From IMG/VR virus record IMGVR_UViG_3300007734_000743, positions 1 through 62,388 of that record: a stretch of DNA of 62,388 bases; one strand, 5' to 3'. The DNA comes from a virus. Shown here piece by piece: positions 1 through 62,388 of the stretch. The notes under the pieces were generated by a model, which made no database searches, was not told the DNA's origin, and saw only the letters and a list, made by a program, of their open reading frames with translations. Position numbers and translations under genes: made by a program. Position 1 is the stretch's first letter; each line of letters starts with the position of its first letter.

Positions 1-1
1 T

Positions 2-178
2 ATTGATATTATCTTTGAAAAAAGAGATTATTTTGAAGATTTTCTAAAGTGTGTAAATGGACAGATACCTTCGTGGTTTGAAGACGACTGTAATATGTTT
101 GACATTAGACCTTTTGTTGAGGACATATTTTATTCTGATATGATTGTTAGGCTCAAGGCTGAAGGATTGTATCTTTAA
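2..178 (+). CDS. C-terminal fragment of an unknown protein, cut by the window edge
   Basis: An open frame enters from the left edge and ends at TAA 176-178, giving 58 residues without a start. The fragment is rich in Asp, Phe and Glu and ends in KAEGLYL. I recognise no family. It is followed at once by the CCCC-TCTT-GGGG hairpin and the first of the repeated promoters, so it is probably the last part of another cassette gene of the same array. Confidence 0.6.
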   Translation: MDIIFEKRDYFEDFLKCVNGQIPSWFEDDCNMFDIRPFVEDIFYSDMIVRLKAEGLYL

Positions 179-202
179 TTCCCCTCTTGGGGTCGTGAGA
201 CT

Positions 203-239
203 GTTTTTCCATATTTCACAATTTCAGCGTATAATAGAT
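203..239 (+). promoter_or_regulatory. Cassette promoter 1, leaderless type
   Basis: GTTTTTCC, then 19 nt, then TATAAT (230-235), then AGAT, then the ATG at 240. The same 37-bp layout recurs eight times in the first 3.5 kb. A CCCC-TCTT-GGGG hairpin (181-192) lies just upstream and may end the previous transcript. Start sites normally lie about 6-7 nt after a -10 box, so RNA should begin at or within the ATG. Confidence 0.8.
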
Positions 240-944
240 ATGGAAATCATTTACACAGCTACTGTTGGTTCTAAAATGCATGGTTTGTCAACACCACAAT
301 CTGATGAAGACACTAGATACATTTACAAGCTGTCGCTCAGGGAAGTGATTTCACCATTTGCCACAGATAGAACTAAAACCACATCTTCCAATGGCGAAGA
401 TACCGAATCTTGGGAGCTAAGAAACTTTGTTAAGCATTTAACCTCAGGCAATCCTACAATGTATGAAGTTATTAAATCTCCATTGTATATTAAGGATAGT
501 AACTCTGAATTGCTCAGAATAGTTCCTAACTATGCTTTTGATGGAAGAAAGATTTTATTTGCTCACATTGGTTATGCTGAGGCACAACTAAAAAGATACT
601 TGAGAAACTTTCAGCAACCAGCTGAGACTAACACTTTAAGACGAATACCTAAATCAATTGTTGCCGCTTATAGAGTATTAGCACAGGCTGACCAGCTTCT
701 TAATACAGGAACATTTGAGCCTGTAATTAAAGACTACTCACAATCTTTACATGATAAGCTGATGACAATCAAGCTGATGTCCGCTGATGATATTACTTTA
801 GATTTTATCAAAGAACATGAGCTAGGTATTGAAAAAGGTATTCAAGATTTGAAGATTATGTTTGAGGATTTACCAAGCTCAATAAAGGATAAAAAGCCAG
901 ATATTGACGCCTTAGAGGTCTTGCTCATGTCGTTTTACAAGTGA
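240..944 (+). CDS. Nucleotidyltransferase-fold protein (DNA polymerase beta superfamily, COG3541/RlaP-like)
   Basis: A 234-residue protein. Residues 10-24 hold the nucleotidyltransferase signature: GS at 10-11, GL at 15-16 and SDED at 21-24, the expected metal-binding acidic pair. After it comes the mostly helical body typical of the phage and bacterial predicted nucleotidyltransferases of COG3541. Members transfer a nucleotide to an unknown acceptor, and no substrate can be read here. I chose ATG 240 because it sits 4 nt after TATAAT as in the neighbouring cassettes; an in-frame start at 144 would lie upstream of the promoter. No ribosome binding site precedes it. The gene is the first complete unit of the cassette array and so a candidate early, host-directed function. 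Confidence 0.75.
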   Translation: MEIIYTATVGSKMHGLSTPQSDEDTRYIYKLSLREVISPFATDRTKTTSSNGEDTESWELRNFVKHLTSGNPTMYEVIKSPLYIKDSNSELLRIVPNYAFDGRKILFAHIGYAEAQLKRYLRNFQQPAETNTLRRIPKSIVAAYRVLAQADQLLNTGTFEPVIKDYSQSLHDKLMTIKLMSADDITLDFIKEHELGIEKGIQDLKIMFEDLPSSIKDKKPDIDALEVLLMSFYK

Positions 945-968
945 CCCCCTGCAAGGGGCTTTAAGCCC

Positions 969-1005
969 GTTTTTCCATATTTCACATTTTCAGCGTATAA
1001 TAGAT
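969..1005 (+). promoter_or_regulatory. Cassette promoter 2, leaderless type
   Basis: GTTTTTCC at 969-976, TATAAT at 996-1001, AGAT, ATG 1006. Upstream lie two nested hairpins, CCCC-TGCAA-GGGG (946-958) and GGGCTT-T-AAGCCC, directly followed by CGTTTTT. This looks like an intrinsic terminator whose T-run is also the left end of the promoter. Confidence 0.8.
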
Positions 1006-1623
1006 ATGAGCGAAGCAGACATCATCAGCAAATACACAAAAATTGATTGGGAAAAAATTTCTGAAACTGAAGGACTTTCCGAGAGCTTCTTAAGAGAAAA
1101 CAAAGATAAAGTTCTTTGGTCAAAAGTTCTTAAGAGAAACAAATTTTCTGAAGATTTTATCTTGGAGTTTCAAGATAAGTTGGATTGGTCTTGGCTTGCC
1201 AGCTTTCAAAAATTTTCTGAAGATTTCATTAGAAAATATTCTTATGCCTTGGATTGGGAAGAAGTTTTGCAACACCAAGTGCTTTCTGAAAATTTCATCA
1301 GAGAACATCAAGTTGGCATGAATTGGTTTATAATTTCAAGTTCTCAAAAATTATCTGAGGATTTTATTAGAGAATTTCAACATAAAGTGTATTGGTGGCA
1401 TATTTCTTGTCACCAAAAATTATCTGAGGATTTTATTAGAGAATTTCAGGATAAGGTGCATTGGTCACAAATATCAGAAAAGCAAGAACTTTCTATGGAT
1501 TTTATTGAAGAGTTTGAGGATAAAGTAGATTGGAACATTCTTTGGAACCATGAAAATTCCCACAGGTTATCTTCAGAATTTAAGAAGAAATTCAAGAAGC
1601 ACGAGCCAATGTCTAAGTGGTAA
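1006..1623 (+). CDS. Tandem-repeat protein with LSEDFIREF-DKVxW units
   Basis: A 205-residue protein built almost entirely of about seven tandem units of roughly 23 residues with core LSEDFIREFQ, DKV, W and a closing I-S-x-x-Q-K. Each unit looks like a helix pair with a conserved Trp, so the whole is probably a solenoid. I have no named function; repeat proteins of this look suggest protein-protein binding. The DNA repeats are diverged at third positions, so this is an old expansion under protein selection. The start follows TATAAT-AGAT. There is no signal peptide or membrane segment. In an early cassette array, a binding role against a host protein is an inference only. Confidence 0.75.
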   Translation: MSEADIISKYTKIDWEKISETEGLSESFLRENKDKVLWSKVLKRNKFSEDFILEFQDKLDWSWLASFQKFSEDFIRKYSYALDWEEVLQHQVLSENFIREHQVGMNWFIISSSQKLSEDFIREFQHKVYWWHISCHQKLSEDFIREFQDKVHWSQISEKQELSMDFIEEFEDKVDWNILWNHENSHRLSSEFKKKFKKHEPMSKW

Positions 1624-1678
1624 TCTTAAGCGATAAGGGTAAAAATTTACCCTTATCCCCTCCTCACAATCTCAGCCC

Positions 1679-1715
1679 GTTTTTCCAGGTTTCACAATCT
1701 CAGCGTATAATAGAT
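1679..1715 (+). promoter_or_regulatory. Cassette promoter 3, leaderless type
   Basis: GTTTTTCC at 1679-1686, TATAAT at 1706-1711, AGAT, ATG 1716. An AAGGGTAAA-AA-TTTACCCTT hairpin (about 1636-1655) ends the preceding unit. Two copies of the genome-wide CACAATCT word lie here (1665 and 1693), the second inside the spacer of the promoter. Confidence 0.8.
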
Positions 1716-1931
1716 ATGGAACCTTTAGACATGACACTAGAAGAAGCGTTGGAGCGAAACCAATTTTTACAAAAGGCTTTAGATGAAGCCATTAACTTGG
1801 CAGTAATCCGAACGTGGGATTACAAAGATATTGTAGCAGGTTGGGGTGGTGATAATAATGCAACTTATGATACTAGAGAGCCGAAAAGCTCTTTTCCTGC
1901 TCTAGTGGAATACTTGGAGGAGAAGAAATGA
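1716..1931 (+). CDS. Small acidic protein of unknown function (71 aa)
   Basis: A 71-residue protein beginning MEPLDMTLEEALERN. The first half is predicted helical; the second contains a Gly/Asn-rich stretch and a C-terminal LVEYLEEKK. I recognise no family. ATG 1716 follows TATAAT-AGAT as in the other cassettes. Its TGA overlaps the ATG of the next small gene (ATGA), so the two are translationally coupled and share the cassette promoter. Confidence 0.7.
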   Translation: MEPLDMTLEEALERNQFLQKALDEAINLAVIRTWDYKDIVAGWGGDNNATYDTREPKSSFPALVEYLEEKK

Positions 1932-2044
1932 CATTGTATCAAGTCCAAGGATTGATTGTATTCTATGTTGTCCCATGCGTCATCGTTCTCTTGGGATACT
2001 TCTGGGTGACATATTCAACAAGAAAAAAGAAAGAGAAGAAATAA
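1928..2044 (+). CDS. Tiny single-pass membrane protein (38 aa)
   Basis: A 38-residue frame starting MTLYQVQGL. It has one strongly hydrophobic segment (about residues 8-26, with VPCVIVLLGYFW) and a very basic tail ending RKKKEKK, so the C-terminus should stay in the cytoplasm. It overlaps the previous gene by ATGA, which supports real translation. I see no homologue by eye. Small membrane proteins of this shape in phage early regions are often exclusion or host-envelope modulators, but that is inference. Confidence 0.6.
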   Translation: MTLYQVQGLIVFYVVPCVIVLLGYFWVTYSTRKKKEKK

Positions 2045-2071
2045 ATTAACCCCACAAGGGTTCTTCAGCCC

Positions 2072-2108
2072 GTTTTTCCAGTTTTCACAAATGCCAAGTA
2101 TAATAGAT
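2072..2108 (+). promoter_or_regulatory. Cassette promoter 4, leaderless type
   Basis: GTTTTTCC at 2072-2079, TATAAT at 2099-2104, AGAT, ATG 2109. An ACCC-CACAA-GGGT hairpin and CAGCCCG precede it. Confidence 0.8.
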
Positions 2109-2480
2109 ATGAGCGAAAAAAACCTAGTTTTTCATGTTTTCGGATATGACATCATTCAGCGACCAGTTGACAGTTACCGTGATTTCATTGGGAGACAAGC
2201 TAGAACACTTCCACAAATACAAGTAGGTAAAACTGTTAGTTATTATGGGCATCAGCACACAGAGTACGGAAGATGTATAGAAAATGATATTTTTGAGACA
2301 GCAGACGAGGCTTTGGAAGTAGCTAAAACTCGTTTGGCAAAAGAAATCCAAGGGTTACAAGAACAATTAGCAGAGTGTGAAAATCACGAAATAAAAATAA
2401 AACTTTATGAAGACATTTTGAAGGAAACAGCAACCAAAGAAATTAATAGACTTGCCAAGGAGAATCACCTTTTAGGTTAA
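2109..2480 (+). CDS. Unknown protein with a C-terminal coiled coil (123 aa)
   Basis: A 123-residue protein. The N-terminal 60 residues are mixed (FHVFGYDIIQRP, then SYYGHQHTEYGRC). From about residue 65 it is a long charged helix with heptad-like Leu spacing (LAKEIQGLQEQLAECEN), probably a coiled coil. I recognise no family. The start is fixed by TATAAT-AGAT at 2099-2108. Immediately after the stop lies a sequence like the 3' end of a tRNA (2487-2511). Confidence 0.65.
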   Translation: MSEKNLVFHVFGYDIIQRPVDSYRDFIGRQARTLPQIQVGKTVSYYGHQHTEYGRCIENDIFETADEALEVAKTRLAKEIQGLQEQLAECENHEIKIKLYEDILKETATKEINRLAKENHLLG

Positions 2481-2486
2481 AGTACG

Positions 2487-2511
2487 GGTTCAAATCTCAC
2501 TGCTCCACCAA
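2487..2511 (+). other. tRNA-3'-end-like sequence ending in CCA
   Basis: GGG-TTCAAAT-CTC resembles a T-arm with its conserved TTCAAAT loop, followed by ACTGCTCC and ACCA. No complete tRNA can be drawn: the T-stem is weak and no D or anticodon arm is present. A GGAG at 2460-2463 could pair with CTCC, giving a truncated tRNA-like fold of about 52 nt. It may be a tRNA remnant, a tRNA-like 3' end of the preceding mRNA, or chance. Confidence 0.3.
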
Positions 2512-2536
2512 TTTCCCCATAAGGGGCATTCAGCCC

Positions 2537-2573
2537 GTTTTTCCAGTTTTCACAATTGCCAAGTATAATAGAT
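2537..2573 (+). promoter_or_regulatory. Cassette promoter 5, driving a non-coding RNA
   Basis: GTTTTTCC at 2537-2544, TATAAT at 2564-2569, AGAT. It has the same layout as the protein cassettes, but the expected ATG is replaced by GTAAGAC and no open frame follows. A CCCC-ATAA-GGGG hairpin lies upstream. Confidence 0.75.
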
Positions 2574-2722
2574 GTAAGACGAAAATCTTACAAGGTGCAG
2601 AAAGAGAACACACCTTGGGAAGAACGAAATTGCTTCCTGAAAGACGTAGCTCCCTCGCTGAAAGGCAGGGAGTGAACAACCTTTATATGTATATGTGTGC
2701 GAGAGTAAAATAAAACACTCGC
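2574..2722 (+). ncRNA. Candidate structured small RNA with its own cassette promoter
   Basis: Transcription should begin at about 2574-2576. The sequence then folds into successive hairpins: GTAAGA/TCTTAC (2574-2579 with 2586-2591), AAGGTG/CACCTT (2592-2597 with 2611-2616), GGAAG/CTTCC (2618-2622 with 2633-2637) and CTCCCT/AGGGAG (2650-2655 with 2667-2672). A GCGAG/CTCGC stem (2699-2703 with 2718-2722) and a CCCC-TTCTT-GGGG hairpin close the unit. No open frame longer than a few codons is present. I know no RNA family with this layout. It occupies the only stretch of about 300 bases in the array without a protein gene. Confidence 0.6.
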
Positions 2723-2748
2723 CTTCCCCTTCTTGGGGTCTTCAGATT

Positions 2749-2785
2749 GTTTTTCCAGGTTTCACTGACACCAAGTATAATAGAT
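2749..2785 (+). promoter_or_regulatory. Cassette promoter 6, leaderless type
   Basis: GTTTTTCC at 2749-2756, TATAAT at 2776-2781, AGAT, ATG 2786. A CCCC-TTCTT-GGGG hairpin lies upstream. Confidence 0.8.
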
Positions 2786-3103
2786 ATGAAAGAATTAAAT
2801 GGGAAAATCTACAACGAGCAAAATGAGGTAGCAGTGATTATTAGCACCAATTATGGTGCTGGTTGGTCTACTTGGAATACACAATATCCCGAATGTCTTT
2901 TTGACCCAGATTGTGTGAGGTCAATTTTGAGTGGTGAAAGAAACCACGAAAAGATTGCTCAAGAAAAGTGGGCTGATGGTTGTTGGAGTGGTGAAAACAG
3001 CGACGTTGTTTGGGTGCCAGTAGGCACAAAGTTCATCATTCATGAATACGATGGCTTGGAAACTGTTGTAGATTTAATGGATTTTAATTGGAAAGAAGCG
3101 TAA
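2786..3103 (+). CDS. Conserved-looking small protein of unknown function (105 aa)
   Basis: A 105-residue protein starting MKELNGKIYNEQNEVAVII. It has several Trp residues and an NYGAGWSTWN motif near residue 25, then a C-terminal half with WVPVGTKFIIHEYDG. The pattern is that of a compact mixed alpha/beta phage protein; similar NYGAGWSTWN segments occur in uncharacterised phage proteins, but I cannot name a family or role. ATG 2786 follows TATAAT-AGAT. One AGATTGTGT word lies within it (2908). Confidence 0.65.
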   Translation: MKELNGKIYNEQNEVAVIISTNYGAGWSTWNTQYPECLFDPDCVRSILSGERNHEKIAQEKWADGCWSGENSDVVWVPVGTKFIIHEYDGLETVVDLMDFNWKEA

Positions 3104-3139
3104 AACACTTGCTCAATCCCCTCACGGGGCTGTCAGATT

Positions 3140-3176
3140 GTTTTTCCAGGTCTCACGAAGATTGGGTATAATAGAT
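3140..3176 (+). promoter_or_regulatory. Cassette promoter 7, leaderless type
   Basis: GTTTTTCC at 3140-3147, TATAAT at 3167-3172, AGAT, ATG 3177. A CCCC-TCAC-GGGG hairpin lies upstream. Confidence 0.8.
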
Positions 3177-3401
3177 ATGACAGCACAAGACCATAATGAA
3201 AAAAATCTAGAAACCATCAAATATCAGGAATCGTACATCAATCATTTACAAGAAAAAATTGACAAACTAACATCTGTCATTGAATCTGGTAAGCCTGTGT
3301 GTCCTTATTGCAAGACAGAACTGCAGTTGGTGAGGGAAGAAAGGTATTACCTGCGAGGCAGAGGTGAAGAAGATGTATGGAAGTGCTATTGCACTGATTA
3401 A
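3177..3401 (+). CDS. Small coiled-coil plus zinc-ribbon protein (74 aa)
   Basis: A 74-residue protein. The first 38 residues form a charged helix (QESYINHLQEKIDKL). The rest holds CPYC (about residues 42-45) and WKCYC near the C-terminus, a likely four-Cys zinc knuckle. A nucleic-acid or protein-binding role is possible; no family is recognised. The start is set by the cassette promoter. Confidence 0.65.
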   Translation: MTAQDHNEKNLETIKYQESYINHLQEKIDKLTSVIESGKPVCPYCKTELQLVREERYYLRGRGEEDVWKCYCTD

Positions 3402-3422
3402 CCCCATACACAATCTCACCAC

Positions 3423-3459
3423 GTTTTTCCAGGTTTCACGAAGATTGGGTATAATAGAT
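3423..3459 (+). promoter_or_regulatory. Cassette promoter 8, leaderless type
   Basis: GTTTTTCC at 3423-3430, TATAAT at 3450-3455, AGAT, ATG 3460. The upstream hairpin is weak here; instead there is an ACACAATCT word at 3408. Confidence 0.8.
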
Positions 3460-3726
3460 ATGAGCAGACATTCAGCAACAACAAAAGATGGATTGGAAAT
3501 GATAATTGGTTACGACAGACCACTTAGTGAATACTTTATTCAGGTGTACGACGAAAACGATGAATTGATTTCCGACTGGTCATCGTCAGGTAATTCGATG
3601 ATTAAGAATCATCCTCCTATGGCTAACAGCAAGATGCTCTCAATGATTGAGCAAATCATGAGCGACGAAAGCCAGAAGCTACTGGCTCCGCAGATTAGGT
3701 TGCTCGCCTTGGATTTGCCTTTCTGA
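3460..3726 (+). CDS. Unknown small protein (88 aa), last gene of the cassette array
   Basis: An 88-residue protein with an N-terminal beta-like half (LEMIIGYDRPLSEYFIQVYDENDELI) and a helical C-terminal half. No family is recognised. The stop TGA overlaps an AGATTGTGT word (3726). After it the array ends in G-rich repeats and the HNH gene. Confidence 0.65.
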   Translation: MSRHSATTKDGLEMIIGYDRPLSEYFIQVYDENDELISDWSSSGNSMIKNHPPMANSKMLSMIEQIMSDESQKLLAPQIRLLALDLPF

Positions 3727-3913
3727 GATTGTGTGGGAAGGGAAAAGGGGCACTTTTTTAAAAAGTGCTTTTAATTTTTTTTCCTATATAGAGCATAGGG
3801 GGTACTTTGTGTGGTGAAAAGGGAACCCATAACCCCCCTGATTTTTCAAACCCGCTCACATTTATCGACAGAGGCATAGGGGGGTGGGGTAAAAATAACA
3901 CCCGGTACTATTT
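3727..3913. repeat. Intergenic G-rich repeat cluster (GCATAGG units)
   Basis: No gene is seen. GCATAGG is repeated at about 3793, 3874 and 3922, each followed by a G-run or GTG. GGGTAAAAATAACACCC at 3887-3903 recurs at 4721-4737, beyond the HNH gene. An AAAAGG/CACTTTTT region near 3745 may end transcription of the array. Confidence 0.5.
3886..3903. repeat. Left copy of a direct repeat flanking the HNH gene
   Basis: GGGGTAAAAATAACACCC. The 17-nt core is identical to 4721-4737, and the preceding AGGCAxAGGGGG is shared too. Each copy can fold into a small GGGT/ACCC stem. Confidence 0.6.
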
Positions 3914-4552
3914 TCAGTCACGCATAGGTGTTTTTTTATTTGATAATAAGTCCTTAGCTGCCGTTGTGATTGCATCGTTATAAAAACTCTTATGCTCTAA
4001 ACGATGGCATATTGCACAAAGCATTATACATTTAGGTAATTCGTTTAAAATTATGCCAAATGAATAGTTTTTAATTTTGCTAAATTCAAATGTCTTTTCA
4101 ACGCCTTCGGAGTGGTGGAAATCTAAGCAAATATATTCTGACATGTCCTTAGGTTTCCACCCACACAATTCACATTTCCCGCCTTTATTCTCAACAGCAA
4201 AATGTCTATAGCCTAATGTTTTTATTTTAGTTACGCATTTTGAGCAAAAAATTCCATTTCTTGATTTTGAGAATATTTTATCACATCCAGGACACAATCT
4301 TTCTGTATAAACATAGATTCTTGAATTTTTAAATATTTGTTTTCTTTTGTTAACATCTTGATTGTATTTATTTAATATCTTTCTATATTTTGATTCACTC
4401 TCATACATATATTCTATCAATTCTTTATCATAATTATTTAGTTTTATAGGAACGCAATTGAAGCAATTAACTCTGCCTCTATAATCAAACCTTTTTCCTT
4501 TAAACTTAAATCGCTTACAGAATTCGAAGTTGCAAATTTTACATTTAGCCAT
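3914..4552 (-). CDS. Freestanding HNH homing endonuclease
   Basis: A 212-residue protein with three Cys pairs before the nuclease core: C4/C7 with C30/C33, then C87/C90 with C103/C106. The HNH core follows, with CELCGW (127-132), the FHH motif (145-147) and CAICHRLEH (179-187). This is the zinc-stabilised HNH form typical of intron-less homing endonucleases in phages. I chose ATG 4552 because TATAAT (4559-4564, minus strand) lies 6 nt upstream, so the mRNA is again leaderless; a longer start at 4603 would precede the promoter. Copies of GGGTAAAAATAACACCC lie on both sides. It is transcribed against its neighbours, as expected for an inserted selfish gene. Confidence 0.85.
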   Translation of the reverse strand: MAKCKICNFEFCKRFKFKGKRFDYRGRVNCFNCVPIKLNNYDKELIEYMYESESKYRKILNKYNQDVNKRKQIFKNSRIYVYTERLCPGCDKIFSKSRNGIFCSKCVTKIKTLGYRHFAVENKGGKCELCGWKPKDMSEYICLDFHHSEGVEKTFEFSKIKNYSFGIILNELPKCIMLCAICHRLEHKSFYNDAITTAAKDLLSNKKTPMRD

Positions 4553-4558
4553 AATACT

Positions 4559-4564
4559 ATTATA
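4559..4564 (-). promoter_or_regulatory. -10 box of the HNH gene
   Basis: TATAAT on the minus strand, then AGTATT, then the ATG at 4552. No Shine-Dalgarno sequence is present. Confidence 0.6.
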
Positions 4565-4603
4565 CAAAATTAAAATATTAACACCCTTTATTTTTAGTGA
4601 CAC

Positions 4604-4786
4604 CCCCCTGGGGGGGTAAAAAAACGGGGGTGTGGTTTGCAGAAAGGGTATAGGCTAGAATTTTATTATGATATTTTTAAAAACAACCTAAAAAAATAAT
4701 TTTGGGTAGGCACAGGGGGAGGGTAAAAATAACACCCCCGTCTTCTCAGATTGTGTATAAGGTGGATTTTTAATCGTATATATTTT
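4604..4786. repeat. Intergenic G-rich hairpin and direct-repeat region
   Basis: CACCCCC...GGGGGTG forms a strong hairpin (about 4600-4634). The second copy of GGGTAAAAATAACACCC is at 4721-4737, and an AGATTGTGT word is at 4748. The stretch ends with CGTATATA (4775-4782), a -10-like box 4 nt before ATG 4787. I see no gene in it. Confidence 0.5.
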
Positions 4787-5005
4787 ATGCTTTACAATTT
4801 GATTGTTTTTTTAACAGTTTTTGAAAACACTATGTTTTTTTTCGCTTTAACATACAAAAAATTTTTTGTGCTTGCGAAATCAGTTAAATATCAAATTTCT
4901 CTTGATAAAGCAGAGAATAAATATTTTGAGCAACTTGAAATAGAATCCTTAGCACTTGCTGTGCTTTATGTGCTATGTTTACTTTATGGAGCTCACATAA
5001 TTTAA
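4787..5005 (+). CDS. Small two-helix membrane protein (72 aa)
   Basis: A 72-residue protein with two hydrophobic segments: residues 1-22 (LYNLIVFLTVFENTMFFFAL) and about 53-70 (LALAVLYVLCLLYGAHII). A charged middle segment separates them. Two-segment proteins of this size include holins and other envelope-acting phage proteins, but nothing here decides the role. I chose ATG 4787 because CGTATATA ends 4 nt upstream, the same spacing as the cassette genes. The next gene is a tRNA with its own -10 box. Confidence 0.6.
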   Translation: MLYNLIVFLTVFENTMFFFALTYKKFFVLAKSVKYQISLDKAENKYFEQLEIESLALAVLYVLCLLYGAHII

Positions 5006-5033
5006 AATTATAGAACATTGTCATGTTTTTATC

Positions 5034-5045
5034 GTATAATATATT
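5034..5045 (+). promoter_or_regulatory. Promoter of the tRNA pair
   Basis: GTATAAT with TATAAT at 5035-5040, then ATATT, then G5046, the first base of the tRNA acceptor stem. The transcript should begin at or next to the mature 5' end. It also supports a start site 5-7 nt after the -10 box in this genome. Confidence 0.65.
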
Positions 5046-5142
5046 GCGGGATAGAGCAATGGTAGCTTGTCTGGCTCATTGAGTGCCTTAAGAGACATTG
5101 AATAACCAGGAGGTTGGGGGTTCGAGTCCCTCTCCCGCTCCA
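5046..5142 (+). tRNA. tRNA-Met(CAT)-like gene with a 24-nt insertion in the anticodon loop
   Basis: Acceptor GCGGGA (5046-5051) pairs with TCCCGC (5133-5138), then T and encoded CCA (5140-5142). A D-arm (GAGC-AATGGTA-GCTT) and a T-arm (GGGGG-TTCGAGT-CCCTC) are present. The anticodon arm would be TCTGG-CTCATAA-CCAGG, a canonical CAT loop, but 24 nt separate CTCAT from AACCAG. The insert contains CTTAAG and an AGACA that can pair with the TGTCT of the 5' anticodon stem. The decoded amino acid is inferred by removing the insert. Whether it is spliced, processed or inactive cannot be read from sequence. Confidence 0.6.
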
Positions 5143-5145
5143 CAT

Positions 5146-5217
5146 GCTCCGATAGTCTAGTGGTTAGGACATCGCTCTTTCAAGGCAAAGACACGGGTTC
5201 AATTCCCGTTCGGAGTA
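5146..5217 (+). tRNA. tRNA-Glu(TTC)
   Basis: A 72-nt cloverleaf. Acceptor GCTCCGA pairs with TCGGAGT (the first pair is G-T), the D-loop contains TAGTGGTTA, the anticodon loop is CTTTCAA and the T-arm is ACGGG-TTCAATT-CCCGT. The anticodon stem has one C-A mismatch. No CCA is encoded, so the phage or host CCA-adding enzyme must complete it; such an enzyme is encoded at 8403-10004. It follows the tRNA-Met-like gene by 3 nt and probably shares its transcript. Confidence 0.85.
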
Positions 5218-5235
5218 AATAACACACAATCTGGA

Positions 5236-5988
5236 ATGAATATGTATCTACCTCTTCTTGCCTTTTCCCTTATCACACAATCTTCATTAGATGATGCACA
5301 ATGCAAAAAAGCTCTCAATGAAATTTTGCCCACTATGCGAACAACCAATGCCATGAGCTTTAGACTAGAGGGTGAAAATGAATACAAAGGTTTTTTCACA
5401 AAATACTCTGGTAGCTTTAAATGGTTCAAGAATGAATCTGTAATCAAATCCGAGCTGAAGCTTTCAAGAGATAATACAAATCTTCAAAGAATAGTGGCTG
5501 ATGGAAAGAAAGTATGGGCACACAATCTGCAAAGAAATGAATACACTGTGGCCCGATATTCTCTAGAGCTTTCTGTAGGAGAAGACTACATGAAAAGGTA
5601 TATCAGCGGTGTTAAGTATCCTGTGCTTGGCATGGGCCAGCATTTAATGACCTTGGCAGACCAAGTGGGATTTGTATCACCTTCACTGAAAGATTGGATT
5701 GGCGGCATCTCTTGGCAAGGAAAAATAGAAATAGATAAAAACAATTCTTTGAGAATTGTGAAGAGAATTTATCAAACTGTGGCTGATTATCGTTATGTGA
5801 TGTGGGAGCTTGAATCGTTTGATGAGGGTGTGACATTTAGTTTCTCAAGCATTAAGATTTATAACAAAAGCTTTGATGGCTCTACCACCACCACCTATCT
5901 TTATTTGGACGATTGTGTGGGTGTGGATTATTCAGGATTTAAATTTGTGCCTCCATCTGGCAGTAAAGTATTATGGATTAAAGATTGA
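5236..5988 (+). CDS. Exported LolA-like lipoprotein-carrier-fold protein
   Basis: A 250-residue protein with an N-terminal hydrophobic stretch (YLPLLAFSLITQSSLDDA) that looks like a short signal peptide. The body is a run of amphipathic strands (FRLEGENEYKGFFTKYSGSF, then SELKLSRD and VWAHNLQRNEYTV) like the half-barrel of LolA/LolB and related outer-membrane lipoprotein-sorting proteins. I infer a periplasmic or surface location and lipid or lipoprotein binding; a Gram-negative-type host would fit. The start ATG follows an ACACAATCT word, and no clear -10 box lies at the usual distance, so it may be read from the tRNA promoter. Family assignment is by pattern only. Confidence 0.45.
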   Translation: MNMYLPLLAFSLITQSSLDDAQCKKALNEILPTMRTTNAMSFRLEGENEYKGFFTKYSGSFKWFKNESVIKSELKLSRDNTNLQRIVADGKKVWAHNLQRNEYTVARYSLELSVGEDYMKRYISGVKYPVLGMGQHLMTLADQVGFVSPSLKDWIGGISWQGKIEIDKNNSLRIVKRIYQTVADYRYVMWELESFDEGVTFSFSSIKIYNKSFDGSTTTTYLYLDDCVGVDYSGFKFVPPSGSKVLWIKD

Positions 5989-6024
5989 GAAGGAAGATTT
6001 TCGCTCGATTTTTAAATTGTAAAT

Positions 6025-6690
6025 ATGAACAAACACAATCTACTTAAACGAATAGCATCTGTTGCCACAGAACTAGATGTAAAAGGTTTCACTAAAGAAG
6101 CTAAATCTTTAGATTTGATTCTTCTAAAACTTGCTCAATCACCTGTTGCCGCACCTGGCTCAGATGATGATGGAAATGATGATATTGAATTTCTATCAGC
6201 TGATGAAAATGCATTCAGCCTCGAAAAATGGAGCAAAATTAAAGAAATATTGAAATCAATTTACGAATCTATCAGAAGTGTTTCATACATGCAAGAAAGA
6301 AGTTTTTTTGAAAAAGTGTATGCATACCTTTCTAATAAAGGATATTCAGGACAATATTTAGAGCGGTGCTTGGGGCATTTGCAGAAATTTAAAGAATTGC
6401 TCATTGACACTGAAATGATTTTATCAAAAATGAACACTGAATATGAAAAAGCTTTCATTGAAGATTTTAACAAATTGTTTCAAACTTGGAAAGTGGGCTA
6501 TAGAGAAGTGTATGAAGATGGAAAACCAGAATTTTTAATTACTAACAAGCCAGAACAAGATGAGAAAAAAATGCAAATATCAAGTAAGTTACAAGATATT
6601 ATTGATATAATTGGCTGGGACAATGTACGCTTATTGCCTTGGGAAGAAAACCCAGCTCTAAATGATAAACCTTTTTTCAATATTAATTGA
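6025..6690 (+). CDS. Unknown protein with the GFTKEA-type N-terminal tag (221 aa)
   Basis: The first 38 residues (LLKRIASVATELD, then GFTKEAKSLDLILLKLAQ) are nearly identical in pattern to the start of the protein at 12913-13722, while the rest of the two proteins differs. After an acidic linker (residues 45-60) comes a helical domain with no family I know. The shared tag ends in KLAQ, which looks like a processing or docking signal. TAAATT lies 6 nt before the ATG. It is the first gene of a three-gene run ending in the fucosyltransferase-like gene. Confidence 0.55.
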   Translation: MNKHNLLKRIASVATELDVKGFTKEAKSLDLILLKLAQSPVAAPGSDDDGNDDIEFLSADENAFSLEKWSKIKEILKSIYESIRSVSYMQERSFFEKVYAYLSNKGYSGQYLERCLGHLQKFKELLIDTEMILSKMNTEYEKAFIEDFNKLFQTWKVGYREVYEDGKPEFLITNKPEQDEKKMQISSKLQDIIDIIGWDNVRLLPWEENPALNDKPFFNIN

Positions 6691-6963
6691 ATGGAAAACG
6701 ATTCACCACCTGAATTAATTAAATCTTTATTATTTCTCAAAGAAATAGTTGAGAAGGAATATAAAGACAAGGTGGTAATTTGGAAACTAGACGATAAATA
6801 TTCTGAAGCCGCCAAAGAATATTTAAACAAAACTAGAAACACAATCTTACTTGATTCTGAATTTTACACAAGAGCCAAGTTTGCTGGAGCTTGCATTGAC
6901 CCCACAGATTGTGTTTCTTATTGTGTGGGTTATAATGGCAGGTATCCAGTAATTAAAGCATGA
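6691..6963 (+). CDS. Unknown small protein (90 aa)
   Basis: A 90-residue protein whose ATG directly follows the TGA of the previous gene and whose TGA overlaps the next start (ATGA). It has a helical N-terminal half (LIKSLLFLKEIVEKEYK) and a C-terminal part with Cys residues (ACIDPTDCVSYCVGYNG). No family is recognised. Tight coupling on both sides indicates a role tied to the flanking tagged protein or the glycosyltransferase. Confidence 0.6.
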   Translation: MENDSPPELIKSLLFLKEIVEKEYKDKVVIWKLDDKYSEAAKEYLNKTRNTILLDSEFYTRAKFAGACIDPTDCVSYCVGYNGRYPVIKA

Positions 6964-7970
6964 ATTTGCATTGGAATGTTTATGGCGGCGGTATAGCCAA
7001 TCAATTAATGTCAATTCAAGTGGGAATTATTTTATCATTTCTTTCAAAAAGAAAATTAATTCTATATCAAAAGTATCCTTTAGCTTTCTCTAACAAAGGT
7101 TTATTTATTAACGATTTGTTTGATTTTAATTTTGATTTTATGAAATCCGACATCAATACCACTTCTTGGTTCCCAGCAGATTTTTCCACATGTTATTATC
7201 ACCTTGATAAACCAAACGAAGATTTTATTTTTGGAAGAGAATGTGTAAATATATCTGATTATCAAGAAAATGATATTGGTAGCTCCACAGCAAATACCTT
7301 AGGATATTATTCTTTTAAGATTTTTTTCAATGATTGTAAAAAAGAAGCTGTTCAATACTTAATGAACAATCTACTACCTAAAGAAAAATATCAATTTTTG
7401 GCCCGTAAAATTTCAAATGAGCTTGGTTGCAAAAACTCAATACATGTAAGAAGAGGAGATTTTTGTCAAATTGAGCATTTTGCAAATAATTACACTGCAT
7501 CTTTCAACACACTAGAAAACACAATCTATAATAATTTTTATCATTATCCTATTTTAGTACATACAAATGAAGAAGATGAGAAATATTTCAAATGTGAAAA
7601 TGAATTGATTTTCATAGACAAAATAATCAAAGAAAAACATAAAGAATTAGATGATGTGGAAGTAAGTTTAATTTCAATGCTGATAGCTATGAGAAGTGAG
7701 AATTTTTTAGGAAGTTTAGGTTCTACATTTACAGGCTTAATACATCAAAATAAAAAATTGAATAACCCAGAAAGTAAATTCAAATATCTTTTTTCTAATT
7801 CATCTGCTCTGAACAGATTCGGAGAAGAAATAAAAGTGAATGGTAAATACACTTGGAATCAGCTTAAACTAAAGCATTGGTCGGAATGTAATTGGCAAAG
7901 AGAATATCCAGAATGTATAGACATTGATACAGAAATCACTAATGCAGAAGAATTAAATTTTAGCATTTAA
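6960..7970 (+). CDS. Fucosyltransferase-like glycosyltransferase
   Basis: A 336-residue protein. It has a GGGIANQL nucleotide-sugar loop at 9-16, the HVRRGDF motif at 162-168 (HxRRxD is diagnostic of alpha-1,2/alpha-1,6 and protein O-fucosyltransferases, where it binds GDP-fucose) and a distal GSTFTG at 254-259 matching the third conserved motif. Length and motif spacing fit the GT11-like group. The likely reaction is transfer of fucose, or another sugar from a GDP donor, to a glycan; host surface glycan or phage protein are both possible acceptors. It is coupled by ATGA to the gene before it. Its 3' end overlaps the convergent minus-strand gene by 18 bp. Confidence 0.7.
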   Translation: MNLHWNVYGGGIANQLMSIQVGIILSFLSKRKLILYQKYPLAFSNKGLFINDLFDFNFDFMKSDINTTSWFPADFSTCYYHLDKPNEDFIFGRECVNISDYQENDIGSSTANTLGYYSFKIFFNDCKKEAVQYLMNNLLPKEKYQFLARKISNELGCKNSIHVRRGDFCQIEHFANNYTASFNTLENTIYNNFYHYPILVHTNEEDEKYFKCENELIFIDKIIKEKHKELDDVEVSLISMLIAMRSENFLGSLGSTFTGLIHQNKKLNNPESKFKYLFSNSSALNRFGEEIKVNGKYTWNQLKLKHWSECNWQREYPECIDIDTEITNAEELNFSI

Positions 7971-8255
7971 TGAAAAACCAATGATTTTTCGCCCGAATGG
8001 CTTCCACCAAGGTTTATTGTAAATTGCTCTAACATCAGAATATGACCTTGAATAACCCTGACATTCTAAAAACTCTTCTAGCTTTATTAAAGTGTTTGTT
8101 GAAGAATGTGAGCAGACAAAATCCACTGTGGGCTTGGAATTATTCAATCCACACACAATCTTGATTTGGCTGGGAGAATAGCCCACACCTGTCACTACTT
8201 TTAGTATAGAATGTATTTCTTTTTCGTTATAAGTGATTTTTTTAACTGTGTACAT
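7953..8255 (-). CDS. Unknown protein (100 aa)
   Basis: A 100-residue protein beginning MYTVKKITYN. I chose ATG 8255 because it lies inside the end of the preceding gene (stop at 8242), the usual overlap in this operon; an upstream in-frame start is possible. Patterns include SPSQIKIVCGLNNSKPTVDFVC and a C-terminal WWKPFGRK. No family is recognised. It is the last gene of the minus-strand run that begins with the CCA-adding enzyme. Confidence 0.55.
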   Translation of the reverse strand: MYTVKKITYNEKEIHSILKVVTGVGYSPSQIKIVCGLNNSKPTVDFVCSHSSTNTLIKLEEFLECQGYSRSYSDVRAIYNKPWWKPFGRKIIGFSLNAKI

Positions 8256-8406
8256 TTTCTTGTATTTTTTCCGCAATCTTTCTTTCTAATTCATCTCTCA
8301 AAGCTTCAGCCTTTCCAATGTAATAAAATGTATCTGGTTTTCTTCTGTAAGCTAAATAGGCAACCACCCCTGTAAAAATTACCGCTAGTGTTAATTTTTT
8401 GCTCAT
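8242..8406 (-). CDS. Small single-pass membrane protein (54 aa)
   Basis: A 54-residue protein MSKKLTLAVIFTGVVAYLAY followed by RRKP and a charged helix. The hydrophobic run at 5-20 with a following basic cluster indicates one membrane segment with the C-terminal helix in the cytoplasm. The ATG at 8406 overlaps the TGA of the CCA-adding enzyme (ATGA). The role is unknown. Confidence 0.6.
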   Translation of the reverse strand: MSKKLTLAVIFTGVVAYLAYRRKPDTFYYIGKAEALRDELERKIAEKIQENVHS

Positions 8407-10004
8407 GTTGTTTCCTTTTGACTCTCTAACCATTGTAAAGCTCCAGCTCTATCACTGAATAAGCCCATGTTTTGTGCTTTCCAGGCCTCATCAAGCATGA
8501 GCTTGATAGCTGGGCCTTGAATACCCAATACTTGTTGTACATCATTTCCATCAATAAATGATGCAATTCTTTGCATTCTTTTATGAAGCCATGCAAGAGC
8601 TGATTCTCTTGATTCCATAGCTGGATTGTGCTCAAGAATAAGCTTTCTATGCTCCTTTAGAATTTCCCCAATTATTGGACCACCTTTGTTGCCAAGATAA
8701 GGCATAATGTCTCTACCTTGAAGAAGGTCTGGATGTTTGTGCTCGTAAACATTGTATTGTTTAGCCAAATCTGACATCTGCCTAGCCTCTGCTGGAAGCT
8801 CCTTAGGTAATGGTGGCCTTCCAGAGTGGTCGGCTTCAATAAGTAGCTCAAGCATTCTGATGTTTGCAGGATGAATTTTTTCAGCTAAGCTCTTGACAAA
8901 AGCTTCTTGTTTTGGTGTGTTAGAATGATGAATGTGGCTAAGGTGAAATTCTACCAAAGGAACCACTTTATCTATAATGTTTTTGGGAGCACCAATGGAT
9001 TCAAGAAAAGCTCTTGCTTTTGGCCCACCTTGTTCTTCATGTCCATGAGATGTAATTCGGTCTATTCCTTTTTTATTTATTACAGCTGTGGTATCAGGTT
9101 TAGCAAAGTCGTGAGCTAAAGCTGAGTAAATCAATACTTCTCTATCTTCTGGGCTAAGATTTTCTCTTTCAGCTATATTTGCAGCTTCGTTCATTACATG
9201 AGCTGTATGCACATCCACGTCTCCCTCAGGATGATACTCTGGCTCCTGCGGTGTGCCTCTCAGATTGTGTATTTCAGGAAAGTTTTCAGACCATCCAGTG
9301 GTGTAGAGAAAATCAAGAGCTTTTCCAGGCTCTATGCCTTTTGTGACAAGTTTTTTAAACTCCTCGTAAATTCTTTCTTTTGGAAGATGCTTGTATTCTT
9401 CTCTTATAGATTGTGCCAGCTCTGCTGTTTCTGGAGCTATGTCAAAACCAAATCGGGAAGCGAATTGCATTCCTCTAAGCACCCTCAATGGGTCTTCAGA
9501 AAAAGCCTCAGATGTGTGTCTCAGTATTTTATTTTGCAAATCTTGTCTACCATTGTATGGGTCAATTATTTCGCCAGTGATAGGGTTATATGAGATTGCG
9601 TTTATGGTAAAATCTCTTCTAGCTGCGGCTTCCTCAGGTGATAAATCACTTCTCACTTGCACATTAAAGTCTTTGTGGCCCACACCAGATTTTGAATCTA
9701 AGCGAGGTAATGAAAAATCAAAATCTGAGCCATCTTCGCCTACAAACTTAATCACACCAAATGATTGACCCACAAGGTCTGCCTTTCCATACTTAGACAG
9801 AATCTGATTTAGGTCTTCGTAGTTGACATTATATACTTCAAAATCTATGTCTTTAGGTGAAGCTCCAAGTATAGCATCTCTCACTGCTCCTCCAACAATT
9901 AAAGCTCTTCCACCTTTATTATTTATATCAGTTAAAATTGAATAAACATAACCTGGAAGTTTAATTGGGAGCTTTTGTATCTCCTGACTATACTTATACC
10001 ACAC
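8403..10004 (-). CDS. cca: CCA-adding tRNA nucleotidyltransferase with HD domain
   Basis: A 533-residue protein. The head domain carries LIVGGAVRD (36-44) and the DID metal pair (52-54) of class II CCA/poly(A) polymerases, followed by RRDFTINAI (129-137) and the DPLRVLRGMQFASRFGF region (171-187). A metal-dependent HD phosphohydrolase domain follows (H266, H298-D299). It adds or repairs the 3' CCA of tRNA, including the phage tRNA-Glu that lacks an encoded CCA. The start is GTG 10004, embedded in AGATT-GTG-TGG. The first eight residues, MWYKYSQE, are the same as those of three neighbouring unrelated genes and are not part of the family, so they look like an added tag. Confidence 0.9.
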   Translation of the reverse strand: MWYKYSQEIQKLPIKLPGYVYSILTDINNKGGRALIVGGAVRDAILGASPKDIDFEVYNVNYEDLNQILSKYGKADLVGQSFGVIKFVGEDGSDFDFSLPRLDSKSGVGHKDFNVQVRSDLSPEEAAARRDFTINAISYNPITGEIIDPYNGRQDLQNKILRHTSEAFSEDPLRVLRGMQFASRFGFDIAPETAELAQSIREEYKHLPKERIYEEFKKLVTKGIEPGKALDFLYTTGWSENFPEIHNLRGTPQEPEYHPEGDVDVHTAHVMNEAANIAERENLSPEDREVLIYSALAHDFAKPDTTAVINKKGIDRITSHGHEEQGGPKARAFLESIGAPKNIIDKVVPLVEFHLSHIHHSNTPKQEAFVKSLAEKIHPANIRMLELLIEADHSGRPPLPKELPAEARQMSDLAKQYNVYEHKHPDLLQGRDIMPYLGNKGGPIIGEILKEHRKLILEHNPAMESRESALAWLHKRMQRIASFIDGNDVQQVLGIQGPAIKLMLDEAWKAQNMGLFSDRAGALQWLESQKETT

Positions 10005-10026
10005 AATCTTAATTTACGAATGAAAA
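10005..10026 (-). promoter_or_regulatory. Upstream region of the CCA gene, repeated before its neighbours
   Basis: On the minus strand CGTAAATTAAGATT runs straight into the GTG start. The same sequence precedes the gene at 10569, and close variants precede 11138 and 12099. TAAATT lies 6 nt before the GTG, so the mRNA is probably leaderless. Confidence 0.5.
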
Positions 10027-10569
10027 TTAATAAAACCTAGAATAAGGATTGCTTTTTTCATTTGACCACCAGTAAGTGCCTTTCATTTCTTGAGTTTCGT
10101 ACTCTGGAAATTTTTTTTCAAAATTGTGTGTAGATGATAAAAGATTTTGCAATATATATCTAAAAACCTGCCAAAAATCATTTTTAAGATTTATATTTAC
10201 AGAACTGATAGATTCTCTAAGGCCTGGAAAATTCACTGTTAAATCAAAAGCCTCTTCAACAATATTTTTGAAATTGTCTGGTAAAAAATTTGAATCAAAA
10301 ATATTTAAGATATTTAGAGATGCATTTTTTGCTGAGGAAAGTAATAAAGAAACATTATTATTTTCTTTAGCAATAGAATAATTATTAGACATGGCTTCAT
10401 AGATTTCTAAAGAAATTTTTTGAATAATATCTGAAATGGATGCTCCGTAAAGAGATGGCTGCATTTTATTAAGCTCTTTGTCGGATTCTATTTTAGCCTG
10501 AAACTCTAAATCATTCCATAGTTTTTGGAAAGCTTCATCTTGATTCTCCTGACTATACTTATACCACAC
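10027..10569 (-). CDS. MWYKYSQE-tagged unknown protein (180 aa), paralogue of the next gene
   Basis: A 180-residue, mostly helical protein starting MWYKYSQENQDEAFQKLW. Its body resembles the protein at 10590-11138: both have an S-A-K/R rich helix, an LP/IP-D-x-(N/I) segment before an acidic helix, and FWxxFRYxLxxxL near the C-terminus. They are paralogues after a tandem duplication. No family is known to me. The GTG start lies in AGATT-GTG-TGG at 10567-10574. The aromatic tag and lack of any enzyme motif suggest a structural or packaged protein, which is inference. Confidence 0.55.
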   Translation of the reverse strand: MWYKYSQENQDEAFQKLWNDLEFQAKIESDKELNKMQPSLYGASISDIIQKISLEIYEAMSNNYSIAKENNNVSLLLSSAKNASLNILNIFDSNFLPDNFKNIVEEAFDLTVNFPGLRESISSVNINLKNDFWQVFRYILQNLLSSTHNFEKKFPEYETQEMKGTYWWSNEKSNPYSRFY

Positions 10570-10589
10570 AATCTTAATTTACGAATAAA

Positions 10590-11138
10590 TTAGATAGAAT
10601 CCTTAAAATTATTTACATCAAAATCATTAATTAATTCAGGATATTCAAAAACATTATTACCGTTTGTTAATTTTTGCTCAAGAAAATACCTAAAAAATTT
10701 CCAAAAAATTGGTAAACTCTTCAAGTTATTGCCTATGGGCATAAAGTTTGAATTAAAAGAACTTCTATGGTCAATAGGGGCACAATCTAAAATCGCTTCA
10801 TCTATTTTCGAATTTATATCATCTGGTATGTCATATCCCGTTTCTTTAAGAAACATAGCGGCATCTTTAGCAGATTTCCTAGCTGATTCTTTTACTTCAT
10901 CAAAAATTTCAACATCTGAAAAGTTGTATTTTGAAAAGGTGTACTTAGGTGGTTGATAAGAGGATATTATTCTATCTAATACATTTTTCACGTAAATGGC
11001 AATATGCTGAACTATATCTTGTGTGGAATATTTTTCATTTGTTGGGAAAATGTTTTCTTCATAAGGATTAGATTCAATTGCATCAAAATCAATATCTGGA
11101 GTAAAACCGTTATTTTCAACACAATACTTATACCACAC
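10590..11138 (-). CDS. MWYKY-tagged unknown protein (182 aa), paralogue of the previous gene
   Basis: A 182-residue protein starting MWYKYCVENN, a divergent form of the MWYKYSQE tag. It is helical and acidic at the N-terminus, with FWKFFRYFLEQKL near residue 150 matching the paralogue. The start is GTG 11138 in AGATT-GTG-TGG with TAAAAT 6 nt upstream. No enzyme motif is visible. Confidence 0.55.
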   Translation of the reverse strand: MWYKYCVENNGFTPDIDFDAIESNPYEENIFPTNEKYSTQDIVQHIAIYVKNVLDRIISSYQPPKYTFSKYNFSDVEIFDEVKESARKSAKDAAMFLKETGYDIPDDINSKIDEAILDCAPIDHRSSFNSNFMPIGNNLKSLPIFWKFFRYFLEQKLTNGNNVFEYPELINDFDVNNFKDSI

Positions 11139-11147
11139 AATCTAATT

Positions 11148-11176
11148 TTAAATGAAATTAGTCTGAAAACCTTTTG
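11148..11176. repeat. 29-bp direct repeat, copy 1
   Basis: It begins TTAAATGAAATTAGTC and continues to CCTTTTG at 11176. It is identical to 12109-12137. Both copies lie just upstream of an MWYKY-tagged minus-strand gene, so promoter and tag were probably duplicated together. Confidence 0.7.
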
Positions 11177-11184
11177 GTACAAAT

Positions 11185-12099
11185 TTATTGAGGTTTATAA
11201 TCTTTAAATAAATTTTGAATTTCAGCCACCACTCTTTGATATTCTTCATTACTTATTCTTTTAACAATTTCTTGGAACTTTTGTAAATCTTTCAAAGTTT
11301 TTTCTTTATCGAATGGTTTACGATATCGCTCAGGATATCTTCTATTTTGTGCTTCGTGCCATCTTTCTGACTCTGATAAATAGAAATCAGCATCGCCTTC
11401 AAAATCTCTTATTTTTGCACCATCCACCACATTGTAAAGAGGCCTTTTATTAGGTGAATTATCTTCTGAATATCCAGTTTGAAAAACATTTCCAGAGCCA
11501 AATGGGTCAAAATAGAAAAATATACTTTTAATCACATATGGCATAAAATTTAAAAGCTCTTTTTTATAATCGCCACTTTGCAATTCCCTTCTGTCTTCGG
11601 GAAGCAAAGGCTCATAAAGAACAGCATTTGCGTCCACTTTATAATCAGGGACGGCTAATTTTGGTAATTTTTCTGCATTTGATGGATTCATTTTATAGTA
11701 TAAATCATTATATTCATTAACCACCCTGGCAAAAATTCTTAACTCCATCACTCTTTCAAATGTTTGTATTAACTTGTCAAAATCAGTTCTTGTTGTTTCA
11801 ACAATTTTATCTTTATAGCTCACAGTTGACGTTGATATATCTCCTTTTTTCTTTGGATATTTTTCAATCATATTAGTTTCTGGATTTAAATATACAAATT
11901 TTTCAACACCCTGGCCAACAAGTTTTTTATTTTGAAAAGTTTCATAATCTCTATTATTTGGCCAAACACCTTTGGGAATCTTGTAATTTTCGTGACTTAA
12001 TCCCATTGCTTCAAGGGCATCTTTTACTGGTCCTTTTTGTACTTCGCCTAACATATATTCTGTTGGCTTTTCTGTCTCCTGACTATACTTATACCACAC
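11185..12099 (-). CDS. MWYKYSQE-tagged unknown protein (304 aa)
   Basis: A 304-residue protein with the tag, then GEVQKGPVKDALEAMG, then VGQGVEKFVYLNPETNMIEKY (about 58-78), which resembles a glycine loop and following strand of a kinase-like fold. YNVVDGAKIRDFEGDA lies further on. The usual catalytic HRD and DFG motifs are not clear, so a kinase call would be unsafe. The start is GTG 12099 inside AGATT-GTG-TGG. The 29-bp repeat lies directly upstream and again beyond its 3' end. Confidence 0.5.
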   Translation of the reverse strand: MWYKYSQETEKPTEYMLGEVQKGPVKDALEAMGLSHENYKIPKGVWPNNRDYETFQNKKLVGQGVEKFVYLNPETNMIEKYPKKKGDISTSTVSYKDKIVETTRTDFDKLIQTFERVMELRIFARVVNEYNDLYYKMNPSNAEKLPKLAVPDYKVDANAVLYEPLLPEDRRELQSGDYKKELLNFMPYVIKSIFFYFDPFGSGNVFQTGYSEDNSPNKRPLYNVVDGAKIRDFEGDADFYLSESERWHEAQNRRYPERYRKPFDKEKTLKDLQKFQEIVKRISNEEYQRVVAEIQNLFKDYKPQ

Positions 12100-12108
12100 A
12101 ATCTTAAT

Positions 12109-12137
12109 TTAAATGAAATTAGTCTGAAAACCTTTTG
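12109..12137. repeat. 29-bp direct repeat, copy 2
   Basis: Identical to 11148-11176. It lies in the divergent intergenic region between the minus gene starting at 12099 and the plus gene starting at 12168. Confidence 0.7.
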
Positions 12138-12167
12138 AAAATATCGGGCCAAAAACGTATATTAAGT

Positions 12168-12437
12168 ATGGAGTATACAATTCAAGTGGCTAAAAGTAAA
12201 TTTTCTAAGGAAAATAATGCCATGAAAACTAGGCGAATTGAGCTTAAACTAAACACAATTCTGCTTTGGCTTGGAAGACATGTGGTATATGATTATTATT
12301 TGAATTCAGAATGGTTTGGCGGCTATGCCACTGATACAGATTATGTGTTTTGGTTTAAGCTTGAAAAAGACAGAAACAATGCTGAATTATTCTTAGATGA
12401 GATTATGGAAAATGGTATTCCAAAAATGAGGATTTGA
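12168..12437 (+). CDS. Unknown protein (89 aa)
   Basis: An 89-residue protein beginning MEYTIQVAKSKF. It has a basic helical N-terminal half and a C-terminal half rich in aromatic residues (WFGGYATDTDYVFWFKLEKD). No family is recognised. I chose ATG 12168 because CGTATATT (-10 at 12158-12163) lies 4 nt upstream, the cassette spacing; an in-frame start at 12135 would precede the promoter. Its TGA overlaps the next ATG (TGATG). Confidence 0.55.
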   Translation: MEYTIQVAKSKFSKENNAMKTRRIELKLNTILLWLGRHVVYDYYLNSEWFGGYATDTDYVFWFKLEKDRNNAELFLDEIMENGIPKMRI

Positions 12438-12898
12438 TGATTCATAAATTAAACGAGCAAGTGCATGAATTTTACAATAATAAATATCTAAGAAATAGAT
12501 ATCCATCTTTGTCATATGTTGCCTCACATCGCTTTTCCAATGGTGATTCGCCAGATTTAGCCGCTGTAGCTCTTGGCTATAAACCTGCGGCTTTGTGGCA
12601 TGAAAATTGGACAGATGCAAATTCTGATTACATCACTTCATGTTGCTATAGAGGTAATGAATTATTGTATTTGGACACTTATACTGTAGTAGTTTGCGAG
12701 AAAAAAGATTTCGATAAGTTTAAGGCTATATTTAATAAGCCAAATACATCCAGAGAGTGGGGCGAGCTTTTAGGCTACCCAAAACATCTCATTGATTTGT
12801 TTGTGGAATGTAGTGAAGGAAGAGAAATTCCAGATTGGGACACTTACCATGCTAAAGCTGAAGAAATGGCTCTCAGATTGTGTATGGAAATGGATTAG
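12437..12898 (+). CDS. Unknown protein with a GELLGYP motif (153 aa)
   Basis: A 153-residue protein with ALGYKPAALWHENW near residue 45 and REWGELLGYPKHLIDLFVECSEG near 110. The LLGYP-x-x-x-x-D/F pattern resembles a small group of uncharacterised phage and archaeal proteins, but I cannot assign a function. The start ATG overlaps the previous stop. The C-terminal LRLCMEMD covers an AGATTGTGT word. It is convergent with the tagged gene at 12913 with only 14 bp between. Confidence 0.5.
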   Translation: MIHKLNEQVHEFYNNKYLRNRYPSLSYVASHRFSNGDSPDLAAVALGYKPAALWHENWTDANSDYITSCCYRGNELLYLDTYTVVVCEKKDFDKFKAIFNKPNTSREWGELLGYPKHLIDLFVECSEGREIPDWDTYHAKAEEMALRLCMEMD

Positions 12899-12912
12899 CT
12901 CACTAACTAATA

Positions 12913-13722
12913 TCAATTTTCTTCTTCTTGGTCTTCAATTAGCGGGTCAAAATACTGTTGATATCTAGGCTCTTTTATTTGTCTTGGGCCTGTTCTCATA
13001 TCAAATCCTGGATTATAATTTTTAAACCAAGGTGAAAGTTGTCTTTCGTCATAAAAACTTTTATCAGATAAATACTTTTCTGAGTCAGCAAATGGGTCTA
13101 TTTGTGTTGGTTTATTTTCAATTAGGTCTCTTCCAAGCTCAATCATTTTATTAGCGTAATATATTACATATTCCGCCACAGGTATTGTTTGTTCAAATTC
13201 TACTTTACGGTCACTACTTAAAAAGACGGGATTTCTTAGTGTCTCTTTTAAATCTTTAATTACTTCTATGCAAAATTTAATCAAATAATTACAAGCTTCC
13301 TCAAAGTATTGCAATTTATTACCTAACTCGCCATACTGTCCTTGCGGCAAAAAAACTGTACTTGCGACATAATCTAGTAAATCCCGAAACCTAGATTGTA
13401 TGGCATTTAAAATTGGCATGGTAAAATTCCCATCTGGGTCATTATAATCAAAAATTCTTTTTCCTTTTTTTAAATTTTCTTGAAAATGAATTGGGTCATT
13501 TCCAAATTTATATCTTTCGGTTTCAAGCAATTCCACTTTATTGATTAGGAGTTTAAAAATGGTGTCAAACAAAGATTTGTAATGTTTTTTGAATTCTTTT
13601 TCATTTGAATTTTCATTAGCTAATTTCAAAAGAATTAAATCCATTTGTTTAGCTTCTTTAGTGAAACCAGTATAATCAAGCTCTGTAGCAATTGAAGCGA
13701 TTTTAATAAGTAGATTTTTCAT
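12913..13722 (-). CDS. GFTKEA-tagged unknown protein (269 aa)
   Basis: A 269-residue protein. Residues 1-36 (MKNLLIKIASIATELD, then GFTKEAKQMDLILLKLAN) repeat the tag seen at 6025. The body is helical with a Pro/Arg-rich C-terminus (TGPRQIKEPRYQQYFDP). No family is recognised. I chose ATG 13722, which has an AGGA 7 nt upstream; a TTG at 13728 is also in frame. It overlaps nothing but lies 2 nt after the SOD stop, so the two are one transcript. Confidence 0.55.
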   Translation of the reverse strand: MKNLLIKIASIATELDYTGFTKEAKQMDLILLKLANENSNEKEFKKHYKSLFDTIFKLLINKVELLETERYKFGNDPIHFQENLKKGKRIFDYNDPDGNFTMPILNAIQSRFRDLLDYVASTVFLPQGQYGELGNKLQYFEEACNYLIKFCIEVIKDLKETLRNPVFLSSDRKVEFEQTIPVAEYVIYYANKMIELGRDLIENKPTQIDPFADSEKYLSDKSFYDERQLSPWFKNYNPGFDMRTGPRQIKEPRYQQYFDPLIEDQEEEN

Positions 13723-13724
13723 TT

Positions 13725-14312
13725 TCAATTCCTAATATTTTTTACCACTTGGTTCCAATCCATAATTTCTAAAATTGCGTCAATGTATCCTTCGCGGTCT
13801 GTTCCAAAATCAGCAAAGTAGGCATGCTCGTACATGTCTATAGCTGCAATAAGCTCACAATTCCACATAGGAAATGTGTTCTGTGTATCTCCAATTACAT
13901 TGATAATCATTTCGTGGTCATAGCAATAACCGACAAATGCCCATCCTCTGGCTGCAAGAGCTGTGGCTTTTAAATCATTGATGTAATTTGAAAATGTATC
14001 ATAATTGGCCTTGATTAAAGCTAAAAATTCTTTGGTGGGTTCGCCGTTTCCATTAAGATGATTAAAAAACACTTTATGATTAAGAAAACCTCCATAAGCA
14101 AAAGATTCAGCCATTTTTTGGTTTCTTACATCTGAAAATGTGGCGTTTACATTTTTAAGATTTTTTCTTTGATTGAGTGCCTCTACAGCTTTGTTGTTAT
14201 TTTTAGCATAGCCTTGCCAAAGCTTCAAATGCTCTTCATTAGTTTTTTTAGAAATACCCACTTTTTCTAATTTATTTTTAGGCAGTTCTTTTGGAATCTC
14301 TAACTTTACCAC
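13725..14312 (-). CDS. Iron/manganese superoxide dismutase
   Basis: A 195-residue protein of normal Fe/Mn-SOD length. The metal ligands can be placed: His28 (EEHLKLWQGY), His79 (FLNHKVFF), Asp159 and His163 in DMYEHAYF, the family signature. The enzyme converts superoxide to oxygen and hydrogen peroxide in the cytoplasm. Some bulk residues are unusual (CYDHEMIINVIG instead of the common W-L form), so activity and metal preference cannot be read. The start is GTG 14312, again in AGATT-GTG, with TAAAAA-TAGATT before it. A Dps/ferritin-like gene lies 1.3 kb away, suggesting an oxidative-stress group. Confidence 0.85.
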   Translation of the reverse strand: MVKLEIPKELPKNKLEKVGISKKTNEEHLKLWQGYAKNNNKAVEALNQRKNLKNVNATFSDVRNQKMAESFAYGGFLNHKVFFNHLNGNGEPTKEFLALIKANYDTFSNYINDLKATALAARGWAFVGYCYDHEMIINVIGDTQNTFPMWNCELIAAIDMYEHAYFADFGTDREGYIDAILEIMDWNQVVKNIRN

Positions 14313-14360
14313 AATCTATTTTTAAAGGTAGAAGGTACTTTTACCTTTAAATAAGATTAT

Positions 14361-15527
14361 GTGGATGTATACAATCTGATACTTGACAGAGGCTATATCG
14401 GAGCCCTGGAATATGCAAGCAAAATTGAAAACAAGAATTATCGCCTTGCATCAGAAATAGACCAGATTGTGTGTGAGTTGTATAAAACAGCTAGCGGAGT
14501 TTCTAAAAACATAAAAACTGCTCAATCTGCCATGCCTCGATTTGAAACATACCGAGCTCCTGAGAGACCCACCGTCACAAGAACTGCACCATCTCAACCA
14601 GCATCATCTACAGATTTTGAAGGCAGACCTGAGGGCATGCCTGAATCTAAATCAGCTTTGTATGGAATGGGTTATGGAGCAAGTTTGTATGGAAAATTAA
14701 AACAAGCTGTTCCTCCTTCAGCTTGGCCAAAAATCTTGGAAATGATAAAAGGGATTTCACAATCTGGAAAAATTTCAGCAGATGAACTGCAAGTAATTTC
14801 AAATTTGATGCATACAGTACAAGATGCTTCTACAATAGAATTTTTGGCTAGCAAGATTGGCTTAGACGCAGCACAAACAGTTAAAGTAATGGAAACACTT
14901 AAACAAGGAAAAACTGCGGCTGAAATAGAAGCTCTCATTAAAGGTTTCAATTTGTCTACAAAGTCTACTGGAAAGCTTTCAAAACTCACTGAAATCCTTT
15001 TGAAAGCCACTGAAAAAGCCGGATTTTTAGAACCAGTAGTGAAATTTATTAAAGGTGCTTCCCGTTTTTTAGGCCCTTTAGCTATAGCTTTTGATACTTA
15101 TGATATTTTTACTGATTATGAAAGAGAAGGTATGAGTAATCGTGTAATTTGTAAAATTACTTCTGCAATTTTGGGTTTAAGTTCTTTATTGACCGCAGCT
15201 ATGCCAGCTGCATCTGCTATACTAGGTGCACTTTGGCTAGCTGCTTCATTAGGCTGTGGTTTGATTCCGCCAAAGAAAAATGAACAGGCAAAAAATAGTT
15301 ATCAATCTCTCTCACAATCTCAAATTAATCAAGCAGAAGCCACTGTTCAAAAAAACAACTTGTCTTCTAATGACCAAAAATTAATAGACGGATTGTTTTC
15401 TGGAGACAAGAATAGAGCAGAAATAATTAATAGTGTAAGAAACCTTAAAAACAATAAGCAATTTGAAAATCCAGTGGATTCTTTGGCTTTCATTCAGAAA
15501 CAATTGAAACAAATTAAAGCAGATTAA
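14361..15527 (+). CDS. Large unknown protein with N-terminal tag and hydrophobic core (388 aa)
   Basis: A 388-residue protein with an N-terminal helical segment ending in ELYKTASG (about 39-46), like the other tagged proteins. A Pro/Thr-rich linker (55-95) follows, then a helical middle. Residues about 230-305 form a hydrophobic region with two to three possible membrane segments (FLGPLAIAFDTYDIF, ILGLSSLLTAAMPAASAILG, ALWLAASLGCGL). The C-terminal 80 residues are polar. It could be a virion protein that inserts into a membrane. No family is known to me. The start is GTG 14361 after TAAATA. A strong hairpin terminator follows the gene. Confidence 0.5.
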   Translation: MDVYNLILDRGYIGALEYASKIENKNYRLASEIDQIVCELYKTASGVSKNIKTAQSAMPRFETYRAPERPTVTRTAPSQPASSTDFEGRPEGMPESKSALYGMGYGASLYGKLKQAVPPSAWPKILEMIKGISQSGKISADELQVISNLMHTVQDASTIEFLASKIGLDAAQTVKVMETLKQGKTAAEIEALIKGFNLSTKSTGKLSKLTEILLKATEKAGFLEPVVKFIKGASRFLGPLAIAFDTYDIFTDYEREGMSNRVICKITSAILGLSSLLTAAMPAASAILGALWLAASLGCGLIPPKKNEQAKNSYQSLSQSQINQAEATVQKNNLSSNDQKLIDGLFSGDKNRAEIINSVRNLKNNKQFENPVDSLAFIQKQLKQIKAD

Positions 15528-15533
15528 ATACAT

Positions 15534-15589
15534 CTGACACTTAAAACTAAACATTTTAAAAAAAAATTAAATGTTTTTTTAAGTGTCAG
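15534..15589. terminator. Bidirectional intrinsic terminator
   Basis: CTGACACTTAAAA (15534-15546) pairs with its complement at 15577-15589, and ACATTT/AAATGT pairs inside. Runs of A and T flank the stem, so it can work for both the plus gene ending at 15527 and the minus gene ending at 15586. Confidence 0.8.
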
Positions 15590-15945
15590 TTTAATGTAAG
15601 AAGATATTTCAACTTATTGAGCAAGCCTGTCATTTCATCTCTTATGTTGAGCAGGTCAGTATCTCTTTCGTCTAAAGCTTGCGGTAAATCTTGAGAAAGC
15701 ACATCAATAAATGCATCAATAACATTTACTTTATTATCTGCAAGGTTCATTAGTGAAATATTAAATTTATCTTTAGCTACAGGTCTCTCATTTTTCCCGA
15801 TATAAATTTCCATAAATTCATCAATTAAACCATCTAACTCAGAATAAGTGTCTCCAAACGCATTGTGCTCGGCAAAACTTTTAGTTTGCCAATGATAAAT
15901 TCTAAGTTGATTTTGTAATGTCAAAAATAATTCAACTAGGTTCAT
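15586..15945 (-). CDS. Dps/ferritin-like small protein
   Basis: A 119-residue, all-helical protein. The first 50 residues match the Dps/ferritin ferroxidase pattern: YHWQTKSFAEH (His18, His27), then LDGLIDEFMEIYIGK (Asp38, Asp42, Glu43, Glu46). Dps proteins bind and oxidise iron and shield DNA, but they are usually about 160 residues, so this is a short form. Similar proteins (I recall them as DUF5856) occur in many large phages without proven function. With the nearby SOD it suggests defence against oxidative damage. TATAAA lies 8 nt upstream of the ATG. Confidence 0.6.
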   Translation of the reverse strand: MNLVELFLTLQNQLRIYHWQTKSFAEHNAFGDTYSELDGLIDEFMEIYIGKNERPVAKDKFNISLMNLADNKVNVIDAFIDVLSQDLPQALDERDTDLLNIRDEMTGLLNKLKYLLTLN

Positions 15946-16042
15946 AATACATTTTTATAATTAAAATCAAAGTTTACCTTTTATTTAGTATATTTTTAGA
16001 TTGCAGGTAGGTCATGAGAATAAAAAAACAAAATAATAAAAT

Positions 16043-16777
16043 GTGACAGCAATATATATGATTAAGTGCTCAAGTGGGCAATTTTACGTAGGCCAAACAA
16101 TAAATATTAAAAAAAGATGGAAGCGACATTTGCAAGAATTAAAGTATGGCTATCATCATAATAAACATTTACAAAATATTTTTAATAAGCATGGTTTAAA
16201 TTATTTAGAGTTTATTATAGTTGCAGAATGTAATATAGAAGAGCTTGATATTTTAGAACAAAAATACTTAGACGAGTACTTAGAAAATCCTCTTTGTCTT
16301 AATATTTCAAAAGATTCGACATCGCCAACTAGAGGAAGAAAAATGTCGGCTGAATCATCTCAGAAGAAATCAGATTGGCAAAAAGCTAACAGAACACCAG
16401 AATATTATAAAAAGCTAGGAGAAAAACTCAAAGGCATATCAAGAACTGAAGAAGATAAACAAAAAATGAGAAAACCAAAATCTGAAGAAACTAAGAAAAA
16501 AATGAGTGAATATGGAAAAAATCGCTCTGAGCAACATCGAAAAAAAATTTCTGAAAATATGTTAGGAGAAAAAAATCCTAATTTTGGGAAAAGATTAGGG
16601 AAAAAAACTGAATTTAAACCTAAGGCATTTAAAGTAATGTCTCCTGAAGGAATAATATATGAAGGTATTAATTTAACAGCTTTTGCCAAAGAGCATAACT
16701 TGAATCAATCAAGTATAATAAACGTAAATAATCGAAAAGCAAAAAGTCATAAAGGCTGGACTAAACCAAAAGATTAG
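16043..16777 (+). CDS. GIY-YIG homing endonuclease with NUMOD DNA-binding repeats
   Basis: A 244-residue protein. The N-terminal catalytic domain has IYMIKCSSGQFYVGQT (IY at 4-5, YVG at 14-16), R26 and the Glu region around 70. The middle carries several K-rich repeats of the NUMOD3 type (SEETKKKMSEYGKNRS, SEQHRKKISENMLGEKNPNFGK). The end is a NUMOD1-like helix-turn-helix (NLTAFAKEHNLNQSSIINV). This layout is that of freestanding phage endonucleases of the SegA/I-TevI kind. I start at GTG 16043 because the first strand of the fold needs those residues; ATG at 16058 would delete it. It lies alone between genes of other functions, as a mobile gene would. Confidence 0.85.
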   Translation: MTAIYMIKCSSGQFYVGQTINIKKRWKRHLQELKYGYHHNKHLQNIFNKHGLNYLEFIIVAECNIEELDILEQKYLDEYLENPLCLNISKDSTSPTRGRKMSAESSQKKSDWQKANRTPEYYKKLGEKLKGISRTEEDKQKMRKPKSEETKKKMSEYGKNRSEQHRKKISENMLGEKNPNFGKRLGKKTEFKPKAFKVMSPEGIIYEGINLTAFAKEHNLNQSSIINVNNRKAKSHKGWTKPKD

Positions 16778-16787
16778 TCCAGCCTTT
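16751..16787. terminator. Convergent bidirectional terminator
   Basis: A perfect 14-bp stem, AAAGGCTGGACTAA (16751-16764) with TTAGTCCAGCCTTT (16774-16787), and a 9-nt loop. The stop codon of the GIY-YIG gene lies in the 3' arm. It sits between convergent genes. Confidence 0.75.
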
Positions 16788-16794
16788 AAATAAA

Positions 16795-17601
16795 TCAACG
16801 AAGAGTGACCATCTTTTCGTGTCCCACCTTAACCTCTGGGTCAACAAAACATTTAATTCCTTTTTCTCTAAGCTCAAGGAAGAAGCTAGCATCTTCAGAG
16901 CTAAAATCATAGATTTCACCACCTTTTAGCTCATGGAATTGAGGTTTAAAGAAAGGATACTCAAACTGCTCATGTACGCCAGAGCGAACCATGAGCCAAC
17001 CAAATCCGATGTATACACAGGGAAATACTCCGCCGAGCTCTTTAAATTCTTGCTCTTTCTTCTTTTCTTCCATGTCTGCCATAGTCAAAAACTTGAAACT
17101 ACCATTTTGTTGGAAGAAATCTTCATCCCACTTGTCTACACATGTGGTGTGATGTCCGTCTGCCATTAAATAAAGACCTGAAAGCATAGGCATTTCAGGA
17201 TTCTTTTGCATTCTTTCAAGCAGTTTGAAAAAGTCATCTGGAGTAAAAACAATGTCAGAATCAATCCACATGATGTAATCATATGTATATTCGCCATTAA
17301 ACGGTTTTTGATTTCTTCCACGAAGAACGTGAGCACGTAAGCAAGCAGACCGAGCGTAATAAACCACAGGACTATAAGCATTACTCAAGGCAAAAGAAAT
17401 ACCATTTTGATACATTGCATTACAAAGATTAGTCCAGCTTTGCAAAAAATTTGCAGTGAACTCTCTTCCGGGAATACAAAAAATCACATTGATATGTGGT
17501 TTTGCTCCTGGAGCGGCAGTTTGAGGTGCAGGTCTTTGTACAGACTGTTGAAGAAATTGTGCTTTTTGTTCTTGTGAGCTTGAGTCGTGCTTAAACTTCA
17601 T
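16795..17601 (-). CDS. GT-A fold glycosyltransferase
   Basis: A 268-residue protein. After a Gln/Pro-rich N-terminus (1-35) comes INVIFCIPGREFT, then the donor-binding core with YDYIMWIDSDIVF (WIDSD at 112-116, a DxD motif), SGLYLMADG, IGFGWLMVRSGV and a C-terminal SSEDASFFLELREKG that fits the acceptor-side D/E. The length and order fit a GT2/GT-A enzyme using a nucleotide sugar and a divalent metal. It could modify phage DNA bases, virion proteins or host glycans; nothing here decides. TAAAAT lies 6 nt before the ATG, and the bS21 gene lies 4 nt upstream of that region. Confidence 0.75.
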   Translation of the reverse strand: MKFKHDSSSQEQKAQFLQQSVQRPAPQTAAPGAKPHINVIFCIPGREFTANFLQSWTNLCNAMYQNGISFALSNAYSPVVYYARSACLRAHVLRGRNQKPFNGEYTYDYIMWIDSDIVFTPDDFFKLLERMQKNPEMPMLSGLYLMADGHHTTCVDKWDEDFFQQNGSFKFLTMADMEEKKKEQEFKELGGVFPCVYIGFGWLMVRSGVHEQFEYPFFKPQFHELKGGEIYDFSSEDASFFLELREKGIKCFVDPEVKVGHEKMVTLR

Positions 17602-17605
17602 ACTA

Positions 17606-17791
17606 TTATTTTACAGTATTTTTTGGCTCTTTCAGTCTTTCAAGTCTTTTTCTTCTTTTTTTAGCTGAAGGCTTTTCATACCTTGAGCGTTCTTTTTGCT
17701 CTTTGAGAACACCATCAAATGTCACAGCGGCATTGAATCTTTTCAATAAACTGTCGATACTTTCATTTTGTCTTCTTACTGTTTTAATCAT
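17606..17791 (-). CDS. rpsU: Bacterial ribosomal protein bS21 homologue
   Basis: A 61-residue protein, MIKTVRRQNESIDSLLKRF followed by NAAVTFDGVLKEQKERSRYEKPS and a run of Lys/Arg. This is the bS21 pattern: a short strand, the SIDSLLKRF helix, the R-x-YEKPS turn and the basic C-terminal helix. bS21 sits on the small subunit by the anti-Shine-Dalgarno region and helps initiation. Phage copies are known in large phages and are thought to bias ribosomes to phage mRNAs. Here many phage genes look leaderless, so a phage bS21 is especially telling. ATG 17791 overlaps the end of the preceding gene; a TTG at 17803 is less likely. Confidence 0.85.
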   Translation of the reverse strand: MIKTVRRQNESIDSLLKRFNAAVTFDGVLKEQKERSRYEKPSAKKRRKRLERLKEPKNTVK

Positions 17792-18314
17792 TGTTAATTC
17801 CAAATATTTGTTTTGTAGTTTTCAATACTATTATACCATTATTTAACTCATTGAGTAAATCCAGCACAATCTTACAATCAAAATCTTCAACAAAGAAAGA
17901 TGACAAAGCCTTAGCATCATCAATTATAGACTGGTCAATAACAATATGCTCATCGTCTGTAAAAAATAAACCAGACAATTCTTTATCAAGAAGATAAACA
18001 TCGCCCAGCACTTTTAATCTTTCGAAATTGACATTTAAATGTTGAAGCATTAAAATTTGGTCTTTTTCAAGAAAATTTTCTGGCTTATCATTCAGAAAAA
18101 CTTTTACAGTGAATCTTTTCGCAGATTTCTTAAGCTTTGGTTTGTAAACCCACTTATTTTTACCTAGATAAAAAAATGGACTGTAATTACCTTGTATTTT
18201 TAATCGCACAATAGTATTAGGAAAAAGCTCTTCAATTCTTTTTGTCACTGAAAGTAAAGTGCTTTTTTCATTTACATCCAGGCAGACAAAAGGTTTTGAT
18301 TTGTTTTCTTCCAT
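17784..18314 (-). CDS. Unknown protein (176 aa)
   Basis: A 176-residue protein with a strand-rich N-terminal half (VRLKIQGNYSPFFYLG, FTVKVFLND) and an acidic C-terminal half (FFTDDEHIVIDQSIIDDAKALSSFFVEDFD). No family is recognised. The start is well defined: TATAAT on the minus strand (18320-18325), then 5 nt, then ATG 18314. Its end overlaps the bS21 start, so the two are co-translated. Confidence 0.6.
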   Translation of the reverse strand: MEENKSKPFVCLDVNEKSTLLSVTKRIEELFPNTIVRLKIQGNYSPFFYLGKNKWVYKPKLKKSAKRFTVKVFLNDKPENFLEKDQILMLQHLNVNFERLKVLGDVYLLDKELSGLFFTDDEHIVIDQSIIDDAKALSSFFVEDFDCKIVLDLLNELNNGIIVLKTTKQIFGINND

Positions 18315-18319
18315 AGATT

Positions 18320-18325
18320 ATTATA
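18320..18325 (-). promoter_or_regulatory. -10 box before the bS21 operon
   Basis: CCGTATAAT on the minus strand followed by 5 nt and the ATG at 18314. It is a member of the CGTATAAT class. Confidence 0.6.
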
Positions 18326-19058
18326 CGGCTACTGTCAGTTTAATTTCGTTAAATTTGAATACATTTTCAAGAGTTTTATATTTAGTCAAGTGATAAATTA
18401 AGGTTTTTTCCAGAAAATCTTTATGAACAAAAAAACCTTGAGTGCTAAAAGTTTCTTGACTCACGCATTCAATAATGTAAAATTTCATCTCAGCTAATTT
18501 TTGACAAACACTCAACATCTCTTCGCTTATTCTCTCTCCAAAGTAAACATACATTGAATTAGAAAGCATGCAAGATACTATTTGCTCTTCTTTCGTTCCA
18601 TCAATCACCTGACACAATCTGTGGTCAGATTTATCACCTTTTACTTCAAGAAATGTATTTATTTCTTTTTTTTCAATCGGTAAAAGTATTTCTTGCCTGT
18701 AAGCATTTTTAAAATTAGCTTTAATATTCTTTATTATTAAAATTGGCTCATTTGTTTGAATTAAAATTGCTTCTCCAAAACTTCGCATTTCTTTATAAAG
18801 AATGATGGCCTCTTGCAAACTTCTTGGAGTAATGATTAACCATTTTGTTTGGCTAGTCAACAAGTTTCTCCAATAATATTCAATAAATTGCGGTGATTCT
18901 TTATGGATTAGTATTACATCTGATGTATCAGATTGTGTTAACTGCTTGGTTTGAATTAAAGAATTAATTCTTGAATGAAGTAAAAATGGCTCTCCTAAAA
19001 AATTCAATGATTTAATGTTTGTTTTTAATAAAACTGAGAACAAGCAATAATCAATCAT
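18321..19058 (-). CDS. Unknown protein (245 aa)
   Basis: A 245-residue protein with alternating strands and helices (SDVILIHKESPQFIEYYW, KWLIITPRSLQEAIILYKEMRSFGEAILIQT). The Rossmann-like alternation suggests an alpha/beta enzyme, but no binding loop or catalytic motif is convincing. TACAAT lies 6 nt before ATG 19058, giving another leaderless start. It contains two CACAATCT words (18613, 18930). It is divergent from the HAD gene. Confidence 0.55.
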   Translation of the reverse strand: MIDYCLFSVLLKTNIKSLNFLGEPFLLHSRINSLIQTKQLTQSDTSDVILIHKESPQFIEYYWRNLLTSQTKWLIITPRSLQEAIILYKEMRSFGEAILIQTNEPILIIKNIKANFKNAYRQEILLPIEKKEINTFLEVKGDKSDHRLCQVIDGTKEEQIVSCMLSNSMYVYFGERISEEMLSVCQKLAEMKFYIIECVSQETFSTQGFFVHKDFLEKTLIYHLTKYKTLENVFKFNEIKLTVAV

Positions 19059-19105
19059 TATTTAATTGTACAGGTATAAAAAGTAGCACTGGAGAATAAA
19101 AATAT

Positions 19106-20008
19106 GTGCCAGCTAAAAAACCTTCATTGCATGTTTTTGATTTTGATGATACATTGTTTACTACAGATAATACTGTTGGCATTTTGATTCCTGGCAGAGA
19201 AAGAATTGATTTAGATTCATACGAGTATGGTCAACTAGAAAAGAATCATGAATTACCATCGAAAAATATTACCAAAGATGATGTAAGAAATGCTAAGTTC
19301 ATGTTTGATAATTTTGAAGAGGTAAAAAATCCAAGACCAATCAAAAGAAATTTGGCTATTTTTGGCAACATTCTTCTACACAGTCCTGACAATCTATTTA
19401 TCCTTACAGCTAGAGGCTCAGGCTCTAACAAAGCCGATATCAAAAACATCATAGATAATTACTTCGGGCCAATTTTACCAGAGACAGGTTTTGATATTGG
19501 TCACATCATTACAAGAGATGAACAATCCCACTATCTGGGTGATACGGCTGAAAAGAAAAAGCAAACCATTGAAGATTTAAGAGATTTCAAAGGTATTGAA
19601 AAAGTACACTTTGTAGATGATGCACCAAAAAATGTTGAAAAGGTGCAAGAAATTCCTGGAGCCAGGGCGAGATTGGTGAAACATCCCAGAGAGGAAGAGA
19701 GTACACAATCTGAGAATAGTTTTAAAGGAGCTAGTAAAACAATGCCAAGAGAAAATGTGCCACACAGAGTAGACGAAATTGCTGATGCAATAGTTGAAAA
19801 AATGAAGAAAGATAAGAAAAATCTTTCAAAAGAAAAAATGTACGACATAGCTTACGGCACAGCATGGAAAACTTATTATAAAGAGAATCCAAAAGCTAAG
19901 AAAAACAGAGAGAAAAAATCTGAAGAAATACTTGCTAATTTAAGAATGGCAGAAGTATTAGATTCTTTATCGTACTACAGCTGGGCTGACCTTTTTCAAG
20001 AGATTTAA
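19106..20008 (+). CDS. HAD-family phosphatase with a C-terminal extension
   Basis: A 300-residue protein. HAD motif I is VFDFDDTLFTT (Asp12 nucleophile, Asp14), motif II is in FILTARG (about 97-103) and motif III-IV is KVHFVDDAPKN (about 165-175). It resembles the 3'-phosphatase part of phage polynucleotide kinases, without a kinase domain, so a nucleic-acid or nucleotide phosphatase is likely. Residues 215-270 form a helical region with KMYDIAYGTAWKTYYKENP, a module common in phage proteins. The end, AEVLDSLSYYSWADLFQEI, is aromatic and may be a C-terminal docking tag. The start is GTG 19106. A clear terminator follows. Confidence 0.7.
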   Translation: MPAKKPSLHVFDFDDTLFTTDNTVGILIPGRERIDLDSYEYGQLEKNHELPSKNITKDDVRNAKFMFDNFEEVKNPRPIKRNLAIFGNILLHSPDNLFILTARGSGSNKADIKNIIDNYFGPILPETGFDIGHIITRDEQSHYLGDTAEKKKQTIEDLRDFKGIEKVHFVDDAPKNVEKVQEIPGARARLVKHPREEESTQSENSFKGASKTMPRENVPHRVDEIADAIVEKMKKDKKNLSKEKMYDIAYGTAWKTYYKENPKAKKNREKKSEEILANLRMAEVLDSLSYYSWADLFQEI

Positions 20009-20027
20009 TTCTACAGCATAACAAACT

Positions 20028-20052
20028 TAGCCCCGAATGGGGCTATTTTTTA
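20028..20052. terminator. Intrinsic terminator between convergent genes
   Basis: AGCCCC-GAAT-GGGGCT followed by ATTTTTT on the plus strand. The minus-strand gene ends at 20050 and can use the same stem. Confidence 0.85.
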
Positions 20053-21036
20053 ATTTACTGATTTAACCCAAACTTCAAGTGCAGGAATCGTGCCAAGTCC
20101 AGCTACAGAGCCACTTGCAACAGCAATAGAAGTGATACCCAAAGATTTATACGTTGAGTTATTGTATATACCAATTGTAGCTCTACCAGGGTTTCCAATG
20201 TTTAAGTTAACAGATGTGCTTACACCCGTAGATAAATAAACAGTTAATCCCAAATTAGCTACAATAGCTGTTGAAGCGCCTCCTGTCAGAGAAGATGTTC
20301 CAAATCTAAACTCAAGATACTCTGGATTTTGAATTGGCCTAAAGGCAAAAAGATTTGTTGTTAAAGAGCTTACTGGCCCACTCAAAGTTAAAGTATTCGA
20401 ATTGTAATATCCTACCACTGTTGTATTTAAGGCAATGTTTGTTGCAGTGGGCATAGAGGCTGAATTGTTAGCAACAATAATGTCTCCTGGCAACGCAAAA
20501 TTAGATATTGATGTTTGAAAACCAGAAATTGCTACATTATTACCAGAAATACTAACAGCTGTAGCTGTATTTTGTCTGTTTGTAGTAGAGGAATTAGGAG
20601 GATAGATTACAAAAGTTGTACCAGTCCATGTAGCAAAACCCACTTGTTGAACTAGCTCTTGTGCGTTGGCTTGATACCAAATAGATTTAAAAGTATTAGA
20701 CCATGCTACGTTTCTTGATGGAATTAACCCAGTGAAATAGTCTCTTAAAGCAGAGCCATAAGTGCTATTGAAAAAAGTGTTTACTACTTGAGCAACACTA
20801 CGAGCGATATTTGTAGCTGCGGAGCTGTAGGTGCTTTCTGAAGCTAAATGAGCATTAACTACCGAAAGTCCATTAGCAACATCACTTGTACTCATGCTAG
20901 AAAGAAAAAGTTGCCTAGCTGGATAGTAATTTATAAGAGTGGAAGATGGATTATACACTTCCTCAAAACCTTTAGCATATGTGGAACCAATTATGCCTTG
21001 GTAATTATTAAAAAAACTTGTATCAGAAATAGCCAT
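20050..21036 (-). CDS. Probable virion surface protein, Ser/Thr/Asn-rich (328 aa)
   Basis: A 328-residue protein. The first 130 residues are helical with aromatic residues (FKSIWYQANAQELVQQVGFATW). From about 135 to the end it is a long run of short beta strands rich in S, T, N, G and A (VSISGNNVAISGFQTSISNF, IVANLGLTVYLSTGVSTSV). This composition is typical of head decoration or tail appendage proteins. No family is named. The first codons form the 3' arm of a perfect hairpin followed by seven T's, so expression may be attenuated. It lies next to a small membrane protein and away from the TerL module. Confidence 0.5.
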   Translation of the reverse strand: MAISDTSFFNNYQGIIGSTYAKGFEEVYNPSSTLINYYPARQLFLSSMSTSDVANGLSVVNAHLASESTYSSAATNIARSVAQVVNTFFNSTYGSALRDYFTGLIPSRNVAWSNTFKSIWYQANAQELVQQVGFATWTGTTFVIYPPNSSTTNRQNTATAVSISGNNVAISGFQTSISNFALPGDIIVANNSASMPTATNIALNTTVVGYYNSNTLTLSGPVSSLTTNLFAFRPIQNPEYLEFRFGTSSLTGGASTAIVANLGLTVYLSTGVSTSVNLNIGNPGRATIGIYNNSTYKSLGITSIAVASGSVAGLGTIPALEVWVKSVN

Positions 21037-21050
21037 CCTGATACAAGTTT
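21011..21050 (-). terminator. Perfect hairpin with T-run enclosing a start codon (attenuator candidate)
   Basis: On the minus strand AAACTTGTATCAG (21050-21038) and CTGATACAAGTTT (21026-21014) form a perfect 13-bp stem. The ATG of the gene starting at 21036 is in the 11-nt loop. A run of seven T's follows the 3' arm, so it has the form of an intrinsic terminator inside the first twelve codons. Confidence 0.65.
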
Positions 21051-21062
21051 CTGACTACGAAA

Positions 21063-21320
21063 TTAGTTTTCCTTCTTAACTTGCATTGCTGCAACCATAG
21101 CTTTTACTTCTGGTTGCTTCAGGAAGTTGAACGTCAACTGGTCAAATCCAAAAGCACCCCAGAACGCAGGAATAAGCAATTTGATACCTGCTTGCAGTGC
21201 GTTATGAAAATCTTGTGAAGCAACAAGCTCATTGCTGAAACCAGCAAGGAACGTTCCTCCCATGATGATTAGTGCTTTGGTAAGCAACGGCGAAAGTTTA
21301 TAGTCTTGAAAATATTTCAT
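21063..21320 (-). CDS. Small membrane protein, possible holin (85 aa)
   Basis: An 85-residue protein, MKYFQDYKLSPLLTKALIIM then GGTFLAGFSNEL. A second hydrophobic segment (LLIPAFWGAFGFDQL) follows, and the C-terminus is charged (MVAAMQVKKEN). Two segments and this length fit a class II holin, but no lysin gene is adjacent, so the role is unproven. It has a good ribosome binding site (AAGGAG, 7 nt before ATG 21320) and an upstream CGTATATAAAT, unlike the leaderless genes. This suggests strong late expression. An upstream in-frame start at 21368 would lie before that signal. Confidence 0.5.
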   Translation of the reverse strand: MKYFQDYKLSPLLTKALIIMGGTFLAGFSNELVASQDFHNALQAGIKLLIPAFWGAFGFDQLTFNFLKQPEVKAMVAAMQVKKEN

Positions 21321-21336
21321 TTTTATACTCCTTAAT

Positions 21337-22332
21337 TTATATACGACTTCGATAGCGTAAAATTGCAAATTTTTGAAAATCTTCTAGATTATTTACACCT
21401 GAATAAGTCAAAGAAGACCTAATTCCAGCAATAAACTCTTTCAAAATGTCAGTGGTTTCGCCAGCGTAAGCCATTCTTATAGCTTTACCTTCTGGTGCAA
21501 CATGCGATTTTCTACTACCGAAAAACTTATCCATAGCTGTTTTAGATGACATCCCGTAGTAAAGTTTATATGAGCTTCCATCAGGGTCATGCACTAATTC
21601 AGACGGTGAATCTGAGGTAGGTGCAAGAACGCTACCAAGGCAGACAAAATCTGCACCAGCAGCTAGAGCTTTAGATGCATCGCCTGAGGTAGAAATACCT
21701 CCATCAGCTATAATTGAAGCTGTGGTTTTTTCCTTTGCACATTCGTAAACAGATTGTAATGTTGGGACGTGATGTCCAGTTACATATTTAGTGGTGCAAG
21801 CTTTTCCGCCAGCAATTCCCACTCTTACAGCATCTGCACCATGCTCTGCTAAAAACTTATAACCCGCAGCTGTTGCCACATTTCCAGCTACAACAGTATT
21901 GTAACCAATTTTCTTTACCTTGGACACAAACTCCCCCATTTTTTTAGTGTGTCCGTGAGCAATGTCTACTAAAACAATAGCATCATTACCTAATAGATAA
22001 AATATATCTTTTGCTGTATTCAAATCTTCTTCTTTAATTCCAATTGAATAAGCAAAGTATTTCATTTTGCCTGGTTGAGATACTGTGAGATTGATTAATT
22101 CATCGCGAGTAAGAAATCTGTGGTAAAAAGCAAGAGACCCGAATTTATCGAAGGTATTTGCCATTTTTTCGCCTACCACTGAGGCCATGTTTGAGGCAAT
22201 TACGGGATTTTTTAATGTAACAGAAGATGATAATTTACTTGATAAATCAGGATGAGCTCTGCTTTCTATTTCAGAATATCTAGGCTCTAACCAAACATCA
22301 TCAAATGTTAATATATTAGAAGGTTTTAACAC
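21337..22332 (-). CDS. guaC: GMP reductase / IMP dehydrogenase family enzyme, most like GMP reductase
   Basis: A 331-residue TIM-barrel enzyme without CBS domains. It has LTFDDVWLEPR at the start, AIVLVDIAHGH, the catalytic loop GIAGGKACTTK with Cys179, IIADGGISTSGDASKALAAGAD and YYGMSSKTAMDKF. The last motif and the lack of CBS domains fit GMP reductase better than IMP dehydrogenase. GMP reductase turns GMP into IMP with NADPH, feeding adenine nucleotides, which would suit an AT-rich phage genome. The loop reads GIAGGKAC where the family usually has G-P-G-S-x-C, so the specificity is uncertain. The start is GTG 22332, 5 nt after CGTATAAA. Confidence 0.75.
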   Translation of the reverse strand: MLKPSNILTFDDVWLEPRYSEIESRAHPDLSSKLSSSVTLKNPVIASNMASVVGEKMANTFDKFGSLAFYHRFLTRDELINLTVSQPGKMKYFAYSIGIKEEDLNTAKDIFYLLGNDAIVLVDIAHGHTKKMGEFVSKVKKIGYNTVVAGNVATAAGYKFLAEHGADAVRVGIAGGKACTTKYVTGHHVPTLQSVYECAKEKTTASIIADGGISTSGDASKALAAGADFVCLGSVLAPTSDSPSELVHDPDGSSYKLYYGMSSKTAMDKFFGSRKSHVAPEGKAIRMAYAGETTDILKEFIAGIRSSLTYSGVNNLEDFQKFAILRYRSRI

Positions 22333-22346
22333 AATTATTTATACGA

Positions 22347-22811
22347 TTAAAAATCGTCTAAATCAAAAAATCTTTCTTCTCTTTCAAAATCTTCGCAGTT
22401 GTCAATTTTTCTGAGAGCATTCATCCAGTCTTCTTGCTCCACGGATTCAGAGCCAATGTCTTCAATTATAGCCTTTACCATGTGAAGAATTCCTTCTTTG
22501 TTTGGGCAATTACATTTGTTTAAGAAATCTTTGTCTAGCTCAGAAATTTCATCTTCGAAATCATCAGAATTTAATAATGTTTCAATCAAATGCTCACCAA
22601 CATTTACTAATGTTTCATGAGTTTTCCCGCTTGGCAAAAGTACTTTTACTTTTACTTGCTCATTCAAGTCATCTACATCAAGTTGGTCAAGTAGCTCTAA
22701 ATAAAGCATAAATACTTTCTTGGCGTAGTTATTCACGCAGTTTTGTAAACCTTCGCCTTCTTCTACTTGGCTTAGTTTGTAATATATCGAGTTTAATAAA
22801 TTTGGTTTCAT
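22347..22811 (-). CDS. Unknown acidic protein with a short N-terminal tag (154 aa)
   Basis: A 154-residue acidic, helical protein. The start MKPNLLNSIYYKLSQVEE contains YYKLSQ, close to the WYKYSQ and KLAQ ends of the other tagged proteins. An NKCNCPNKEG motif near 115 could bind metal. No family is recognised. ATG 22811 has a GAGG ribosome binding site 7 nt upstream and lies 4 nt after the previous gene. Confidence 0.5.
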   Translation of the reverse strand: MKPNLLNSIYYKLSQVEEGEGLQNCVNNYAKKVFMLYLELLDQLDVDDLNEQVKVKVLLPSGKTHETLVNVGEHLIETLLNSDDFEDEISELDKDFLNKCNCPNKEGILHMVKAIIEDIGSESVEQEDWMNALRKIDNCEDFEREERFFDLDDF

Positions 22812-22815
22812 TTTT

Positions 22816-23394
22816 TTACCTCATTGTTGTTTCTACTAAATACTCTGGAATCATATTAAAAACTTCTGTACCAGAATCGGGAAGCTCAAGCACTACATGC
22901 TTACTATCAATTATTACAGGAAGATTTAAAATATCCTCTGGAAATAATTCTAAAATCATTTTAGGAGTAAGTAAGTCATCAAAATCCCAGCTTCCTTTCA
23001 AATCAAAAAAATGGTCATGATACATTTTTAAACAATTTCTGAAAGAAGTTTCAATTTTCACCCCTTCTGATTTTACAAGTTTTTGAACAAGCTTATTACT
23101 AGCAGTTTTTGGATTAGACTTTCCACCTTGAGATGGTGTGTATTGAGTTATGTGTGGGCTTTTGCCTTTTCTTTTCTTTTTTTCGTTTTTTCTTTTAGCT
23201 CTTATTCTGCTTTTTCTTTCTTTTTCATCAAGCGTTCTGGCTTTTGCGGCAGGGGTGCACACTGGGTATTTTCCTTTGTCGGCATCTGAACGGCCACATT
23301 CTTCATAACCGCCACCTTTTTTGGGTCTTGAGACATCCACCCATTTTTCCTCTTTAAACCATTCTTTGAGGTCAGCTGCCTTAAAAATACCCAT
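22816..23394 (-). CDS. Phage protein with a DUF5872-like basic N-terminal domain (192 aa)
   Basis: A 192-residue protein. Residues 10-75 hold EEKWVDVSRPKKGGGYEECGR, then KGKYPVCTPAAKA and a run of K/R, a pattern I recall as DUF5872 and frequent in phage genomes. The basic, Cys-containing domain suggests nucleic-acid or virion binding. The C-terminal 90 residues are acidic and unlike the domain. Its ATG overlaps the stop of the next upstream gene at 23394. Confidence 0.6.
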   Translation of the reverse strand: MGIFKAADLKEWFKEEKWVDVSRPKKGGGYEECGRSDADKGKYPVCTPAAKARTLDEKERKSRIRAKRKNEKKKRKGKSPHITQYTPSQGGKSNPKTASNKLVQKLVKSEGVKIETSFRNCLKMYHDHFFDLKGSWDFDDLLTPKMILELFPEDILNLPVIIDSKHVVLELPDSGTEVFNMIPEYLVETTMR

Positions 23395-23675
23395 TATTTT
23401 TTGCGATACCCTCCGCCCCTTGCTTTGTAAGTTTTAACGAGCCAAGCGTTAGCATAAGCACTCGGATAAACATCAAATTTCCTTTTAGCTTCTGATTTTA
23501 CTCTATTATAAAGAGCCATATTTGTTGGAACGTTATTTGAAGTACCTTTATATTTAGATTTCTTTTTCTTTTTTGCTAAACGTAAAGCAAAATCAAGCAT
23601 GGCTTCTGCCAGCACTACATTTCCGTTTTCATATTCATGAATGCCTTGTTCAACAATCTCAGAAATTCTAAGCAT
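23394..23675 (-). CDS. Small conserved phage protein with a YPSAYANAWLVK motif (93 aa)
   Basis: A 93-residue protein. The first 36 residues (ISEIVEQGIHEYENGNVVLAEAMLDFALRLAKK) have the size and pattern of the N-terminal tags on other proteins here. The rest is a basic module with ALYNRVKSEAKRKF followed by DVYPSAYANAWLVKTYKARG, which recurs in many phage genomes beside DUF5872-like proteins. Function is unknown; a virion-associated DNA-binding role is plausible. TATAAATA lies 8 nt upstream of ATG 23675. Confidence 0.6.
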   Translation of the reverse strand: MLRISEIVEQGIHEYENGNVVLAEAMLDFALRLAKKKKKSKYKGTSNNVPTNMALYNRVKSEAKRKFDVYPSAYANAWLVKTYKARGGGYRKK

Positions 23676-23692
23676 AAAGTTTATTTATAACT

Positions 23693-24373
23693 TTATTCTT
23701 CAACATCCTCTACATCAAAACAACTAATATATCTTGACCAAGATTTATCTGTACCTGACTCAAATATTTCTTCTCTTGTTCCATTAATCAAAGGAGAGAG
23801 TTCTTCAAAAATCCATTTTTTGAACCTAGCAGTATCAAAAGGGATAGGAACCCAGGCTAATTCACCAGACAAATTGCCACTATTCAAACTAAAACTAAAT
23901 TTGCCAGGTTGATATGCAATTAATCCTAAACCTTCAATAGCTTTAGGCTCGCCTCTAAAAGGTTTTTGCAAACAATAAGCGTATGCCATTAATTGTAGAA
24001 AATAAATGTTAGCAAGTTTTTCAGAAATGTGGGTAGTTTTATAATCTACAACAAAATATTTACCATTTCTTCTGTCAAGCAAACAGTCAATTTTACCTTT
24101 AAATCCCACTTTGAAGTTTCCAAGGTCAATCAATTGACTTTGCACGTAAATATCGTCATGTGTAATATGTCCATCTGGAGCCCCTGTTACAATTTCTGTG
24201 CAGGTTACTTTTTCAAAAGCATCTTTCATACACAAATCAATCGTATTAAAAACTGAAGGAAAAGCTTGTTTAGGCCTTTGAATCTCCAAAACATATTTGT
24301 CGTAAAAACCTATTTTAGAGTCAGACCAGAAATAGGAAAGGTCGGAAGGCGAAAGCCAAATTTCTCTCATCAT
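23693..24373 (-). CDS. PD-(D/E)XK (RecB/Cas4-like) nuclease
   Basis: A 226-residue protein. The nuclease core is FKGKIDCLLDRRNGKYFVVDYKTTHIS (Asp of KID, then D-Y-K as D/E-x-K), followed by the helical YFLQLMAYAYCLQ motif that marks RecB/Cas4-type nucleases. The length fits a stand-alone domain. The first residues contain SPSDLSYFWSDSKIGFYDKYV, a usual start for this family. No Fe-S Cys cluster is seen. It overlaps the RusA-like gene, so the two are probably made together for recombination or DNA end processing. Confidence 0.75.
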   Translation of the reverse strand: MMREIWLSPSDLSYFWSDSKIGFYDKYVLEIQRPKQAFPSVFNTIDLCMKDAFEKVTCTEIVTGAPDGHITHDDIYVQSQLIDLGNFKVGFKGKIDCLLDRRNGKYFVVDYKTTHISEKLANIYFLQLMAYAYCLQKPFRGEPKAIEGLGLIAYQPGKFSFSLNSGNLSGELAWVPIPFDTARFKKWIFEELSPLINGTREEIFESGTDKSWSRYISCFDVEDVEE

Positions 24374-24912
24374 TTCTTTCTACGTTTTGTAGTGGCAGTT
24401 TTTCTTCTTTTTATTGGTTTTTTTTCTACTGTTTCATCTTCATCTTCTTCGGAGCAAAACTTCAAAGCGAAATTTTCTCTAGTTTCTTGAGGATGCCTGT
24501 ATCTAAAAATTTCAATTTTAGCCCCAGGATTTTCTTTGTCAGGCATTGTAATCATGTGCGAGCCATTGTCAATCCAGTGAATAAGCTGGTCGTTGGCAAT
24601 TACTCCGTATTTTTCTAAAATATCTCCAATAGCTTGCATGTATCCACACTCATCTCCTAACACCCAGGTGTTTAAAGTTATGGTCAGCTTTACTGAAACA
24701 CCATAAGACATCGGTTTGTGTCCGAGATTTTTCCAAGCGTTTTCAAATACTTCTTGAACGCTTTCTTCATATTTTTCAAATCTCTTCGATGGTAAAATTT
24801 TAGTAAATCTGCCTCTTCTCACAATCCTTTGAGAAGTTTTTTTAGTAGCTGGTCTTCCTGGCACAAAAAATTCTAAAATCTTTTCTCCATCCTTGAGATT
24901 TGAAATGTCCAT
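24370..24912 (-). CDS. RusA-like Holliday junction resolvase
   Basis: A 180-residue protein. It has VPGRPATKKTSQRIVR at the N-terminus, a YEESVQEVFENAW helix and the catalytic segment GDECGYMQAIGDILEKYGVIANDQLI, in which spaced Asp residues bind metal as in RusA (D-x-DN...D-L...NDxxI). The C-terminus adds an acidic stretch and a basic tail (KKPIKRRKTATTKRRKK). The enzyme cuts four-way junctions before packaging. TATAAT (minus strand, 24919-24924) lies 6 nt before ATG 24912. Confidence 0.75.
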   Translation of the reverse strand: MDISNLKDGEKILEFFVPGRPATKKTSQRIVRRGRFTKILPSKRFEKYEESVQEVFENAWKNLGHKPMSYGVSVKLTITLNTWVLGDECGYMQAIGDILEKYGVIANDQLIHWIDNGSHMITMPDKENPGAKIEIFRYRHPQETRENFALKFCSEEDEDETVEKKPIKRRKTATTKRRKK

Positions 24913-24928
24913 AATTCAATTATACAGC

Positions 24929-25978
24929 TTAAGCTATATCTGAATAAAATAAATAATTAAGAGCGTAAGGACTATCTCCAGGCCCATAAGATGTTCCATA
25001 CATTGAAAAATCAAAAGTAGTTTTTGTTACATCTCCGGCATTTAGTTTTAAATCTTTAGATTTTACAATTAATGGAGCTTGGTATTGAATGAGAACAGCA
25101 TTTCCAGGCCCCACTGAGATTGTGTTTTCGGTGTAATAATAATCAAACTCTCCAGCAGAATAGTTGTCAGTAAGAACAAGTTGTTCAAATCCGGTAATGT
25201 CTACATTTTGTTTAAAAGAATAAGATTTTACCATAAACACAACAACATTTCCAGTATTGATAAAGTATTTATAATCAATTTCAAATGTTATTTCAAAATC
25301 CATCCCGCTCAAGAAAACTGGAGTGGAAGTTATGAAAAATGGAATGGAGGGCCCAGTTTGCAAAGTTCTTGAAAAAGCCATATTTGCCCAAATATCATAA
25401 TTTCGAGCTGTTCTGGCAATGTATTTAGTAATATCATAATATCCAATAGGTTCCCGAAAAGCATAATCTGCTATTGTAAATCCAGCAATAGGCAGTAAAA
25501 CATTTGATTGAATCACAAGAGTTTGGGAAACACCTGATTCGGTAACTTTTATTGAATAACTCTTAACAACAAGGTTATAATTTAAAGCTTGCTGTTGTGT
25601 TTGTGCTGTTGGGAAGCCATGTAGCTGTTGCCATTGCCAATTTACTAGCCATAACCCTAAATAATTCAAAGAATTGTAAGGCAAAAATTGAGAAGATAGA
25701 TTTGGCGGAGTGGTTTGGCCTCTTATTAAAAGTGGAGCTTCAATGGTATAAGTATAATAAGGAGTGGTTACATCTTGCACTGTTACTCCAGGTTTACCTT
25801 GCACCATTTGCTTAGCAGATGCTTGATTTTCCAACTTGATTTCAAATCTACTAGCAATAATTTTTGCTGAAGTAGAAACTGGACCGGGAGCCAAAATACC
25901 CAAGCTTGCAAAAATTGATTGTATGTTTATTTCAACTACATAAAAGTTTGAAATATATGAAATGGGAAGCAAGGGCAT
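24929..25978 (-). CDS. Probable virion structural protein (349 aa)
   Basis: A 349-residue, strand-rich protein without charge clusters, with many aromatic and hydroxyl residues (WLVNWQWQQLHG, YYDITKYIARTARNYDIWANM). The evenly spread beta pattern and absence of enzyme motifs fit a tail tube, baseplate or head accessory protein. No family is recognised. AAATTAAAAGT precedes ATG 25978. It is the first gene of the minus-strand block that continues to 20050. Confidence 0.5.
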   Translation of the reverse strand: MPLLPISYISNFYVVEINIQSIFASLGILAPGPVSTSAKIIASRFEIKLENQASAKQMVQGKPGVTVQDVTTPYYTYTIEAPLLIRGQTTPPNLSSQFLPYNSLNYLGLWLVNWQWQQLHGFPTAQTQQQALNYNLVVKSYSIKVTESGVSQTLVIQSNVLLPIAGFTIADYAFREPIGYYDITKYIARTARNYDIWANMAFSRTLQTGPSIPFFITSTPVFLSGMDFEITFEIDYKYFINTGNVVVFMVKSYSFKQNVDITGFEQLVLTDNYSAGEFDYYYTENTISVGPGNAVLIQYQAPLIVKSKDLKLNAGDVTKTTFDFSMYGTSYGPGDSPYALNYLFYSDIA

Positions 25979-26034
25979 ACTTTTAATTTCTAGTTCTAAA
26001 CATTACCTTCCTAATTTCTTGTATAAACGTAATT

Positions 26035-26691
26035 ATGAATCAGATTTCAAATCAAAACTTTGACGAAAAAAAATACATAAAAACAAAAATAATGAATAAA
26101 CTAAAAGAATCTGAAAATTACGACGTTAAATTCAATGATTCGGTGACTGAGTTAATCGAAAATATTAATGTAAGTTTATGGCCTCAAAATTCTGATACTT
26201 TTGAAGAGTCAGTGATTGGTTGGGTAAATTTCTGCAACATTGTCAAAGATTTAGTAGTTTCAAACTTAACCATCAATTTAGAAAACTTCAAGAGTAGTTT
26301 TTTGAAACAAGAAACAGGAAAAAAAGTTCACAAAAGTTTTATTACATCTGAAAGACCAATTGATGAAAGTCTTTTAATAGAAGAAGATAGTGCAGAGAAA
26401 ACAAAAAGATTACTGGAAATTTCTGAATCAGTGGATTTGATTGACGATGAAGAAGAAGAGTTTTTATCTGAAGAAGGGCTTAGGTCACGTGGTTTGATTT
26501 CACAAGATGCTACATCTTTAGATGGAGAAGAAGTGGCCAAGCCATCAAATGGCAAAGCTAAAGTTTTAAGGCTTGAAAAAGGTGAGGAAATAGTTAGTCC
26601 TTACACAGGAACTACGCATGTTTGCCAAATTAATTCCACTCTTTGGATGGACATTGATACAGAAGAAACATTTTATGTTTATTTCTCTTGA
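26035..26691 (+). CDS. Unknown acidic protein (218 aa)
   Basis: A 218-residue protein with a helical N-terminal 110 residues, a very acidic middle (LIDDEEEEFLSEEG) and a C-terminal strand-rich 55 residues (VLRLEKGEEIVSPYTGTTHVC). No family is recognised. CTTGTATAAACGTAATT precedes ATG 26035, a variant of the late-like -10 class. Its 3' end overlaps the convergent minus-strand gene by 13 bp. Confidence 0.55.
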   Translation: MNQISNQNFDEKKYIKTKIMNKLKESENYDVKFNDSVTELIENINVSLWPQNSDTFEESVIGWVNFCNIVKDLVVSNLTINLENFKSSFLKQETGKKVHKSFITSERPIDESLLIEEDSAEKTKRLLEISESVDLIDDEEEEFLSEEGLRSRGLISQDATSLDGEEVAKPSNGKAKVLRLEKGEEIVSPYTGTTHVCQINSTLWMDIDTEETFYVYFS

Positions 26692-26951
26692 TTTTCTTCA
26701 TCTGCATCTTCTAAATCTTCTTCATCCAAGTGAATAATGCTGTAAACTGGATTCATTAATTCGTTAATGTTTTCTATAGATTCAAAAATAATCTCTTGAT
26801 TAATTTCCAGTTTACCCACTTGGTTTTTTAAGTCTTTAAGATGCTCTGAAAAAGATTTAAACATCTCACACACAATCTCACCCAAATCTTGATTGTCGCC
26901 TTCGCCAGCAGCAAACTTTTTTCTTAATTCTTCTAATCTTTTAGATGTCAT
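26679..26951 (-). CDS. Small coiled-coil protein (90 aa)
   Basis: A 90-residue protein starting MTSKRLEELRKKFAAGEG. Residues 20-65 are a heptad-like helix (MFKSFSEHLKDLKNQVGKLEINQEIIFESIENI), and the end is acidic. I chose ATG 26951 because it overlaps the end of the upstream gene (stop at 26941); a longer reading to 26999 is possible. The role is unknown. Confidence 0.5.
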   Translation of the reverse strand: MTSKRLEELRKKFAAGEGDNQDLGEIVCEMFKSFSEHLKDLKNQVGKLEINQEIIFESIENINELMNPVYSIIHLDEEDLEDADEENQEK

Positions 26952-27180
26952 CGTTTCCTTTAGCTTCATCAGAGCCTGAATCAAAAGCTCCTTCATCAAT
27001 TATATCTCGCATATCTGTGAGCTTACTAGTAATTACGTCTAGCTTAGTGTTAATTTGTTGCTCCGGAGTTACTCTTTTTTTGGTGAGCATAAAATTATTC
27101 ATCGCTATTAAAGTTTTTTCAAGCGAATCTGCTTGTCTGTGTAATCCTATGCTATCTAAATAATCAATTTTTTCAAACAT
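26941..27180 (-). CDS. Small tagged helical protein (79 aa)
   Basis: A 79-residue protein starting MFEKIDYLDSIGLHRQADSL. The segment LDSIGLHRQADSLEKTLIAM has the layout of the longer GFTKEA tag (LD..G...EA..LD..L). The rest is helical with INTKLDVITSKLTDMRDIIDEG. ATG 27180 lies 1 nt after the stop of the upstream small gene, so it is coupled. Confidence 0.5.
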   Translation of the reverse strand: MFEKIDYLDSIGLHRQADSLEKTLIAMNNFMLTKKRVTPEQQINTKLDVITSKLTDMRDIIDEGAFDSGSDEAKGNDDI

Positions 27181-27181
27181 T

Positions 27182-27361
27182 TTATCTTCTAAATCTAATT
27201 TGTGGGTATACTGCATCAGGCTTTGCTTCTTCAGTGTAAACAATCATTTCTATCAATTCGTTCAATTTTTGTAAAGCTTCTCTATTATCTGGCTCAATCA
27301 GTCCTCTTAATTCGTATATTTTATCAAGAACTATGTCTCTGTCAATTTTAGCTAAAGCCAT
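27182..27361 (-). CDS. Small helical protein (59 aa), first gene of a three-gene minus-strand unit
   Basis: A 59-residue frame starting MALAKIDRDIVLDKIYELRG, then EPDNREALQKLNELIEMIVY and a polar tail ending IRFRR. It is a simple helical pair. It fills the otherwise empty stretch between 27181 and 27361, and its TAA is followed after one base by the next ATG, which supports real translation. Function is unknown. Confidence 0.5.
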   Translation of the reverse strand: MALAKIDRDIVLDKIYELRGLIEPDNREALQKLNELIEMIVYTEEAKPDAVYPQIRFRR

Positions 27362-27379
27362 ACTCTATTTTTCTGTGAA

Positions 27380-27799
27380 ATGAACGATTTTCCTCTTAAC
27401 ACAATAATAAAATCTGAGCTTGGATGGACATGCAATACATTTGAGTTGGATAAAATTAATGCTGGAGGGCTGTTTTTGAGCTCACAAGCGTATGAGCAAA
27501 TCACTGTTCTTCCATTCACAGATTATTCTTACAGATTTTATAAAAGAACCAAAAAAATTGTAATCTCATCATCTGTTTTTGTTGATTACCAATTTTGTGC
27601 TTTAGATTTTCAATACCAAAACTGGAAATGCTTACTTTGTCGAAAGTTGAATAAAATATCTGACCCAATCTGCTTTTGTCAAACGTATAGTAATTGTTGG
27701 ACTCCCATTGATGGAATAATTTCAGGTGTTTCATTTTCAAATAATTTGGATTTTTCATATCATTTGAACGACGATGGTCTGTCTAACATAATCCTATGA
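27380..27799 (+). CDS. Unknown Cys-rich protein upstream of sbcC (139 aa)
   Basis: A 139-residue protein with hydrophobic strands, then WKCLLCRKLNKISDPICFCQTYSNC (about 82-106), a possible zinc site of CxxC and CxC pairs. No family is recognised. Its TGA overlaps the ATG of the sbcC half (ATGA), so it heads the recombination operon. Confidence 0.5.
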   Translation: MNDFPLNTIIKSELGWTCNTFELDKINAGGLFLSSQAYEQITVLPFTDYSYRFYKRTKKIVISSSVFVDYQFCALDFQYQNWKCLLCRKLNKISDPICFCQTYSNCWTPIDGIISGVSFSNNLDFSYHLNDDGLSNIIL

Positions 27800-28920
27800 A
27801 TAGATATATTAAAACGGTTACACTAGAAAACTTTCAAAGTTATAAAAACCAAACTGTGCATTTTGAGCCTGGTTTAAACCTGCTACTTGGCACTTCAGAT
27901 TCTGGCAAGTCTGCTATTTTGCGAGCTATTTCTTTTGTTCTTTATAATTATCCCAAAAAAGATACTCTTATTCATTGGGGTGAAACAGAAACAAAGGTTA
28001 CTGTAGAGTTTAGCGACGGAGTGAAAGTTACTAGAATTAAAGGAGCTGAGAGAAATGGTATTGAGGCATACGATGCTGATGGCAAGTTTATCCAAAAAGC
28101 TAAAATAGACAAAGAAATACCAGATGATATCAAAAAGCTTTTGGGCAATCCTCCTCAAGACGATTTTAATGGTTTGATTTCTTACGCAGACCAATTTTCG
28201 CCAATGTTTTTGGTAGATTTATCACCCACAGATTTACCTCGCTCGCTTTCAAATCTCACTGGCATTGAGTTACTTGAAGAATCTGCAAAGCAATTAATGA
28301 GCAATTACAAAGCATTGGATAAGCAAAACAAATCAGATGAAAAAGAATACACCAACCTACTCAATGAGTCTCAGCAGTACAGCTATGTAGAAACATACGA
28401 GCAAAAATTGAAACTCTTATCTGAAAAGCTAGCAGACATTGTTGTGTTAGAAGAAAAAATTTCTAAGATGGAAAACATCGTGAAAGATTTTGATTTTAAT
28501 GTTAATTTCGATTGTGTGGAAGATTATGATGAAATAATTTCAAACATTACACAATCTTTAGATAAAGTAAAAAGCATTCAATCTTTAATTGAAAAACACA
28601 ATAAGCTACAAGTGTTCAATTTGATTGAGCATAAAGAATTAAACGAAGAATCATCATTTTTGCTCGATAATTTTCTGAAAAAATTAGAAGACAAATTAAA
28701 ATGTTTTTCTACATATAGCAATCAAGTGGAAGATTACAAAAAATTAGAGCAGATTAACATCAGTTTGGCAAGCATAAAGCAAAAGGGTGAAATACTTACA
28801 AATGAGTACCAAGACATGAAAAATAAACTTAACGAAGCAGAAACTGAATATAATGAATACAAAGAGTTTCTCATAAAAGAGAAAATACAATGCGAATCCT
28901 GTGGGAGTGTGTTGCAGTGA
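27796..28920 (+). CDS. sbcC: SbcC/Rad50 N-terminal half ending at the zinc hook
   Basis: A 374-residue protein. Residues 1-45 are the SMC-type ATPase start (YIKTVTLENFQSYKNQTVHF, Walker A GTSDSGKS at 32-39). A Q-loop-like LISYADQFSPMF region follows (about 124-137), then a long coiled coil (about 165-360). The protein stops just after CESCG (Cys366, Cys369), which is the Rad50 zinc hook. In SbcC or T4 gp46 the chain continues into the second coil and C-terminal ATPase half; here that half is encoded separately at 29870-30785. Together with SbcD it should form the end-processing nuclease complex. Confidence 0.8.
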   Translation: MNRYIKTVTLENFQSYKNQTVHFEPGLNLLLGTSDSGKSAILRAISFVLYNYPKKDTLIHWGETETKVTVEFSDGVKVTRIKGAERNGIEAYDADGKFIQKAKIDKEIPDDIKKLLGNPPQDDFNGLISYADQFSPMFLVDLSPTDLPRSLSNLTGIELLEESAKQLMSNYKALDKQNKSDEKEYTNLLNESQQYSYVETYEQKLKLLSEKLADIVVLEEKISKMENIVKDFDFNVNFDCVEDYDEIISNITQSLDKVKSIQSLIEKHNKLQVFNLIEHKELNEESSFLLDNFLKKLEDKLKCFSTYSNQVEDYKKLEQINISLASIKQKGEILTNEYQDMKNKLNEAETEYNEYKEFLIKEKIQCESCGSVLQ

Positions 28921-29873
28921 TAAAAAGGTTTTTAGTAGTAGGAGATAATCATTTGGATTCAAAATCTCCCTCTTCACGCTTAGACAATTACATGGAAGCT
29001 GGCTTGATGGAGCTTAAAGAAACTCTTAAAATAGCTAAAGCAACAAATTGTGATTACTATATTTTACTTGGTGATTTATTTCATCGTATTGATGTGGGCG
29101 GAGAATGTAGAAACCGAGCGATTGAAATCTTAGCTTCAGATGAAGGTGAGCCGTGGCCATTTGAAAAGTATTTAATTATTGGCAATCATGACATAGCTCA
29201 TGACCCTGAAAAAATGATTAAATCTCCAGCACAATCTTTAGTTTCAGCAGGTATACTCAAGTGTGTGGATGCAATTCCTGGCTTAATCAGGTTTAAACAT
29301 TTCACTCCAACTTTGGACCAAGAGCTAAGAGATGGTGTTCTTGAAACGCACGATGAAAAAATCATTTGCTTACACGCATCTATCACCGACAAGCCTTTAA
29401 TTTTTGACCATGTATTGTTTGAAGATTTGAAAGTGAATCCAAAAACTAAACTTCTGTTTTCTGGTCATATTCATAGAAAAATGGAGGCTGAAAAAGATGG
29501 TGTTAAGTTTTTCAATCCAGGCTCGGTAGGCAGACCAGAAGTTTCATCAGATTTTGAAAAGAATAAAGTTAGTGTATTGTTGTGTCAATTTAATTTTGAT
29601 ACTGATGACTATAAAACAAAAACTGTTGAGCTAAAATATTCTTTGCCTTATGATGTTATTTTTGATTTAGATGCAAATAAGAAGAAGAAAATTGAGAATA
29701 AAAATACAGAACTATTCATTGATGAAATTACAAACGTTTCGATGGAAAGTGAAATTTCTTCTGACATCATTGAAGATTTAATTTTATTTGCAAAGAAAGG
29801 AAATATTTCAAAAGATGTGTCAGAAATGGCCGTACAAACAGTAAATATTATTAAAGCAGGAGGAGAATTATGA
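28917..29873 (+). CDS. sbcD: SbcD/Mre11-like metallophosphoesterase nuclease
   Basis: A 318-residue protein with the calcineurin-like phosphoesterase motifs in order: VVGDNHLD (7-14), LLGDLFHR, IIGNHD, and LFSGHIHRKM with FNPGSVGRP. These bind two Mn ions and make it the nuclease partner of SbcC (T4 gp47 type). I chose GTG 28917, which overlaps the sbcC stop (GTGA). An ATG at 28890 would add nine residues (MRILWECVA) before the natural family start. Insertion of this gene between the two sbcC halves is unusual. Confidence 0.85.
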   Translation: MIKRFLVVGDNHLDSKSPSSRLDNYMEAGLMELKETLKIAKATNCDYYILLGDLFHRIDVGGECRNRAIEILASDEGEPWPFEKYLIIGNHDIAHDPEKMIKSPAQSLVSAGILKCVDAIPGLIRFKHFTPTLDQELRDGVLETHDEKIICLHASITDKPLIFDHVLFEDLKVNPKTKLLFSGHIHRKMEAEKDGVKFFNPGSVGRPEVSSDFEKNKVSVLLCQFNFDTDDYKTKTVELKYSLPYDVIFDLDANKKKKIENKNTELFIDEITNVSMESEISSDIIEDLILFAKKGNISKDVSEMAVQTVNIIKAGGEL

Positions 29874-30133
29874 ATTACGCAGACAAATTAAAACAAAAAG
29901 AAACAACACTTTTGAATCTCAAAGCACAGGCTATGGCTAAAAAACAATCTATTCTTGACATGATTGAAAAGAAAAAGAAAGCAGAAACTGAAGTGCAAAA
30001 TCAACTTGGTATTTCTTTATCAGAAGTGCCAGAAACTTTGAAACAATGTAAAGAAAAGTTAGATAAATTATGTGAAGAGCTGAATGAGGAGGTAGAAGAA
30101 ATTGAGCGTGAGTTCGCAAAAATTAAGTGCTAA
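29870..30133 (+). CDS. Coiled-coil protein, likely part of the second SbcC coil
   Basis: An 87-residue, entirely helical and charged protein (LKQKETTLLNLKAQAMAKKQ, then LKQCKEKLDKLCEELNEEVEE). It lies after sbcD (ATGA overlap) and before the C-terminal SbcC half, exactly where the returning coiled coil of Rad50 would be. It ends in AKIKC without a CxxC. I infer that it pairs with the coil of the N-terminal half; alternatively it is an unrelated coiled-coil protein. Confidence 0.6.
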   Translation: MNYADKLKQKETTLLNLKAQAMAKKQSILDMIEKKKKAETEVQNQLGISLSEVPETLKQCKEKLDKLCEELNEEVEEIEREFAKIKC

Positions 30134-30785
30134 AATAAATAAACTTTCTATTCAGTTGGCTACAGCTAAGGGAGTAAAAGAGCGTATTGATGAGCAATGT
30201 GAGAATATAAAGACTAAAATTGACAACAATACTAAAGACATCAAAATTAAAAAAGATGCTCATTTGCTTTTGCTTGGTTTTATTTCACAAAGGCGTGATG
30301 CTGCAATCAAGTCTATTGAAAACATCGGAACATACGCCTTGAGAGCAATTTATAACGATGACCGAAAACTTGTATTTCTTAAGAATGAAGAAAAGAAAAA
30401 CAGTGCCGCTTTCAAAATGGAAGTGGGAATTGAGTCTATGCTCAATGATGAAAAAATGGTAACAGGCTTAAAAGATGAGCGAGGAGGTGGTGTACTAGAA
30501 ACTGCATCATTTGCTCTTAGAATTGCGGCTTTAGAATGGCTAGACTACAAGGGACCATTGATGTTAGATGAAGCATATAAATCAGTTTCATCTGATTCTA
30601 AAATAGAAAATGTAGCTCAGTTTTTGCGTAAATATGTTGATAACTCTAAAAGGCAAGTATTTTTTGCCACACACAAGGCGGACGTTTTTGGGGAGTATGC
30701 CGACCATTTGATACATGTTACTCAAGAAAATGGAATATCAAAAGCGGATAAAGTAAAATGGACAGACATTTCGAACAAGCTTTAA
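30108..30785 (+). CDS. sbcC: SbcC/Rad50 C-terminal ATPase half
   Basis: A 225-residue protein. Coiled coil covers about residues 1-60. A C-terminal ATPase lobe follows, with LKDERGGGVLETASFALRIAAL in the position of the ABC signature, Walker B in GPLMLDEAYKSVSS and the switch His in VFFATHKADVF. The signature is degenerate compared with the usual LSGGE. It should assemble with the half at 27796-28920. I start at GTG 30108; TTG 30102 is also possible, and both lie within the end of the previous gene in another frame. No slippery site is convincing, so separate translation is preferred. Confidence 0.75.
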   Translation: MSSQKLSAKINKLSIQLATAKGVKERIDEQCENIKTKIDNNTKDIKIKKDAHLLLLGFISQRRDAAIKSIENIGTYALRAIYNDDRKLVFLKNEEKKNSAAFKMEVGIESMLNDEKMVTGLKDERGGGVLETASFALRIAALEWLDYKGPLMLDEAYKSVSSDSKIENVAQFLRKYVDNSKRQVFFATHKADVFGEYADHLIHVTQENGISKADKVKWTDISNKL

Positions 30786-31441
30786 CTGTACTGCTTAACC
30801 ACTGGTATGAAAATCTTTCACCAGTGGATGAGCAGGAAAAAGTGGTGTATGAGTTTAGTAAAAATAAGTTTAGAAACAAATACTTGGCTAAAACTGGCGA
30901 ATTTTTGAAAATTACTAAAAGACTCGAAACAATTCAATTTAACAAAATCTGTGCTGGATTATCTAAAAATTATCCTGTGGATGAAAGCTTAATAGATGAA
31001 TATCTTGAATGGTGTTTTGATAATTACGATTTCTTTATGAAAAAATATAAGTCTTTCAGTTTAAACTCTTGTGCTAATTTTGCAAGTGATTGGACTAAAG
31101 ATTTTCTCAAATTTGATTTCAATAATAAAATTACCTTGCATGACTTAAAAGATATAGAAGTGCATAAAAGTATGTTTTCATATTTTGAGCAATATGGAAT
31201 AGCCTTGGTAGCCACAAAACTCCAAGAAGAAAAACAATTTGATAAAGACTTTTTATGCAATTTAATAACACAAAAACTCAAAGAGTTAACTAATACTAAA
31301 GAGGGTTTGTCAAAATTAAAAAATATGTTGCGAATTACAGTAGAAAATGCTCCTTATTCTCCTGAAATATTATTTAGTGATTACAAATCATCTCTTTCTG
31401 ATTTATTTGTTTATTTTGGAAATGAGCCTTGGTGTAAATAA
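30758..31441 (+). CDS. Unknown helical protein in the recombination/replication operon (227 aa)
   Basis: A 227-residue helical protein starting MDRHFEQALTVLLNHWYENL, with DEYLEWCFDNYDFFMKKYKSF in the middle and NAPYSPEILFSDYKSSLSDLF near the end. No family is recognised. It overlaps the SbcC C-terminal half by 28 bp, and its stop overlaps the ATG of the AAA ATPase (TAATG). The position before the ATPase and helicase loader suggests a replication accessory, which is inference. Confidence 0.55.
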   Translation: MDRHFEQALTVLLNHWYENLSPVDEQEKVVYEFSKNKFRNKYLAKTGEFLKITKRLETIQFNKICAGLSKNYPVDESLIDEYLEWCFDNYDFFMKKYKSFSLNSCANFASDWTKDFLKFDFNNKITLHDLKDIEVHKSMFSYFEQYGIALVATKLQEEKQFDKDFLCNLITQKLKELTNTKEGLSKLKNMLRITVENAPYSPEILFSDYKSSLSDLFVYFGNEPWCK

Positions 31442-33045
31442 TGTTAAAATCAGAAGAATATAAAAAAGAATTAGAAAATCAAATTAAATCAAATAGGTCT
31501 TTGATTTACATTACCACTCATGAAGAGCACAGATTAAACGATGCAATACAATCTATCGCTTGCGAGCGTTCCAAACCTTGGTCATTTGTCTTTTGGGATA
31601 TTGCTTCTGGAGGTTTATCAAACAGTGAAACTTTCAAACTTAAACCCAATCTAGACCAAACTGAGATTTTGTCTTGGTTTAACGAGCTTATTATTGAAAA
31701 AGACGATTTCTGCATTTTAGTTCTTCACGATTTTTATAAGTTTTTAGCACCTGATGGACACCCTGGGCAAATTGAAATTGCTACAATAAGAGCTTTAAAA
31801 AACTTAATAGAAAAATGCAACACAGAAAGGAAATGTGTAATTCTTACTGGAGCAAAATATTTCTTGCCAATTGAGTTTGAGAAACTTGTTTGTTTAATTG
31901 ATTGGCCGTTGCCAGAAAAAGAGCTAATTTATGAAAAGGTAAACAATTTAATAGCGATTACCAAAAAGAAACATGAGCTAAGAAATTTTAGAACTAATTA
32001 TGAAGAATCAGAATTAGAAAAAATTACTAGAGCATTTCAAGGCCTGTCATTGAGAGAAATTGAAATGATATGCACTTATTTCATCCTAACTGAAAAAGAG
32101 TTTTGCCCACAAAAAATTGCTTCTAAAAAACAAGACATCATTAAGCAATCTGGAATTCTTGAATGGATTGAGCTTGAGTTTGATTTGAACAAAGTGGGCG
32201 GTTTAGATAATCTAAAAAACTGGCTAAACAAAAGAAAAGATGCATTTTCTGAAAATGCAAAGAATTATGGTTTGCCCGAAAATCCCAAGGGTTTAATGAT
32301 TATAGGAATCCAAGGAGCTGGTAAATCAAGAATTTCTAAAGCTATAGCTTCGTTTTGGTCCCTTCCTTTATTAAGACTTGACATAGGTCGTGTATTTTCT
32401 GGAATTGTTGGTAGCTCTGAGGAAAATTTAAGGTCTGTGATTAAAACAGCAGAATCTGTTGCTCCTTGCATTATGTGGTGTGATGAAATTGATAAAGCTT
32501 TTTCAGGTGTAAGTGGGGCCACTGATTCAGGCACATCTTCAAGAATATTTGGAACATTTCTTACTTGGATGCAAGAGAAAAAAGCTCCCGTTTTTGTTGT
32601 TGCCACCGCCAATGTTGTGGCTAATTTACCGCCTGAATTAATAAGAAAGGGTAGATTTGATGACATCTTTTTTGTTGATTTGCCAGACAACGAAGAAAGA
32701 GAACAAATTTGGACAATTCACTTAGAGCAAAGAAACTTTAAGATAAGTGATTTCGATTTGAAAAAATTGATTTCTCACTCTGAGGGATTTACTGGAGCTG
32801 AGATTGAGGCGGCGATTATTTCTGCCATGTATGAGGGCTTTTCTGACAACGAAAGGTCAATAACAACCGTAGATATTATTAAGGAATTAAAAGAATCAGT
32901 TCCAATTTATATCACAATGAAAGAAAAAATCGAGGAATTACGAGAATGGGCTAGTAAACGTGCTAGAAACGCCTCGAAATCTAAACATGCTGTTGTAGTT
33001 AGAGAAAAATTGGCTATTCCTGTTTCCGAGGATGAAGAATTATGA
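31441..33045 (+). CDS. Ycf46-like AAA+ ATPase
   Basis: A 534-residue protein. An N-terminal domain (1-240) has a degenerate ATPase look (LIYITTHEEHRLNDAIQSI, FCILVLHDFYKFL). The C-terminal AAA+ module has GGLDNLKNWL (253-262), Walker A GIQGAGKS (289-296), Walker B IMWCDEID (about 343-350), sensor VVATANVVANLPPELIRKGRFDDIFFVDLP and a lid with SEGFTGAEIEAAI. The two-part layout and motif text match the Ycf46 family of cyanobacterial, plastid and some phage AAA proteins, relatives of FtsH without a protease. The role may be protein remodelling. It is coupled to the helicase loader (ATGA). Confidence 0.8.
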   Translation: MLKSEEYKKELENQIKSNRSLIYITTHEEHRLNDAIQSIACERSKPWSFVFWDIASGGLSNSETFKLKPNLDQTEILSWFNELIIEKDDFCILVLHDFYKFLAPDGHPGQIEIATIRALKNLIEKCNTERKCVILTGAKYFLPIEFEKLVCLIDWPLPEKELIYEKVNNLIAITKKKHELRNFRTNYEESELEKITRAFQGLSLREIEMICTYFILTEKEFCPQKIASKKQDIIKQSGILEWIELEFDLNKVGGLDNLKNWLNKRKDAFSENAKNYGLPENPKGLMIIGIQGAGKSRISKAIASFWSLPLLRLDIGRVFSGIVGSSEENLRSVIKTAESVAPCIMWCDEIDKAFSGVSGATDSGTSSRIFGTFLTWMQEKKAPVFVVATANVVANLPPELIRKGRFDDIFFVDLPDNEEREQIWTIHLEQRNFKISDFDLKKLISHSEGFTGAEIEAAIISAMYEGFSDNERSITTVDIIKELKESVPIYITMKEKIEELREWASKRARNASKSKHAVVVREKLAIPVSEDEEL

Positions 33046-33758
33046 TTTCCACACAGATGTTTAATCAACCAGATTTAATAAAATTAGATTTAAAAAGCAA
33101 ACTTTCTAATCTTTATTCACAAGCTGGCATTCCAGTTAATTATCATTTCAAAACTTTGGAAACAGATTGGTCAAGAAGTTTTTCTCCTAATGGAACGCTT
33201 ACAGGGATTGCCAAAAAAAGGTCAGAGGATGTATTTAGCTTCGTAAAAGGCTATATAGCTTCACTTGATAACATAGTAGCTGGCGAGGGGCTAAAAGTTA
33301 AATTGAAAACCTCAGTTAGAATGATTACCGATTTAATTCTTGATGGAAGTAAGTCATCTGGCAAAACGCTTTTGCTTTCTGTTATCGCTCAAGAAGCAAT
33401 AAATCGTGGACACTCAGTTAAATATGTTGAATGGGCTGAGTATTGTGACAGATTTATGTCTTTTGAATCCAGAGGAGCAAATGAAGATTTTTTTAATGAT
33501 TGCCTGTATTGTGATTTCTTAATTTTTGATAATTTGTATCAATATGATATTTCTAATAATAAGTTTTTCATCGTTCAATTGGACCGTTTAATTTCCACAA
33601 GATTAAATAAAGGCAAAACTACTCTTTGTTCAATTGATACAATCAACAATCAAAATCCAGCATTTGGATTCATCTGGAATAAGTTTTCGAGAGAAACCTT
33701 CACTTTTAAATTACCTGAGGCAAGTATAAAAAATGAAAATAAGTCAAAGAGACCTTGA
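33042..33758 (+). CDS. DnaC/IstB-like helicase loader
   Basis: A 238-residue ATPase. Walker A is GSKSSGKT (102-109) and Walker B is in YCDFLIFDNLYQYD (about 158-171); the sensor region is TTLCSIDTIN. An N-terminal 80 residues of helices precede the fold, as in DnaC. It lies directly before and overlapping the DnaB-like helicase gene, the usual place for a loader. It should deposit the helicase on single-stranded DNA. Confidence 0.75.
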   Translation: MISTQMFNQPDLIKLDLKSKLSNLYSQAGIPVNYHFKTLETDWSRSFSPNGTLTGIAKKRSEDVFSFVKGYIASLDNIVAGEGLKVKLKTSVRMITDLILDGSKSSGKTLLLSVIAQEAINRGHSVKYVEWAEYCDRFMSFESRGANEDFFNDCLYCDFLIFDNLYQYDISNNKFFIVQLDRLISTRLNKGKTTLCSIDTINNQNPAFGFIWNKFSRETFTFKLPEASIKNENKSKRP

Positions 33759-35229
33759 ATTTAAAGTTTTAAAATGTATCACCACTTACGATACAGCATT
33801 AGATATGGCCACTGAAAAGTCGCTGAAAGAATATTATTTCTTATCAAAAGAACCTGGGATTGAAGTATCTCTCACTGGTAAAATCTTTAAACTCTGTGAA
33901 GAGTATTATAAAGATTCTGGAGGATATAAACTTACAGAAACTGTTTTAGAAAGTCTTTTGTTAAAAAAGAATGTGAAATCGGCAGCTCAAGGAAAAATCT
34001 TAACAACCTGGTATGATTTACGAGAAGAAGAAGTAGAGCTGGATGATTTACCGCATCTTATTGATTTGATGAAAGACAGATATGTAGTTACATTGCAGTC
34101 TGAGTGTATTGATAAAGTGGCAGACTTGGTTAACAAAGACCAGGTGAGTGAATCAATTACACTTATTTCAGATTATGTGAGTGTAATGCATGAAGTAAAA
34201 GACGATTTTCAAAAAGACAAAGTTGCTTTTGATATGTCAGAGTCTGCTAACTTTTTCTTTGAAGAGTATGACATAAGGTCAATGAATCCAGATTTATATA
34301 AGGGAGTGGATTGTGGTTTGTCACATATCGACCTTAAAACTTTTGGTTTTATGCCGTCACAACTTGTTGTACTTCTAGCACCCTCATCAGGTGGAAAATC
34401 AGTTCAGCTTCTTAACTGGGCAGACCATGCCCACAGGGTCTGCAAGAAAAACATTGTTTATTTTTCTTTTGAAATGTCATCTTGGCTTTGTAAGCTAAGG
34501 CATGCATCTCTTATAAGTGAGGTGGATTACAGCAAATTAAAGGGAATGAGTATTTCAGCAAGTGAAAGAGACCAAGTAGAAAAATCTCTCAAAGCTGTTA
34601 ACAATGGCAAATACTTCGAATATGTTGAGGCTATTGAAGACCCTACCCCTGAGTTTGTTGAGCAAAAAATCAAAGAGCTTACTTTAGCTAAGTGCAAACC
34701 AGATTTGGTGGTTGTTGATTACGTAGGTAACATGACCACTCGTTCAACTAGCAAAAATGCTAAGCATTGGGAAAAAAATGGTGATGCGGCTGAAGGTCTA
34801 TTTAAATTAGCAAAAAGATTTGGAATTCCAATTCTTACAGCTCAACAAGTTAACAGAGACGCAATAAAAGAAAACAGAAAACGAAAAGAAGATGGAAAGG
34901 CTGCCGCTTATTATCAAGATGCTGCTTCAGGTGACCAAAGATTAATGCACCTCGCCACTTATGTTATTGGTATGGAGCCAAACAAAGATGAACAACTGTG
35001 CTGGTATCATCCAGTAAAAATGAGAGATGCTTGGTTTGCTCCTTTTGCTGCACGTTGGGTTCCAGAGTACAATAAAGTAGTGGAAATGACAGATTCGCAA
35101 CAATCTGCTTTGGAATTTATTAAGTCTGCTGATATAAATAGTTTTGTTGATGAAAAGAAGAAACCTATAAAGAATAGTGTAGAGACACAAGTAGACTTGT
35201 CGGGGTGGGCGGACGAAATTGATTTCTGA
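33733..35229 (+). CDS. dnaB: Replicative DnaB-like helicase
   Basis: A 498-residue protein. An N-terminal helical domain covers 1-160. The RecA-like motor starts near 185, with Walker A APSSGGKS (216-223), NIVYFSFEMSS (motif 1a), DLVVVDYVGNM (Walker B), ILTAQQVNRDA (motif 3, with the sensor Gln) and DAASGDQRLMHLATYVIGM (motif 4). The length is normal. It unwinds the fork and should bind the CHC2 primase fragment encoded next. The protein ends in a polar tail with WADEIDF. Confidence 0.85.
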   Translation: MKISQRDLEFKVLKCITTYDTALDMATEKSLKEYYFLSKEPGIEVSLTGKIFKLCEEYYKDSGGYKLTETVLESLLLKKNVKSAAQGKILTTWYDLREEEVELDDLPHLIDLMKDRYVVTLQSECIDKVADLVNKDQVSESITLISDYVSVMHEVKDDFQKDKVAFDMSESANFFFEEYDIRSMNPDLYKGVDCGLSHIDLKTFGFMPSQLVVLLAPSSGGKSVQLLNWADHAHRVCKKNIVYFSFEMSSWLCKLRHASLISEVDYSKLKGMSISASERDQVEKSLKAVNNGKYFEYVEAIEDPTPEFVEQKIKELTLAKCKPDLVVVDYVGNMTTRSTSKNAKHWEKNGDAAEGLFKLAKRFGIPILTAQQVNRDAIKENRKRKEDGKAAAYYQDAASGDQRLMHLATYVIGMEPNKDEQLCWYHPVKMRDAWFAPFAARWVPEYNKVVEMTDSQQSALEFIKSADINSFVDEKKKPIKNSVETQVDLSGWADEIDF

Positions 35230-35740
35230 TTTTAATGAAATTAATTTGAAATTTCATGCCGACAAATGGCTTGAAGAAAATTATGGTTGCGAGTTTTATC
35301 ACGGCAATAATGGTTTTTTGAACTCGTCTTGCCCCTTTGATGACCACACTGATACGAGTCCTTCTTTTGGCGTAAATCTTGAGAAAGGTTTTTTTAAATG
35401 TTTTGGTTGCGGAAGAGAAGGTTCTTTAATAAAGCTAGTGTGCTTGATTTTAGACGTAAACTTTTTTCAAGCTGTCAACACAATCGCAGTGTATGAAAAT
35501 CTTAATCTTGAAAACTTAGACACAATCGCAGTAAAAAGTGAAAAGTTCAAAAAAGCTATCACTGAAAAAGATTCAGATTTTTTAAAAGAAAAAAGATTAT
35601 TGAGAAAGCTAACAATCAAAATTAAAAAAATAATGCTTAAAGATTTTGAAAAGGCAGATGGAATGTTCTGTCAATTAGATAACTATATAAAAGAGAATGA
35701 TTTTAATTCAATCAAGGAGATGTTAAATGGAATTACATGA
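35219..35740 (+). CDS. DnaG-type primase zinc-binding domain, encoded alone
   Basis: A 173-residue protein. The CHC2 zinc finger is complete: Cys38, His43, Cys61 and Cys64 in CPFDDHTDTSPSF and FFKCFGCGREGSL. After it the chain is a charged helix with no TOPRIM domain. In DnaG this finger is the N-terminal domain that recognises the priming site; the catalytic TOPRIM part is encoded 7 kb downstream (42596). The start is TTG 35219, inside the end of dnaB; no ATG is available in frame. Confidence 0.75.
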   Translation: MISDFNEINLKFHADKWLEENYGCEFYHGNNGFLNSSCPFDDHTDTSPSFGVNLEKGFFKCFGCGREGSLIKLVCLILDVNFFQAVNTIAVYENLNLENLDTIAVKSEKFKKAITEKDSDFLKEKRLLRKLTIKIKKIMLKDFEKADGMFCQLDNYIKENDFNSIKEMLNGIT

Positions 35741-36017
35741 TGCTTTAGGAAAAAAAATAATTGACGCGGCCACCTTAGAAAAGATTCAAGAAAGAGTAAA
35801 AGCTCTTACTGAAAATCCACCTAATCTTATTTGCGTGAATGTGGTTTTAAATGGCACTGCGGCACTAAAACATATGATTTGCCGAGAAATAATCATGAAT
35901 GCCGCAGATGTTTCAGAGCAAGATGCTGATTGGTATATTTTGAGAGCTGGAGCTGAGCGAGAGCTTTTGAGACTTGCCACTGTTTCAGTGGAGGTTCCAA
36001 AAACAGATGAAAATTAA
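35727..36017 (+). CDS. Unknown small protein (96 aa)
   Basis: A 96-residue helical protein, MELHDALGKKIIDAATLEKI, with a middle strand LICVNVVLNGTAAL and a C-terminal helix AERELLRLATVSVEVP. No family is recognised. A GGAG lies 9 nt upstream of the ATG, and it overlaps both neighbours, so it belongs to the replication operon. Confidence 0.55.
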   Translation: MELHDALGKKIIDAATLEKIQERVKALTENPPNLICVNVVLNGTAALKHMICREIIMNAADVSEQDADWYILRAGAERELLRLATVSVEVPKTDEN

Positions 36018-36621
36018 TGCTGAAATGGCAAAGTATGCATTAAAACACAATCTTCATGTTGAGCTTTTTATTTGGTGTTACTTGAAATCTGTCAACGATA
36101 GCGGATTCCACACCATTAATGATTTTAAAAAATGCAAAATAAATTTTTCTTCAATAAAAAGAAAACTCAAATCTAATTTATTTTTTTCTGTGGCAAATAA
36201 CAAGATTTTTTTAAAAAGTATTAAAAAGATGGAATTAAATCTTGGCAAAAGGACATTTATTTGCGAAATTGATGAGTTGAATAAGTTTGCTAGAAAAGTG
36301 GCTCATGGCTCAGGCAATTTAATAAAAGGCTGGAATAGCACTACAATTAAATATCTCATGATTTGTGTAGTGGCTTGTCAATATTCGGGTGAAAAACCTT
36401 ATGCCCTAAAATTAATTGCTCAAGATACAGGATGTAGCATAACAATTATTCAAAGAGCTTTGAAAAATCTTTTTGTAGAAAGATGGTTCACTGAGCAAAT
36501 GAAAGAAAGCGGAAGGTCATATTACAGTGGGAAAAAACTTCTTAACTTTTCACCAAATTATTATAAACTCAATATTGGTTCTTATTTTGTGAAACAATCA
36601 TTTTCCGCACGTATAAATTAG
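36007..36621 (+). CDS. Winged-helix/HTH protein, possible replication initiator or regulator
   Basis: A 204-residue protein. A clear helix-turn-helix is YALKLIAQDTGCSITIIQRALKNLFVERWF (about 133-162), and a Lys-rich region precedes it (NFSSIKRKLKSNL). I chose ATG 36007, which overlaps the previous stop; an in-frame start at 35974 is possible but lies deeper in the previous gene. It lies directly before the DnaE promoter, so it could be a local regulator or an origin-binding protein. Confidence 0.5.
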   Translation: MKINAEMAKYALKHNLHVELFIWCYLKSVNDSGFHTINDFKKCKINFSSIKRKLKSNLFFSVANNKIFLKSIKKMELNLGKRTFICEIDELNKFARKVAHGSGNLIKGWNSTTIKYLMICVVACQYSGEKPYALKLIAQDTGCSITIIQRALKNLFVERWFTEQMKESGRSYYSGKKLLNFSPNYYKLNIGSYFVKQSFSARIN

Positions 36622-36622
36622 T
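36611..36622 (+). promoter_or_regulatory. Late-like -10 box before dnaE
   Basis: ACGTATAAATTAGT followed by ATG 36623. TATAAA lies at 36612-36617, 5 nt before the start codon. It overlaps the stop codon region of the previous gene. Confidence 0.5.
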
Positions 36623-39600
36623 ATGTGCAATAATAAAGATTTTGTTCATCTTCACTGTCATACACATTTCTCAGTACAAGATGCTCTTCCTACTCCCGAA
36701 AAACTTATTTTGGGAGCCAAAGCACAAGGTTTTAGTTCTATAGCAATCACAGACCACGGCAAAATGGCAGGTCATGTAGAGTTTGCTGACGCAGCTCATA
36801 AAAATCAAATTAAACCAATTTTAGGTTGCGAGTTTTATCTGGCAAAAGATAGATATGATAAAAACCCATTAGCTGAGGATGGCTCTAAAAAAGGCAGAGA
36901 AAAACTATCTCACCTCACAATTCTTGCTCAAAACAGGCAAGGTTATAAAAACATTTTGCAATTAGGTCATGAAGCAGCTAATCCAGATTGTTATTACTAT
37001 TTTCCAAGAATTGATTTCAACTATCTTACAGAACATAGCGAGGGACTAATTGTACTCTCTGGTTGTCTGGCATCAGAGCTTCAACAAGCACTTCTGAAAG
37101 GTTCTTATGAAGATGGCTTAAAAGTAGCTAAAAAATATAAAGAAGTGTTCGGTGAAAGGTACTTTATTGAGCTTCAATATCATGGCATAGAAGAACAAAA
37201 ACACAATCTTCCAATGCTGATGAAAATCGCTAAAGATTTAGATATCAGAACAGTGGCTTCCAATGATGTGCATTATGTAGAGGCATTAGATTGGGAGTTG
37301 CACGATGTCCTTATTCAAATGAAAGATTTGAGAAACGATAAAGGCTCAAAAAATACTGGCAAAAAAGAAGCCTACGGCTCCCATCAGTTTTGGTTAAAAT
37401 CTTATGACGAAATGTACAAGATTTTTGGACAAAGAGTGCCAGAATCTTTGTCAAATACTAAATTAATCGAAGAGATGGTTGAGGATTTCTATCAAGTGGA
37501 TTTACCTCACATGCTCCCAGAAGGTAAAATTGACCTTGATAATTCTACTTTTAGAAATTTCTGGAAAACAAAACTTCCGCATCACGAATCTAAAGAAGCT
37601 TATTTAGCTTATCAATGCTTTGTTGGATTGAAAAAACTTGGCTTGGACAAAGACCCAGAATATGTAAAGCGACTCAAATACGAAATTGAAACTATTTGGT
37701 ATATGGGCGTCACTGACTATTTCTTAATTCAAAAAGAAATGGTTGATTACATGAACGAAAAAGAAATACTTTTTGGCGTAAGAGGTTCGGGCGTGGGTTC
37801 TTTGGTTAACTATTGTCTTGGCATTTCTTCTGCCGACCCAATTAAGTTTGGCTTGATGTTTGAAAGATTTCTTAATCCAGGCAGAGGTAACCAATACAAG
37901 ATTGATATTGAGGGCTTTGAATCAGAAGATACTGAAATTGATGAGATTGAAGCAATAAATTGGCTCAAGCTTACTTGTAAAGAGTTTTTGTCTAAACCTG
38001 AAAACAAACAGTACGAGTCAAGAGTTTCACGTGAAATTTGGATTCTTGAAAATCAAAAAATGGTTGTCCCTTTGAAGGCCGCTGTTGATGCTGGACACAA
38101 ACTCAAAAAGAACTCTTCAAACTTTTTCACCTTTTACGTGATTGGCTTAGCTGATGAACTTCCTAGCGGAGATTTAATCATTAAAAAGGTTTCAGGCCTT
38201 CCAGATATTGATACTGATATTGATGATTCCAAAAGACAAGAAGTGATTGAATGGGCTAAATCAAGATTTGGTGAAGAAAATGTTAAAGCAGTGGGTACAT
38301 GGGGTACATATAAAGCTAAAGCCGCTGTTCAAGGCACTTTAAAAACATCAGAAAAATTCAAAAAACAATTTGGCGACAATTTAGCACAAATGGCAATGAA
38401 AGTGTCTGGAACGATTCCTAATAAACCTGGAATTACGATTGAGGAAGCTAAAAAGGAAAGTGAAGACTTTGCTTATTGGGCAAATAGATTCAAAAAAGAA
38501 GTGGATAATGCCACGAAACTTAATGGCACAATCTCAAACCTTGGCGTACATGCTGCTGCAATTGTTGTTTCTAAAGAACCAATTCATCATGTAGTTCCAA
38601 TTGAAAACTCAAAGGGAACTATGTGTACAGCTTTCGATATGTCTAACGTAGAAAGAACAGGTACAGTAAAATATGACTATCTTGGTCTAGCCACTTATAG
38701 ACAGATTTCGTTAGCCAGAAAACTTATCAAGCAAAGACATAATAAAGAAATTGATTTGTTAAGTATTCCATTGGATGACCCTCATGTTTTCAAAAGTGTA
38801 TTTACTAAGGGCTTAACTGCCACCGTTTTCCAATTTGCAAGCCCTGGCATGCAGAAAGCACTTAAAGAAATAAAGGCATCTACAATGAATGACTTGATTG
38901 CTGTTGCGGCTTTGTATAGGCCTGGTCCGATGGATTATATTCCAGAGTATGCTAAAGGCAAGTTTAATCCAGGGACAATTAAGTATTGTCATCCTATGGT
39001 TGAAAAGCACCTTTCGCCAACATTTGGAATTATGGTTTACCAAGAGCAAGCGATGTTCTTGGCTCGTGAAATGGCTAATCTTGATTGGCTTGAAGTGGAC
39101 AAACTCAGAAAAGGTATTGCTAAAAAATCAGGAAAACAATTTGATGAAGCCTGTGAAAACTTTGCAAAGAAAGCTTCTGACAGAGGCGTTTCAGGTGGAG
39201 TAATTAAAGAAGTGTTGCAGTTGATGTCTAAGTTCGGAGGCTATGCTTTTAACAAAAGCCACGCTTGCATGTATGCTATTGTAGCGTATTGGACGGCATA
39301 CTTAAAAACTTATTATCCAGCAGAATGGATGGCGGCTTGTATTGAAGCAGATAAAGATGATACTGACAAGCTTGATATTTACATCGCTGAATGTGAAAGA
39401 CTGGGAGTAAAAGTTAAAGAGCCAAATGTGAATGAATCTGAGCTATCCACTACAGTATCTGAAGATGGTTTGATTTACCTTCCTATCACTTCTTTGAAAG
39501 GCGTGGGGACGAGCGGAAGTAGCATTGTTGAAAACAAGCCTTATAAAAACTTAGATGATTTCGTAGAAAGAAGTGGATGTAATAAGTCTTTGTTTGTAGC

Positions 39601-39829
39601 CTTGTCTGCTGGAGGTGCTTTGAAATGCCTCGTAGATGACCCAGAAGTGGATGAAGAGTTCTTTTTGGATTATTGGCTTGAATATTCTAAATCAAAGTCG
39701 AAATCAAAGAAACAATCTGCCTCTATCAACGTAAATACTAATAGCATGAGTTTGCTTGAGATGCGAAATCTTACAAAGAAATCAGAATCATCTGGGGCAG
39801 ATTTACTATCAATGCTGGATAACTTCTAA
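36623..39829 (+). CDS. dnaE: DNA polymerase III alpha subunit (DnaE type)
   Basis: A 1068-residue polymerase. The PHP domain opens the chain (FVHLHCHTHFS with His9, His11, His13; AITDHGKM near 45; GCEFYL). The palm has RGSGVGSLVNYCLG and the catalytic LPDIDTDID (about 526-534), followed by VGTWGTYKAKAA. The fingers hold YRPGPMDYIPEYAKGK and FGIMVYQEQAM, and KKSGKQF and FGGYAFNKSHACMYA follow. The C-terminal OB part is short compared with bacterial DnaE. Most phages use a family A or B polymerase, so a DnaE replicase marks the large-phage type with its own clamp and loader. Confidence 0.9.
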   Translation: MCNNKDFVHLHCHTHFSVQDALPTPEKLILGAKAQGFSSIAITDHGKMAGHVEFADAAHKNQIKPILGCEFYLAKDRYDKNPLAEDGSKKGREKLSHLTILAQNRQGYKNILQLGHEAANPDCYYYFPRIDFNYLTEHSEGLIVLSGCLASELQQALLKGSYEDGLKVAKKYKEVFGERYFIELQYHGIEEQKHNLPMLMKIAKDLDIRTVASNDVHYVEALDWELHDVLIQMKDLRNDKGSKNTGKKEAYGSHQFWLKSYDEMYKIFGQRVPESLSNTKLIEEMVEDFYQVDLPHMLPEGKIDLDNSTFRNFWKTKLPHHESKEAYLAYQCFVGLKKLGLDKDPEYVKRLKYEIETIWYMGVTDYFLIQKEMVDYMNEKEILFGVRGSGVGSLVNYCLGISSADPIKFGLMFERFLNPGRGNQYKIDIEGFESEDTEIDEIEAINWLKLTCKEFLSKPENKQYESRVSREIWILENQKMVVPLKAAVDAGHKLKKNSSNFFTFYVIGLADELPSGDLIIKKVSGLPDIDTDIDDSKRQEVIEWAKSRFGEENVKAVGTWGTYKAKAAVQGTLKTSEKFKKQFGDNLAQMAMKVSGTIPNKPGITIEEAKKESEDFAYWANRFKKEVDNATKLNGTISNLGVHAAAIVVSKEPIHHVVPIENSKGTMCTAFDMSNVERTGTVKYDYLGLATYRQISLARKLIKQRHNKEIDLLSIPLDDPHVFKSVFTKGLTATVFQFASPGMQKALKEIKASTMNDLIAVAALYRPGPMDYIPEYAKGKFNPGTIKYCHPMVEKHLSPTFGIMVYQEQAMFLAREMANLDWLEVDKLRKGIAKKSGKQFDEACENFAKKASDRGVSGGVIKEVLQLMSKFGGYAFNKSHACMYAIVAYWTAYLKTYYPAEWMAACIEADKDDTDKLDIYIAECERLGVKVKEPNVNESELSTTVSEDGLIYLPITSLKGVGTSGSSIVENKPYKNLDDFVERSGCNKSLFVALSAGGALKCLVDDPEVDEEFFLDYWLEYSKSKSKSKKQSASINVNTNSMSLLEMRNLTKKSESSGADLLSMLDNF

Positions 39830-40479
39830 TGGATGAAAATAACTTTATTGAACAAATAATTGATTGGGAGAAGTTTGATGCTTCTTCACAAATCTCACGA
39901 AGAATTAATGGTGTAACAAAAGAACACATTGAAATGGAAGTGAGACTTTGGGAAAAACAACTATCTCTCCTTGACCCACTAGAATACAAGAAAGTAATGA
40001 AGGAAATAGATGCCTGGGATATCTCAGTGCCATCTACTCATGCTTTAACACAAGAAAATATAGCTTCTACTTATGCTCGTTTAGTTGCATATAAGGTAAG
40101 AGTAAGTAAACTTTGGGCTGATGCAAGAGCTTGGCGTGAAGTTTGTGAATCTGCTGTGAAGTTTATAGAAGAACTTGCTCAAGGTGCTTTTACAGGCACA
40201 GCTGCTGAGAAAAAAGCAAATGCATCACATGTTGTTCAACCATTTGTGCATTTGAAAGTACAAACTTCTAGACTTGAAAATTATTTAGATAAGATTCATT
40301 CATCTATTACATTTTGTGCTCAGCAGCTTGATTTACTTTTGAAAGAAAGACAATCAAGAGCAAAACTCAATCACAGGCTTGGAATGGAAGGAGAGCAGAT
40401 TCTATCAGAATCATCCTCTGCTGAAATTGAGGAAGACGGAGAAAATTGGACTCCCATTCGAAAAAGCTACAAAAGATAA
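39829..40479 (+). CDS. Unknown helical protein between dnaE and the SSB gene (216 aa)
   Basis: A 216-residue, almost all-helical protein (ENIASTYARLVAYKVRVSKL, then LWADARAWREVCESAVKFIEEL, and a Gln-rich helix near 165). Its C-terminus is acidic and ends WTPIRKSYKR. No family is recognised. TAATG overlap with dnaE indicates coupling, so a replication or recombination accessory role is likely. It is followed by a hairpin. Confidence 0.55.
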   Translation: MDENNFIEQIIDWEKFDASSQISRRINGVTKEHIEMEVRLWEKQLSLLDPLEYKKVMKEIDAWDISVPSTHALTQENIASTYARLVAYKVRVSKLWADARAWREVCESAVKFIEELAQGAFTGTAAEKKANASHVVQPFVHLKVQTSRLENYLDKIHSSITFCAQQLDLLLKERQSRAKLNHRLGMEGEQILSESSSAEIEEDGENWTPIRKSYKR

Positions 40480-40500
40480 TCTTATTTTTTACAAATAAGA
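40480..40500 (+). terminator. AT-rich hairpin between the dnaE unit and the SSB gene
   Basis: TCTTATTT (40480-40487) pairs with AAATAAGA (40493-40500). There is no T-run after it, so it is a weak terminator or an mRNA-processing or stability hairpin that lets the SSB gene be expressed at a different level. Confidence 0.4.
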
Positions 40501-40537
40501 CAATAATAAATTGACTTCTTAAGTCCTAAGGAAAAAA

Positions 40538-41410
40538 ATGAAAAGAGTAACACCAAAATCATTACAAGATAGACAAAACAACAAAGGCAAATATGCCGAC
40601 CTTCCAAAGTTGAAGGACATTCTCGTAGACCTCTCAGTGAAAAATAACCCAAAGGTAGTTCGTAAGTTACGACTTATTGGCGACCCTATGGAGTTCACTG
40701 AAATGCAAGACAAGGTTCGCATTCCTAATTCAAAGGAAACTAAGCGAGTTCCTTTCCCTGATGCAGCTAAAAATGCTTCTCCTACACGAATTGGTCATGA
40801 CGACCCAGCTTTGTGTCCTTGGAGAAAAATGGGCTACATTGGTGCTAGACGATTTGCTCAACGAGTACTTGAAGAGCAAGAAGATGGCACTTGGGTTCAT
40901 AAGATTCTAGTAAAGGGTCCGTCAGTTTTTGACCCATTCTTCGATTGGCAACTTGGCCGCAGAGAAGAAAATGACCCAGAAATCTCTACTTTTCTTGGTG
41001 GAGACAAGGCCCCTCCTGTAAAAATTCAAGCTACAGAGGATAAAAGCAAGCTCGGTGGAGTAGATTATCGAGTCTTTGTTAATCCAAAAGATATGGAGCT
41101 TACAGAAGACCATATCAATCTTTTGAGAGCTGTCAGAGTTCCATCCGCTGATGAACTCAACGCATTCAGAAATGAATACAATGCCGAGAGAGAAGTATGC
41201 CCTGAAATGCCAGAGTGGCGAGATTATTACGAATACGGTCACGATATTCGAAGAATCTTCAAGTTCACTCCACTTGTTGAAGAAGAAAACACATCTTCAA
41301 GCACTTCTTCTCAGTCTCATACTGAAGAAGATGAAGCAGAAGAAACTACTTCAACTAAATCAGACGCTACTGATAATCTTGACATTTCAGACGTTAACTG
41401 GGACTTCTAA
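40538..41410 (+). CDS. Putative single-stranded DNA-binding protein (gp32-like)
   Basis: A 290-residue protein. The N-terminus is basic (MKRVTPKSLQDRQNNKGKY). The core is rich in aromatic and basic residues (ALCPWRKMGYIGARRFAQRV, VFDPFFDWQLGRREEND). From about 250 it becomes a Ser/Thr/Glu/Asp tail ending DISDVNWDF. A disordered acidic tail with a terminal Phe is the hallmark of SSB and T4 gp32. The gene lies directly before recA, has its own Shine-Dalgarno (AAGGA) and a leader, and is probably strongly expressed. I infer function from composition and place, not from a conserved OB motif. Confidence 0.6.
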   Translation: MKRVTPKSLQDRQNNKGKYADLPKLKDILVDLSVKNNPKVVRKLRLIGDPMEFTEMQDKVRIPNSKETKRVPFPDAAKNASPTRIGHDDPALCPWRKMGYIGARRFAQRVLEEQEDGTWVHKILVKGPSVFDPFFDWQLGRREENDPEISTFLGGDKAPPVKIQATEDKSKLGGVDYRVFVNPKDMELTEDHINLLRAVRVPSADELNAFRNEYNAEREVCPEMPEWRDYYEYGHDIRRIFKFTPLVEEENTSSSTSSQSHTEEDEAEETTSTKSDATDNLDISDVNWDF

Positions 41411-42612
41411 TGGCAAAGCAACCTTTAAGCAAAGAAGAACGACAAAAGCTTTTAGAAATAAAGCTAAAGTCTATTGGCTCTCTTGACAAAATCGTTAAGG
41501 GAGACGGTTTTGATGCTAGACACAAAGACTACATTCCTCTTGGGATTACTGAGATTGAGTGTGAAATGGGCGACTTGCCTGGTTTTGTTATGGGCAATCT
41601 AATCGAGCTTATTGGTGAAAGTGGTTCTGGAAAAACATATGTTGCCTTGAAAACAGCGGCACAAGCCCAGAAAAAAGGCATGAAGGTGGCTTTCTTTAAC
41701 GTAGAAAATTCTTTCTATGAAAAGAGAGCCAACCAAATTGGGGTAATTACTAGAGACCCAGAACTCTTCGAAATGATTCCTAATTTAGGCTCAGGAGAAG
41801 ATATCTGTGACACTGTTTGTGCAATGGTAGAATCGGGCTTATACGGATTGATTATTGTTGATTCTGTAACAGCATTGATTCCCAATGACAGCTTAGAAAA
41901 AAGCTTCAATGATGCTCGAAAAATTGGTGCACATGCTGTGCTAGTAGGCGAGCTCGCGAAAAAACTCACATACTTAACTGGAGAATACAATACAAATGTA
42001 ATCTTGATAAACCAGTTTAGAATTGGGTCAGGAGCTATGCCAAATACTTTTGTAAAGAAAGCTACAGGCGGAGAAGGTTTATACTTCTATGACCACTATA
42101 GATTCACTTTCAAAAAGATTGGCGGTGCTGCTGGAGCTATTTATAATGCTGACAAACAAGTGATTGGAGGGAAGACAGAGCTTACTATGCATAAGATTCG
42201 TTATGCCGCTCCTAATACTAAGGTAATTTTTCCAATCTACTTCACAGAAGAAGACTCAAATCCTGTTGTTGACTTTTTAATGAGAGCTAAAGCAAGAAAT
42301 ATTGAGTTGATTAAAGAAGTGGGAGCTAAAAGCAAAAAACGTTATCAATATATCACTGAAGATGGTGAAATTATTGAGTCAGGTGATACAAAAGAATTCA
42401 TTAAATTGTTAATGGAAACTCCAGCACCTACGAAGCGTACAAGAAATGACCAATCAAATACAGCATTCGAATTTATTTGTCGAAAGATTAAGTTCGATGA
42501 CAAGATGGTAAGCGAAATGCTTGACAAACTTGAAAAAGAAAGTGTTTTTGAAACACCTGCTGAGTTGATTGGCTATACTGAAGAAGTAGATTTCGATGAT
42601 AGCTCAGATTGA
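41410..42612 (+). CDS. recA: RecA/UvsX recombinase
   Basis: A 400-residue protein. Walker A is GESGSGKT (about 69-76), MKVAFFNVENSFYEKRANQIG follows (motif with the catalytic Glu region), Walker B is LIIVDSVTALIP, and the DNA-binding loops are in EYNTNVILINQFRIGSGAM and KKATGGEGLYFYDHYRFTF. The C-terminal domain is shorter and ends in an acidic EEVDFDDSSD. It pairs homologous DNA with the SSB candidate encoded just upstream (TAATG overlap). Confidence 0.9.
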   Translation: MAKQPLSKEERQKLLEIKLKSIGSLDKIVKGDGFDARHKDYIPLGITEIECEMGDLPGFVMGNLIELIGESGSGKTYVALKTAAQAQKKGMKVAFFNVENSFYEKRANQIGVITRDPELFEMIPNLGSGEDICDTVCAMVESGLYGLIIVDSVTALIPNDSLEKSFNDARKIGAHAVLVGELAKKLTYLTGEYNTNVILINQFRIGSGAMPNTFVKKATGGEGLYFYDHYRFTFKKIGGAAGAIYNADKQVIGGKTELTMHKIRYAAPNTKVIFPIYFTEEDSNPVVDFLMRAKARNIELIKEVGAKSKKRYQYITEDGEIIESGDTKEFIKLLMETPAPTKRTRNDQSNTAFEFICRKIKFDDKMVSEMLDKLEKESVFETPAELIGYTEEVDFDDSSD

Positions 42613-43321
42613 ACAATTCCAGAGAGAACTAACTCTGTCCTCAAATGCTAAAACAGTACTTGAGGACAGAAATTTCCTACCTGATACTTTAGAAAGATTT
42701 CAGGTAGGTTTTTGCCCAGCTTATGCTGGGTATGATTTTGATTTATTGAATGGAAGAATTGTACTTCCAATTCATGACACTTACGGAAATTGGATTGGAT
42801 TTGCCGGAAGAAAAGTAGATTATTATTCCACCACCGTAAAAGATTATTATCAGTTAAAAACATCTAATTTACAAGGACTTGACAGGTTCTTGAAATGGAA
42901 AGTTACAAAGTGGGTAAATACTCCTTATCAAAAAGCCAACCATCTTTTTAATCTACATCGTGCTAAGAAAAGCATTTTTGAAAAAGGCTATTGTATAATT
43001 GTTGAGGGTTATTTTGACGTAATGAGGCTCTCACAGCTGGGATTTGATAATGTGGTGGCTCTTTCAGGTACAAGTTTAACTGAAACACAGTGCGAATTAA
43101 TTTTTAGATACTGTAATAAGGTTCTAATTATGCTTGATGGAGATGACGCAGGAAAAAATGCTACTAATAAAACAATGGATAGGGTGAGGCAAAATAACAT
43201 TTTTGCTAACGTGGTAGAGCTTCCTGATAACCTTGACCCTGATGATTTAGATGAAGAAACAATGAAAATTATTAATTCAGAGATAACAAACTCTGATGAG
43301 GAGCTGTATATTAAATTATGA
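42596..43321 (+). CDS. dnaG: DnaG-type primase TOPRIM catalytic domain, encoded alone
   Basis: A 241-residue protein. It has the DnaG core without the zinc domain: LEDRNFLPDTLERFQVGFCP, GRIVLPIHDTYGNWIGFAGRKVD, HLFNLHRAKK, and the TOPRIM motifs IIVEGYFDVMRL (acidic Glu near 137) and VLIMLDGDDAGKNAT (near 180-190). The helicase-binding C-terminal domain of bacterial DnaG is missing. It should work with the CHC2 protein at 35219. Its ATG lies within the end of recA, and its end overlaps recJ (ATGA). Confidence 0.85.
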   Translation: MIAQIEQFQRELTLSSNAKTVLEDRNFLPDTLERFQVGFCPAYAGYDFDLLNGRIVLPIHDTYGNWIGFAGRKVDYYSTTVKDYYQLKTSNLQGLDRFLKWKVTKWVNTPYQKANHLFNLHRAKKSIFEKGYCIIVEGYFDVMRLSQLGFDNVVALSGTSLTETQCELIFRYCNKVLIMLDGDDAGKNATNKTMDRVRQNNIFANVVELPDNLDPDDLDEETMKIINSEITNSDEELYIKL

Positions 43322-45063
43322 TTTCAAAAGAATGGATTCTGATAGATGTGGACAGAGATGTTGCTGCTGAATTAGCAGATGAATGCGAAATTCCTAAGCC
43401 AATCGCTAATGTTTTAGTTGGCAGGGGTTTTGATGATAAGGAAAAAGCCACTGTGTTTATGGAAAAACCTCCAAAATTAATCAGAAGTCCTTCTAAGCTT
43501 CCTGATTGCGACAAAGCTGTAGCTAGACTCAAGCAAGCAATAGAAAATAAAGAAAAGATTTTTATTTGGGGCGACTATGATGTAGATGGTATCACTTCTA
43601 CCTCCGTTATAGTTACTTGTTTTGAAATGTTTGGAGCAAAGTTCATTTACAAAGTACCAAATAGGTTCGATGATGGCTATGATATTAAGCGGCACTCTGT
43701 TGATGAATGTCTAAAAGAAAAAGCATCATTGTTACTGAGTGTTGACTGCGGGATTGTAGCTTTTGATACTGCTGAATATGCCAAAGAGCAAAATATTGAT
43801 GTAATTATTACAGACCACCACTCAGCATCTGAAGATGGCAGAATACCAGATTGTGTAGCTGTAGTAAATCCTTCAAGGATAGATTCAGAATATGGGTTTG
43901 CTGGCCTCTGTGGAGCCACTGTAGCTTTTAAATTAATGCTTGCTCTCGGCAAGGCATTGAATTTTGATTTAAATAAAATTATTGCAGAAACAATCGAATA
44001 TGTAGCACTTGGAACAGTGGCTGATGTGGCTCCAATGATGGATGAAAATAGAGTTCTAGTTCACAAAGGTTGTCAGGTACTTTCTAATTCAAACAAGCCA
44101 GGTATTCAAGAATTATTAAAAATAGTTGGCACAAAAGATGTGGATACCACAACAATTGGGTTTGGTTTAGGGCCAAGAATGAATGCAATTGGTAGACTGT
44201 CAGACCCTATGATTGCAGTGGAGCTTATGCTTGAAAAAAATCAACAGCGAGCTAAATTTTTAGCCAGCCAATTAGATGCCGCAAACAAAAGAAGACAATC
44301 TAAACAAGAGCACATGTATCAAGAAGCAATTTCTCTTGTTGAGGCTGAAAAGCTTCACGAAATGCCAGCTATTGTTTGCTGGGCCAAATCTTGGCACTCA
44401 GGCCTTATTGGGCTTATGGCTGGAAAACTTGCAGAAAGGTATCATAGACCTGCAATAGTTTTGGCTTTGAACGATGAAGGAAAGGCAAAAGGCTCTTGTC
44501 GCTCTACCAAAACAGTAAACATTCTTAAAATATTAAAGCACCCTAAAGCTTTAGAATTTTATTCCAAGAAGCTTGACGGCTCACCAATTGTCGGAGGACA
44601 TGCTTTTGCCGCAGGTATGGAAGTGCCAGAAAATAATCTTTTAAGCTTTAGGCAAGCAATTTGCGAAATTTTACCTGAGTTAAATCCTGAATTTATTGCT
44701 GGGAAAAAAGTATTCATTGCTGACTCCAGAATTGTACCAGGTGAAATAAATGATAATACATTTGATTCTTTGCAAGGGCTAGCTCCTTTTGGCTCAGGAC
44801 ACCCAGAGCCTGTATTTTGGGTAAAAAATTTAACAGTTCAAGACCAAAAATTATTGTCGTCTGATAAACACTTAAAACTTACGCTTTATCATGAAAGGGT
44901 GAAGTATAAAAAGTTTTCTGCACTGTTATGGCATAAAGCATCAGACTATGCTGGAGATTATGTTGATAAAAAAATTGATGTTTTATTCTCTTTTGGTAAA
45001 GAAAACCGTGGTTTTGGACCAAAATTTTATTTAAATATTATAGATTTTCGAATTTCTGAATAA
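43318..45063 (+). CDS. recJ: RecJ single-strand DNA exonuclease
   Basis: A 581-residue protein of normal RecJ length. DHH motifs: FIWGDYDVDGITSTS (about 83-97), LLSVDCGIVAFD, VIITDHHSASED (DHH near 166-168) and CGATVAFKL. DHHA1-side motifs: GFGLGPRMNAIGRLSDP, GLIGLMAGKLAERYHRPAIVL and GGHAFAAGMEV. An OB domain at the end includes LAPFGSGHPEPVF. It degrades single strands 5' to 3' and supports recombination with RecA and SbcCD. It is the last gene of the replication operon before a new promoter. Confidence 0.9.
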   Translation: MISKEWILIDVDRDVAAELADECEIPKPIANVLVGRGFDDKEKATVFMEKPPKLIRSPSKLPDCDKAVARLKQAIENKEKIFIWGDYDVDGITSTSVIVTCFEMFGAKFIYKVPNRFDDGYDIKRHSVDECLKEKASLLLSVDCGIVAFDTAEYAKEQNIDVIITDHHSASEDGRIPDCVAVVNPSRIDSEYGFAGLCGATVAFKLMLALGKALNFDLNKIIAETIEYVALGTVADVAPMMDENRVLVHKGCQVLSNSNKPGIQELLKIVGTKDVDTTTIGFGLGPRMNAIGRLSDPMIAVELMLEKNQQRAKFLASQLDAANKRRQSKQEHMYQEAISLVEAEKLHEMPAIVCWAKSWHSGLIGLMAGKLAERYHRPAIVLALNDEGKAKGSCRSTKTVNILKILKHPKALEFYSKKLDGSPIVGGHAFAAGMEVPENNLLSFRQAICEILPELNPEFIAGKKVFIADSRIVPGEINDNTFDSLQGLAPFGSGHPEPVFWVKNLTVQDQKLLSSDKHLKLTLYHERVKYKKFSALLWHKASDYAGDYVDKKIDVLFSFGKENRGFGPKFYLNIIDFRISE

Positions 45064-45127
45064 TTTTTAGCGTATATAAATGTAGTTCGTCTCCATCCGC
45101 AGACCGTAGAGCTAAAAGGATTTTTCT
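45064..45127 (+). promoter_or_regulatory. Promoter and leader of the zinc-finger sigma-like gene
   Basis: GCGTATATAAAT (about 45069-45080) resembles the late-like -10 class. A leader of about 45 nt follows with a small GTCT/AGAC hairpin and an AAAAGGA ribosome binding site before ATG 45128. This is one of the few genes with a real leader. Confidence 0.45.
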
Positions 45128-46045
45128 ATGAAAGGAGATTTAATAAATTCAGAAATACAATTAAGGCTTGAAGAAGCTGTTTTAAATTATCAAAAAGTAT
45201 CTAAAAGTAGTGACAAAAATGAAATAGAGTGGGCTTATAAAAAAATAACCAATCTATACAACCCTTTGGATTTTTATCACAATTGGTACGACCAATATTA
45301 CTATCTTTTTGACTCTCAAGAAGATTTTGTGGCGGATTACTTGCGAGTATTTGCCACTGTTTTATTAGGCTGGAAGCCCAGAAACCAACGCTCAAAATCA
45401 AGATACGAAGGTTCTGGTGAGTTCAAAAATTATTTTATTGGCTCGCTTTATCACAATTACATAAATATGGTAAAGTCAGACCAGGCGGCTAAAAGAAATG
45501 TTACCAAGCAATGCCCAATATGCGAAGACTGGGTTAATCCAATTTCAACACATTTAATTACTTGCCACTCTAATTTGTTATGGCAATATCTAGAAGAAAT
45601 GGATATTGATATTGAAAGTTTATCTTCTTGTCCATTATGTGCTAATTTTAAAGTGGCCAAAACAAACAACGACCCTAAAAAAATCACTGAGCTCTTGAAA
45701 GCACATTTTATTTCTAAACACACAAGCTTATTATTTAATAAGTTTAATGAAATGTATCCAGAAATATCAACTATCTCTCCAAAAATTACCTCTACATCCA
45801 TTTCAGAAAATGATGAAGAGCTTGATTTATATGAAGTGGTAGAAGAAAAAGACAGTTTATTGAATAAGCTTCATCTTTTAAATCTTACTGATTTGCAAAA
45901 AAGTGTAATTGAGCAAATTTTAAATGGAGAAAAAACTGATTTAGCTTACAAACCAGAGAAATATAAATGTACAAAAGAACAATGGGAAACTGAAATGGAA
46001 TCCTTAAAGGAGACCATTAGTATTTATGGATATGGAAATGACTGA
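45128..46045 (+). CDS. Sigma-factor-like protein with inserted zinc fingers
   Basis: A 305-residue protein. Residues about 55-120 (SQEDFVADYLRVFATVLLGW, then GEFKNYFIGSLYHNYINMVKSDQ) have the pattern of sigma region 2. Two C2H2-like fingers follow: CPIC...H..CH (about 128-145) and CPLC...H..KH (about 167-198). The C-terminal 60 residues (LLNKLHLLNLTDLQKSVIEQI) could be a degenerate region 4. T4-type late sigma gp55 is also a reduced sigma, but zinc fingers between the regions are unusual. It may direct late transcription. It has a true leader with a Shine-Dalgarno. Confidence 0.5.
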   Translation: MKGDLINSEIQLRLEEAVLNYQKVSKSSDKNEIEWAYKKITNLYNPLDFYHNWYDQYYYLFDSQEDFVADYLRVFATVLLGWKPRNQRSKSRYEGSGEFKNYFIGSLYHNYINMVKSDQAAKRNVTKQCPICEDWVNPISTHLITCHSNLLWQYLEEMDIDIESLSSCPLCANFKVAKTNNDPKKITELLKAHFISKHTSLLFNKFNEMYPEISTISPKITSTSISENDEELDLYEVVEEKDSLLNKLHLLNLTDLQKSVIEQILNGEKTDLAYKPEKYKCTKEQWETEMESLKETISIYGYGND

Positions 46046-46424
46046 AAAAACTGTTTTAGCTGAAAATCCTTCAGCAACCGATGAACGATTTATCTTCCCC
46101 GATGACCCTAACACACTTAGGGTTCGGGGCGGAGATTATGACCCTGAAAAACCTGAGAAAAAACCCACAGACCCTGTAGCTTTATCAAGAGCTATTTTGC
46201 ATGTGCTTGGCAAGAATGAGTATGTGCGAATTTTGTCTGTTGGGCCAAAGGCTCTTTCAATTGTTATGAAGGCTTTTAGACTCGCTGCAAGTGAGGCTGA
46301 AAGTAGAACAAATGGAGCTGTTTTAGTTTGTAGACAATCAGAATATGAGGCCATTATTGCAAATAAAAAAACTAAGGGTGTATGCACAAGAATTTTCGGA
46401 ATACCAATCAAGAACGCCCTTTAA
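46026..46424 (+). CDS. SpoVS/Alba-like small nucleic-acid-binding protein candidate
   Basis: A 132-residue protein with an acidic N-terminal 50 residues and a compact C-terminal fold (LSRAILHVLGKNEYVRILSV, then GPKALSIVMKAFRLA). The helix-strand-helix order with a G-x-x-A-x-x-x-x-x-K-A is like SpoVS and Alba proteins. Such folds bind nucleic acids. Similarity is by pattern only. The gene overlaps the end of the sigma-like gene and the start of the next, so the three form an operon. Confidence 0.4.
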   Translation: MDMEMTEKTVLAENPSATDERFIFPDDPNTLRVRGGDYDPEKPEKKPTDPVALSRAILHVLGKNEYVRILSVGPKALSIVMKAFRLAASEAESRTNGAVLVCRQSEYEAIIANKKTKGVCTRIFGIPIKNAL

Positions 46425-46798
46425 TTCAACAAATAATTGAAAAGTTTGCCCCGAAATCACAAGAAATTGTGAATGAAAATAATGAGCAAAATTTGCCTGT
46501 TTTGGAACGAAAAATTATTCAAAATTTAATTGAAAATAGAGTAAAATCCGTAGGCGAAATATACCCATTACAAGAAGATAAAATAAGAAAAAGGCTTATC
46601 AAGTTTATTAAAAAAAACAAGATAGCCTTGCGTTATGAACACGTTTGCTGCCGACATGTAAAGCGATTTACTGTAGCAGCTTTTTTGTTCTGTGAAGTTT
46701 GTGGAAAAGGCCACGAAACACTCTTTTGGGAGCGTTGTGAAAGTTGTGGAAATTTCAACAAATACAGAATTTACAGCATAGATGGAGAGTATAATTAA
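46382..46798 (+). CDS. Zinc-binding protein, possible transcription factor (138 aa)
   Basis: A 138-residue protein. A helical N-terminal half has NLIENRVKSVGEIYPLQEDKIRKRLIKFIK, a possible winged helix. Residues about 85-125 hold CCRH, CEVCGKGHE and CESCGN, a likely zinc ribbon. A DNA-binding regulator is plausible; no family is named. A TATAAT at 46791-46796 overlaps the stop and probably serves the RNR operon. Confidence 0.5.
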   Translation: MHKNFRNTNQERPLIQQIIEKFAPKSQEIVNENNEQNLPVLERKIIQNLIENRVKSVGEIYPLQEDKIRKRLIKFIKKNKIALRYEHVCCRHVKRFTVAAFLFCEVCGKGHETLFWERCESCGNFNKYRIYSIDGEYN

Positions 46799-46806
46799 GT
46801 ATAAAA
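46791..46806 (+). promoter_or_regulatory. Promoter of the ribonucleotide reductase operon
   Basis: TATAAT at 46791-46796 followed by TATAAA at 46801-46806. A leader of about 60 nt follows, containing an ACACAATCT word (46828) and a GGAG ribosome binding site before ATG 46864. Confidence 0.45.
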
Positions 46807-46863
46807 TGAATAAAAAAACACTCAAAAACACAATCTGTGCCAGACGAATGGAGAATAATAAAA

Positions 46864-47838
46864 ATGCTTTTTGAAGAACAATTATCAAGAAAACCAAATT
46901 TGTATCCTTGGACACAGGATTTTATCGACGTAATGGAAGAGGGCCATTGGACAGCAAAAGAATTTAATTTCCAGAGCGACTTGCACGACTACCTAGTAAC
47001 ATTTACAGACGCTGAAAGAGAGGTGATAAAAAATGACCTTTCAGCAATTGCTCAGATTGAAGTGGCTGTAAAAAAGTTTTGGTCAAAAGTGGGAGATAAT
47101 TTTCCCCACCCAAGCATCAATGATTTAGGTGTTGTTATGAGCCATGTAGAGGTAATTCATAACATTGCTTATGAAAAACTACTCAACGTTCTTAATCTTG
47201 ATGACGTTTTCGAAGAAAACTTAAAACTGGATATCATAAAAGGCAGAGTAAAGTATCTTCGCAAATACACACACAGGTATTATGAAAATTCTAAAAAACA
47301 ATATCTGTACGCTTTAGTTCTTTTCACATTATTCGTTGAAAACGTATCACTTTTTTCTCAATTTTATGTAATTAATTGGTTCAATCGGTACAAAAATGTT
47401 CTCAAGGATACAGCTCAACAAGTGGCATATACCGCTAAAGAAGAAACTGTGCATGCTCTTGTTGGAACTAAGCTTATCAATACTCTTAGAGTAGAATATC
47501 CTGAGCTATTTGACGAAGAGCTTGAAAAAAGGATTTTAGACGAGGCTCAGGAGGCTTTCGAGTGTGAAGCTAAAATAATTGATTGGATTTTGGGTGATTA
47601 TGAAGGCGAAAAACTTTCAAAAGAGCATCTCAAAGTTTTTGTCAAGGATAGAATCAACCAATCTTTAGCCGGAATTGGTTTCAAGCAAATTTTTGAAGAC
47701 ATTGACCAGAAATTACTTTCTGAAACTGAATGGTTTAATGAGGATGTACTAGGTAACACAAATACAGACTTTTTCTATGCCAGACCTGTCAATTATTCTA
47801 AAGGAAATAAGAGTTATGATGTTGAGGATTTATTCTAA
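46864..47838 (+). CDS. nrdB: Ribonucleotide reductase small subunit (R2, class I)
   Basis: A 324-residue four-helix protein. Metal ligands can be placed: Glu in AQIEVAVKKFW, the E-x-x-H of SHVEVIHNIAYE followed four residues later by a Tyr in the radical position, Glu in LFVENVSLFSQF, and the E-x-x-H of AKEETVHALVG. The first ligand appears to be Glu, where class Ia enzymes have Asp. I chose ATG 46864, which has GGAG upstream; a GTG at 46837 would add nine residues. It works with NrdA encoded directly after (TAATG overlap) to make dNTPs. Confidence 0.85.
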   Translation: MLFEEQLSRKPNLYPWTQDFIDVMEEGHWTAKEFNFQSDLHDYLVTFTDAEREVIKNDLSAIAQIEVAVKKFWSKVGDNFPHPSINDLGVVMSHVEVIHNIAYEKLLNVLNLDDVFEENLKLDIIKGRVKYLRKYTHRYYENSKKQYLYALVLFTLFVENVSLFSQFYVINWFNRYKNVLKDTAQQVAYTAKEETVHALVGTKLINTLRVEYPELFDEELEKRILDEAQEAFECEAKIIDWILGDYEGEKLSKEHLKVFVKDRINQSLAGIGFKQIFEDIDQKLLSETEWFNEDVLGNTNTDFFYARPVNYSKGNKSYDVEDLF

Positions 47839-49487
47839 TGAGAAATATTGAATGGTTAAATGAGGATTCGCGTGTGTTTTTGGCACGAGGTTATTTGCGA
47901 GAAGGAGTAACACCCGAAGAAAGAATTGAAGTAATTTCAAATGCTGCTGCAAAATACCTCCACAAGATAGATGGGTTTAAAGAAAAGTTTTTAGACTATC
48001 TTGCCAGAGGATATTATTCATTGGCGTCTCCAGTGTGGAGTAATTTTGGTGAAACAAGAGGCTTGCCAATTAGTTGCAATGGTCAGTTTGTGGATGATTC
48101 TATGGATGACATTTTATATTGCAATGGTGAAACAGGCATGATGACTAAACATGGAGCGGGAACCTCAGCTTACTTCGGAGCCTTACGAGGTCGAGGTAGT
48201 GACATTTCTGCTGGAGGTAAATCTTTCGGAGCTGTGCATTTCATGCAAATGTTTGATACAACTACACGCATTGTCAGCCAGTCTAACGTTAGGAGAGGCT
48301 CATTTGCCGCTTATTACCCAGTAGAAGGGCCTGACATCATGGAATTCTTAGAGATAAGAGAAAATGGAAATGCAATTCAAGATATGAGTATCGGCGTGAC
48401 CATTTCTGATAGCTGGATGGAGCAAATGAAATCAGGTGACAAAGACAAGAGGAAGATTTGGGCAAGAATTATTAAAAAACGATTTGAGACTGGGTATCCA
48501 TACATCTTCTGGACGGATACTGTAAATAAAAATGCACCTCTTTGGTACAGAGATAAAGGATTGAAAATACATGCTTCTAATCTTTGCTCCGAGATTTGTT
48601 TACCGTCTGATATAAACAACTCATTTGTTTGCGATTTATCATCTATGAATCTTCTATTTTTCGAAGAGTGGAAGGATACCGATGCCGTGGAAATCCTTAC
48701 TTATTTCTTAGATGCTGTTATGGAAGAATACATTGAAAAGACTAAAGATTTGCCATTTATGAAAAAAGCACATAACTTTGCCAAAAATCATAGGGCATTA
48801 GGCAGTGGTGGTCTTGGATGGCATTCGTATTTGCAATCTAAATCAATTGCATTTGAGTCTACTGAAGCAAAAATTAAAAATGCTCAGATTTGGAAGCTTA
48901 TAGAGCAAAAAAGTATTGCGGCATCCAAGAAATTGGCTGAATTGTACGGCGAAGCTCCTATCTTGAAAGGGTACGGCTTAAGAAATGCAACACTTCTTGC
49001 AATCGCTCCTACTACGTCATCATCTTTCATTCTTGGACAGGTTTCGCCAAGTATAGAGCCTTTAAACTCTAATTACTTTGTCAAAGATTTGGCTAAAGGT
49101 AAATTTACCTATAAAAACCCCTATCTTAAAAATGTTTTAGAAAATTATGGCAGAGATGATGCTAAAACTTGGAAATCAATTATGGTGCATGGCGGCTCCG
49201 TACAACATTTGGACTTTCTGAGCGAGCATGAAAAGATGGTTTTCAAGACCTTTGGTGAAATTTCACAAAAAGAAATTGTGATACAAGCTGCCGCTAGACA
49301 AAAGTACATTGACCAAAGCCAAAGCCTCAATTTGATGATTCATCCTGACACTCCTGTAAAGGATGTTAATGAATTGATGTTGTTTGCTTGGGAATCTGGT
49401 GTTAAAACTCTCTATTACCAAAGAGGAACTAATCCTAGCCAAGAACTGGCCAGAAATCTGCTTAATTGCGAAAGCTGTGAAGCCTAA
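47838..49487 (+). CDS. nrdA: Ribonucleotide reductase large subunit (R1, class I)
   Basis: A 549-residue protein, short because the N-terminal ATP-cone is absent. Active-site features: SCNGQFVDDS (first redox Cys region), HGAGTSAYFGALRGRGSDI, NVRRGSFAAYYP, SNLCSEICLPS with the radical Cys, and APTTSSSFILG. The C-terminus ends in a CESCEA redox pair. Absence of the ATP-cone means it probably lacks overall activity shut-off by dATP, common in phage enzymes. It is coupled to nrdB. Confidence 0.9.
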   Translation: MRNIEWLNEDSRVFLARGYLREGVTPEERIEVISNAAAKYLHKIDGFKEKFLDYLARGYYSLASPVWSNFGETRGLPISCNGQFVDDSMDDILYCNGETGMMTKHGAGTSAYFGALRGRGSDISAGGKSFGAVHFMQMFDTTTRIVSQSNVRRGSFAAYYPVEGPDIMEFLEIRENGNAIQDMSIGVTISDSWMEQMKSGDKDKRKIWARIIKKRFETGYPYIFWTDTVNKNAPLWYRDKGLKIHASNLCSEICLPSDINNSFVCDLSSMNLLFFEEWKDTDAVEILTYFLDAVMEEYIEKTKDLPFMKKAHNFAKNHRALGSGGLGWHSYLQSKSIAFESTEAKIKNAQIWKLIEQKSIAASKKLAELYGEAPILKGYGLRNATLLAIAPTTSSSFILGQVSPSIEPLNSNYFVKDLAKGKFTYKNPYLKNVLENYGRDDAKTWKSIMVHGGSVQHLDFLSEHEKMVFKTFGEISQKEIVIQAAARQKYIDQSQSLNLMIHPDTPVKDVNELMLFAWESGVKTLYYQRGTNPSQELARNLLNCESCEA

Positions 49488-49506
49488 AATATTGTAAAAT
49501 AAAATT

Positions 49507-49884
49507 ATGACTACGGAATATGAGGCAAAAGTTGTAAGAATTCTAGATGCTCTTCATGAGCACGAAGAAGAGGAAAATAAACATACATTGCAGCTTTTGC
49601 TTCAAGACGTGGAGGAAGCTTATGTCTTTAAAGTAGTTCTTGAAGAAAAAAATGTTCGTGAGATTGTTGGTGCTAGAGACCCGCTTACAAGCAAACAAAT
49701 GATAGAATTAGCCATCTTACTTCGTTCAAGAGAGGAGCCTGTTAAAATGTTAGTTCCAGTGGATTCTAAAGAAATATCTTTAGAAGATTTTCAGGAAACT
49801 AAGAAATTAGATACGCCAAAAAGAAATCGAAGACGAAGAAGAAATAATAAAAAACCAAACAATTTTAAACAGCAGAAATCGTAA
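49507..49884 (+). CDS. Unknown protein with a very basic C-terminus (125 aa)
   Basis: A 125-residue protein. The first 85 residues are an acidic alpha/beta domain (VVRILDALHEHEEEEN, YVFKVVLEEKNVREIVG). The end (RNRRRRRNNKKPNNFKQQKS) is strongly basic and may bind RNA or DNA. TAAAAT-AAAATT precedes the ATG, a leaderless-type start. No family is recognised. Confidence 0.55.
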   Translation: MTTEYEAKVVRILDALHEHEEEENKHTLQLLLQDVEEAYVFKVVLEEKNVREIVGARDPLTSKQMIELAILLRSREEPVKMLVPVDSKEISLEDFQETKKLDTPKRNRRRRRNNKKPNNFKQQKS

Positions 49885-49893
49885 AGATAATTG

Positions 49894-50343
49894 ATGGATA
49901 ATTACATTGAATTAGCATTACGAACAGACCCTTCTCCAGAGCAATATGAGATAATTGCCAAACGAAACGAGCAACCAAACATGATGCGTCTTGAGCATTC
50001 CCTGATGGGAATTGTCACAGAAGCTGGTGAACTCATGGACCAGCTCAAAAAACATATAGTTTATGGCAAAGAGCTTGATTTAGTCAATTTAGCAGAAGAA
50101 TGCGGTGACGTTTTTTGGTATTTAGCCTTGTGTATCTCTACATTAGCTGAACTTATGGGCAGAGACCCTGTTGAGCTTGAGCAATCTATTAAACAAATTA
50201 ATATTGCTAAGTTAAAAGCAAGATACCCTGAAAAGTTCACAGAAACTGACGCAGTGATAAGAAACTTGACAGCTGAAAGAGATATCTTAGACAAGGTAGA
50301 TGTGCCAGAAAAAATGATTCGATATGGGGAGGAAAACATCTGA
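49894..50343 (+). CDS. MazG-like nucleotide pyrophosphohydrolase
   Basis: A 149-residue protein. The MazG signature is present: LMGIVTEAGELMDQLKKH (E-x-x-E) then LAEECGDVFWYLALCIS (E-x-x-D), the four acidic residues that hold Mg. It hydrolyses NTPs or dNTPs to monophosphates and may balance pools with NrdAB or act on alarmone-linked signals. I chose ATG 49894 over the adjoining TTG 49891. Its TGA overlaps the next ATG. Confidence 0.8.
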   Translation: MDNYIELALRTDPSPEQYEIIAKRNEQPNMMRLEHSLMGIVTEAGELMDQLKKHIVYGKELDLVNLAEECGDVFWYLALCISTLAELMGRDPVELEQSIKQINIAKLKARYPEKFTETDAVIRNLTAERDILDKVDVPEKMIRYGEENI

Positions 50344-50825
50344 TGGGAAAATCTGTGACATACTCTGAATCAAAAGAGCTTTTAGAAATTGCTAAAAAAT
50401 TAAAAGCAAAGTACATAAATCTTGTTGGCTACATTGATTTAACAAAAATCTTTTTTGCCTATAAGGGTGGTGATTTAAATGACAACTTTACCTATGAAGT
50501 TTTAGGACTTAAAAATGAATGGGTAAAGCATACACAAGATTCCCAAGAGGATGCGAAGCTCTATTGTATAGCAATGACTTATGATTTCTATCAAAAATGT
50601 GAAGGCTCGCTGCTAGAATGGATTATGCTTGACGCTCTTTATTCTTGCCATCCTAAAATGGATGGAAAAATTAGAAGAAAGGATGTCCATGAGTTTTCTA
50701 GAATTCTTAATACTTTAGATGACCTTGGTCATGCAAAAGATTGGCGAACAAACAGCCACCTGCCAGAATTACTTGGCGACGAAACTATTATTTTTGGTTT
50801 AGAGGAAGAGGATGAGTCTATATAA
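50343..50825 (+). CDS. Conserved-looking protein of unknown function (160 aa)
   Basis: A 160-residue protein with LVGYIDLTKIFFAYKGGDLN near the start and a C-terminal WIMLDALYSCHPKMDGKIRR then KDVHEFSRILNTL. The conserved H/D residues could form a metal site; I have seen similar text in phage proteins annotated as putative metallopeptidases, but no HExxH is present. Function is unknown. It overlaps MazG and dnaX on either side. Confidence 0.5.
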   Translation: MGKSVTYSESKELLEIAKKLKAKYINLVGYIDLTKIFFAYKGGDLNDNFTYEVLGLKNEWVKHTQDSQEDAKLYCIAMTYDFYQKCEGSLLEWIMLDALYSCHPKMDGKIRRKDVHEFSRILNTLDDLGHAKDWRTNSHLPELLGDETIIFGLEEEDESI

Positions 50826-51789
50826 CAAATATCGCCCACAATCTTTTGATAACTTGATTCAAAGCAAATATAATAAAGGGCTGTCGAAAGACAGCCTAAA
50901 TCATCATGCTTATTTATTTTTTGGCCCTCCAGGCACTGGAAAAACTTCTGCTGCCAGATTGTGTATGGCTGAGTATTTAGATGAAAAAAATAAACATTTA
51001 GCAATTTCTGGAAGCCATCCTGATTATGTGGAGATAAACTGTGCTGTTAATAATGGAGTAGATGATATCAGAGCTATTGTTTCTGATGTAGTTAACACAA
51101 TTCCAATACAATCTGAGTATAAGTTTATCATATTTGATGAATCTCATATGCTAACTACACAATCTCAAAATGCTTTGCTTAAAACTGTTGAAGAGCCACC
51201 AAAACATGTAAAGTTTTTCTTCTGCACCACGGAAATCAATAAAGTGTTACCAGCAATTCGTTCCAGATGCCAGATAATGCCATTTATTAAGCTGTCTGAT
51301 AAAGCTTTGATTAAAATTTTAAGCAATGTCTGTAACGGTGAAAACATTAATTTCAACGATGAATCGGCACAAATGATAATTTCATTTGCTGATGGTTCTG
51401 CCAGAACAGCCATAAACATTTTTGAGCAATGTGCTTCTGTATTTGATAATCCTGAGGCTGTAGGCCAAATTGTTGGAACAACAAGTATAAACAATTTTAA
51501 GCTACTCACTGAATTAATTTGTGATAAACAAGCAGTAAAAGCTATCCAGCTTTTAGACGAATTATTCAACAACTCTATTGACCCAGGTTCATTGATGAAT
51601 AAGTATGCTGATTACTTAGCTGATTTAATTACTCAAAGATTGGTAGACAAAAATAGTGTGCCTTACGATGGCAAAAAATTGCTTTTGATAGCAGATTGTG
51701 TCACAGATATTTTAAAAGATTTCAAAATACTTCAAAATATAAAACTTATTTCTAAAATAAACGTACTAAAAACTATAAGTAAGATGTAA
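50812..51789 (+). CDS. dnaX: DNA polymerase III clamp loader subunit (DnaX/RFC type)
   Basis: A 325-residue AAA+ protein. YNKYRPQSFDNLI opens it as in DnaX, Walker A is GPPGTGKT (38-45), Walker B is FIIFDESHM, the sensor is FFFCTTEINKVLPAIRSRCQ with the arginine finger, and a helical lid and collar follow. The usual zinc Cys group of DnaX is absent. It loads the DnaN clamp encoded 0.8 kb downstream. An AGAGG precedes ATG 50812 within the end of the preceding gene. Confidence 0.85.
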   Translation: MSLYNKYRPQSFDNLIQSKYNKGLSKDSLNHHAYLFFGPPGTGKTSAARLCMAEYLDEKNKHLAISGSHPDYVEINCAVNNGVDDIRAIVSDVVNTIPIQSEYKFIIFDESHMLTTQSQNALLKTVEEPPKHVKFFFCTTEINKVLPAIRSRCQIMPFIKLSDKALIKILSNVCNGENINFNDESAQMIISFADGSARTAINIFEQCASVFDNPEAVGQIVGTTSINNFKLLTELICDKQAVKAIQLLDELFNNSIDPGSLMNKYADYLADLITQRLVDKNSVPYDGKKLLLIADCVTDILKDFKILQNIKLISKINVLKTISKM

Positions 51790-51822
51790 ATTAGGTTTTT
51801 TTTCTGTAAAATTAACCTAATG
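51789..51822 (+). promoter_or_regulatory. Inverted repeat and -10 box before the sigma gene
   Basis: ATTAGGTT and AACCTAAT form an inverted repeat that ends at the start codon. A run of eight T's follows the first arm. TGTAAAAT lies about 7 nt before ATG 51820. It could end dnaX transcripts and control the sigma gene. Confidence 0.4.
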
Positions 51823-52545
51823 CAAGATAATGAGCACATTTTAACTACATTAGCCAGAAAAGCAAAAGAGGGTTGCCAAAAATCTTTTGATGAAATTCTT
51901 AAAATCTTAGACCCAGAAATAAAAAAAATTGCTCATAAGTTTTACATTGTTGGAAGCGATGAGCAAGACGTAATTCAGGAATGTAGACTTGGTGTTTGGA
52001 AAGCGGTTAAGGATTTTGACTCAGATGCTGGAATGTCTTTCAAAAATTTTAGTTTGAGTTTGTGTGTAAAAAGGCATTTGATTACAGCAATGTCACACGC
52101 AAATACTCAGAAGTTTAGGTTACAAAATGAGGCTGTGAGCTTAAGTGCTCCTGTTTCACAAAGCGATGATGATGGTATACAAACTTATGCTGATTATATT
52201 CCTGACCCGAACAGCGATTTGCTAAATCAGTACATAATTCAAGAAGAGTTTAGTACCAATTTAGAAATGATTTCAGAAAGATTGACAAAACTTGAAATGT
52301 CTATTTTTGGTCAATATGCATATTCTTCTTCATATAAAGACATAGCTGATGCACTTCAAGTGAAACCAAAAACTGTGGACAATGCGTTGATGAGGATTAG
52401 AAAAAAATCGAGCGAAACTTATCAATACTATCTAGAAACTCACTCTCAGATAAATTTAGGATTTTCATCTATTGGAACAGCTTTTGGAACATCTTTCTTT
52501 GTTGAAACCCTTATAGGATTTACTACAAATCTTTCAGTGGTTTGA
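51820..52545 (+). CDS. Sigma-70 family factor (SigH-like)
   Basis: A 241-residue protein. Region 2 is clear: YIVGSDEQDVIQECRLGVWK, then FDSDAGMSFKNFSLSLCVKR and HLITAMSHANTQKFR. Region 4 is YKDIADALQVKPKTVDNALMRIRKK, a helix-turn-helix for the -35 element. The last 45 residues (LGFSSIGTAFGTSFFVETLI) are hydrophobic and not part of the family. It should redirect host RNA polymerase to a phage promoter class. It lies between the clamp loader and clamp genes. Confidence 0.8.
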   Translation: MQDNEHILTTLARKAKEGCQKSFDEILKILDPEIKKIAHKFYIVGSDEQDVIQECRLGVWKAVKDFDSDAGMSFKNFSLSLCVKRHLITAMSHANTQKFRLQNEAVSLSAPVSQSDDDGIQTYADYIPDPNSDLLNQYIIQEEFSTNLEMISERLTKLEMSIFGQYAYSSSYKDIADALQVKPKTVDNALMRIRKKSSETYQYYLETHSQINLGFSSIGTAFGTSFFVETLIGFTTNLSVV

Positions 52546-52547
52546 AC

Positions 52548-52559
52548 GTATAAATATGT
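52548..52559 (+). promoter_or_regulatory. TATAAATA late-like promoter before dnaN
   Basis: ACGTATAAATATGT followed by ATG 52560. TATAAATA (52549-52556) is identical to the T4 late promoter consensus. It lies at leaderless distance from the start codon. Confidence 0.5.
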
Positions 52560-53654
52560 ATGAAAGCAATTTTATCCACAGATTTACTAAGAGTGGCCCT
52601 ATCAAGATGCTTTGATGCTTGTGAAAAGAAAACTTCTGAATCTGTTGTCAGTTTGTCTTTTAGCGATTCGAATTTAACACTGTCTGCTAAGGGTTCTTTT
52701 ACTTTTTATGAAGAAATAATTTCGGTAATTTCTGCCGACGAAGATTGTGATTTTTGTATTAAAACATCTACTCTTCTTGAGTTTGTGAAATATGTTTCAG
52801 CCGACAGTATCATTTTAGTTTATGACAAAGACAAAAAATCTTGTCTTGTTTCTACCTCTGATAAAAAATCAAAAATGGCTCTTCAAGTGGTAGAAGCGGA
52901 AGTTGATTTGGGCCAAATTGGCGAGTATGTAGTTTCCTTTGATGTTGAAAATTCTCATGAAATTATATCAAAACTTAATTTTGCTTCAAAGTTTTGCTCA
53001 AATAATTTTCAAGACCACCCTTTAACGGCAATTCATTGTGAGATTGACATAAACGCATTCAATATTCAAAGCACAAATGGTCCTTCATTTTACTCATCTA
53101 GTTTGCCAATTACATCAAGCTCTGCAATGGAGATATTTTTGCCCAAAAAAGCTCCAGCTATTTTGAAAAATGTTTTTCATGAGCAATTATTCAATAAATG
53201 CTCGTTCAATAAACGCTCTGTTTTGTTTGAATCTGACAAGTGCAAGCTCACATTTTTCGTTGAACAAAGTAATTCAACATTTCCCGACCAAGTTAGGGAC
53301 TGGATTAAAAAAGATTCCAATGCTAAAATTAAAGCATCAGTTTATGAATTATCTAAAACTCTGAAGTTTTTCAATGGTGTATTCAATGAATCATCTGTTA
53401 ATTTCAACATTAAAGATGGAAAGCTTAATTTAGAATCGAAAGAAAATAATCTAGCCGCTAAAGAAAACGTGGTAACCGAAGAATGCACAGGTGATGCTAC
53501 TTCGGCTTACAACTCAAAATACTTCTTGGATTGCTTAGAATCTCTTCAATCATCTTGGGTAAATCTTGATTTTATAGAAATGAGTGAAAGTTTCTACATT
53601 TGTAAACTCACTCACGGTAGCACATTAATATTACTATGTCCAACTACATTTTAG
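52560..53654 (+). CDS. dnaN: DNA polymerase III beta sliding clamp
   Basis: A 364-residue protein of normal clamp length, with the threefold repeat of strand-rich domains. Recognisable parts are the N-terminal MKAILSTDLLRVALSRCFDA, the domain-2 start VSFDVENSHEIISKLNFASKFCS, and the C-terminal YNSKYFLDCLESLQSSWVNL with GSTLILLCPTTF, which matches the end of DnaN. Overall identity to bacterial clamps looks low. It tethers DnaE to DNA and may also touch the phage sigma factors encoded on both sides. Confidence 0.8.
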   Translation: MKAILSTDLLRVALSRCFDACEKKTSESVVSLSFSDSNLTLSAKGSFTFYEEIISVISADEDCDFCIKTSTLLEFVKYVSADSIILVYDKDKKSCLVSTSDKKSKMALQVVEAEVDLGQIGEYVVSFDVENSHEIISKLNFASKFCSNNFQDHPLTAIHCEIDINAFNIQSTNGPSFYSSSLPITSSSAMEIFLPKKAPAILKNVFHEQLFNKCSFNKRSVLFESDKCKLTFFVEQSNSTFPDQVRDWIKKDSNAKIKASVYELSKTLKFFNGVFNESSVNFNIKDGKLNLESKENNLAAKENVVTEECTGDATSAYNSKYFLDCLESLQSSWVNLDFIEMSESFYICKLTHGSTLILLCPTTF

Positions 53655-54484
53655 AAGGAGAATCTTTTTTTATTCTTGAGAAGCTTTACGAGCTGACAGA
53701 AGGTAAAAAGATTGAAATTAACCCAGAGAAAATTAATCCGTTTTCACTTTTTGGAAATGTGGATTACTATGTATTTTTTGACCCAGATAAAGAAACTTTA
53801 GAAAAGCAAAATTTGGATAAGTTTATTTTATGTTTCATGGACAAAAACATTGACCAGAGACTTGATTACATTAAAAAAATTAAGCAGAAAGCTCAATTAT
53901 TAAGTTTTGAACCTATACCAACAACAGATTTTGATTCTTTTAAAAAGGTTTTTCCAATGTTCAAGACTAACTTGAATTCATTGCCATTCAAGAAAAATAG
54001 CTTAAAGTACAAAGGCTCTAAGCAAAATTATGAGTGGTTTGATTTATGTTTAATTTCTGACTTATACGAAATCGGAGACATAAATATTTATCAACAAGTA
54101 TTTGAGTCATATTTTGACATTTGGAGGTTTACGGATTTGTTATGGAGCGGCAACATAAAATGCTTGGAGCAAATTAAATACATAAACGATAAAAACTTCG
54201 AAGACTATTTTAATAGAATACGCGAAACTTCCAAAGACTATCTTGAAGTGATACAAACTGGGGCAAGTAATTTTTATTCTCACAAGAAGCTCTACAGTGA
54301 CTCAGTGGTAAACAATGAATTTAGATTTAATAAAATAAAAGAAAAATTAAATCTCATTAATTCAGATTGTGTGCTAGATTGTGTGGGATATTTTGATGTG
54401 TGCTTAAAGAATGTTAGAGAGGGTTCTAATCCGAAAGTAGAAATGATAAAGCTATTTTATAAGTTTAAAGAAAATGCTCTCTAA
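53636..54484 (+). CDS. Possible clamp loader delta subunit
   Basis: A 282-residue protein that overlaps the end of dnaN. The N-terminus MSNYILEGESFFILEKLYEL, the NPFSLFGNVDYYVFFDPD segment and FILCFMDKNIDQRLDYIKKIKQKAQLLSFEPI follow the order of HolA (a strand, the SLF clamp-binding loop, D-x-R-x-x-x-x-K-x-x-K and a following strand). No Walker motif is present, as expected for delta. The assignment rests on pattern and on place beside dnaN and dnaX. Confidence 0.4.
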   Translation: MSNYILEGESFFILEKLYELTEGKKIEINPEKINPFSLFGNVDYYVFFDPDKETLEKQNLDKFILCFMDKNIDQRLDYIKKIKQKAQLLSFEPIPTTDFDSFKKVFPMFKTNLNSLPFKKNSLKYKGSKQNYEWFDLCLISDLYEIGDINIYQQVFESYFDIWRFTDLLWSGNIKCLEQIKYINDKNFEDYFNRIRETSKDYLEVIQTGASNFYSHKKLYSDSVVNNEFRFNKIKEKLNLINSDCVLDCVGYFDVCLKNVREGSNPKVEMIKLFYKFKENAL

Positions 54485-55028
54485 TGATTACGTCCATATA
54501 GATTACTTAGTTGAAAAAGTAAAACAAAATGACTCAGAGGCTCTCAGTGAGCTTTATGATTTTTATAGACCAATTATTTCAGCAACCGCCTCAAGAGTTT
54601 GCAATAGATATAAATCTGTAGAAAAGGACGATTTAATGTCTGAAAGTATTTTCATTCTCAAAGAACTTTGTGAGAAATATGACAAGAACAAAAGTTTTTT
54701 TTCCTACTTTTTGGAGACTAGAATACAATCTTACATGATTGCAAAAGTTAAATCTAAATACACTGAAAATGTAACAATAGTGCCTTTAGATGAGCATGAT
54801 TTTTATGAGCCTTGCGAAAATTGTAGCATTTTTGAAGAACACACAGAGCTTAGGGAAGAGATTGATAATTTGCCCGAAAAACTTCAACAAATTATAGATT
54901 TAATTTACTTCAAACAATTCACACAATCTGAATGTGCTGTAATTTTAAATGTTTCACAAGCCGCAGTAAGTAAAAGATTAAATAAGGCAATAAAAATTTT
55001 GAAAGAAAATTTAGAAAAACGGTTATAA
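54474..55028 (+). CDS. ECF-like sigma factor
   Basis: A 184-residue protein with only regions 2 and 4. Region 2 is DFYRPIISATASRVCNRYKS, then EKDDLMSESIFILKELCEKYDK and FFSYFLETRIQSYM. A CENC pair lies in the linker. Region 4 is LPEKLQQIIDLIYFKQFTQS then ECAVILNVSQAAVSKRLNKA. The size fits an ECF or a T4 g55-like late factor. It is coupled to the delta candidate by overlap and is directly followed by the packaging and virion module, which it may activate. Confidence 0.8.
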   Translation: MLSNDYVHIDYLVEKVKQNDSEALSELYDFYRPIISATASRVCNRYKSVEKDDLMSESIFILKELCEKYDKNKSFFSYFLETRIQSYMIAKVKSKYTENVTIVPLDEHDFYEPCENCSIFEEHTELREEIDNLPEKLQQIIDLIYFKQFTQSECAVILNVSQAAVSKRLNKAIKILKENLEKRL

Positions 55029-55060
55029 AAAATGCGTTTCATTATTACTATAGTTTTGTG

Positions 55061-55077
55061 CTTCTATTTTTTAGAAG
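55061..55077 (+). terminator. Hairpin between the sigma gene and the virion module
   Basis: CTTCTA and TAGAAG form a stem around a TTTTT loop. A tiny frame for MRFIITIVLCFYFLEVF (55032-55085) spans it, but nothing supports its translation. AGAGGG before ATG 55095 is a possible ribosome binding site. Confidence 0.35.
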
Positions 55078-55094
55078 TGTTCTAGAGGGTTCTC

Positions 55095-55814
55095 ATGCAA
55101 AAAAAAGACAGTGAAATTTTTTACAATTGGACAAATTCCAACAACACCAACGACAAACTTCAATTCCGCACTATTCAATCAAGAATCGCCCCGCTTTTAG
55201 AGAGAAACGCTTACAATCATTCTGAAATTGAAGAAATTTTAGTTTCTGAAGGATACAAGCAAAACCTAATTAAGGAAGCTCTTAAAATGGCGAGCATGGA
55301 TGAAGAGATAGAAGAAACCGAAGAGGTAGAAGCAGAAGAAACTTTGCCTAAGAAATATTCTGACCTTTCGCACAAGTTCGAAAGAGTGCTTGAAGCCAAA
55401 GGCCCTACTAAGTTCGTCAAGATTATGACTCAAGGAGAAAACCCTCTGATGAAACTTTCAAAGAAAGAATTGGATACATTCCAAAAAATTGCCGACACAG
55501 CTTACACTAATTCTGTTCACTATGCCACACTTCATGCATTTATGAAACCATCTATTATTTCTGAGCTTGCTGAAAATGTTTGCAGAGCTAGAAAAATTAG
55601 AAAAAATTGCCGAGTGGCCAAAGTAGATGACGGAGTATATCAAATTGAGCACAATGGTAAAACAGTAAAGGCTTCTTATAAGCCCGTAATTTCAACAAGC
55701 AATAAGTTTGCAAGCTCAAACTATGCTGAATTTGGCTTCCCTGATGAGTATGTTATTTTGGCATACGAAGAAGCGTCTCCTTATTCCCAAATTAAGAAAG
55801 ACCTTGGTCTTTAA
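55095..55814 (+). CDS. Unknown protein at the head of the virion module (239 aa)
   Basis: A 239-residue protein. The first 65 residues are helical (RIAPLLERNAYNHSEIEEILVSEGYKQ), followed by an acidic linker and a C-terminal domain with ENPLMKLSKKELDTFQKIADT and VYQIEHNGKTVKASYKP. No family is recognised. Its place directly before the terminase genes suggests a virion or packaging role. An inverted repeat follows. Confidence 0.5.
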   Translation: MQKKDSEIFYNWTNSNNTNDKLQFRTIQSRIAPLLERNAYNHSEIEEILVSEGYKQNLIKEALKMASMDEEIEETEEVEAEETLPKKYSDLSHKFERVLEAKGPTKFVKIMTQGENPLMKLSKKELDTFQKIADTAYTNSVHYATLHAFMKPSIISELAENVCRARKIRKNCRVAKVDDGVYQIEHNGKTVKASYKPVISTSNKFASSNYAEFGFPDEYVILAYEEASPYSQIKKDLGL

Positions 55815-55831
55815 TACTAAGCAGTTCCAAT

Positions 55832-55862
55832 ATACAGGTTAATTTTTACAATTAGCCTGTAT
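55832..55862 (+). promoter_or_regulatory. Hairpin overlapping the -10 box of the terminase operon
   Basis: ATACAGG-TTAAT (55832-55843) pairs with ATTAG-CCTGTAT (55851-55862). The 3' arm runs into TATAAC (55860-55865), which lies 6 nt before ATG 55872. It may be a terminator for the previous gene or an operator for this one. Confidence 0.45.
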
Positions 55863-55871
55863 AACTTATTT

Positions 55872-56555
55872 ATGACATCTTCAAATGAGCCTGTAATTGA
55901 TAACATAATTTTAGATGATACAAAATTAGTTACAATAAATGATGCAGATAGTTTAGTTCTATTCAGCACTTTAAAGGCAGAAGCAAAACCAGTAGTTCCA
56001 TACAATCTAAACGTTTCTGGGATAGAATATCCTCAATTGTATTCTCCAAAATGTGCAATTTGCAACTCTCCGCATAGAACTTTATTAGAGCATGTGTACA
56101 TTGATTGCGGACAAAAAATAAACACCACTATTAAGTTTTTTGAAAAACACTTTCTGGCAAAACTAAATTGGACTCAAGTTAATCAGCATATAAAGTACCA
56201 TTGTGACTTGAATAAAATTGAAACTCCAGGCTTGCTTCATTATGAAGACAGAGAACATGAAGTTTCCAGATGGAAATATAGAGAGTTTGAGTTAGCTGAA
56301 ACTATGATTCTGATGGAAATCAATGATGTAAGAGGAATCAAAGCCAAATCTCCTGATGATATTTTGAAAAGAGCTTCAATGATTGAGAAACTCACAGGAA
56401 AGCTTCTCTTAATCAAAGAAAAACGAGATGATAACTCTCTTGGATTGCCAAACGTTTTTGAAGTGTTACATGAATTGCATGATTTAATGACAAATGATGA
56501 AGATAAACGAATAATTAGAGAAAAAACCAAAGCATTAAAGCAATCTATTTCATAA
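55872..56555 (+). CDS. Possible small terminase subunit or packaging accessory (227 aa)
   Basis: A 227-residue protein directly before the large terminase, ending 1 nt before its ATG. It has CAICNSPHRTLLEHVYIDCG, a possible zinc site near residue 60. A helical DNA-binding-like part follows (TTIKFFEKHFLAKLNWTQVNQHIKYHC), then a C-terminal coiled region (MIEKLTGKLLLIKEKRDDNS). Size, helix content and position fit a small terminase, but no family motif is certain. Confidence 0.5.
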   Translation: MTSSNEPVIDNIILDDTKLVTINDADSLVLFSTLKAEAKPVVPYNLNVSGIEYPQLYSPKCAICNSPHRTLLEHVYIDCGQKINTTIKFFEKHFLAKLNWTQVNQHIKYHCDLNKIETPGLLHYEDREHEVSRWKYREFELAETMILMEINDVRGIKAKSPDDILKRASMIEKLTGKLLLIKEKRDDNSLGLPNVFEVLHELHDLMTNDEDKRIIREKTKALKQSIS

Positions 56556-56556
56556 G

Positions 56557-58659
56557 ATGGATAAGAAAAAACAACAAAAGCAAATTATTGAGCAACGCGA
56601 GAAAATGTTGCGAGATGCAGCAAAGTTAGAACAAATTTTTGCTCAACTAGACGGTGATGAAATTGAGATAGAATACAGCTCAAGATATGAAGTTCCGCCT
56701 CCTGAGCCAAAAGACCAATCTAAATACAATCCGAACAAGCTTGTAGATATTGAAACATTTATCACTCATCCATACTATCTTAATTTAAGACCTTATCCCT
56801 GGCAGATTCTAGCATTAAAATTATTCTATGCTGGCTCGGAAGGAAACACAATCTTAGAGTTTAATGAATCCAAGAAAGAAGAAGCCGTAGGTTGCTCAGA
56901 TTGTGTGTGGAAGTATGTGGTTGATAATGAAAATGAATGTGCAGAAAAAATTGAAAAAGAAGAAAATTATCAATCCGTACTAAAGCCATTAAATTCAAGG
57001 TGCTTAAAGTGCGAAAGATGTCCTTTAAAAACTAAACAAACTAGATTAAATCATGAAATAAAAATTTCAGCTGATAAAGAATCTGAGAAAATTTTAACAG
57101 ACATTCTTGAATCTGAGCCAGAAGATTTATTTCAATCTGAAATTGATTTAATAGATGAAATTCCTGATGAAGCAGTAAAGTTGCAAATCAAAAATAAATT
57201 AAGGAATAAATTTCAAGAGCTTGTTTTGATTATTGGAAGACGGGGTTCTAAGTCGTTTATGACTGTTGCCATAGCCTTGTATGAGCTTTATAGGTTATTG
57301 TCAATGAAGCATCCACAAAAAAAACTTGGTTTGCCAGATTTTCAAGAAGTGGTAATTTTGAACGTGGCTAAAAATGAAGACCAGGCAAAAGACTCAATCT
57401 TTACACCTATGAAGAATGGTGCTGTATCTTCTCCTTTCTTTCAAAAATACATTGGAGTGGACAATGCTTTAGAAATGAAATTTTTAACCGACAGAGACAT
57501 TGAAGAAAACGAAAGAAGAAAAGCTAGAGGTTTAGCCGAGCTTGATGGCACAATTATTCTGAAATGCGGCTCGTCCTCTGCATCTGGCTTGGTTGGTAAA
57601 ACCTGCTGGTGCATTATTCTAGACGAGCTTGCTGCTATGGCGGGAGATAACCCAAACTCTGGAATTGATAAAAAATTATACGATGAACTGAAACCTTCTA
57701 TCGCAACATTTGGTAAAGAAGGAAAGATTATTTGTTTGTCCAACCCTAAGGGTCCTTTTGGCCAGTTATTTACACTTTATAATACTAGACTTGAAGACAG
57801 CATGACTTTGGTGTTAAAAATACCCACATGGCAAATAAATGCGAACATTGACAAACTTTGGTTAGAAGCACAAAGAAAAAATGACCCAATCGAGTACAAC
57901 ATGCAATTTGGTGCAGAGTTTGGAAATAACTCGCAGAATCCATTTCTTTCTCCAGAAGATGTAGATTATGCCTTTGTTAATTCTACGCAAGTATCAAGAA
58001 TGGAAAAGCGTGAAACTTCTGGCGAATATTATTGCCACGTAGACCCAGCAAATAGGTCTGATTATTATTGCATAGCTGTATGTGAAGCAGTGCCCACTGG
58101 AATAAGAGATTTGAATGGTAAAATGATAAAATCTTTTAATATTGTTCACATTCATTTTTGGGCTCCTAAAAAAATGAAACAACCAGTGCCAGTTAGAGAA
58201 GTGGAAGAATATCTTTTGCAACTTCATGACAAGTTCAGATTTAAACAAATTAGTTTTGACCAATGGGGCTCAATGGAAACTATTAATAAACTTCAACAAA
58301 TGGGGCTTCCTGTAGTGCTGAGAGTGTTTAACAAAGAGTACAAAGATAAAATTTATCTAAATCTGCTTGAAGCTTTCAGAGATAAGAGGATAAGATTTTA
58401 TAAAATGTCAGGCGGTAGAGTAAAAGACTCAAGAGACCAATGGATGGAAATAAATGAGATACCTGAGGCAAAAGACCAATTTATGTTTCTCCAAAAAAAA
58501 TGGAGAAATGGAAGGCAAATTATCGAAGCACTATCAGGCTATAAAGATGACATTCCAGATGCTGTTTCGGCTGTTATTTATGAAGCAGATGCAGAAATGA
58601 TGATGGCAAGAGCTTTACCAAGAGCAAGGGTGGCATATACAGGCAGAGGCTTAAGGTAA
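56557..58659 (+). CDS. terL: Large terminase subunit with a Cys-rich N-terminal insertion
   Basis: A 700-residue protein. The ATPase has an adenine-binding NLRPYPWQILALKLF (about 73-87), a Walker A-like GRRGSKS (about 227-233), Walker B CIILDELA (about 352-359) and CLSNPKGPFGQLF as the coupling motif. The nuclease has HVDPANRSDYYCIAV (about 493-507), FDQWGSMETI and YKDDIPDAVSAV. Between the adenine motif and Walker A lies an insert of about 110 residues with CSDC, C, and CLKCERC (about 113-153), like a zinc or metal cluster. It packages DNA into proheads. Confidence 0.9.
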   Translation: MDKKKQQKQIIEQREKMLRDAAKLEQIFAQLDGDEIEIEYSSRYEVPPPEPKDQSKYNPNKLVDIETFITHPYYLNLRPYPWQILALKLFYAGSEGNTILEFNESKKEEAVGCSDCVWKYVVDNENECAEKIEKEENYQSVLKPLNSRCLKCERCPLKTKQTRLNHEIKISADKESEKILTDILESEPEDLFQSEIDLIDEIPDEAVKLQIKNKLRNKFQELVLIIGRRGSKSFMTVAIALYELYRLLSMKHPQKKLGLPDFQEVVILNVAKNEDQAKDSIFTPMKNGAVSSPFFQKYIGVDNALEMKFLTDRDIEENERRKARGLAELDGTIILKCGSSSASGLVGKTCWCIILDELAAMAGDNPNSGIDKKLYDELKPSIATFGKEGKIICLSNPKGPFGQLFTLYNTRLEDSMTLVLKIPTWQINANIDKLWLEAQRKNDPIEYNMQFGAEFGNNSQNPFLSPEDVDYAFVNSTQVSRMEKRETSGEYYCHVDPANRSDYYCIAVCEAVPTGIRDLNGKMIKSFNIVHIHFWAPKKMKQPVPVREVEEYLLQLHDKFRFKQISFDQWGSMETINKLQQMGLPVVLRVFNKEYKDKIYLNLLEAFRDKRIRFYKMSGGRVKDSRDQWMEINEIPEAKDQFMFLQKKWRNGRQIIEALSGYKDDIPDAVSAVIYEADAEMMMARALPRARVAYTGRGLR

Positions 58660-58688
58660 AAGCACTACACTTTTAGAATAAAACAAGG

Positions 58689-59714
58689 ATGAGTATCAGG
58701 CTTGGTCAATATGGTGGTGTAGGTGGTCAGTATGCTCCGTTTTCGCCAGGTGGTTCTCCAAATTTCCGTGGAGGACCGAGTGGATATGCTGGTTACGGTG
58801 TAAACAATTTTTCTGGCGACACATCTATGGATGACTTAATGGGATTCTATAGAAAACCTGACATACTTTCTTTCGATAGACCAATCGAAAGCTTGCTAGA
58901 AACTTTTCATGATAATTTAGAGCTTGATGCCGAGCCATATCTTTTAGACTTTGATGAAAGAACAAAACTTAACCTAAAAAAGAAAATAAGAAATAAAGAA
59001 CAATACATAAAAGATTTGGGGAAGGAAAAACCTGTAGAAAATCCTATTCCCAAAAAAATCAAGACAGTAGAAGAGCTTCTTCATGAATTTAGAAGAAATG
59101 ATGATATAGATTTTAATAAGTTAGCTTCTAAAACTTCAAGCTATTACAGGCCAAAAACGGCTCCTCCGCTTCTTGACCAATTTTTACCTACAGTTGAAGA
59201 GTATGAAAATGAAGATAATCCTTTAAATCTCACAGGAAACAAATTAAAAGAACCTTGGCTTGGTCCCTACGACCCAATTTACGAGCCTGAAGATGGAATT
59301 GATAAATATATTGAAGAAAAACAAAGCCCTGAAAGAATTGATATGCATGCTTATTTCACAGGCTTGATGGATGCTTGGCAACCTGGGACCTCCCCTTCTT
59401 TCAATAATCCAAAACCTTTATACGATTTGCCATCAGCTGTAACTCCTGAATCAAAAAAAAATAACAAGAGTCTAGAAAGTAAATTAGAAGCTTTGAAAAA
59501 TAATCCAAACAATCTTGGCGGACAAGGAACTAATTTAGAATACACTCTTGACTGGGATAGAATGCTCAAAGGACAATATCCAGAAAGAGGCGTTACTAAT
59601 GAAGGCCCATATACTAATTCAGGACTAAATGATTATTCTCAAAATGATATGTTGAGTGTATCTTCCGACCCTATGTACAGCAGAAATCCTTATTTTGGGG
59701 TGAGCATACTTTGA
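58689..59714 (+). CDS. Probable virion protein with Gly-rich N-terminus (341 aa)
   Basis: A 341-residue protein starting MSIRLGQYGGVGGQYAPFSP, with a Gly/Pro/Tyr-rich first 45 residues. Charged helices follow and then a Pro/Asn-rich C-terminal half with little regular structure (GTSPSFNNPKPLYDLPSAV). Such low-complexity proteins after TerL are often head or neck components. No family is recognised. AAGG before ATG 58689 is a ribosome binding site. Its TGA overlaps the TTG start of the next gene. Confidence 0.5.
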   Translation: MSIRLGQYGGVGGQYAPFSPGGSPNFRGGPSGYAGYGVNNFSGDTSMDDLMGFYRKPDILSFDRPIESLLETFHDNLELDAEPYLLDFDERTKLNLKKKIRNKEQYIKDLGKEKPVENPIPKKIKTVEELLHEFRRNDDIDFNKLASKTSSYYRPKTAPPLLDQFLPTVEEYENEDNPLNLTGNKLKEPWLGPYDPIYEPEDGIDKYIEEKQSPERIDMHAYFTGLMDAWQPGTSPSFNNPKPLYDLPSAVTPESKKNNKSLESKLEALKNNPNNLGGQGTNLEYTLDWDRMLKGQYPERGVTNEGPYTNSGLNDYSQNDMLSVSSDPMYSRNPYFGVSIL

Positions 59715-60151
59715 AAAATGTTTTGAAAGCAATTGATTTGTTAGAACAAAATGGATGCTATAGGCTTGCCGATTTATTTCAAGACCAACTTATAAAAACT
59801 GCTGCATGGCCTTATAATCTTTCAGCTATTGATGAGCTGCCTCTATCGGCAAGGTTTTACACTTGGCAAAGAAATGAACAAGATTTCAATGAATTTGATA
59901 GAAAATTTTATAAAGAATTGTATTATAGATTACCAGATTATAGAAATCTTAAAACAGATTCAGATGAAAAACTTAACATGGAAGGTGAAATGCATGGTGA
60001 AGACCCCACACCTGGTCCAGCTTATGTAGACCCTGTTTACATGGTTAATTCACCTTCAATGAATGGAAGTCTTGACTACTTTACTTGGGACCAAGCTCAC
60101 GATATCAATCAAGGGCCAGAATATTGGAAAAATCTCAAACCAAGAGGATAA
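59711..60151 (+). CDS. Tagged unknown protein of the virion module (146 aa)
   Basis: A 146-residue protein. The first 32 residues (LKAIDLLEQNGCYRLADLFQ, then DQLIKTAA) repeat the layout of the N-terminal tags: an LL helix, G, a short polar turn, LAD and a K-x-A-A end. The rest is polar, with WQRNEQDFNEFDRKFYKELY and a Pro-rich tail. The start is TTG 59711 in a TTGA overlap. Presence of the tag in a virion-module gene supports a link between tag and particle. Confidence 0.5.
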   Translation: MKNVLKAIDLLEQNGCYRLADLFQDQLIKTAAWPYNLSAIDELPLSARFYTWQRNEQDFNEFDRKFYKELYYRLPDYRNLKTDSDEKLNMEGEMHGEDPTPGPAYVDPVYMVNSPSMNGSLDYFTWDQAHDINQGPEYWKNLKPRG

Positions 60152-60178
60152 AAACAAAACAAAGGAGAAAAATAATTT

Positions 60179-60625
60179 ATGCCACAGCCTATCGTACCAA
60201 TTCATAAACAAGAAAGTATGCCAATTACATTTGGAGAATCTATGCAGCCTGAATTTCAACTTTCTGAGCTACAATCAATTTTACTTCAAACTACAGCTTC
60301 TGCCAAAAGCAACACAAGATATTCTATAAATACGATTGCAGCTCTTCAAGATATTGATAAAAATACAGATTTTGTGGTCACAGCAGTAACAGATTCAAAC
60401 GAAAGGTATTGCTCTGTTCCTACTGAAATTGACGAAAATACAGTTTTAGCTTTGAAGGCAGAAGGCTTGATTTCAGGATACGGCAGGTCGGTAAAAATTA
60501 CTGAAAGGGGAAGAACTGCTCTTAGAGATGCTTATCTTTCAACAAAAAATAGTTTAAAAGAAAACAGAACATCTGATAAATTTGATTTTCGTTCATTTTC
60601 AAGAATTGCCAAAAAAGGAGAATAA
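60179..60625 (+). CDS. Unknown protein with a winged-helix-like domain (148 aa)
   Basis: A 148-residue protein. After a polar N-terminus (1-40) come TRYSINTIAALQDIDKNTDF and ENTVLALKAEGLISGYGRSVKITERGRTALRDAY. This second part resembles the recognition helix and wing of a winged-helix domain. It may be a DNA- or protein-binding virion component. GGAG precedes ATG 60179. Its TAA overlaps the next ATG. Confidence 0.5.
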   Translation: MPQPIVPIHKQESMPITFGESMQPEFQLSELQSILLQTTASAKSNTRYSINTIAALQDIDKNTDFVVTAVTDSNERYCSVPTEIDENTVLALKAEGLISGYGRSVKITERGRTALRDAYLSTKNSLKENRTSDKFDFRSFSRIAKKGE

Positions 60626-62388
60626 TGTTTAATAAAAGCGTTTTAGAATTACTTGCCAAGCAAGCACATAAGGACACAAACAGCAAGAAAACATCTGACA
60701 TATTTTTCTCTATGCTTAAAATTGCTCAAAGCGATAGTATGTATGATGAAATGCTTGATTTGCCTAATAAAAGAATTCGAAGCTTGCTGTCAGAGCCTGG
60801 TAAATACGAATACAAAACTCAAGACATAAGAAATGAATTACAAAAAAATCTAAATATCATGAGTGCTTTTGTTATTTCCAAAGCAAAAAATGAAGAGATT
60901 TCTGAAGCAGTGGGTGAGTTTATGCCTGTTAAATTCATCGAAAGTGCTTTAAACCAATTGGAAAAATACAACGGTGCAAATGCAAATGATTTTTCACTTA
61001 AAGGTCTTTTGAATGGAGCTTTAAGTTCAGCTACAAGACTTGTGGAACAAAGAAAACAAAAACAACAATCAAAAGGTGAATCTTCTTTAGAAATGTCGGG
61101 CGTTGAGGAAGGTGATACGTTCAAAGAACGGACAATAGACGAAAGTGCTCTAGCTAGGTTCGATGCACTTTTTGAAGAAGGGGCAGAGGGTGATGTGGAA
61201 GATAAAGAAACCGCTCTTGAACAAGCTTTAAATATTGTTTTAAGAAACGAAGAGTATGACATTTTAAGCGTCTTCGTTGAGGGAATTCTTTACCCAGCAT
61301 TACAGGAATTAAAACAAAGATTATCTGGTGAAATTACATCAAGTGTAATTGAAAAAGTAAAACCATTAATTACTCAAGGCATGAGTCAGCAACAAATTCA
61401 AAATCTTGTTTCAAAATTTGTTGAAGAAGATTCTGTACAAGCTCAAGCTGACTTTGATAAATTTTATACAGATACATTTAAGTTCATTAGAGACAATTAC
61501 GGGGTGCCAAAACGTAAATCTGGTCAAAGAGGACAAAAACAAGAGTTTAGCTTGAGAGAAGTGCAGGATGAAGTAATAAGACGAATACAAGCTTTGGACT
61601 TGGATAACATGGTTGATTACATCTTCAAGCAAAACTTTTATAAATTGCCAAAATGGGCTACTGGAGAAAATCAAGAATTAACCAAGGAAATAATTAAGCA
61701 AATTATTAAATCTGAAGTTATCATTAATGCTAAACAAGATATGAAAGTAAGCTTACCTGGAATTAAAAATAGACCGCAAGGAGGAAGAGCAAAGCTTTCC
61801 CAGATTGATATTGTTGAGCACCTAATGATGAAGAGAATTAAAAATCTTACAGAGGATGAAGCTGAACAATCTAAATTGATTTCTGAAACATTAAAACGCT
61901 TAGGGTCAAAAGTAGACCCTGAAACAAAACAAGTGATTCATAAACCAAAAGACATGACACAATATCGTCTTTTCCAACACACCACTCCAATGATGATGGC
62001 AGCTTACTTTCAAAAAGCTTCCGAAGAATATGGTGAGAAGTTTTCAGAATTATCTGATGAGGAGCAACAAGACGTAATTGAAAAAGTACAATCGGCTATT
62101 TACAGAGGCGGAAAACTTCCTTACACATTTGATGTAGGGGCAAATGAGTTGAGGGCAACTCCTTATAGTTCGGTTGGAGAGGATGCAGAAAATATTACCA
62201 GGCAAAATGTTCAAGAAAGACTTCAGCAAGCTATGGGAATCAGAGGTGGAAGGCTTCAAGGAGGTGGTTTCATGAAATCAATGATGCCAATTCAGCCTAA
62301 GATTACCCCTCCAACACAATCTGATAAACCAAAACCAGAAAAACCAATAGAGCCCGTTTCTTATTCTGGTGACGATTTTGCTTCAAGC
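60625..62388 (+). CDS. Large tagged virion-module protein, cut by the window edge
   Basis: An open frame of at least 588 residues, starting at ATG 60625 (TAATG overlap, GGAG upstream) and still open at the right edge. The N-terminus MFNKSVLELLAKQAHKDTNS continues into IFFSMLKIAQSD, another K-x-A-Q ending tag. The body is helical and charged, with a Q-rich part near 140, LNIVLRNEEYDILSVFVEGI near 205 and MTQYRLFQHTTPMMMAAYFQ near 443. A Gly/Met/Pro-rich region begins near 535. It follows TerL by three genes, where a portal or large head protein is often found, but I see no portal motif. Confidence 0.65.
   Translation, partial: MFNKSVLELLAKQAHKDTNSKKTSDIFFSMLKIAQSDSMYDEMLDLPNKRIRSLLSEPGKYEYKTQDIRNELQKNLNIMSAFVISKAKNEEISEAVGEFMPVKFIESALNQLEKYNGANANDFSLKGLLNGALSSATRLVEQRKQKQQSKGESSLEMSGVEEGDTFKERTIDESALARFDALFEEGAEGDVEDKETALEQALNIVLRNEEYDILSVFVEGILYPALQELKQRLSGEITSSVIEKVKPLITQGMSQQQIQNLVSKFVEEDSVQAQADFDKFYTDTFKFIRDNYGVPKRKSGQRGQKQEFSLREVQDEVIRRIQALDLDNMVDYIFKQNFYKLPKWATGENQELTKEIIKQIIKSEVIINAKQDMKVSLPGIKNRPQGGRAKLSQIDIVEHLMMKRIKNLTEDEAEQSKLISETLKRLGSKVDPETKQVIHKPKDMTQYRLFQHTTPMMMAAYFQKASEEYGEKFSELSDEEQQDVIEKVQSAIYRGGKLPYTFDVGANELRATPYSSVGEDAENITRQNVQERLQQAMGIRGGRLQGGGFMKSMMPIQPKITPPTQSDKPKPEKPIEPVSYSGDDFASS

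Follow-up and report, generated by a model that had tools for sequence, protein, structure and literature searches.

What is the recurring element that precedes one gene after another at the left end of this viral contig, and what might it do? The window, by which we mean the whole 62,388-nucleotide stretch analysed, carries eight copies of GTTTTTCC-N19-TATAAT on its + strand, at positions 203, 969, 1679, 2072, 2537, 2749, 3140 and 3423, whereas shuffled sequence yields a mean of 0.01 such promoters and no shuffle attains eight. AGAT follows TATAAT in all eight and leads directly into ATG in seven; the remaining promoter, at the RNA unit beginning at 2574, has GTA instead. An earlier sequence-only reading, which described eight units with a shared box, an exact 19-nt spacer, TATAAT, AGAT and then a coding or RNA start, is confirmed in these respects. 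It also called the 37-bp promoters identical, which they are not: both boxes and AGAT are invariant, but the 19-nt spacer differs between copies, which are on average 0.81 (81%) identical in pairwise comparison. The ATG, placed by that reading 5 nt past the -10 box, is separated from it by 4 nt, such that the A of ATG is the fifth base, and the hairpins said to end most units were found as CCC/GGG hairpins upstream of six of the eight promoters. Two GGG..CCC stems lead directly into the GTTTTTCC box, so its T-run can act as the tail of a terminator; within the window array, terminator scoring picked out T-tailed hairpins at only two modules.

All features of the array lie on the + strand. Positions 1..178 are an open-ended ORF, the 3' end of a cassette gene interrupted at the contig edge, which together with the downstream module aligns to positions 50607-50850 of G001, a sister jumbo phage (87.7%). 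The window array is thus truncated and, to judge by its sequence, forms the right-hand end of a far larger one-directional array whose left end is cut off. Hairpin CCCCTCTTGGGG (181..192) stands ahead of promoter 1 (203..239). Cassette 1 (240..944) encodes, from a putative leaderless ATG, a 234-aa RlaP-type nucleotidyltransferase of the RNA repair pathway DNA polymerase beta family (PF10127, E=1.2e-18; phrog_388), with 94% identity to its G001 orthologue in an alignment that begins at residue 1. Hairpin CCCCCTGCAAGGGG (945..958) overlaps a terminator-like stem, GGGCTTTAAGCCC (956-968), that continues into the GTTTTTCC box of promoter 2 (969..1005). The 205-aa product of cassette 2 (1006..1623; phrog_3532, E=1e-55) contains the repeats 'W..I...Q.LSEDFIREF.DKV' and has relatives in Listeria phage LPJP1, Bacillus phage G and vB_BpuM-BpSp. 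Promoter 3 (1679..1715) serves two ORFs: a putatively leaderless one of 71 aa (1716..1931), whose DNA is 80% identical to a second ORF at G001:62765-62964, and one of 38 aa (1928..2044) behind the Shine-Dalgarno sequence GGAGGAG. The description of the units as one-gene cassettes therefore suits most of them, but not unit 3.

Hairpin CCCCACAAGGG and an alternative stem, GGGTTCTTCAGCCC, that continues into GTTTTTCC occupy 2050..2071, ahead of promoter 4 (2072..2108) and cassette 4 (2109..2480), a putatively leaderless gene for 123 aa with no function assigned and 75% identity, from residue 1, to the G001 cassette at 60811. Hairpin CCCCATAAGGGG (2515..2526) precedes promoter 5 (2537..2573), and the GTA that replaces ATG there opens cassette 5 (2574..2685), a non-coding RNA with four hairpins in its predicted structure and the same architecture as G001:62166. 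Its first stem, GTAAGA/TCTTAC, closes on the first base of the RNA. An Rfam search with this RNA gave no family, and two candidate relatives from an RNA pattern search of viral contigs, L165 and L166, have neither promoter nor hairpins and look like chance matches. Next come hairpin CCCCTTCTTGGGG (2726..2738), promoter 6 (2749..2785) and cassette 6 (2786..3103; 105 aa, no function assigned), then hairpin CCCCTCACGGGG (3118..3129), promoter 7 (3140..3176) and cassette 7 (3177..3401; 74 aa, CPYC motif), and finally promoter 8 (3423..3459) and cassette 8 (3460..3726; 88 aa, 72% identity from residue 1 to the G001 cassette at 60475); the starts of these three are putatively leaderless. A strong predicted intrinsic terminator (3746..3772) closes the array. 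The words CACAATCT/AGATTGTG, widespread in the window and considered as a possible second signal, lie mostly inside genes.

The earlier proposal to look for the pattern in related phages was borne out. G001 (347 kb), whose DNA polymerase is 83% identical to that of the window phage, contains 60 promoters of the form TTTTCCA-N18-TATAAT in about 38 kb (34-68 kb), and its upstream box, TTTTCCANNTTTAACA, has 79 matches genome-wide and 0 on the other strand. About 45 of the 60 promoters start an ORF exactly 4 nt past the -10 box. Of the 60, 43 have ATG at the expected start, 5 have GTA and 3 have GTG; where no ORF begins at that point, the unit carries GTA and is a tRNA cluster, a structured RNA or a Shine-Dalgarno leader. 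CCC/GGG hairpins lie upstream of 40/60. The more distant jumbo phage G013 (DNA polymerase 56% identical) is laid out in the same way around a different promoter, AAAAATCCCC-N22-TATATA-N4-ATG; AAAAATCCCC-N22-TATATA occurs in about 50 copies, 24 of them with a start codon at gap 4. Among 2.9 million viral contigs, the exact window/G001 promoter pattern was found only in G001 and the G013 pattern only in G013, and no phage record similar to the module sequence was found. No such array was seen in 60-kb stretches of the relatives G009, G017 and G010 (polymerase 51-54% identical), where Shine-Dalgarno motifs are commoner; the stretch examined of a close relative, G002, begins right of the expected array position and has no bearing on array presence.

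We interpret the locus, with a probability of roughly 0.7, as a series of leaderless early units, most with a single gene, that are transcribed by the host; the composite terminator-promoter module between them would double as a homologous recombination site. The array, its spacing, the conserved starts, the shuffling, the breakpoints in the module and the homogeneity within genomes can be read in the DNA itself. The proposed module would occupy ~60-75 bp between neighbouring genes and comprise, in order, a short C/G hairpin, a T-run as possible terminator tail overlapping the -35-like GTTTTTCC, TATAAT, AGAT and the start codon. On infection, host RNA polymerase with its main sigma factor would read each module and begin RNA 5 nt past TATAAT, at the A of ATG, the G of GTG or, in RNA and leadered units, the G of GTA. 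As such an RNA begins at the first base of the start codon, the messages would be translated without a leader, and an ORF would need only an ATG adjoining the module, and no ribosome-binding site, to be expressed. Since every gene has a module on either side, RecA-type recombination between copies could exchange, move, duplicate or delete cassettes, and it may also homogenise the modules within a genome.

The polymerase assignment rests on several observations. TTTCCA-18-TATAAT agrees with the sigma-70 consensus at 10/12. The G001/window promoter consensus had no match in bacterial genomes, and a search, aimed at the host, for relatives of the phage IMPDH/GMP reductase found none. Subunits of a multisubunit phage RNA polymerase (beta, beta') were not detected with PF00623 in six genomes or with PF00562 in G001 and G013, a search that very diverged subunits could escape; two phage sigma-like factors were found. 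The G001 array encodes an ArdC antirestriction protein. From the sigma-70-like boxes, the lack of a detected phage beta/beta' and genes such as ArdC, we infer that the array genes are early.

Gene order differs between the window and G001. Window positions 1-242 correspond to G001 50607-50850 and 205-1008 to 49201-50005, overlapping only in the promoter, and 2459-2576 corresponds to 61252-61371, after which the two genomes carry different cassettes. Read base by base, both junctions fall inside the promoter module. Orthologous genes are up to 94% identical, but their promoters, compared in three pairs, are only 65-76% identical (for RlaP, gene 93.8% and promoter 70%), and each promoter is nearer to the others of its own genome than to its counterpart. 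Neighbouring spacers are also more alike than in permuted order (P=0.003 and 0.0003), and RecA is present in all four genomes tested. The array genes are apparently swappable like plug-in parts. The suggestion that genes are exchanged with their promoter fits the modular array, the reordered genes and the breakpoints, but promoters follow the genome, not the gene. Gene exchange between modules, or later homogenisation of the modules, thus seems to have counted for more than movement of fixed promoter-gene pairs. Alternatively, the element may spread or stay alike by selection for one polymerase, through convergence and point mutation instead of recombination, with the order differences being ordinary phage mosaicism. 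Such selection would act on the boxes and spacing while the spacers vary, as seen, and could also explain the similarity of promoters within a genome. However, the spacer, which is not part of the consensus, is itself specific to the genome and correlated between neighbours, and the order breakpoints lie inside the module; we consider this explanation unlikely.

Leaderless starts in the array units are strongly implied by the fixed 4-nt gap, by the conserved start (window and G001 orthologues align from residue 1), by the near absence of alternatives and by the GTA found there in ORF-less units. In particular, no start led by a Shine-Dalgarno sequence lies within the first 30 codons of 44/45 G001 gap-4 ORFs, and 44/45 lack an upstream in-frame start. 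The gap itself speaks against a start at the A of ATG, as it is shorter than the usual ~6. Non-array genes of G001 peak at gap 6, where the leaderless class numbers 27 versus 1.75 per gap in the control, and 6-7 is expected of leaderless genes with an adjacent -10 box. Measured starts in a Staphylococcus phage lie ~6 bp past the -10 box (PMC7698491), and Deinococcus leaderless -10 motifs lie 6-7 bp ahead of the ORF, where shifting them closer harmed expression (PMC12340547). With only 4 nt, RNA begun at the canonical distance would have the G of ATG as its first base and so lack the start codon. The same promoter array could thus be transcribed from the canonical 7-8 nt or elsewhere, giving mRNAs that are not strictly leaderless and whose translation is rescued by an unusual initiation factor or by processing. 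A gap 2 nt below the peak of the same phage's other genes, and below the starts measured elsewhere (PMC12340547, PMC7698491), would fit this, as would three G001 units that read TATAATAGATATATG and have ATG at gap 6. It is nevertheless improbable in our view, as gap 4 is retained in two lineages with unrelated promoter boxes, a +7 start would leave nearly all units without their start codon, which is nonetheless conserved, and RNA hairpins in both the window and G001 close on the gap-4 base. The 4-nt spacing would then be a sharp, testable exception to the usual start-site selection of bacterial RNA polymerase.

An integron-like array, built by a site-specific recombinase at the repeat, would also have one-gene units between same-orientation repeats with inverted-repeat parts. 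Tyrosine integrase (PF00589) had no match in G000, G001, G002 or G013, whereas control genomes gave matches; moreover, every unit has its own promoter, unlike the promoterless cassettes of integrons, and the repeats are promoter-shaped, making this origin very improbable. That the repeats are protein-binding or partition sites merely resembling promoters, as many near-identical copies in one region and some palindromic G001 copies (CAGATTGTG...CACAATCTG) might suggest, is scarcely credible given start codons strictly 4 nt past TATAAT in some 50 units and the strict strand bias of the elements.

A bolder and more doubtful proposal is that terminator, promoter, translation start and recombination site are all combined in the module, giving jumbo phages a system of plug-in slots that arose anew, with different sequences, in at least two lineages (window/G001 and G013). 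Joining any ATG to AGAT would then suffice for expression without a ribosome-binding site, by a polymerase form starting 5 nt, not 7, past the -10 box. The closest known elements are the promoter early stem-loops (PeSLs) of T4-type phages, reportedly described by Arbiol in 2010 and Comeau in 2014. As far as the account in PMC4503421 goes, PeSLs are composite promoter-terminator motifs that mediate modular shuffling. By that account, the array resembles them in combining a sigma-70-like early-type promoter with a stem-loop between same-direction genes, in its many repeats in a hyperplastic region (8 in the window, 60 in G001) and in gene shuffling with junctions at the motif. No sequence homology to T4 PeSLs was found, and the genome is not T4-like; we class the array as working like PeSLs, not as a member. 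DNA polymerase III alpha domains were found, and no family B DNA polymerase in four genomes; the array thus differs from PeSLs, as described there, in its non-T4 lineage with a DNA polymerase III alpha type enzyme, in a start codon fused to the promoter without a ribosome-binding site, and in up to 60 copies in about 38 kb, with RNA and tRNA cassettes sharing the module.

Thermus phage phiYS40 has leaderless middle and late transcripts (PMC3594737), and the array shares with phiYS40 and Deinococcus-Thermus a -10 box adjoining the start codon and, putatively, phage messages without leaders (PMC3594737, PMC12340547). The Deinococcus gap is 6-7 bp, however (PMC12340547), and the phiYS40 class is middle/late and not a repeated upstream-box promoter array (PMC3594737). 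Kayvirus vB_SauM-515A1 has 58 strong sigma-70 early promoters (PMC7698491) and, like the SPO1 host-takeover module, resembles the array in devoting dozens of strong host-type promoters to small accessory early genes; the kayvirus differs in its consensus TTGACW -35 box and a start 6 bp past the -10 box, and no leaderless class is described in PMC7698491. Jumbo phage AR9 likewise repeats an early promoter motif, at 41 sites, but these are read by a virion RNA polymerase and yield 5' leaders of 26-491 nt (PMC5312081), whereas the phage-encoded multisubunit RNA polymerase of the phiKZ/AR9 type was not detected in the genomes searched here. Promoter-terminator shuffling modules and leaderless phage messages, known separately, would be united here in one dense layout, which suggests how giant phages may, in one step, acquire foreign accessory genes and express them, and the module offers a recognisable tag by which host-takeover genes and small RNAs could be found in uncultured jumbo phages.

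The promoter pattern GTTTTTCC-N19-TATAAT occurs in eight copies at window 203-3459, all on the plus strand, where 0.01 would be expected. Each copy is followed directly by AGAT, and in seven of the eight an ATG comes immediately after it and opens an ORF of 71-234 codons; the eighth has GTA in place of ATG. The sequence-only reading had described one-gene cassettes behind identical 37-bp promoters. The shared pattern and AGAT hold for all eight copies, but "identical" is too strong for elements with a mean identity of 0.81, and the unit at 1716 has a second ORF, preceded by a strong Shine-Dalgarno sequence. A C/G hairpin lies upstream of six of the eight promoters. At two promoters a GGG..CCC stem runs straight into GTTTTTCC, so that one T-run can serve as both terminator tail and -35-side box. 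A conserved tRNA-like 3'-half remnant with a CCA end and a degenerate T stem (window 2466-2510, G001 ~61259-61303; no ARAGORN call) provides, in the window, the final codons of the cassette-4 gene. Right after the array, on the minus strand, a 229-aa zinc-ribbon/HNH-like ORF (window 3914-4603; no Pfam match) is possibly a homing endonuclease.

The window, a 62-kb fragment of a virus record, encodes DNA polymerase III alpha, DnaB helicase, RecA, two sigma-70-type factors and tRNAs, which marks it as belonging to a large tailed phage. Four minus-strand genes at 8403-12099 share an N-terminus (MWYKYSQE/MWYKYC) and a leader, AGATTGTGTGGTATAAGTAT. The proposed search for the promoter pattern in related phages, run on viral contigs, recovered the array in one other carrier, a 347-kb sister jumbo phage (G001) with a DNA polymerase 83% identical to that of the window. 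Its array comprises 60 promoters of the form TTTTCCA-N18-TATAAT within 38 kb, and the upstream box occurs 79 times genome-wide, never on the opposite strand. The triplet from the fifth base after TATAAT is ATG at 43 of these promoters, GTA at five and GTG at three. The right flank is syntenic (window 4999-6104 with G001:70457-71540), and positions 1-242 of the window align within the G001 array; thus the left part is missing from the window, and the full array is much larger than the portion seen there. Left of the G001 array (14000-33999), ~60 tiny ORFs, ~50-60 codons long, stand in tandem. Each begins ATGATTAATACAGATTG (MINTDCVE...) and has abundant QVWDQV-like repeats, and its stop often overlaps the next start (ATGA).

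Evidence bears both for and against leaderless array messages. The gap between TATAAT and start codon is constant at 4 nt, and in the three window-G001 orthologue pairs the alignment begins at residue 1 and the initial codons are nearly identical. In 44 of 45 ORFs at this gap there is no Shine-Dalgarno-led in-frame start within the first 30 codons, and in 44 of 45 no in-frame start upstream. Units lacking an ORF at gap 4 mostly have GTA there and contain structured RNAs, tRNAs or Shine-Dalgarno leaders; in two related RNA cassettes (window 2574, G001 62166) the first hairpin closes on the base at gap 4. The sharpest point of the question is the start position. Published transcripts start ~6 bp after the -10 box (PMC12340547, PMC7698491), and at this distance the first base of array RNA would be the G of ATG. 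Also against a simple leaderless view, the -10-like box in 266 G001 genes outside the array is most frequent at gap 6 (27 versus 1.75 per position in the control). Unless the polymerase form acting at the array promoters initiates two bases sooner, the leaderless model will have to be revised. A second leaderless class outside the G001 array, with GTATAAT or TGTACAAT boxes 6 nt before the start codons of ~10% of genes, is probably another promoter class. The RNA cassettes (window 2574-2685, G001:62166) form a family with four hairpins, a conserved loop AACGRAATTG and a GTAGCTCC..GGAGTG stem; their stems differ by paired changes, and no Rfam match was found.

TTTCCA-18-TATAAT agrees with the sigma-70 consensus at 10 of 12 positions. 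No beta-prime RNA polymerase domain was found in six genomes, and no beta domain in G001 or G013 (a more distant, 378-kb jumbo phage), which points to the host polymerase as the likeliest reader of the array. The cassettes encode an ArdC antirestriction protein, RlaP, a DNA-glycosylase-like protein, GP88 and many small unknowns; from this content, the sigma-70-like promoter and apparent host polymerase use, we infer that the array would be expressed early.

Gene order differs between the two arrays. The window begins with the end of a gene that lies after the RlaP cassette in G001 but before it in the window. Window 1-242 corresponds to G001 50607-50850 and window 205-1008 to 49201-50005, the sole overlap being the promoter; likewise, window 2459-2576 corresponds to 61252-61371, after which the window has an RNA cassette and G001 a protein gene. 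RlaP gene DNA is 93.8% identical between the two, its promoter 70%, and promoter identity is 0.81 and 0.86 within each genome versus 0.73 between them. Spacers of neighbouring promoters also resemble each other more than they do when the order is permuted (P = 0.003 and 0.0003). Promoter likeness could reflect selection for one polymerase, which could account for the boxes but fails to explain the neighbouring-spacer pattern or the breakpoints in modules. Homologous recombination between modules would account for order swaps, breakpoints, genome-specific promoters and the neighbour pattern alike. RecA is present in all four genomes tested, and no tyrosine integrase was found in the four tested for it (G000, G001, G002 and G013).

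G013, with a DNA polymerase 56% identical, contains AAAAATCCCC in ~50 copies; in most of them the distance to a TATATA-like box is exactly 22 nt, and in 24 the start codon lies 4 nt past the box. Resemblance between its cassette genes and those of G001 is limited to three weak or partial matches. Such a shared layout, with other boxes and few genes in common, argues that the layout outlives both gene content and promoter sequence. Two other relatives have perfect palindromes repeated in intergenic regions, a repeat system differing from the promoter array: GGGGTGATAATATTATCACCCC, downstream of TTATTTGACA, in G009 (L114-L116) and GGGGGGTTAACCCCCC in G010 (L120-L122).

Thermus phage phiYS40 is a known case of leaderless phage messages (PMC3594737). 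We found no description of a promoter-terminator shuffling module combined with leaderless messages in the literature searched. Among known systems, the closest is the promoter early stem-loop (PeSL) of T4-type phages, in which promoter and terminator form one composite element mediating modular shuffling (PMC4503421). The phages described here, however, are not T4-like by polymerase, and the array thus acts in the manner of a PeSL but is not itself one.
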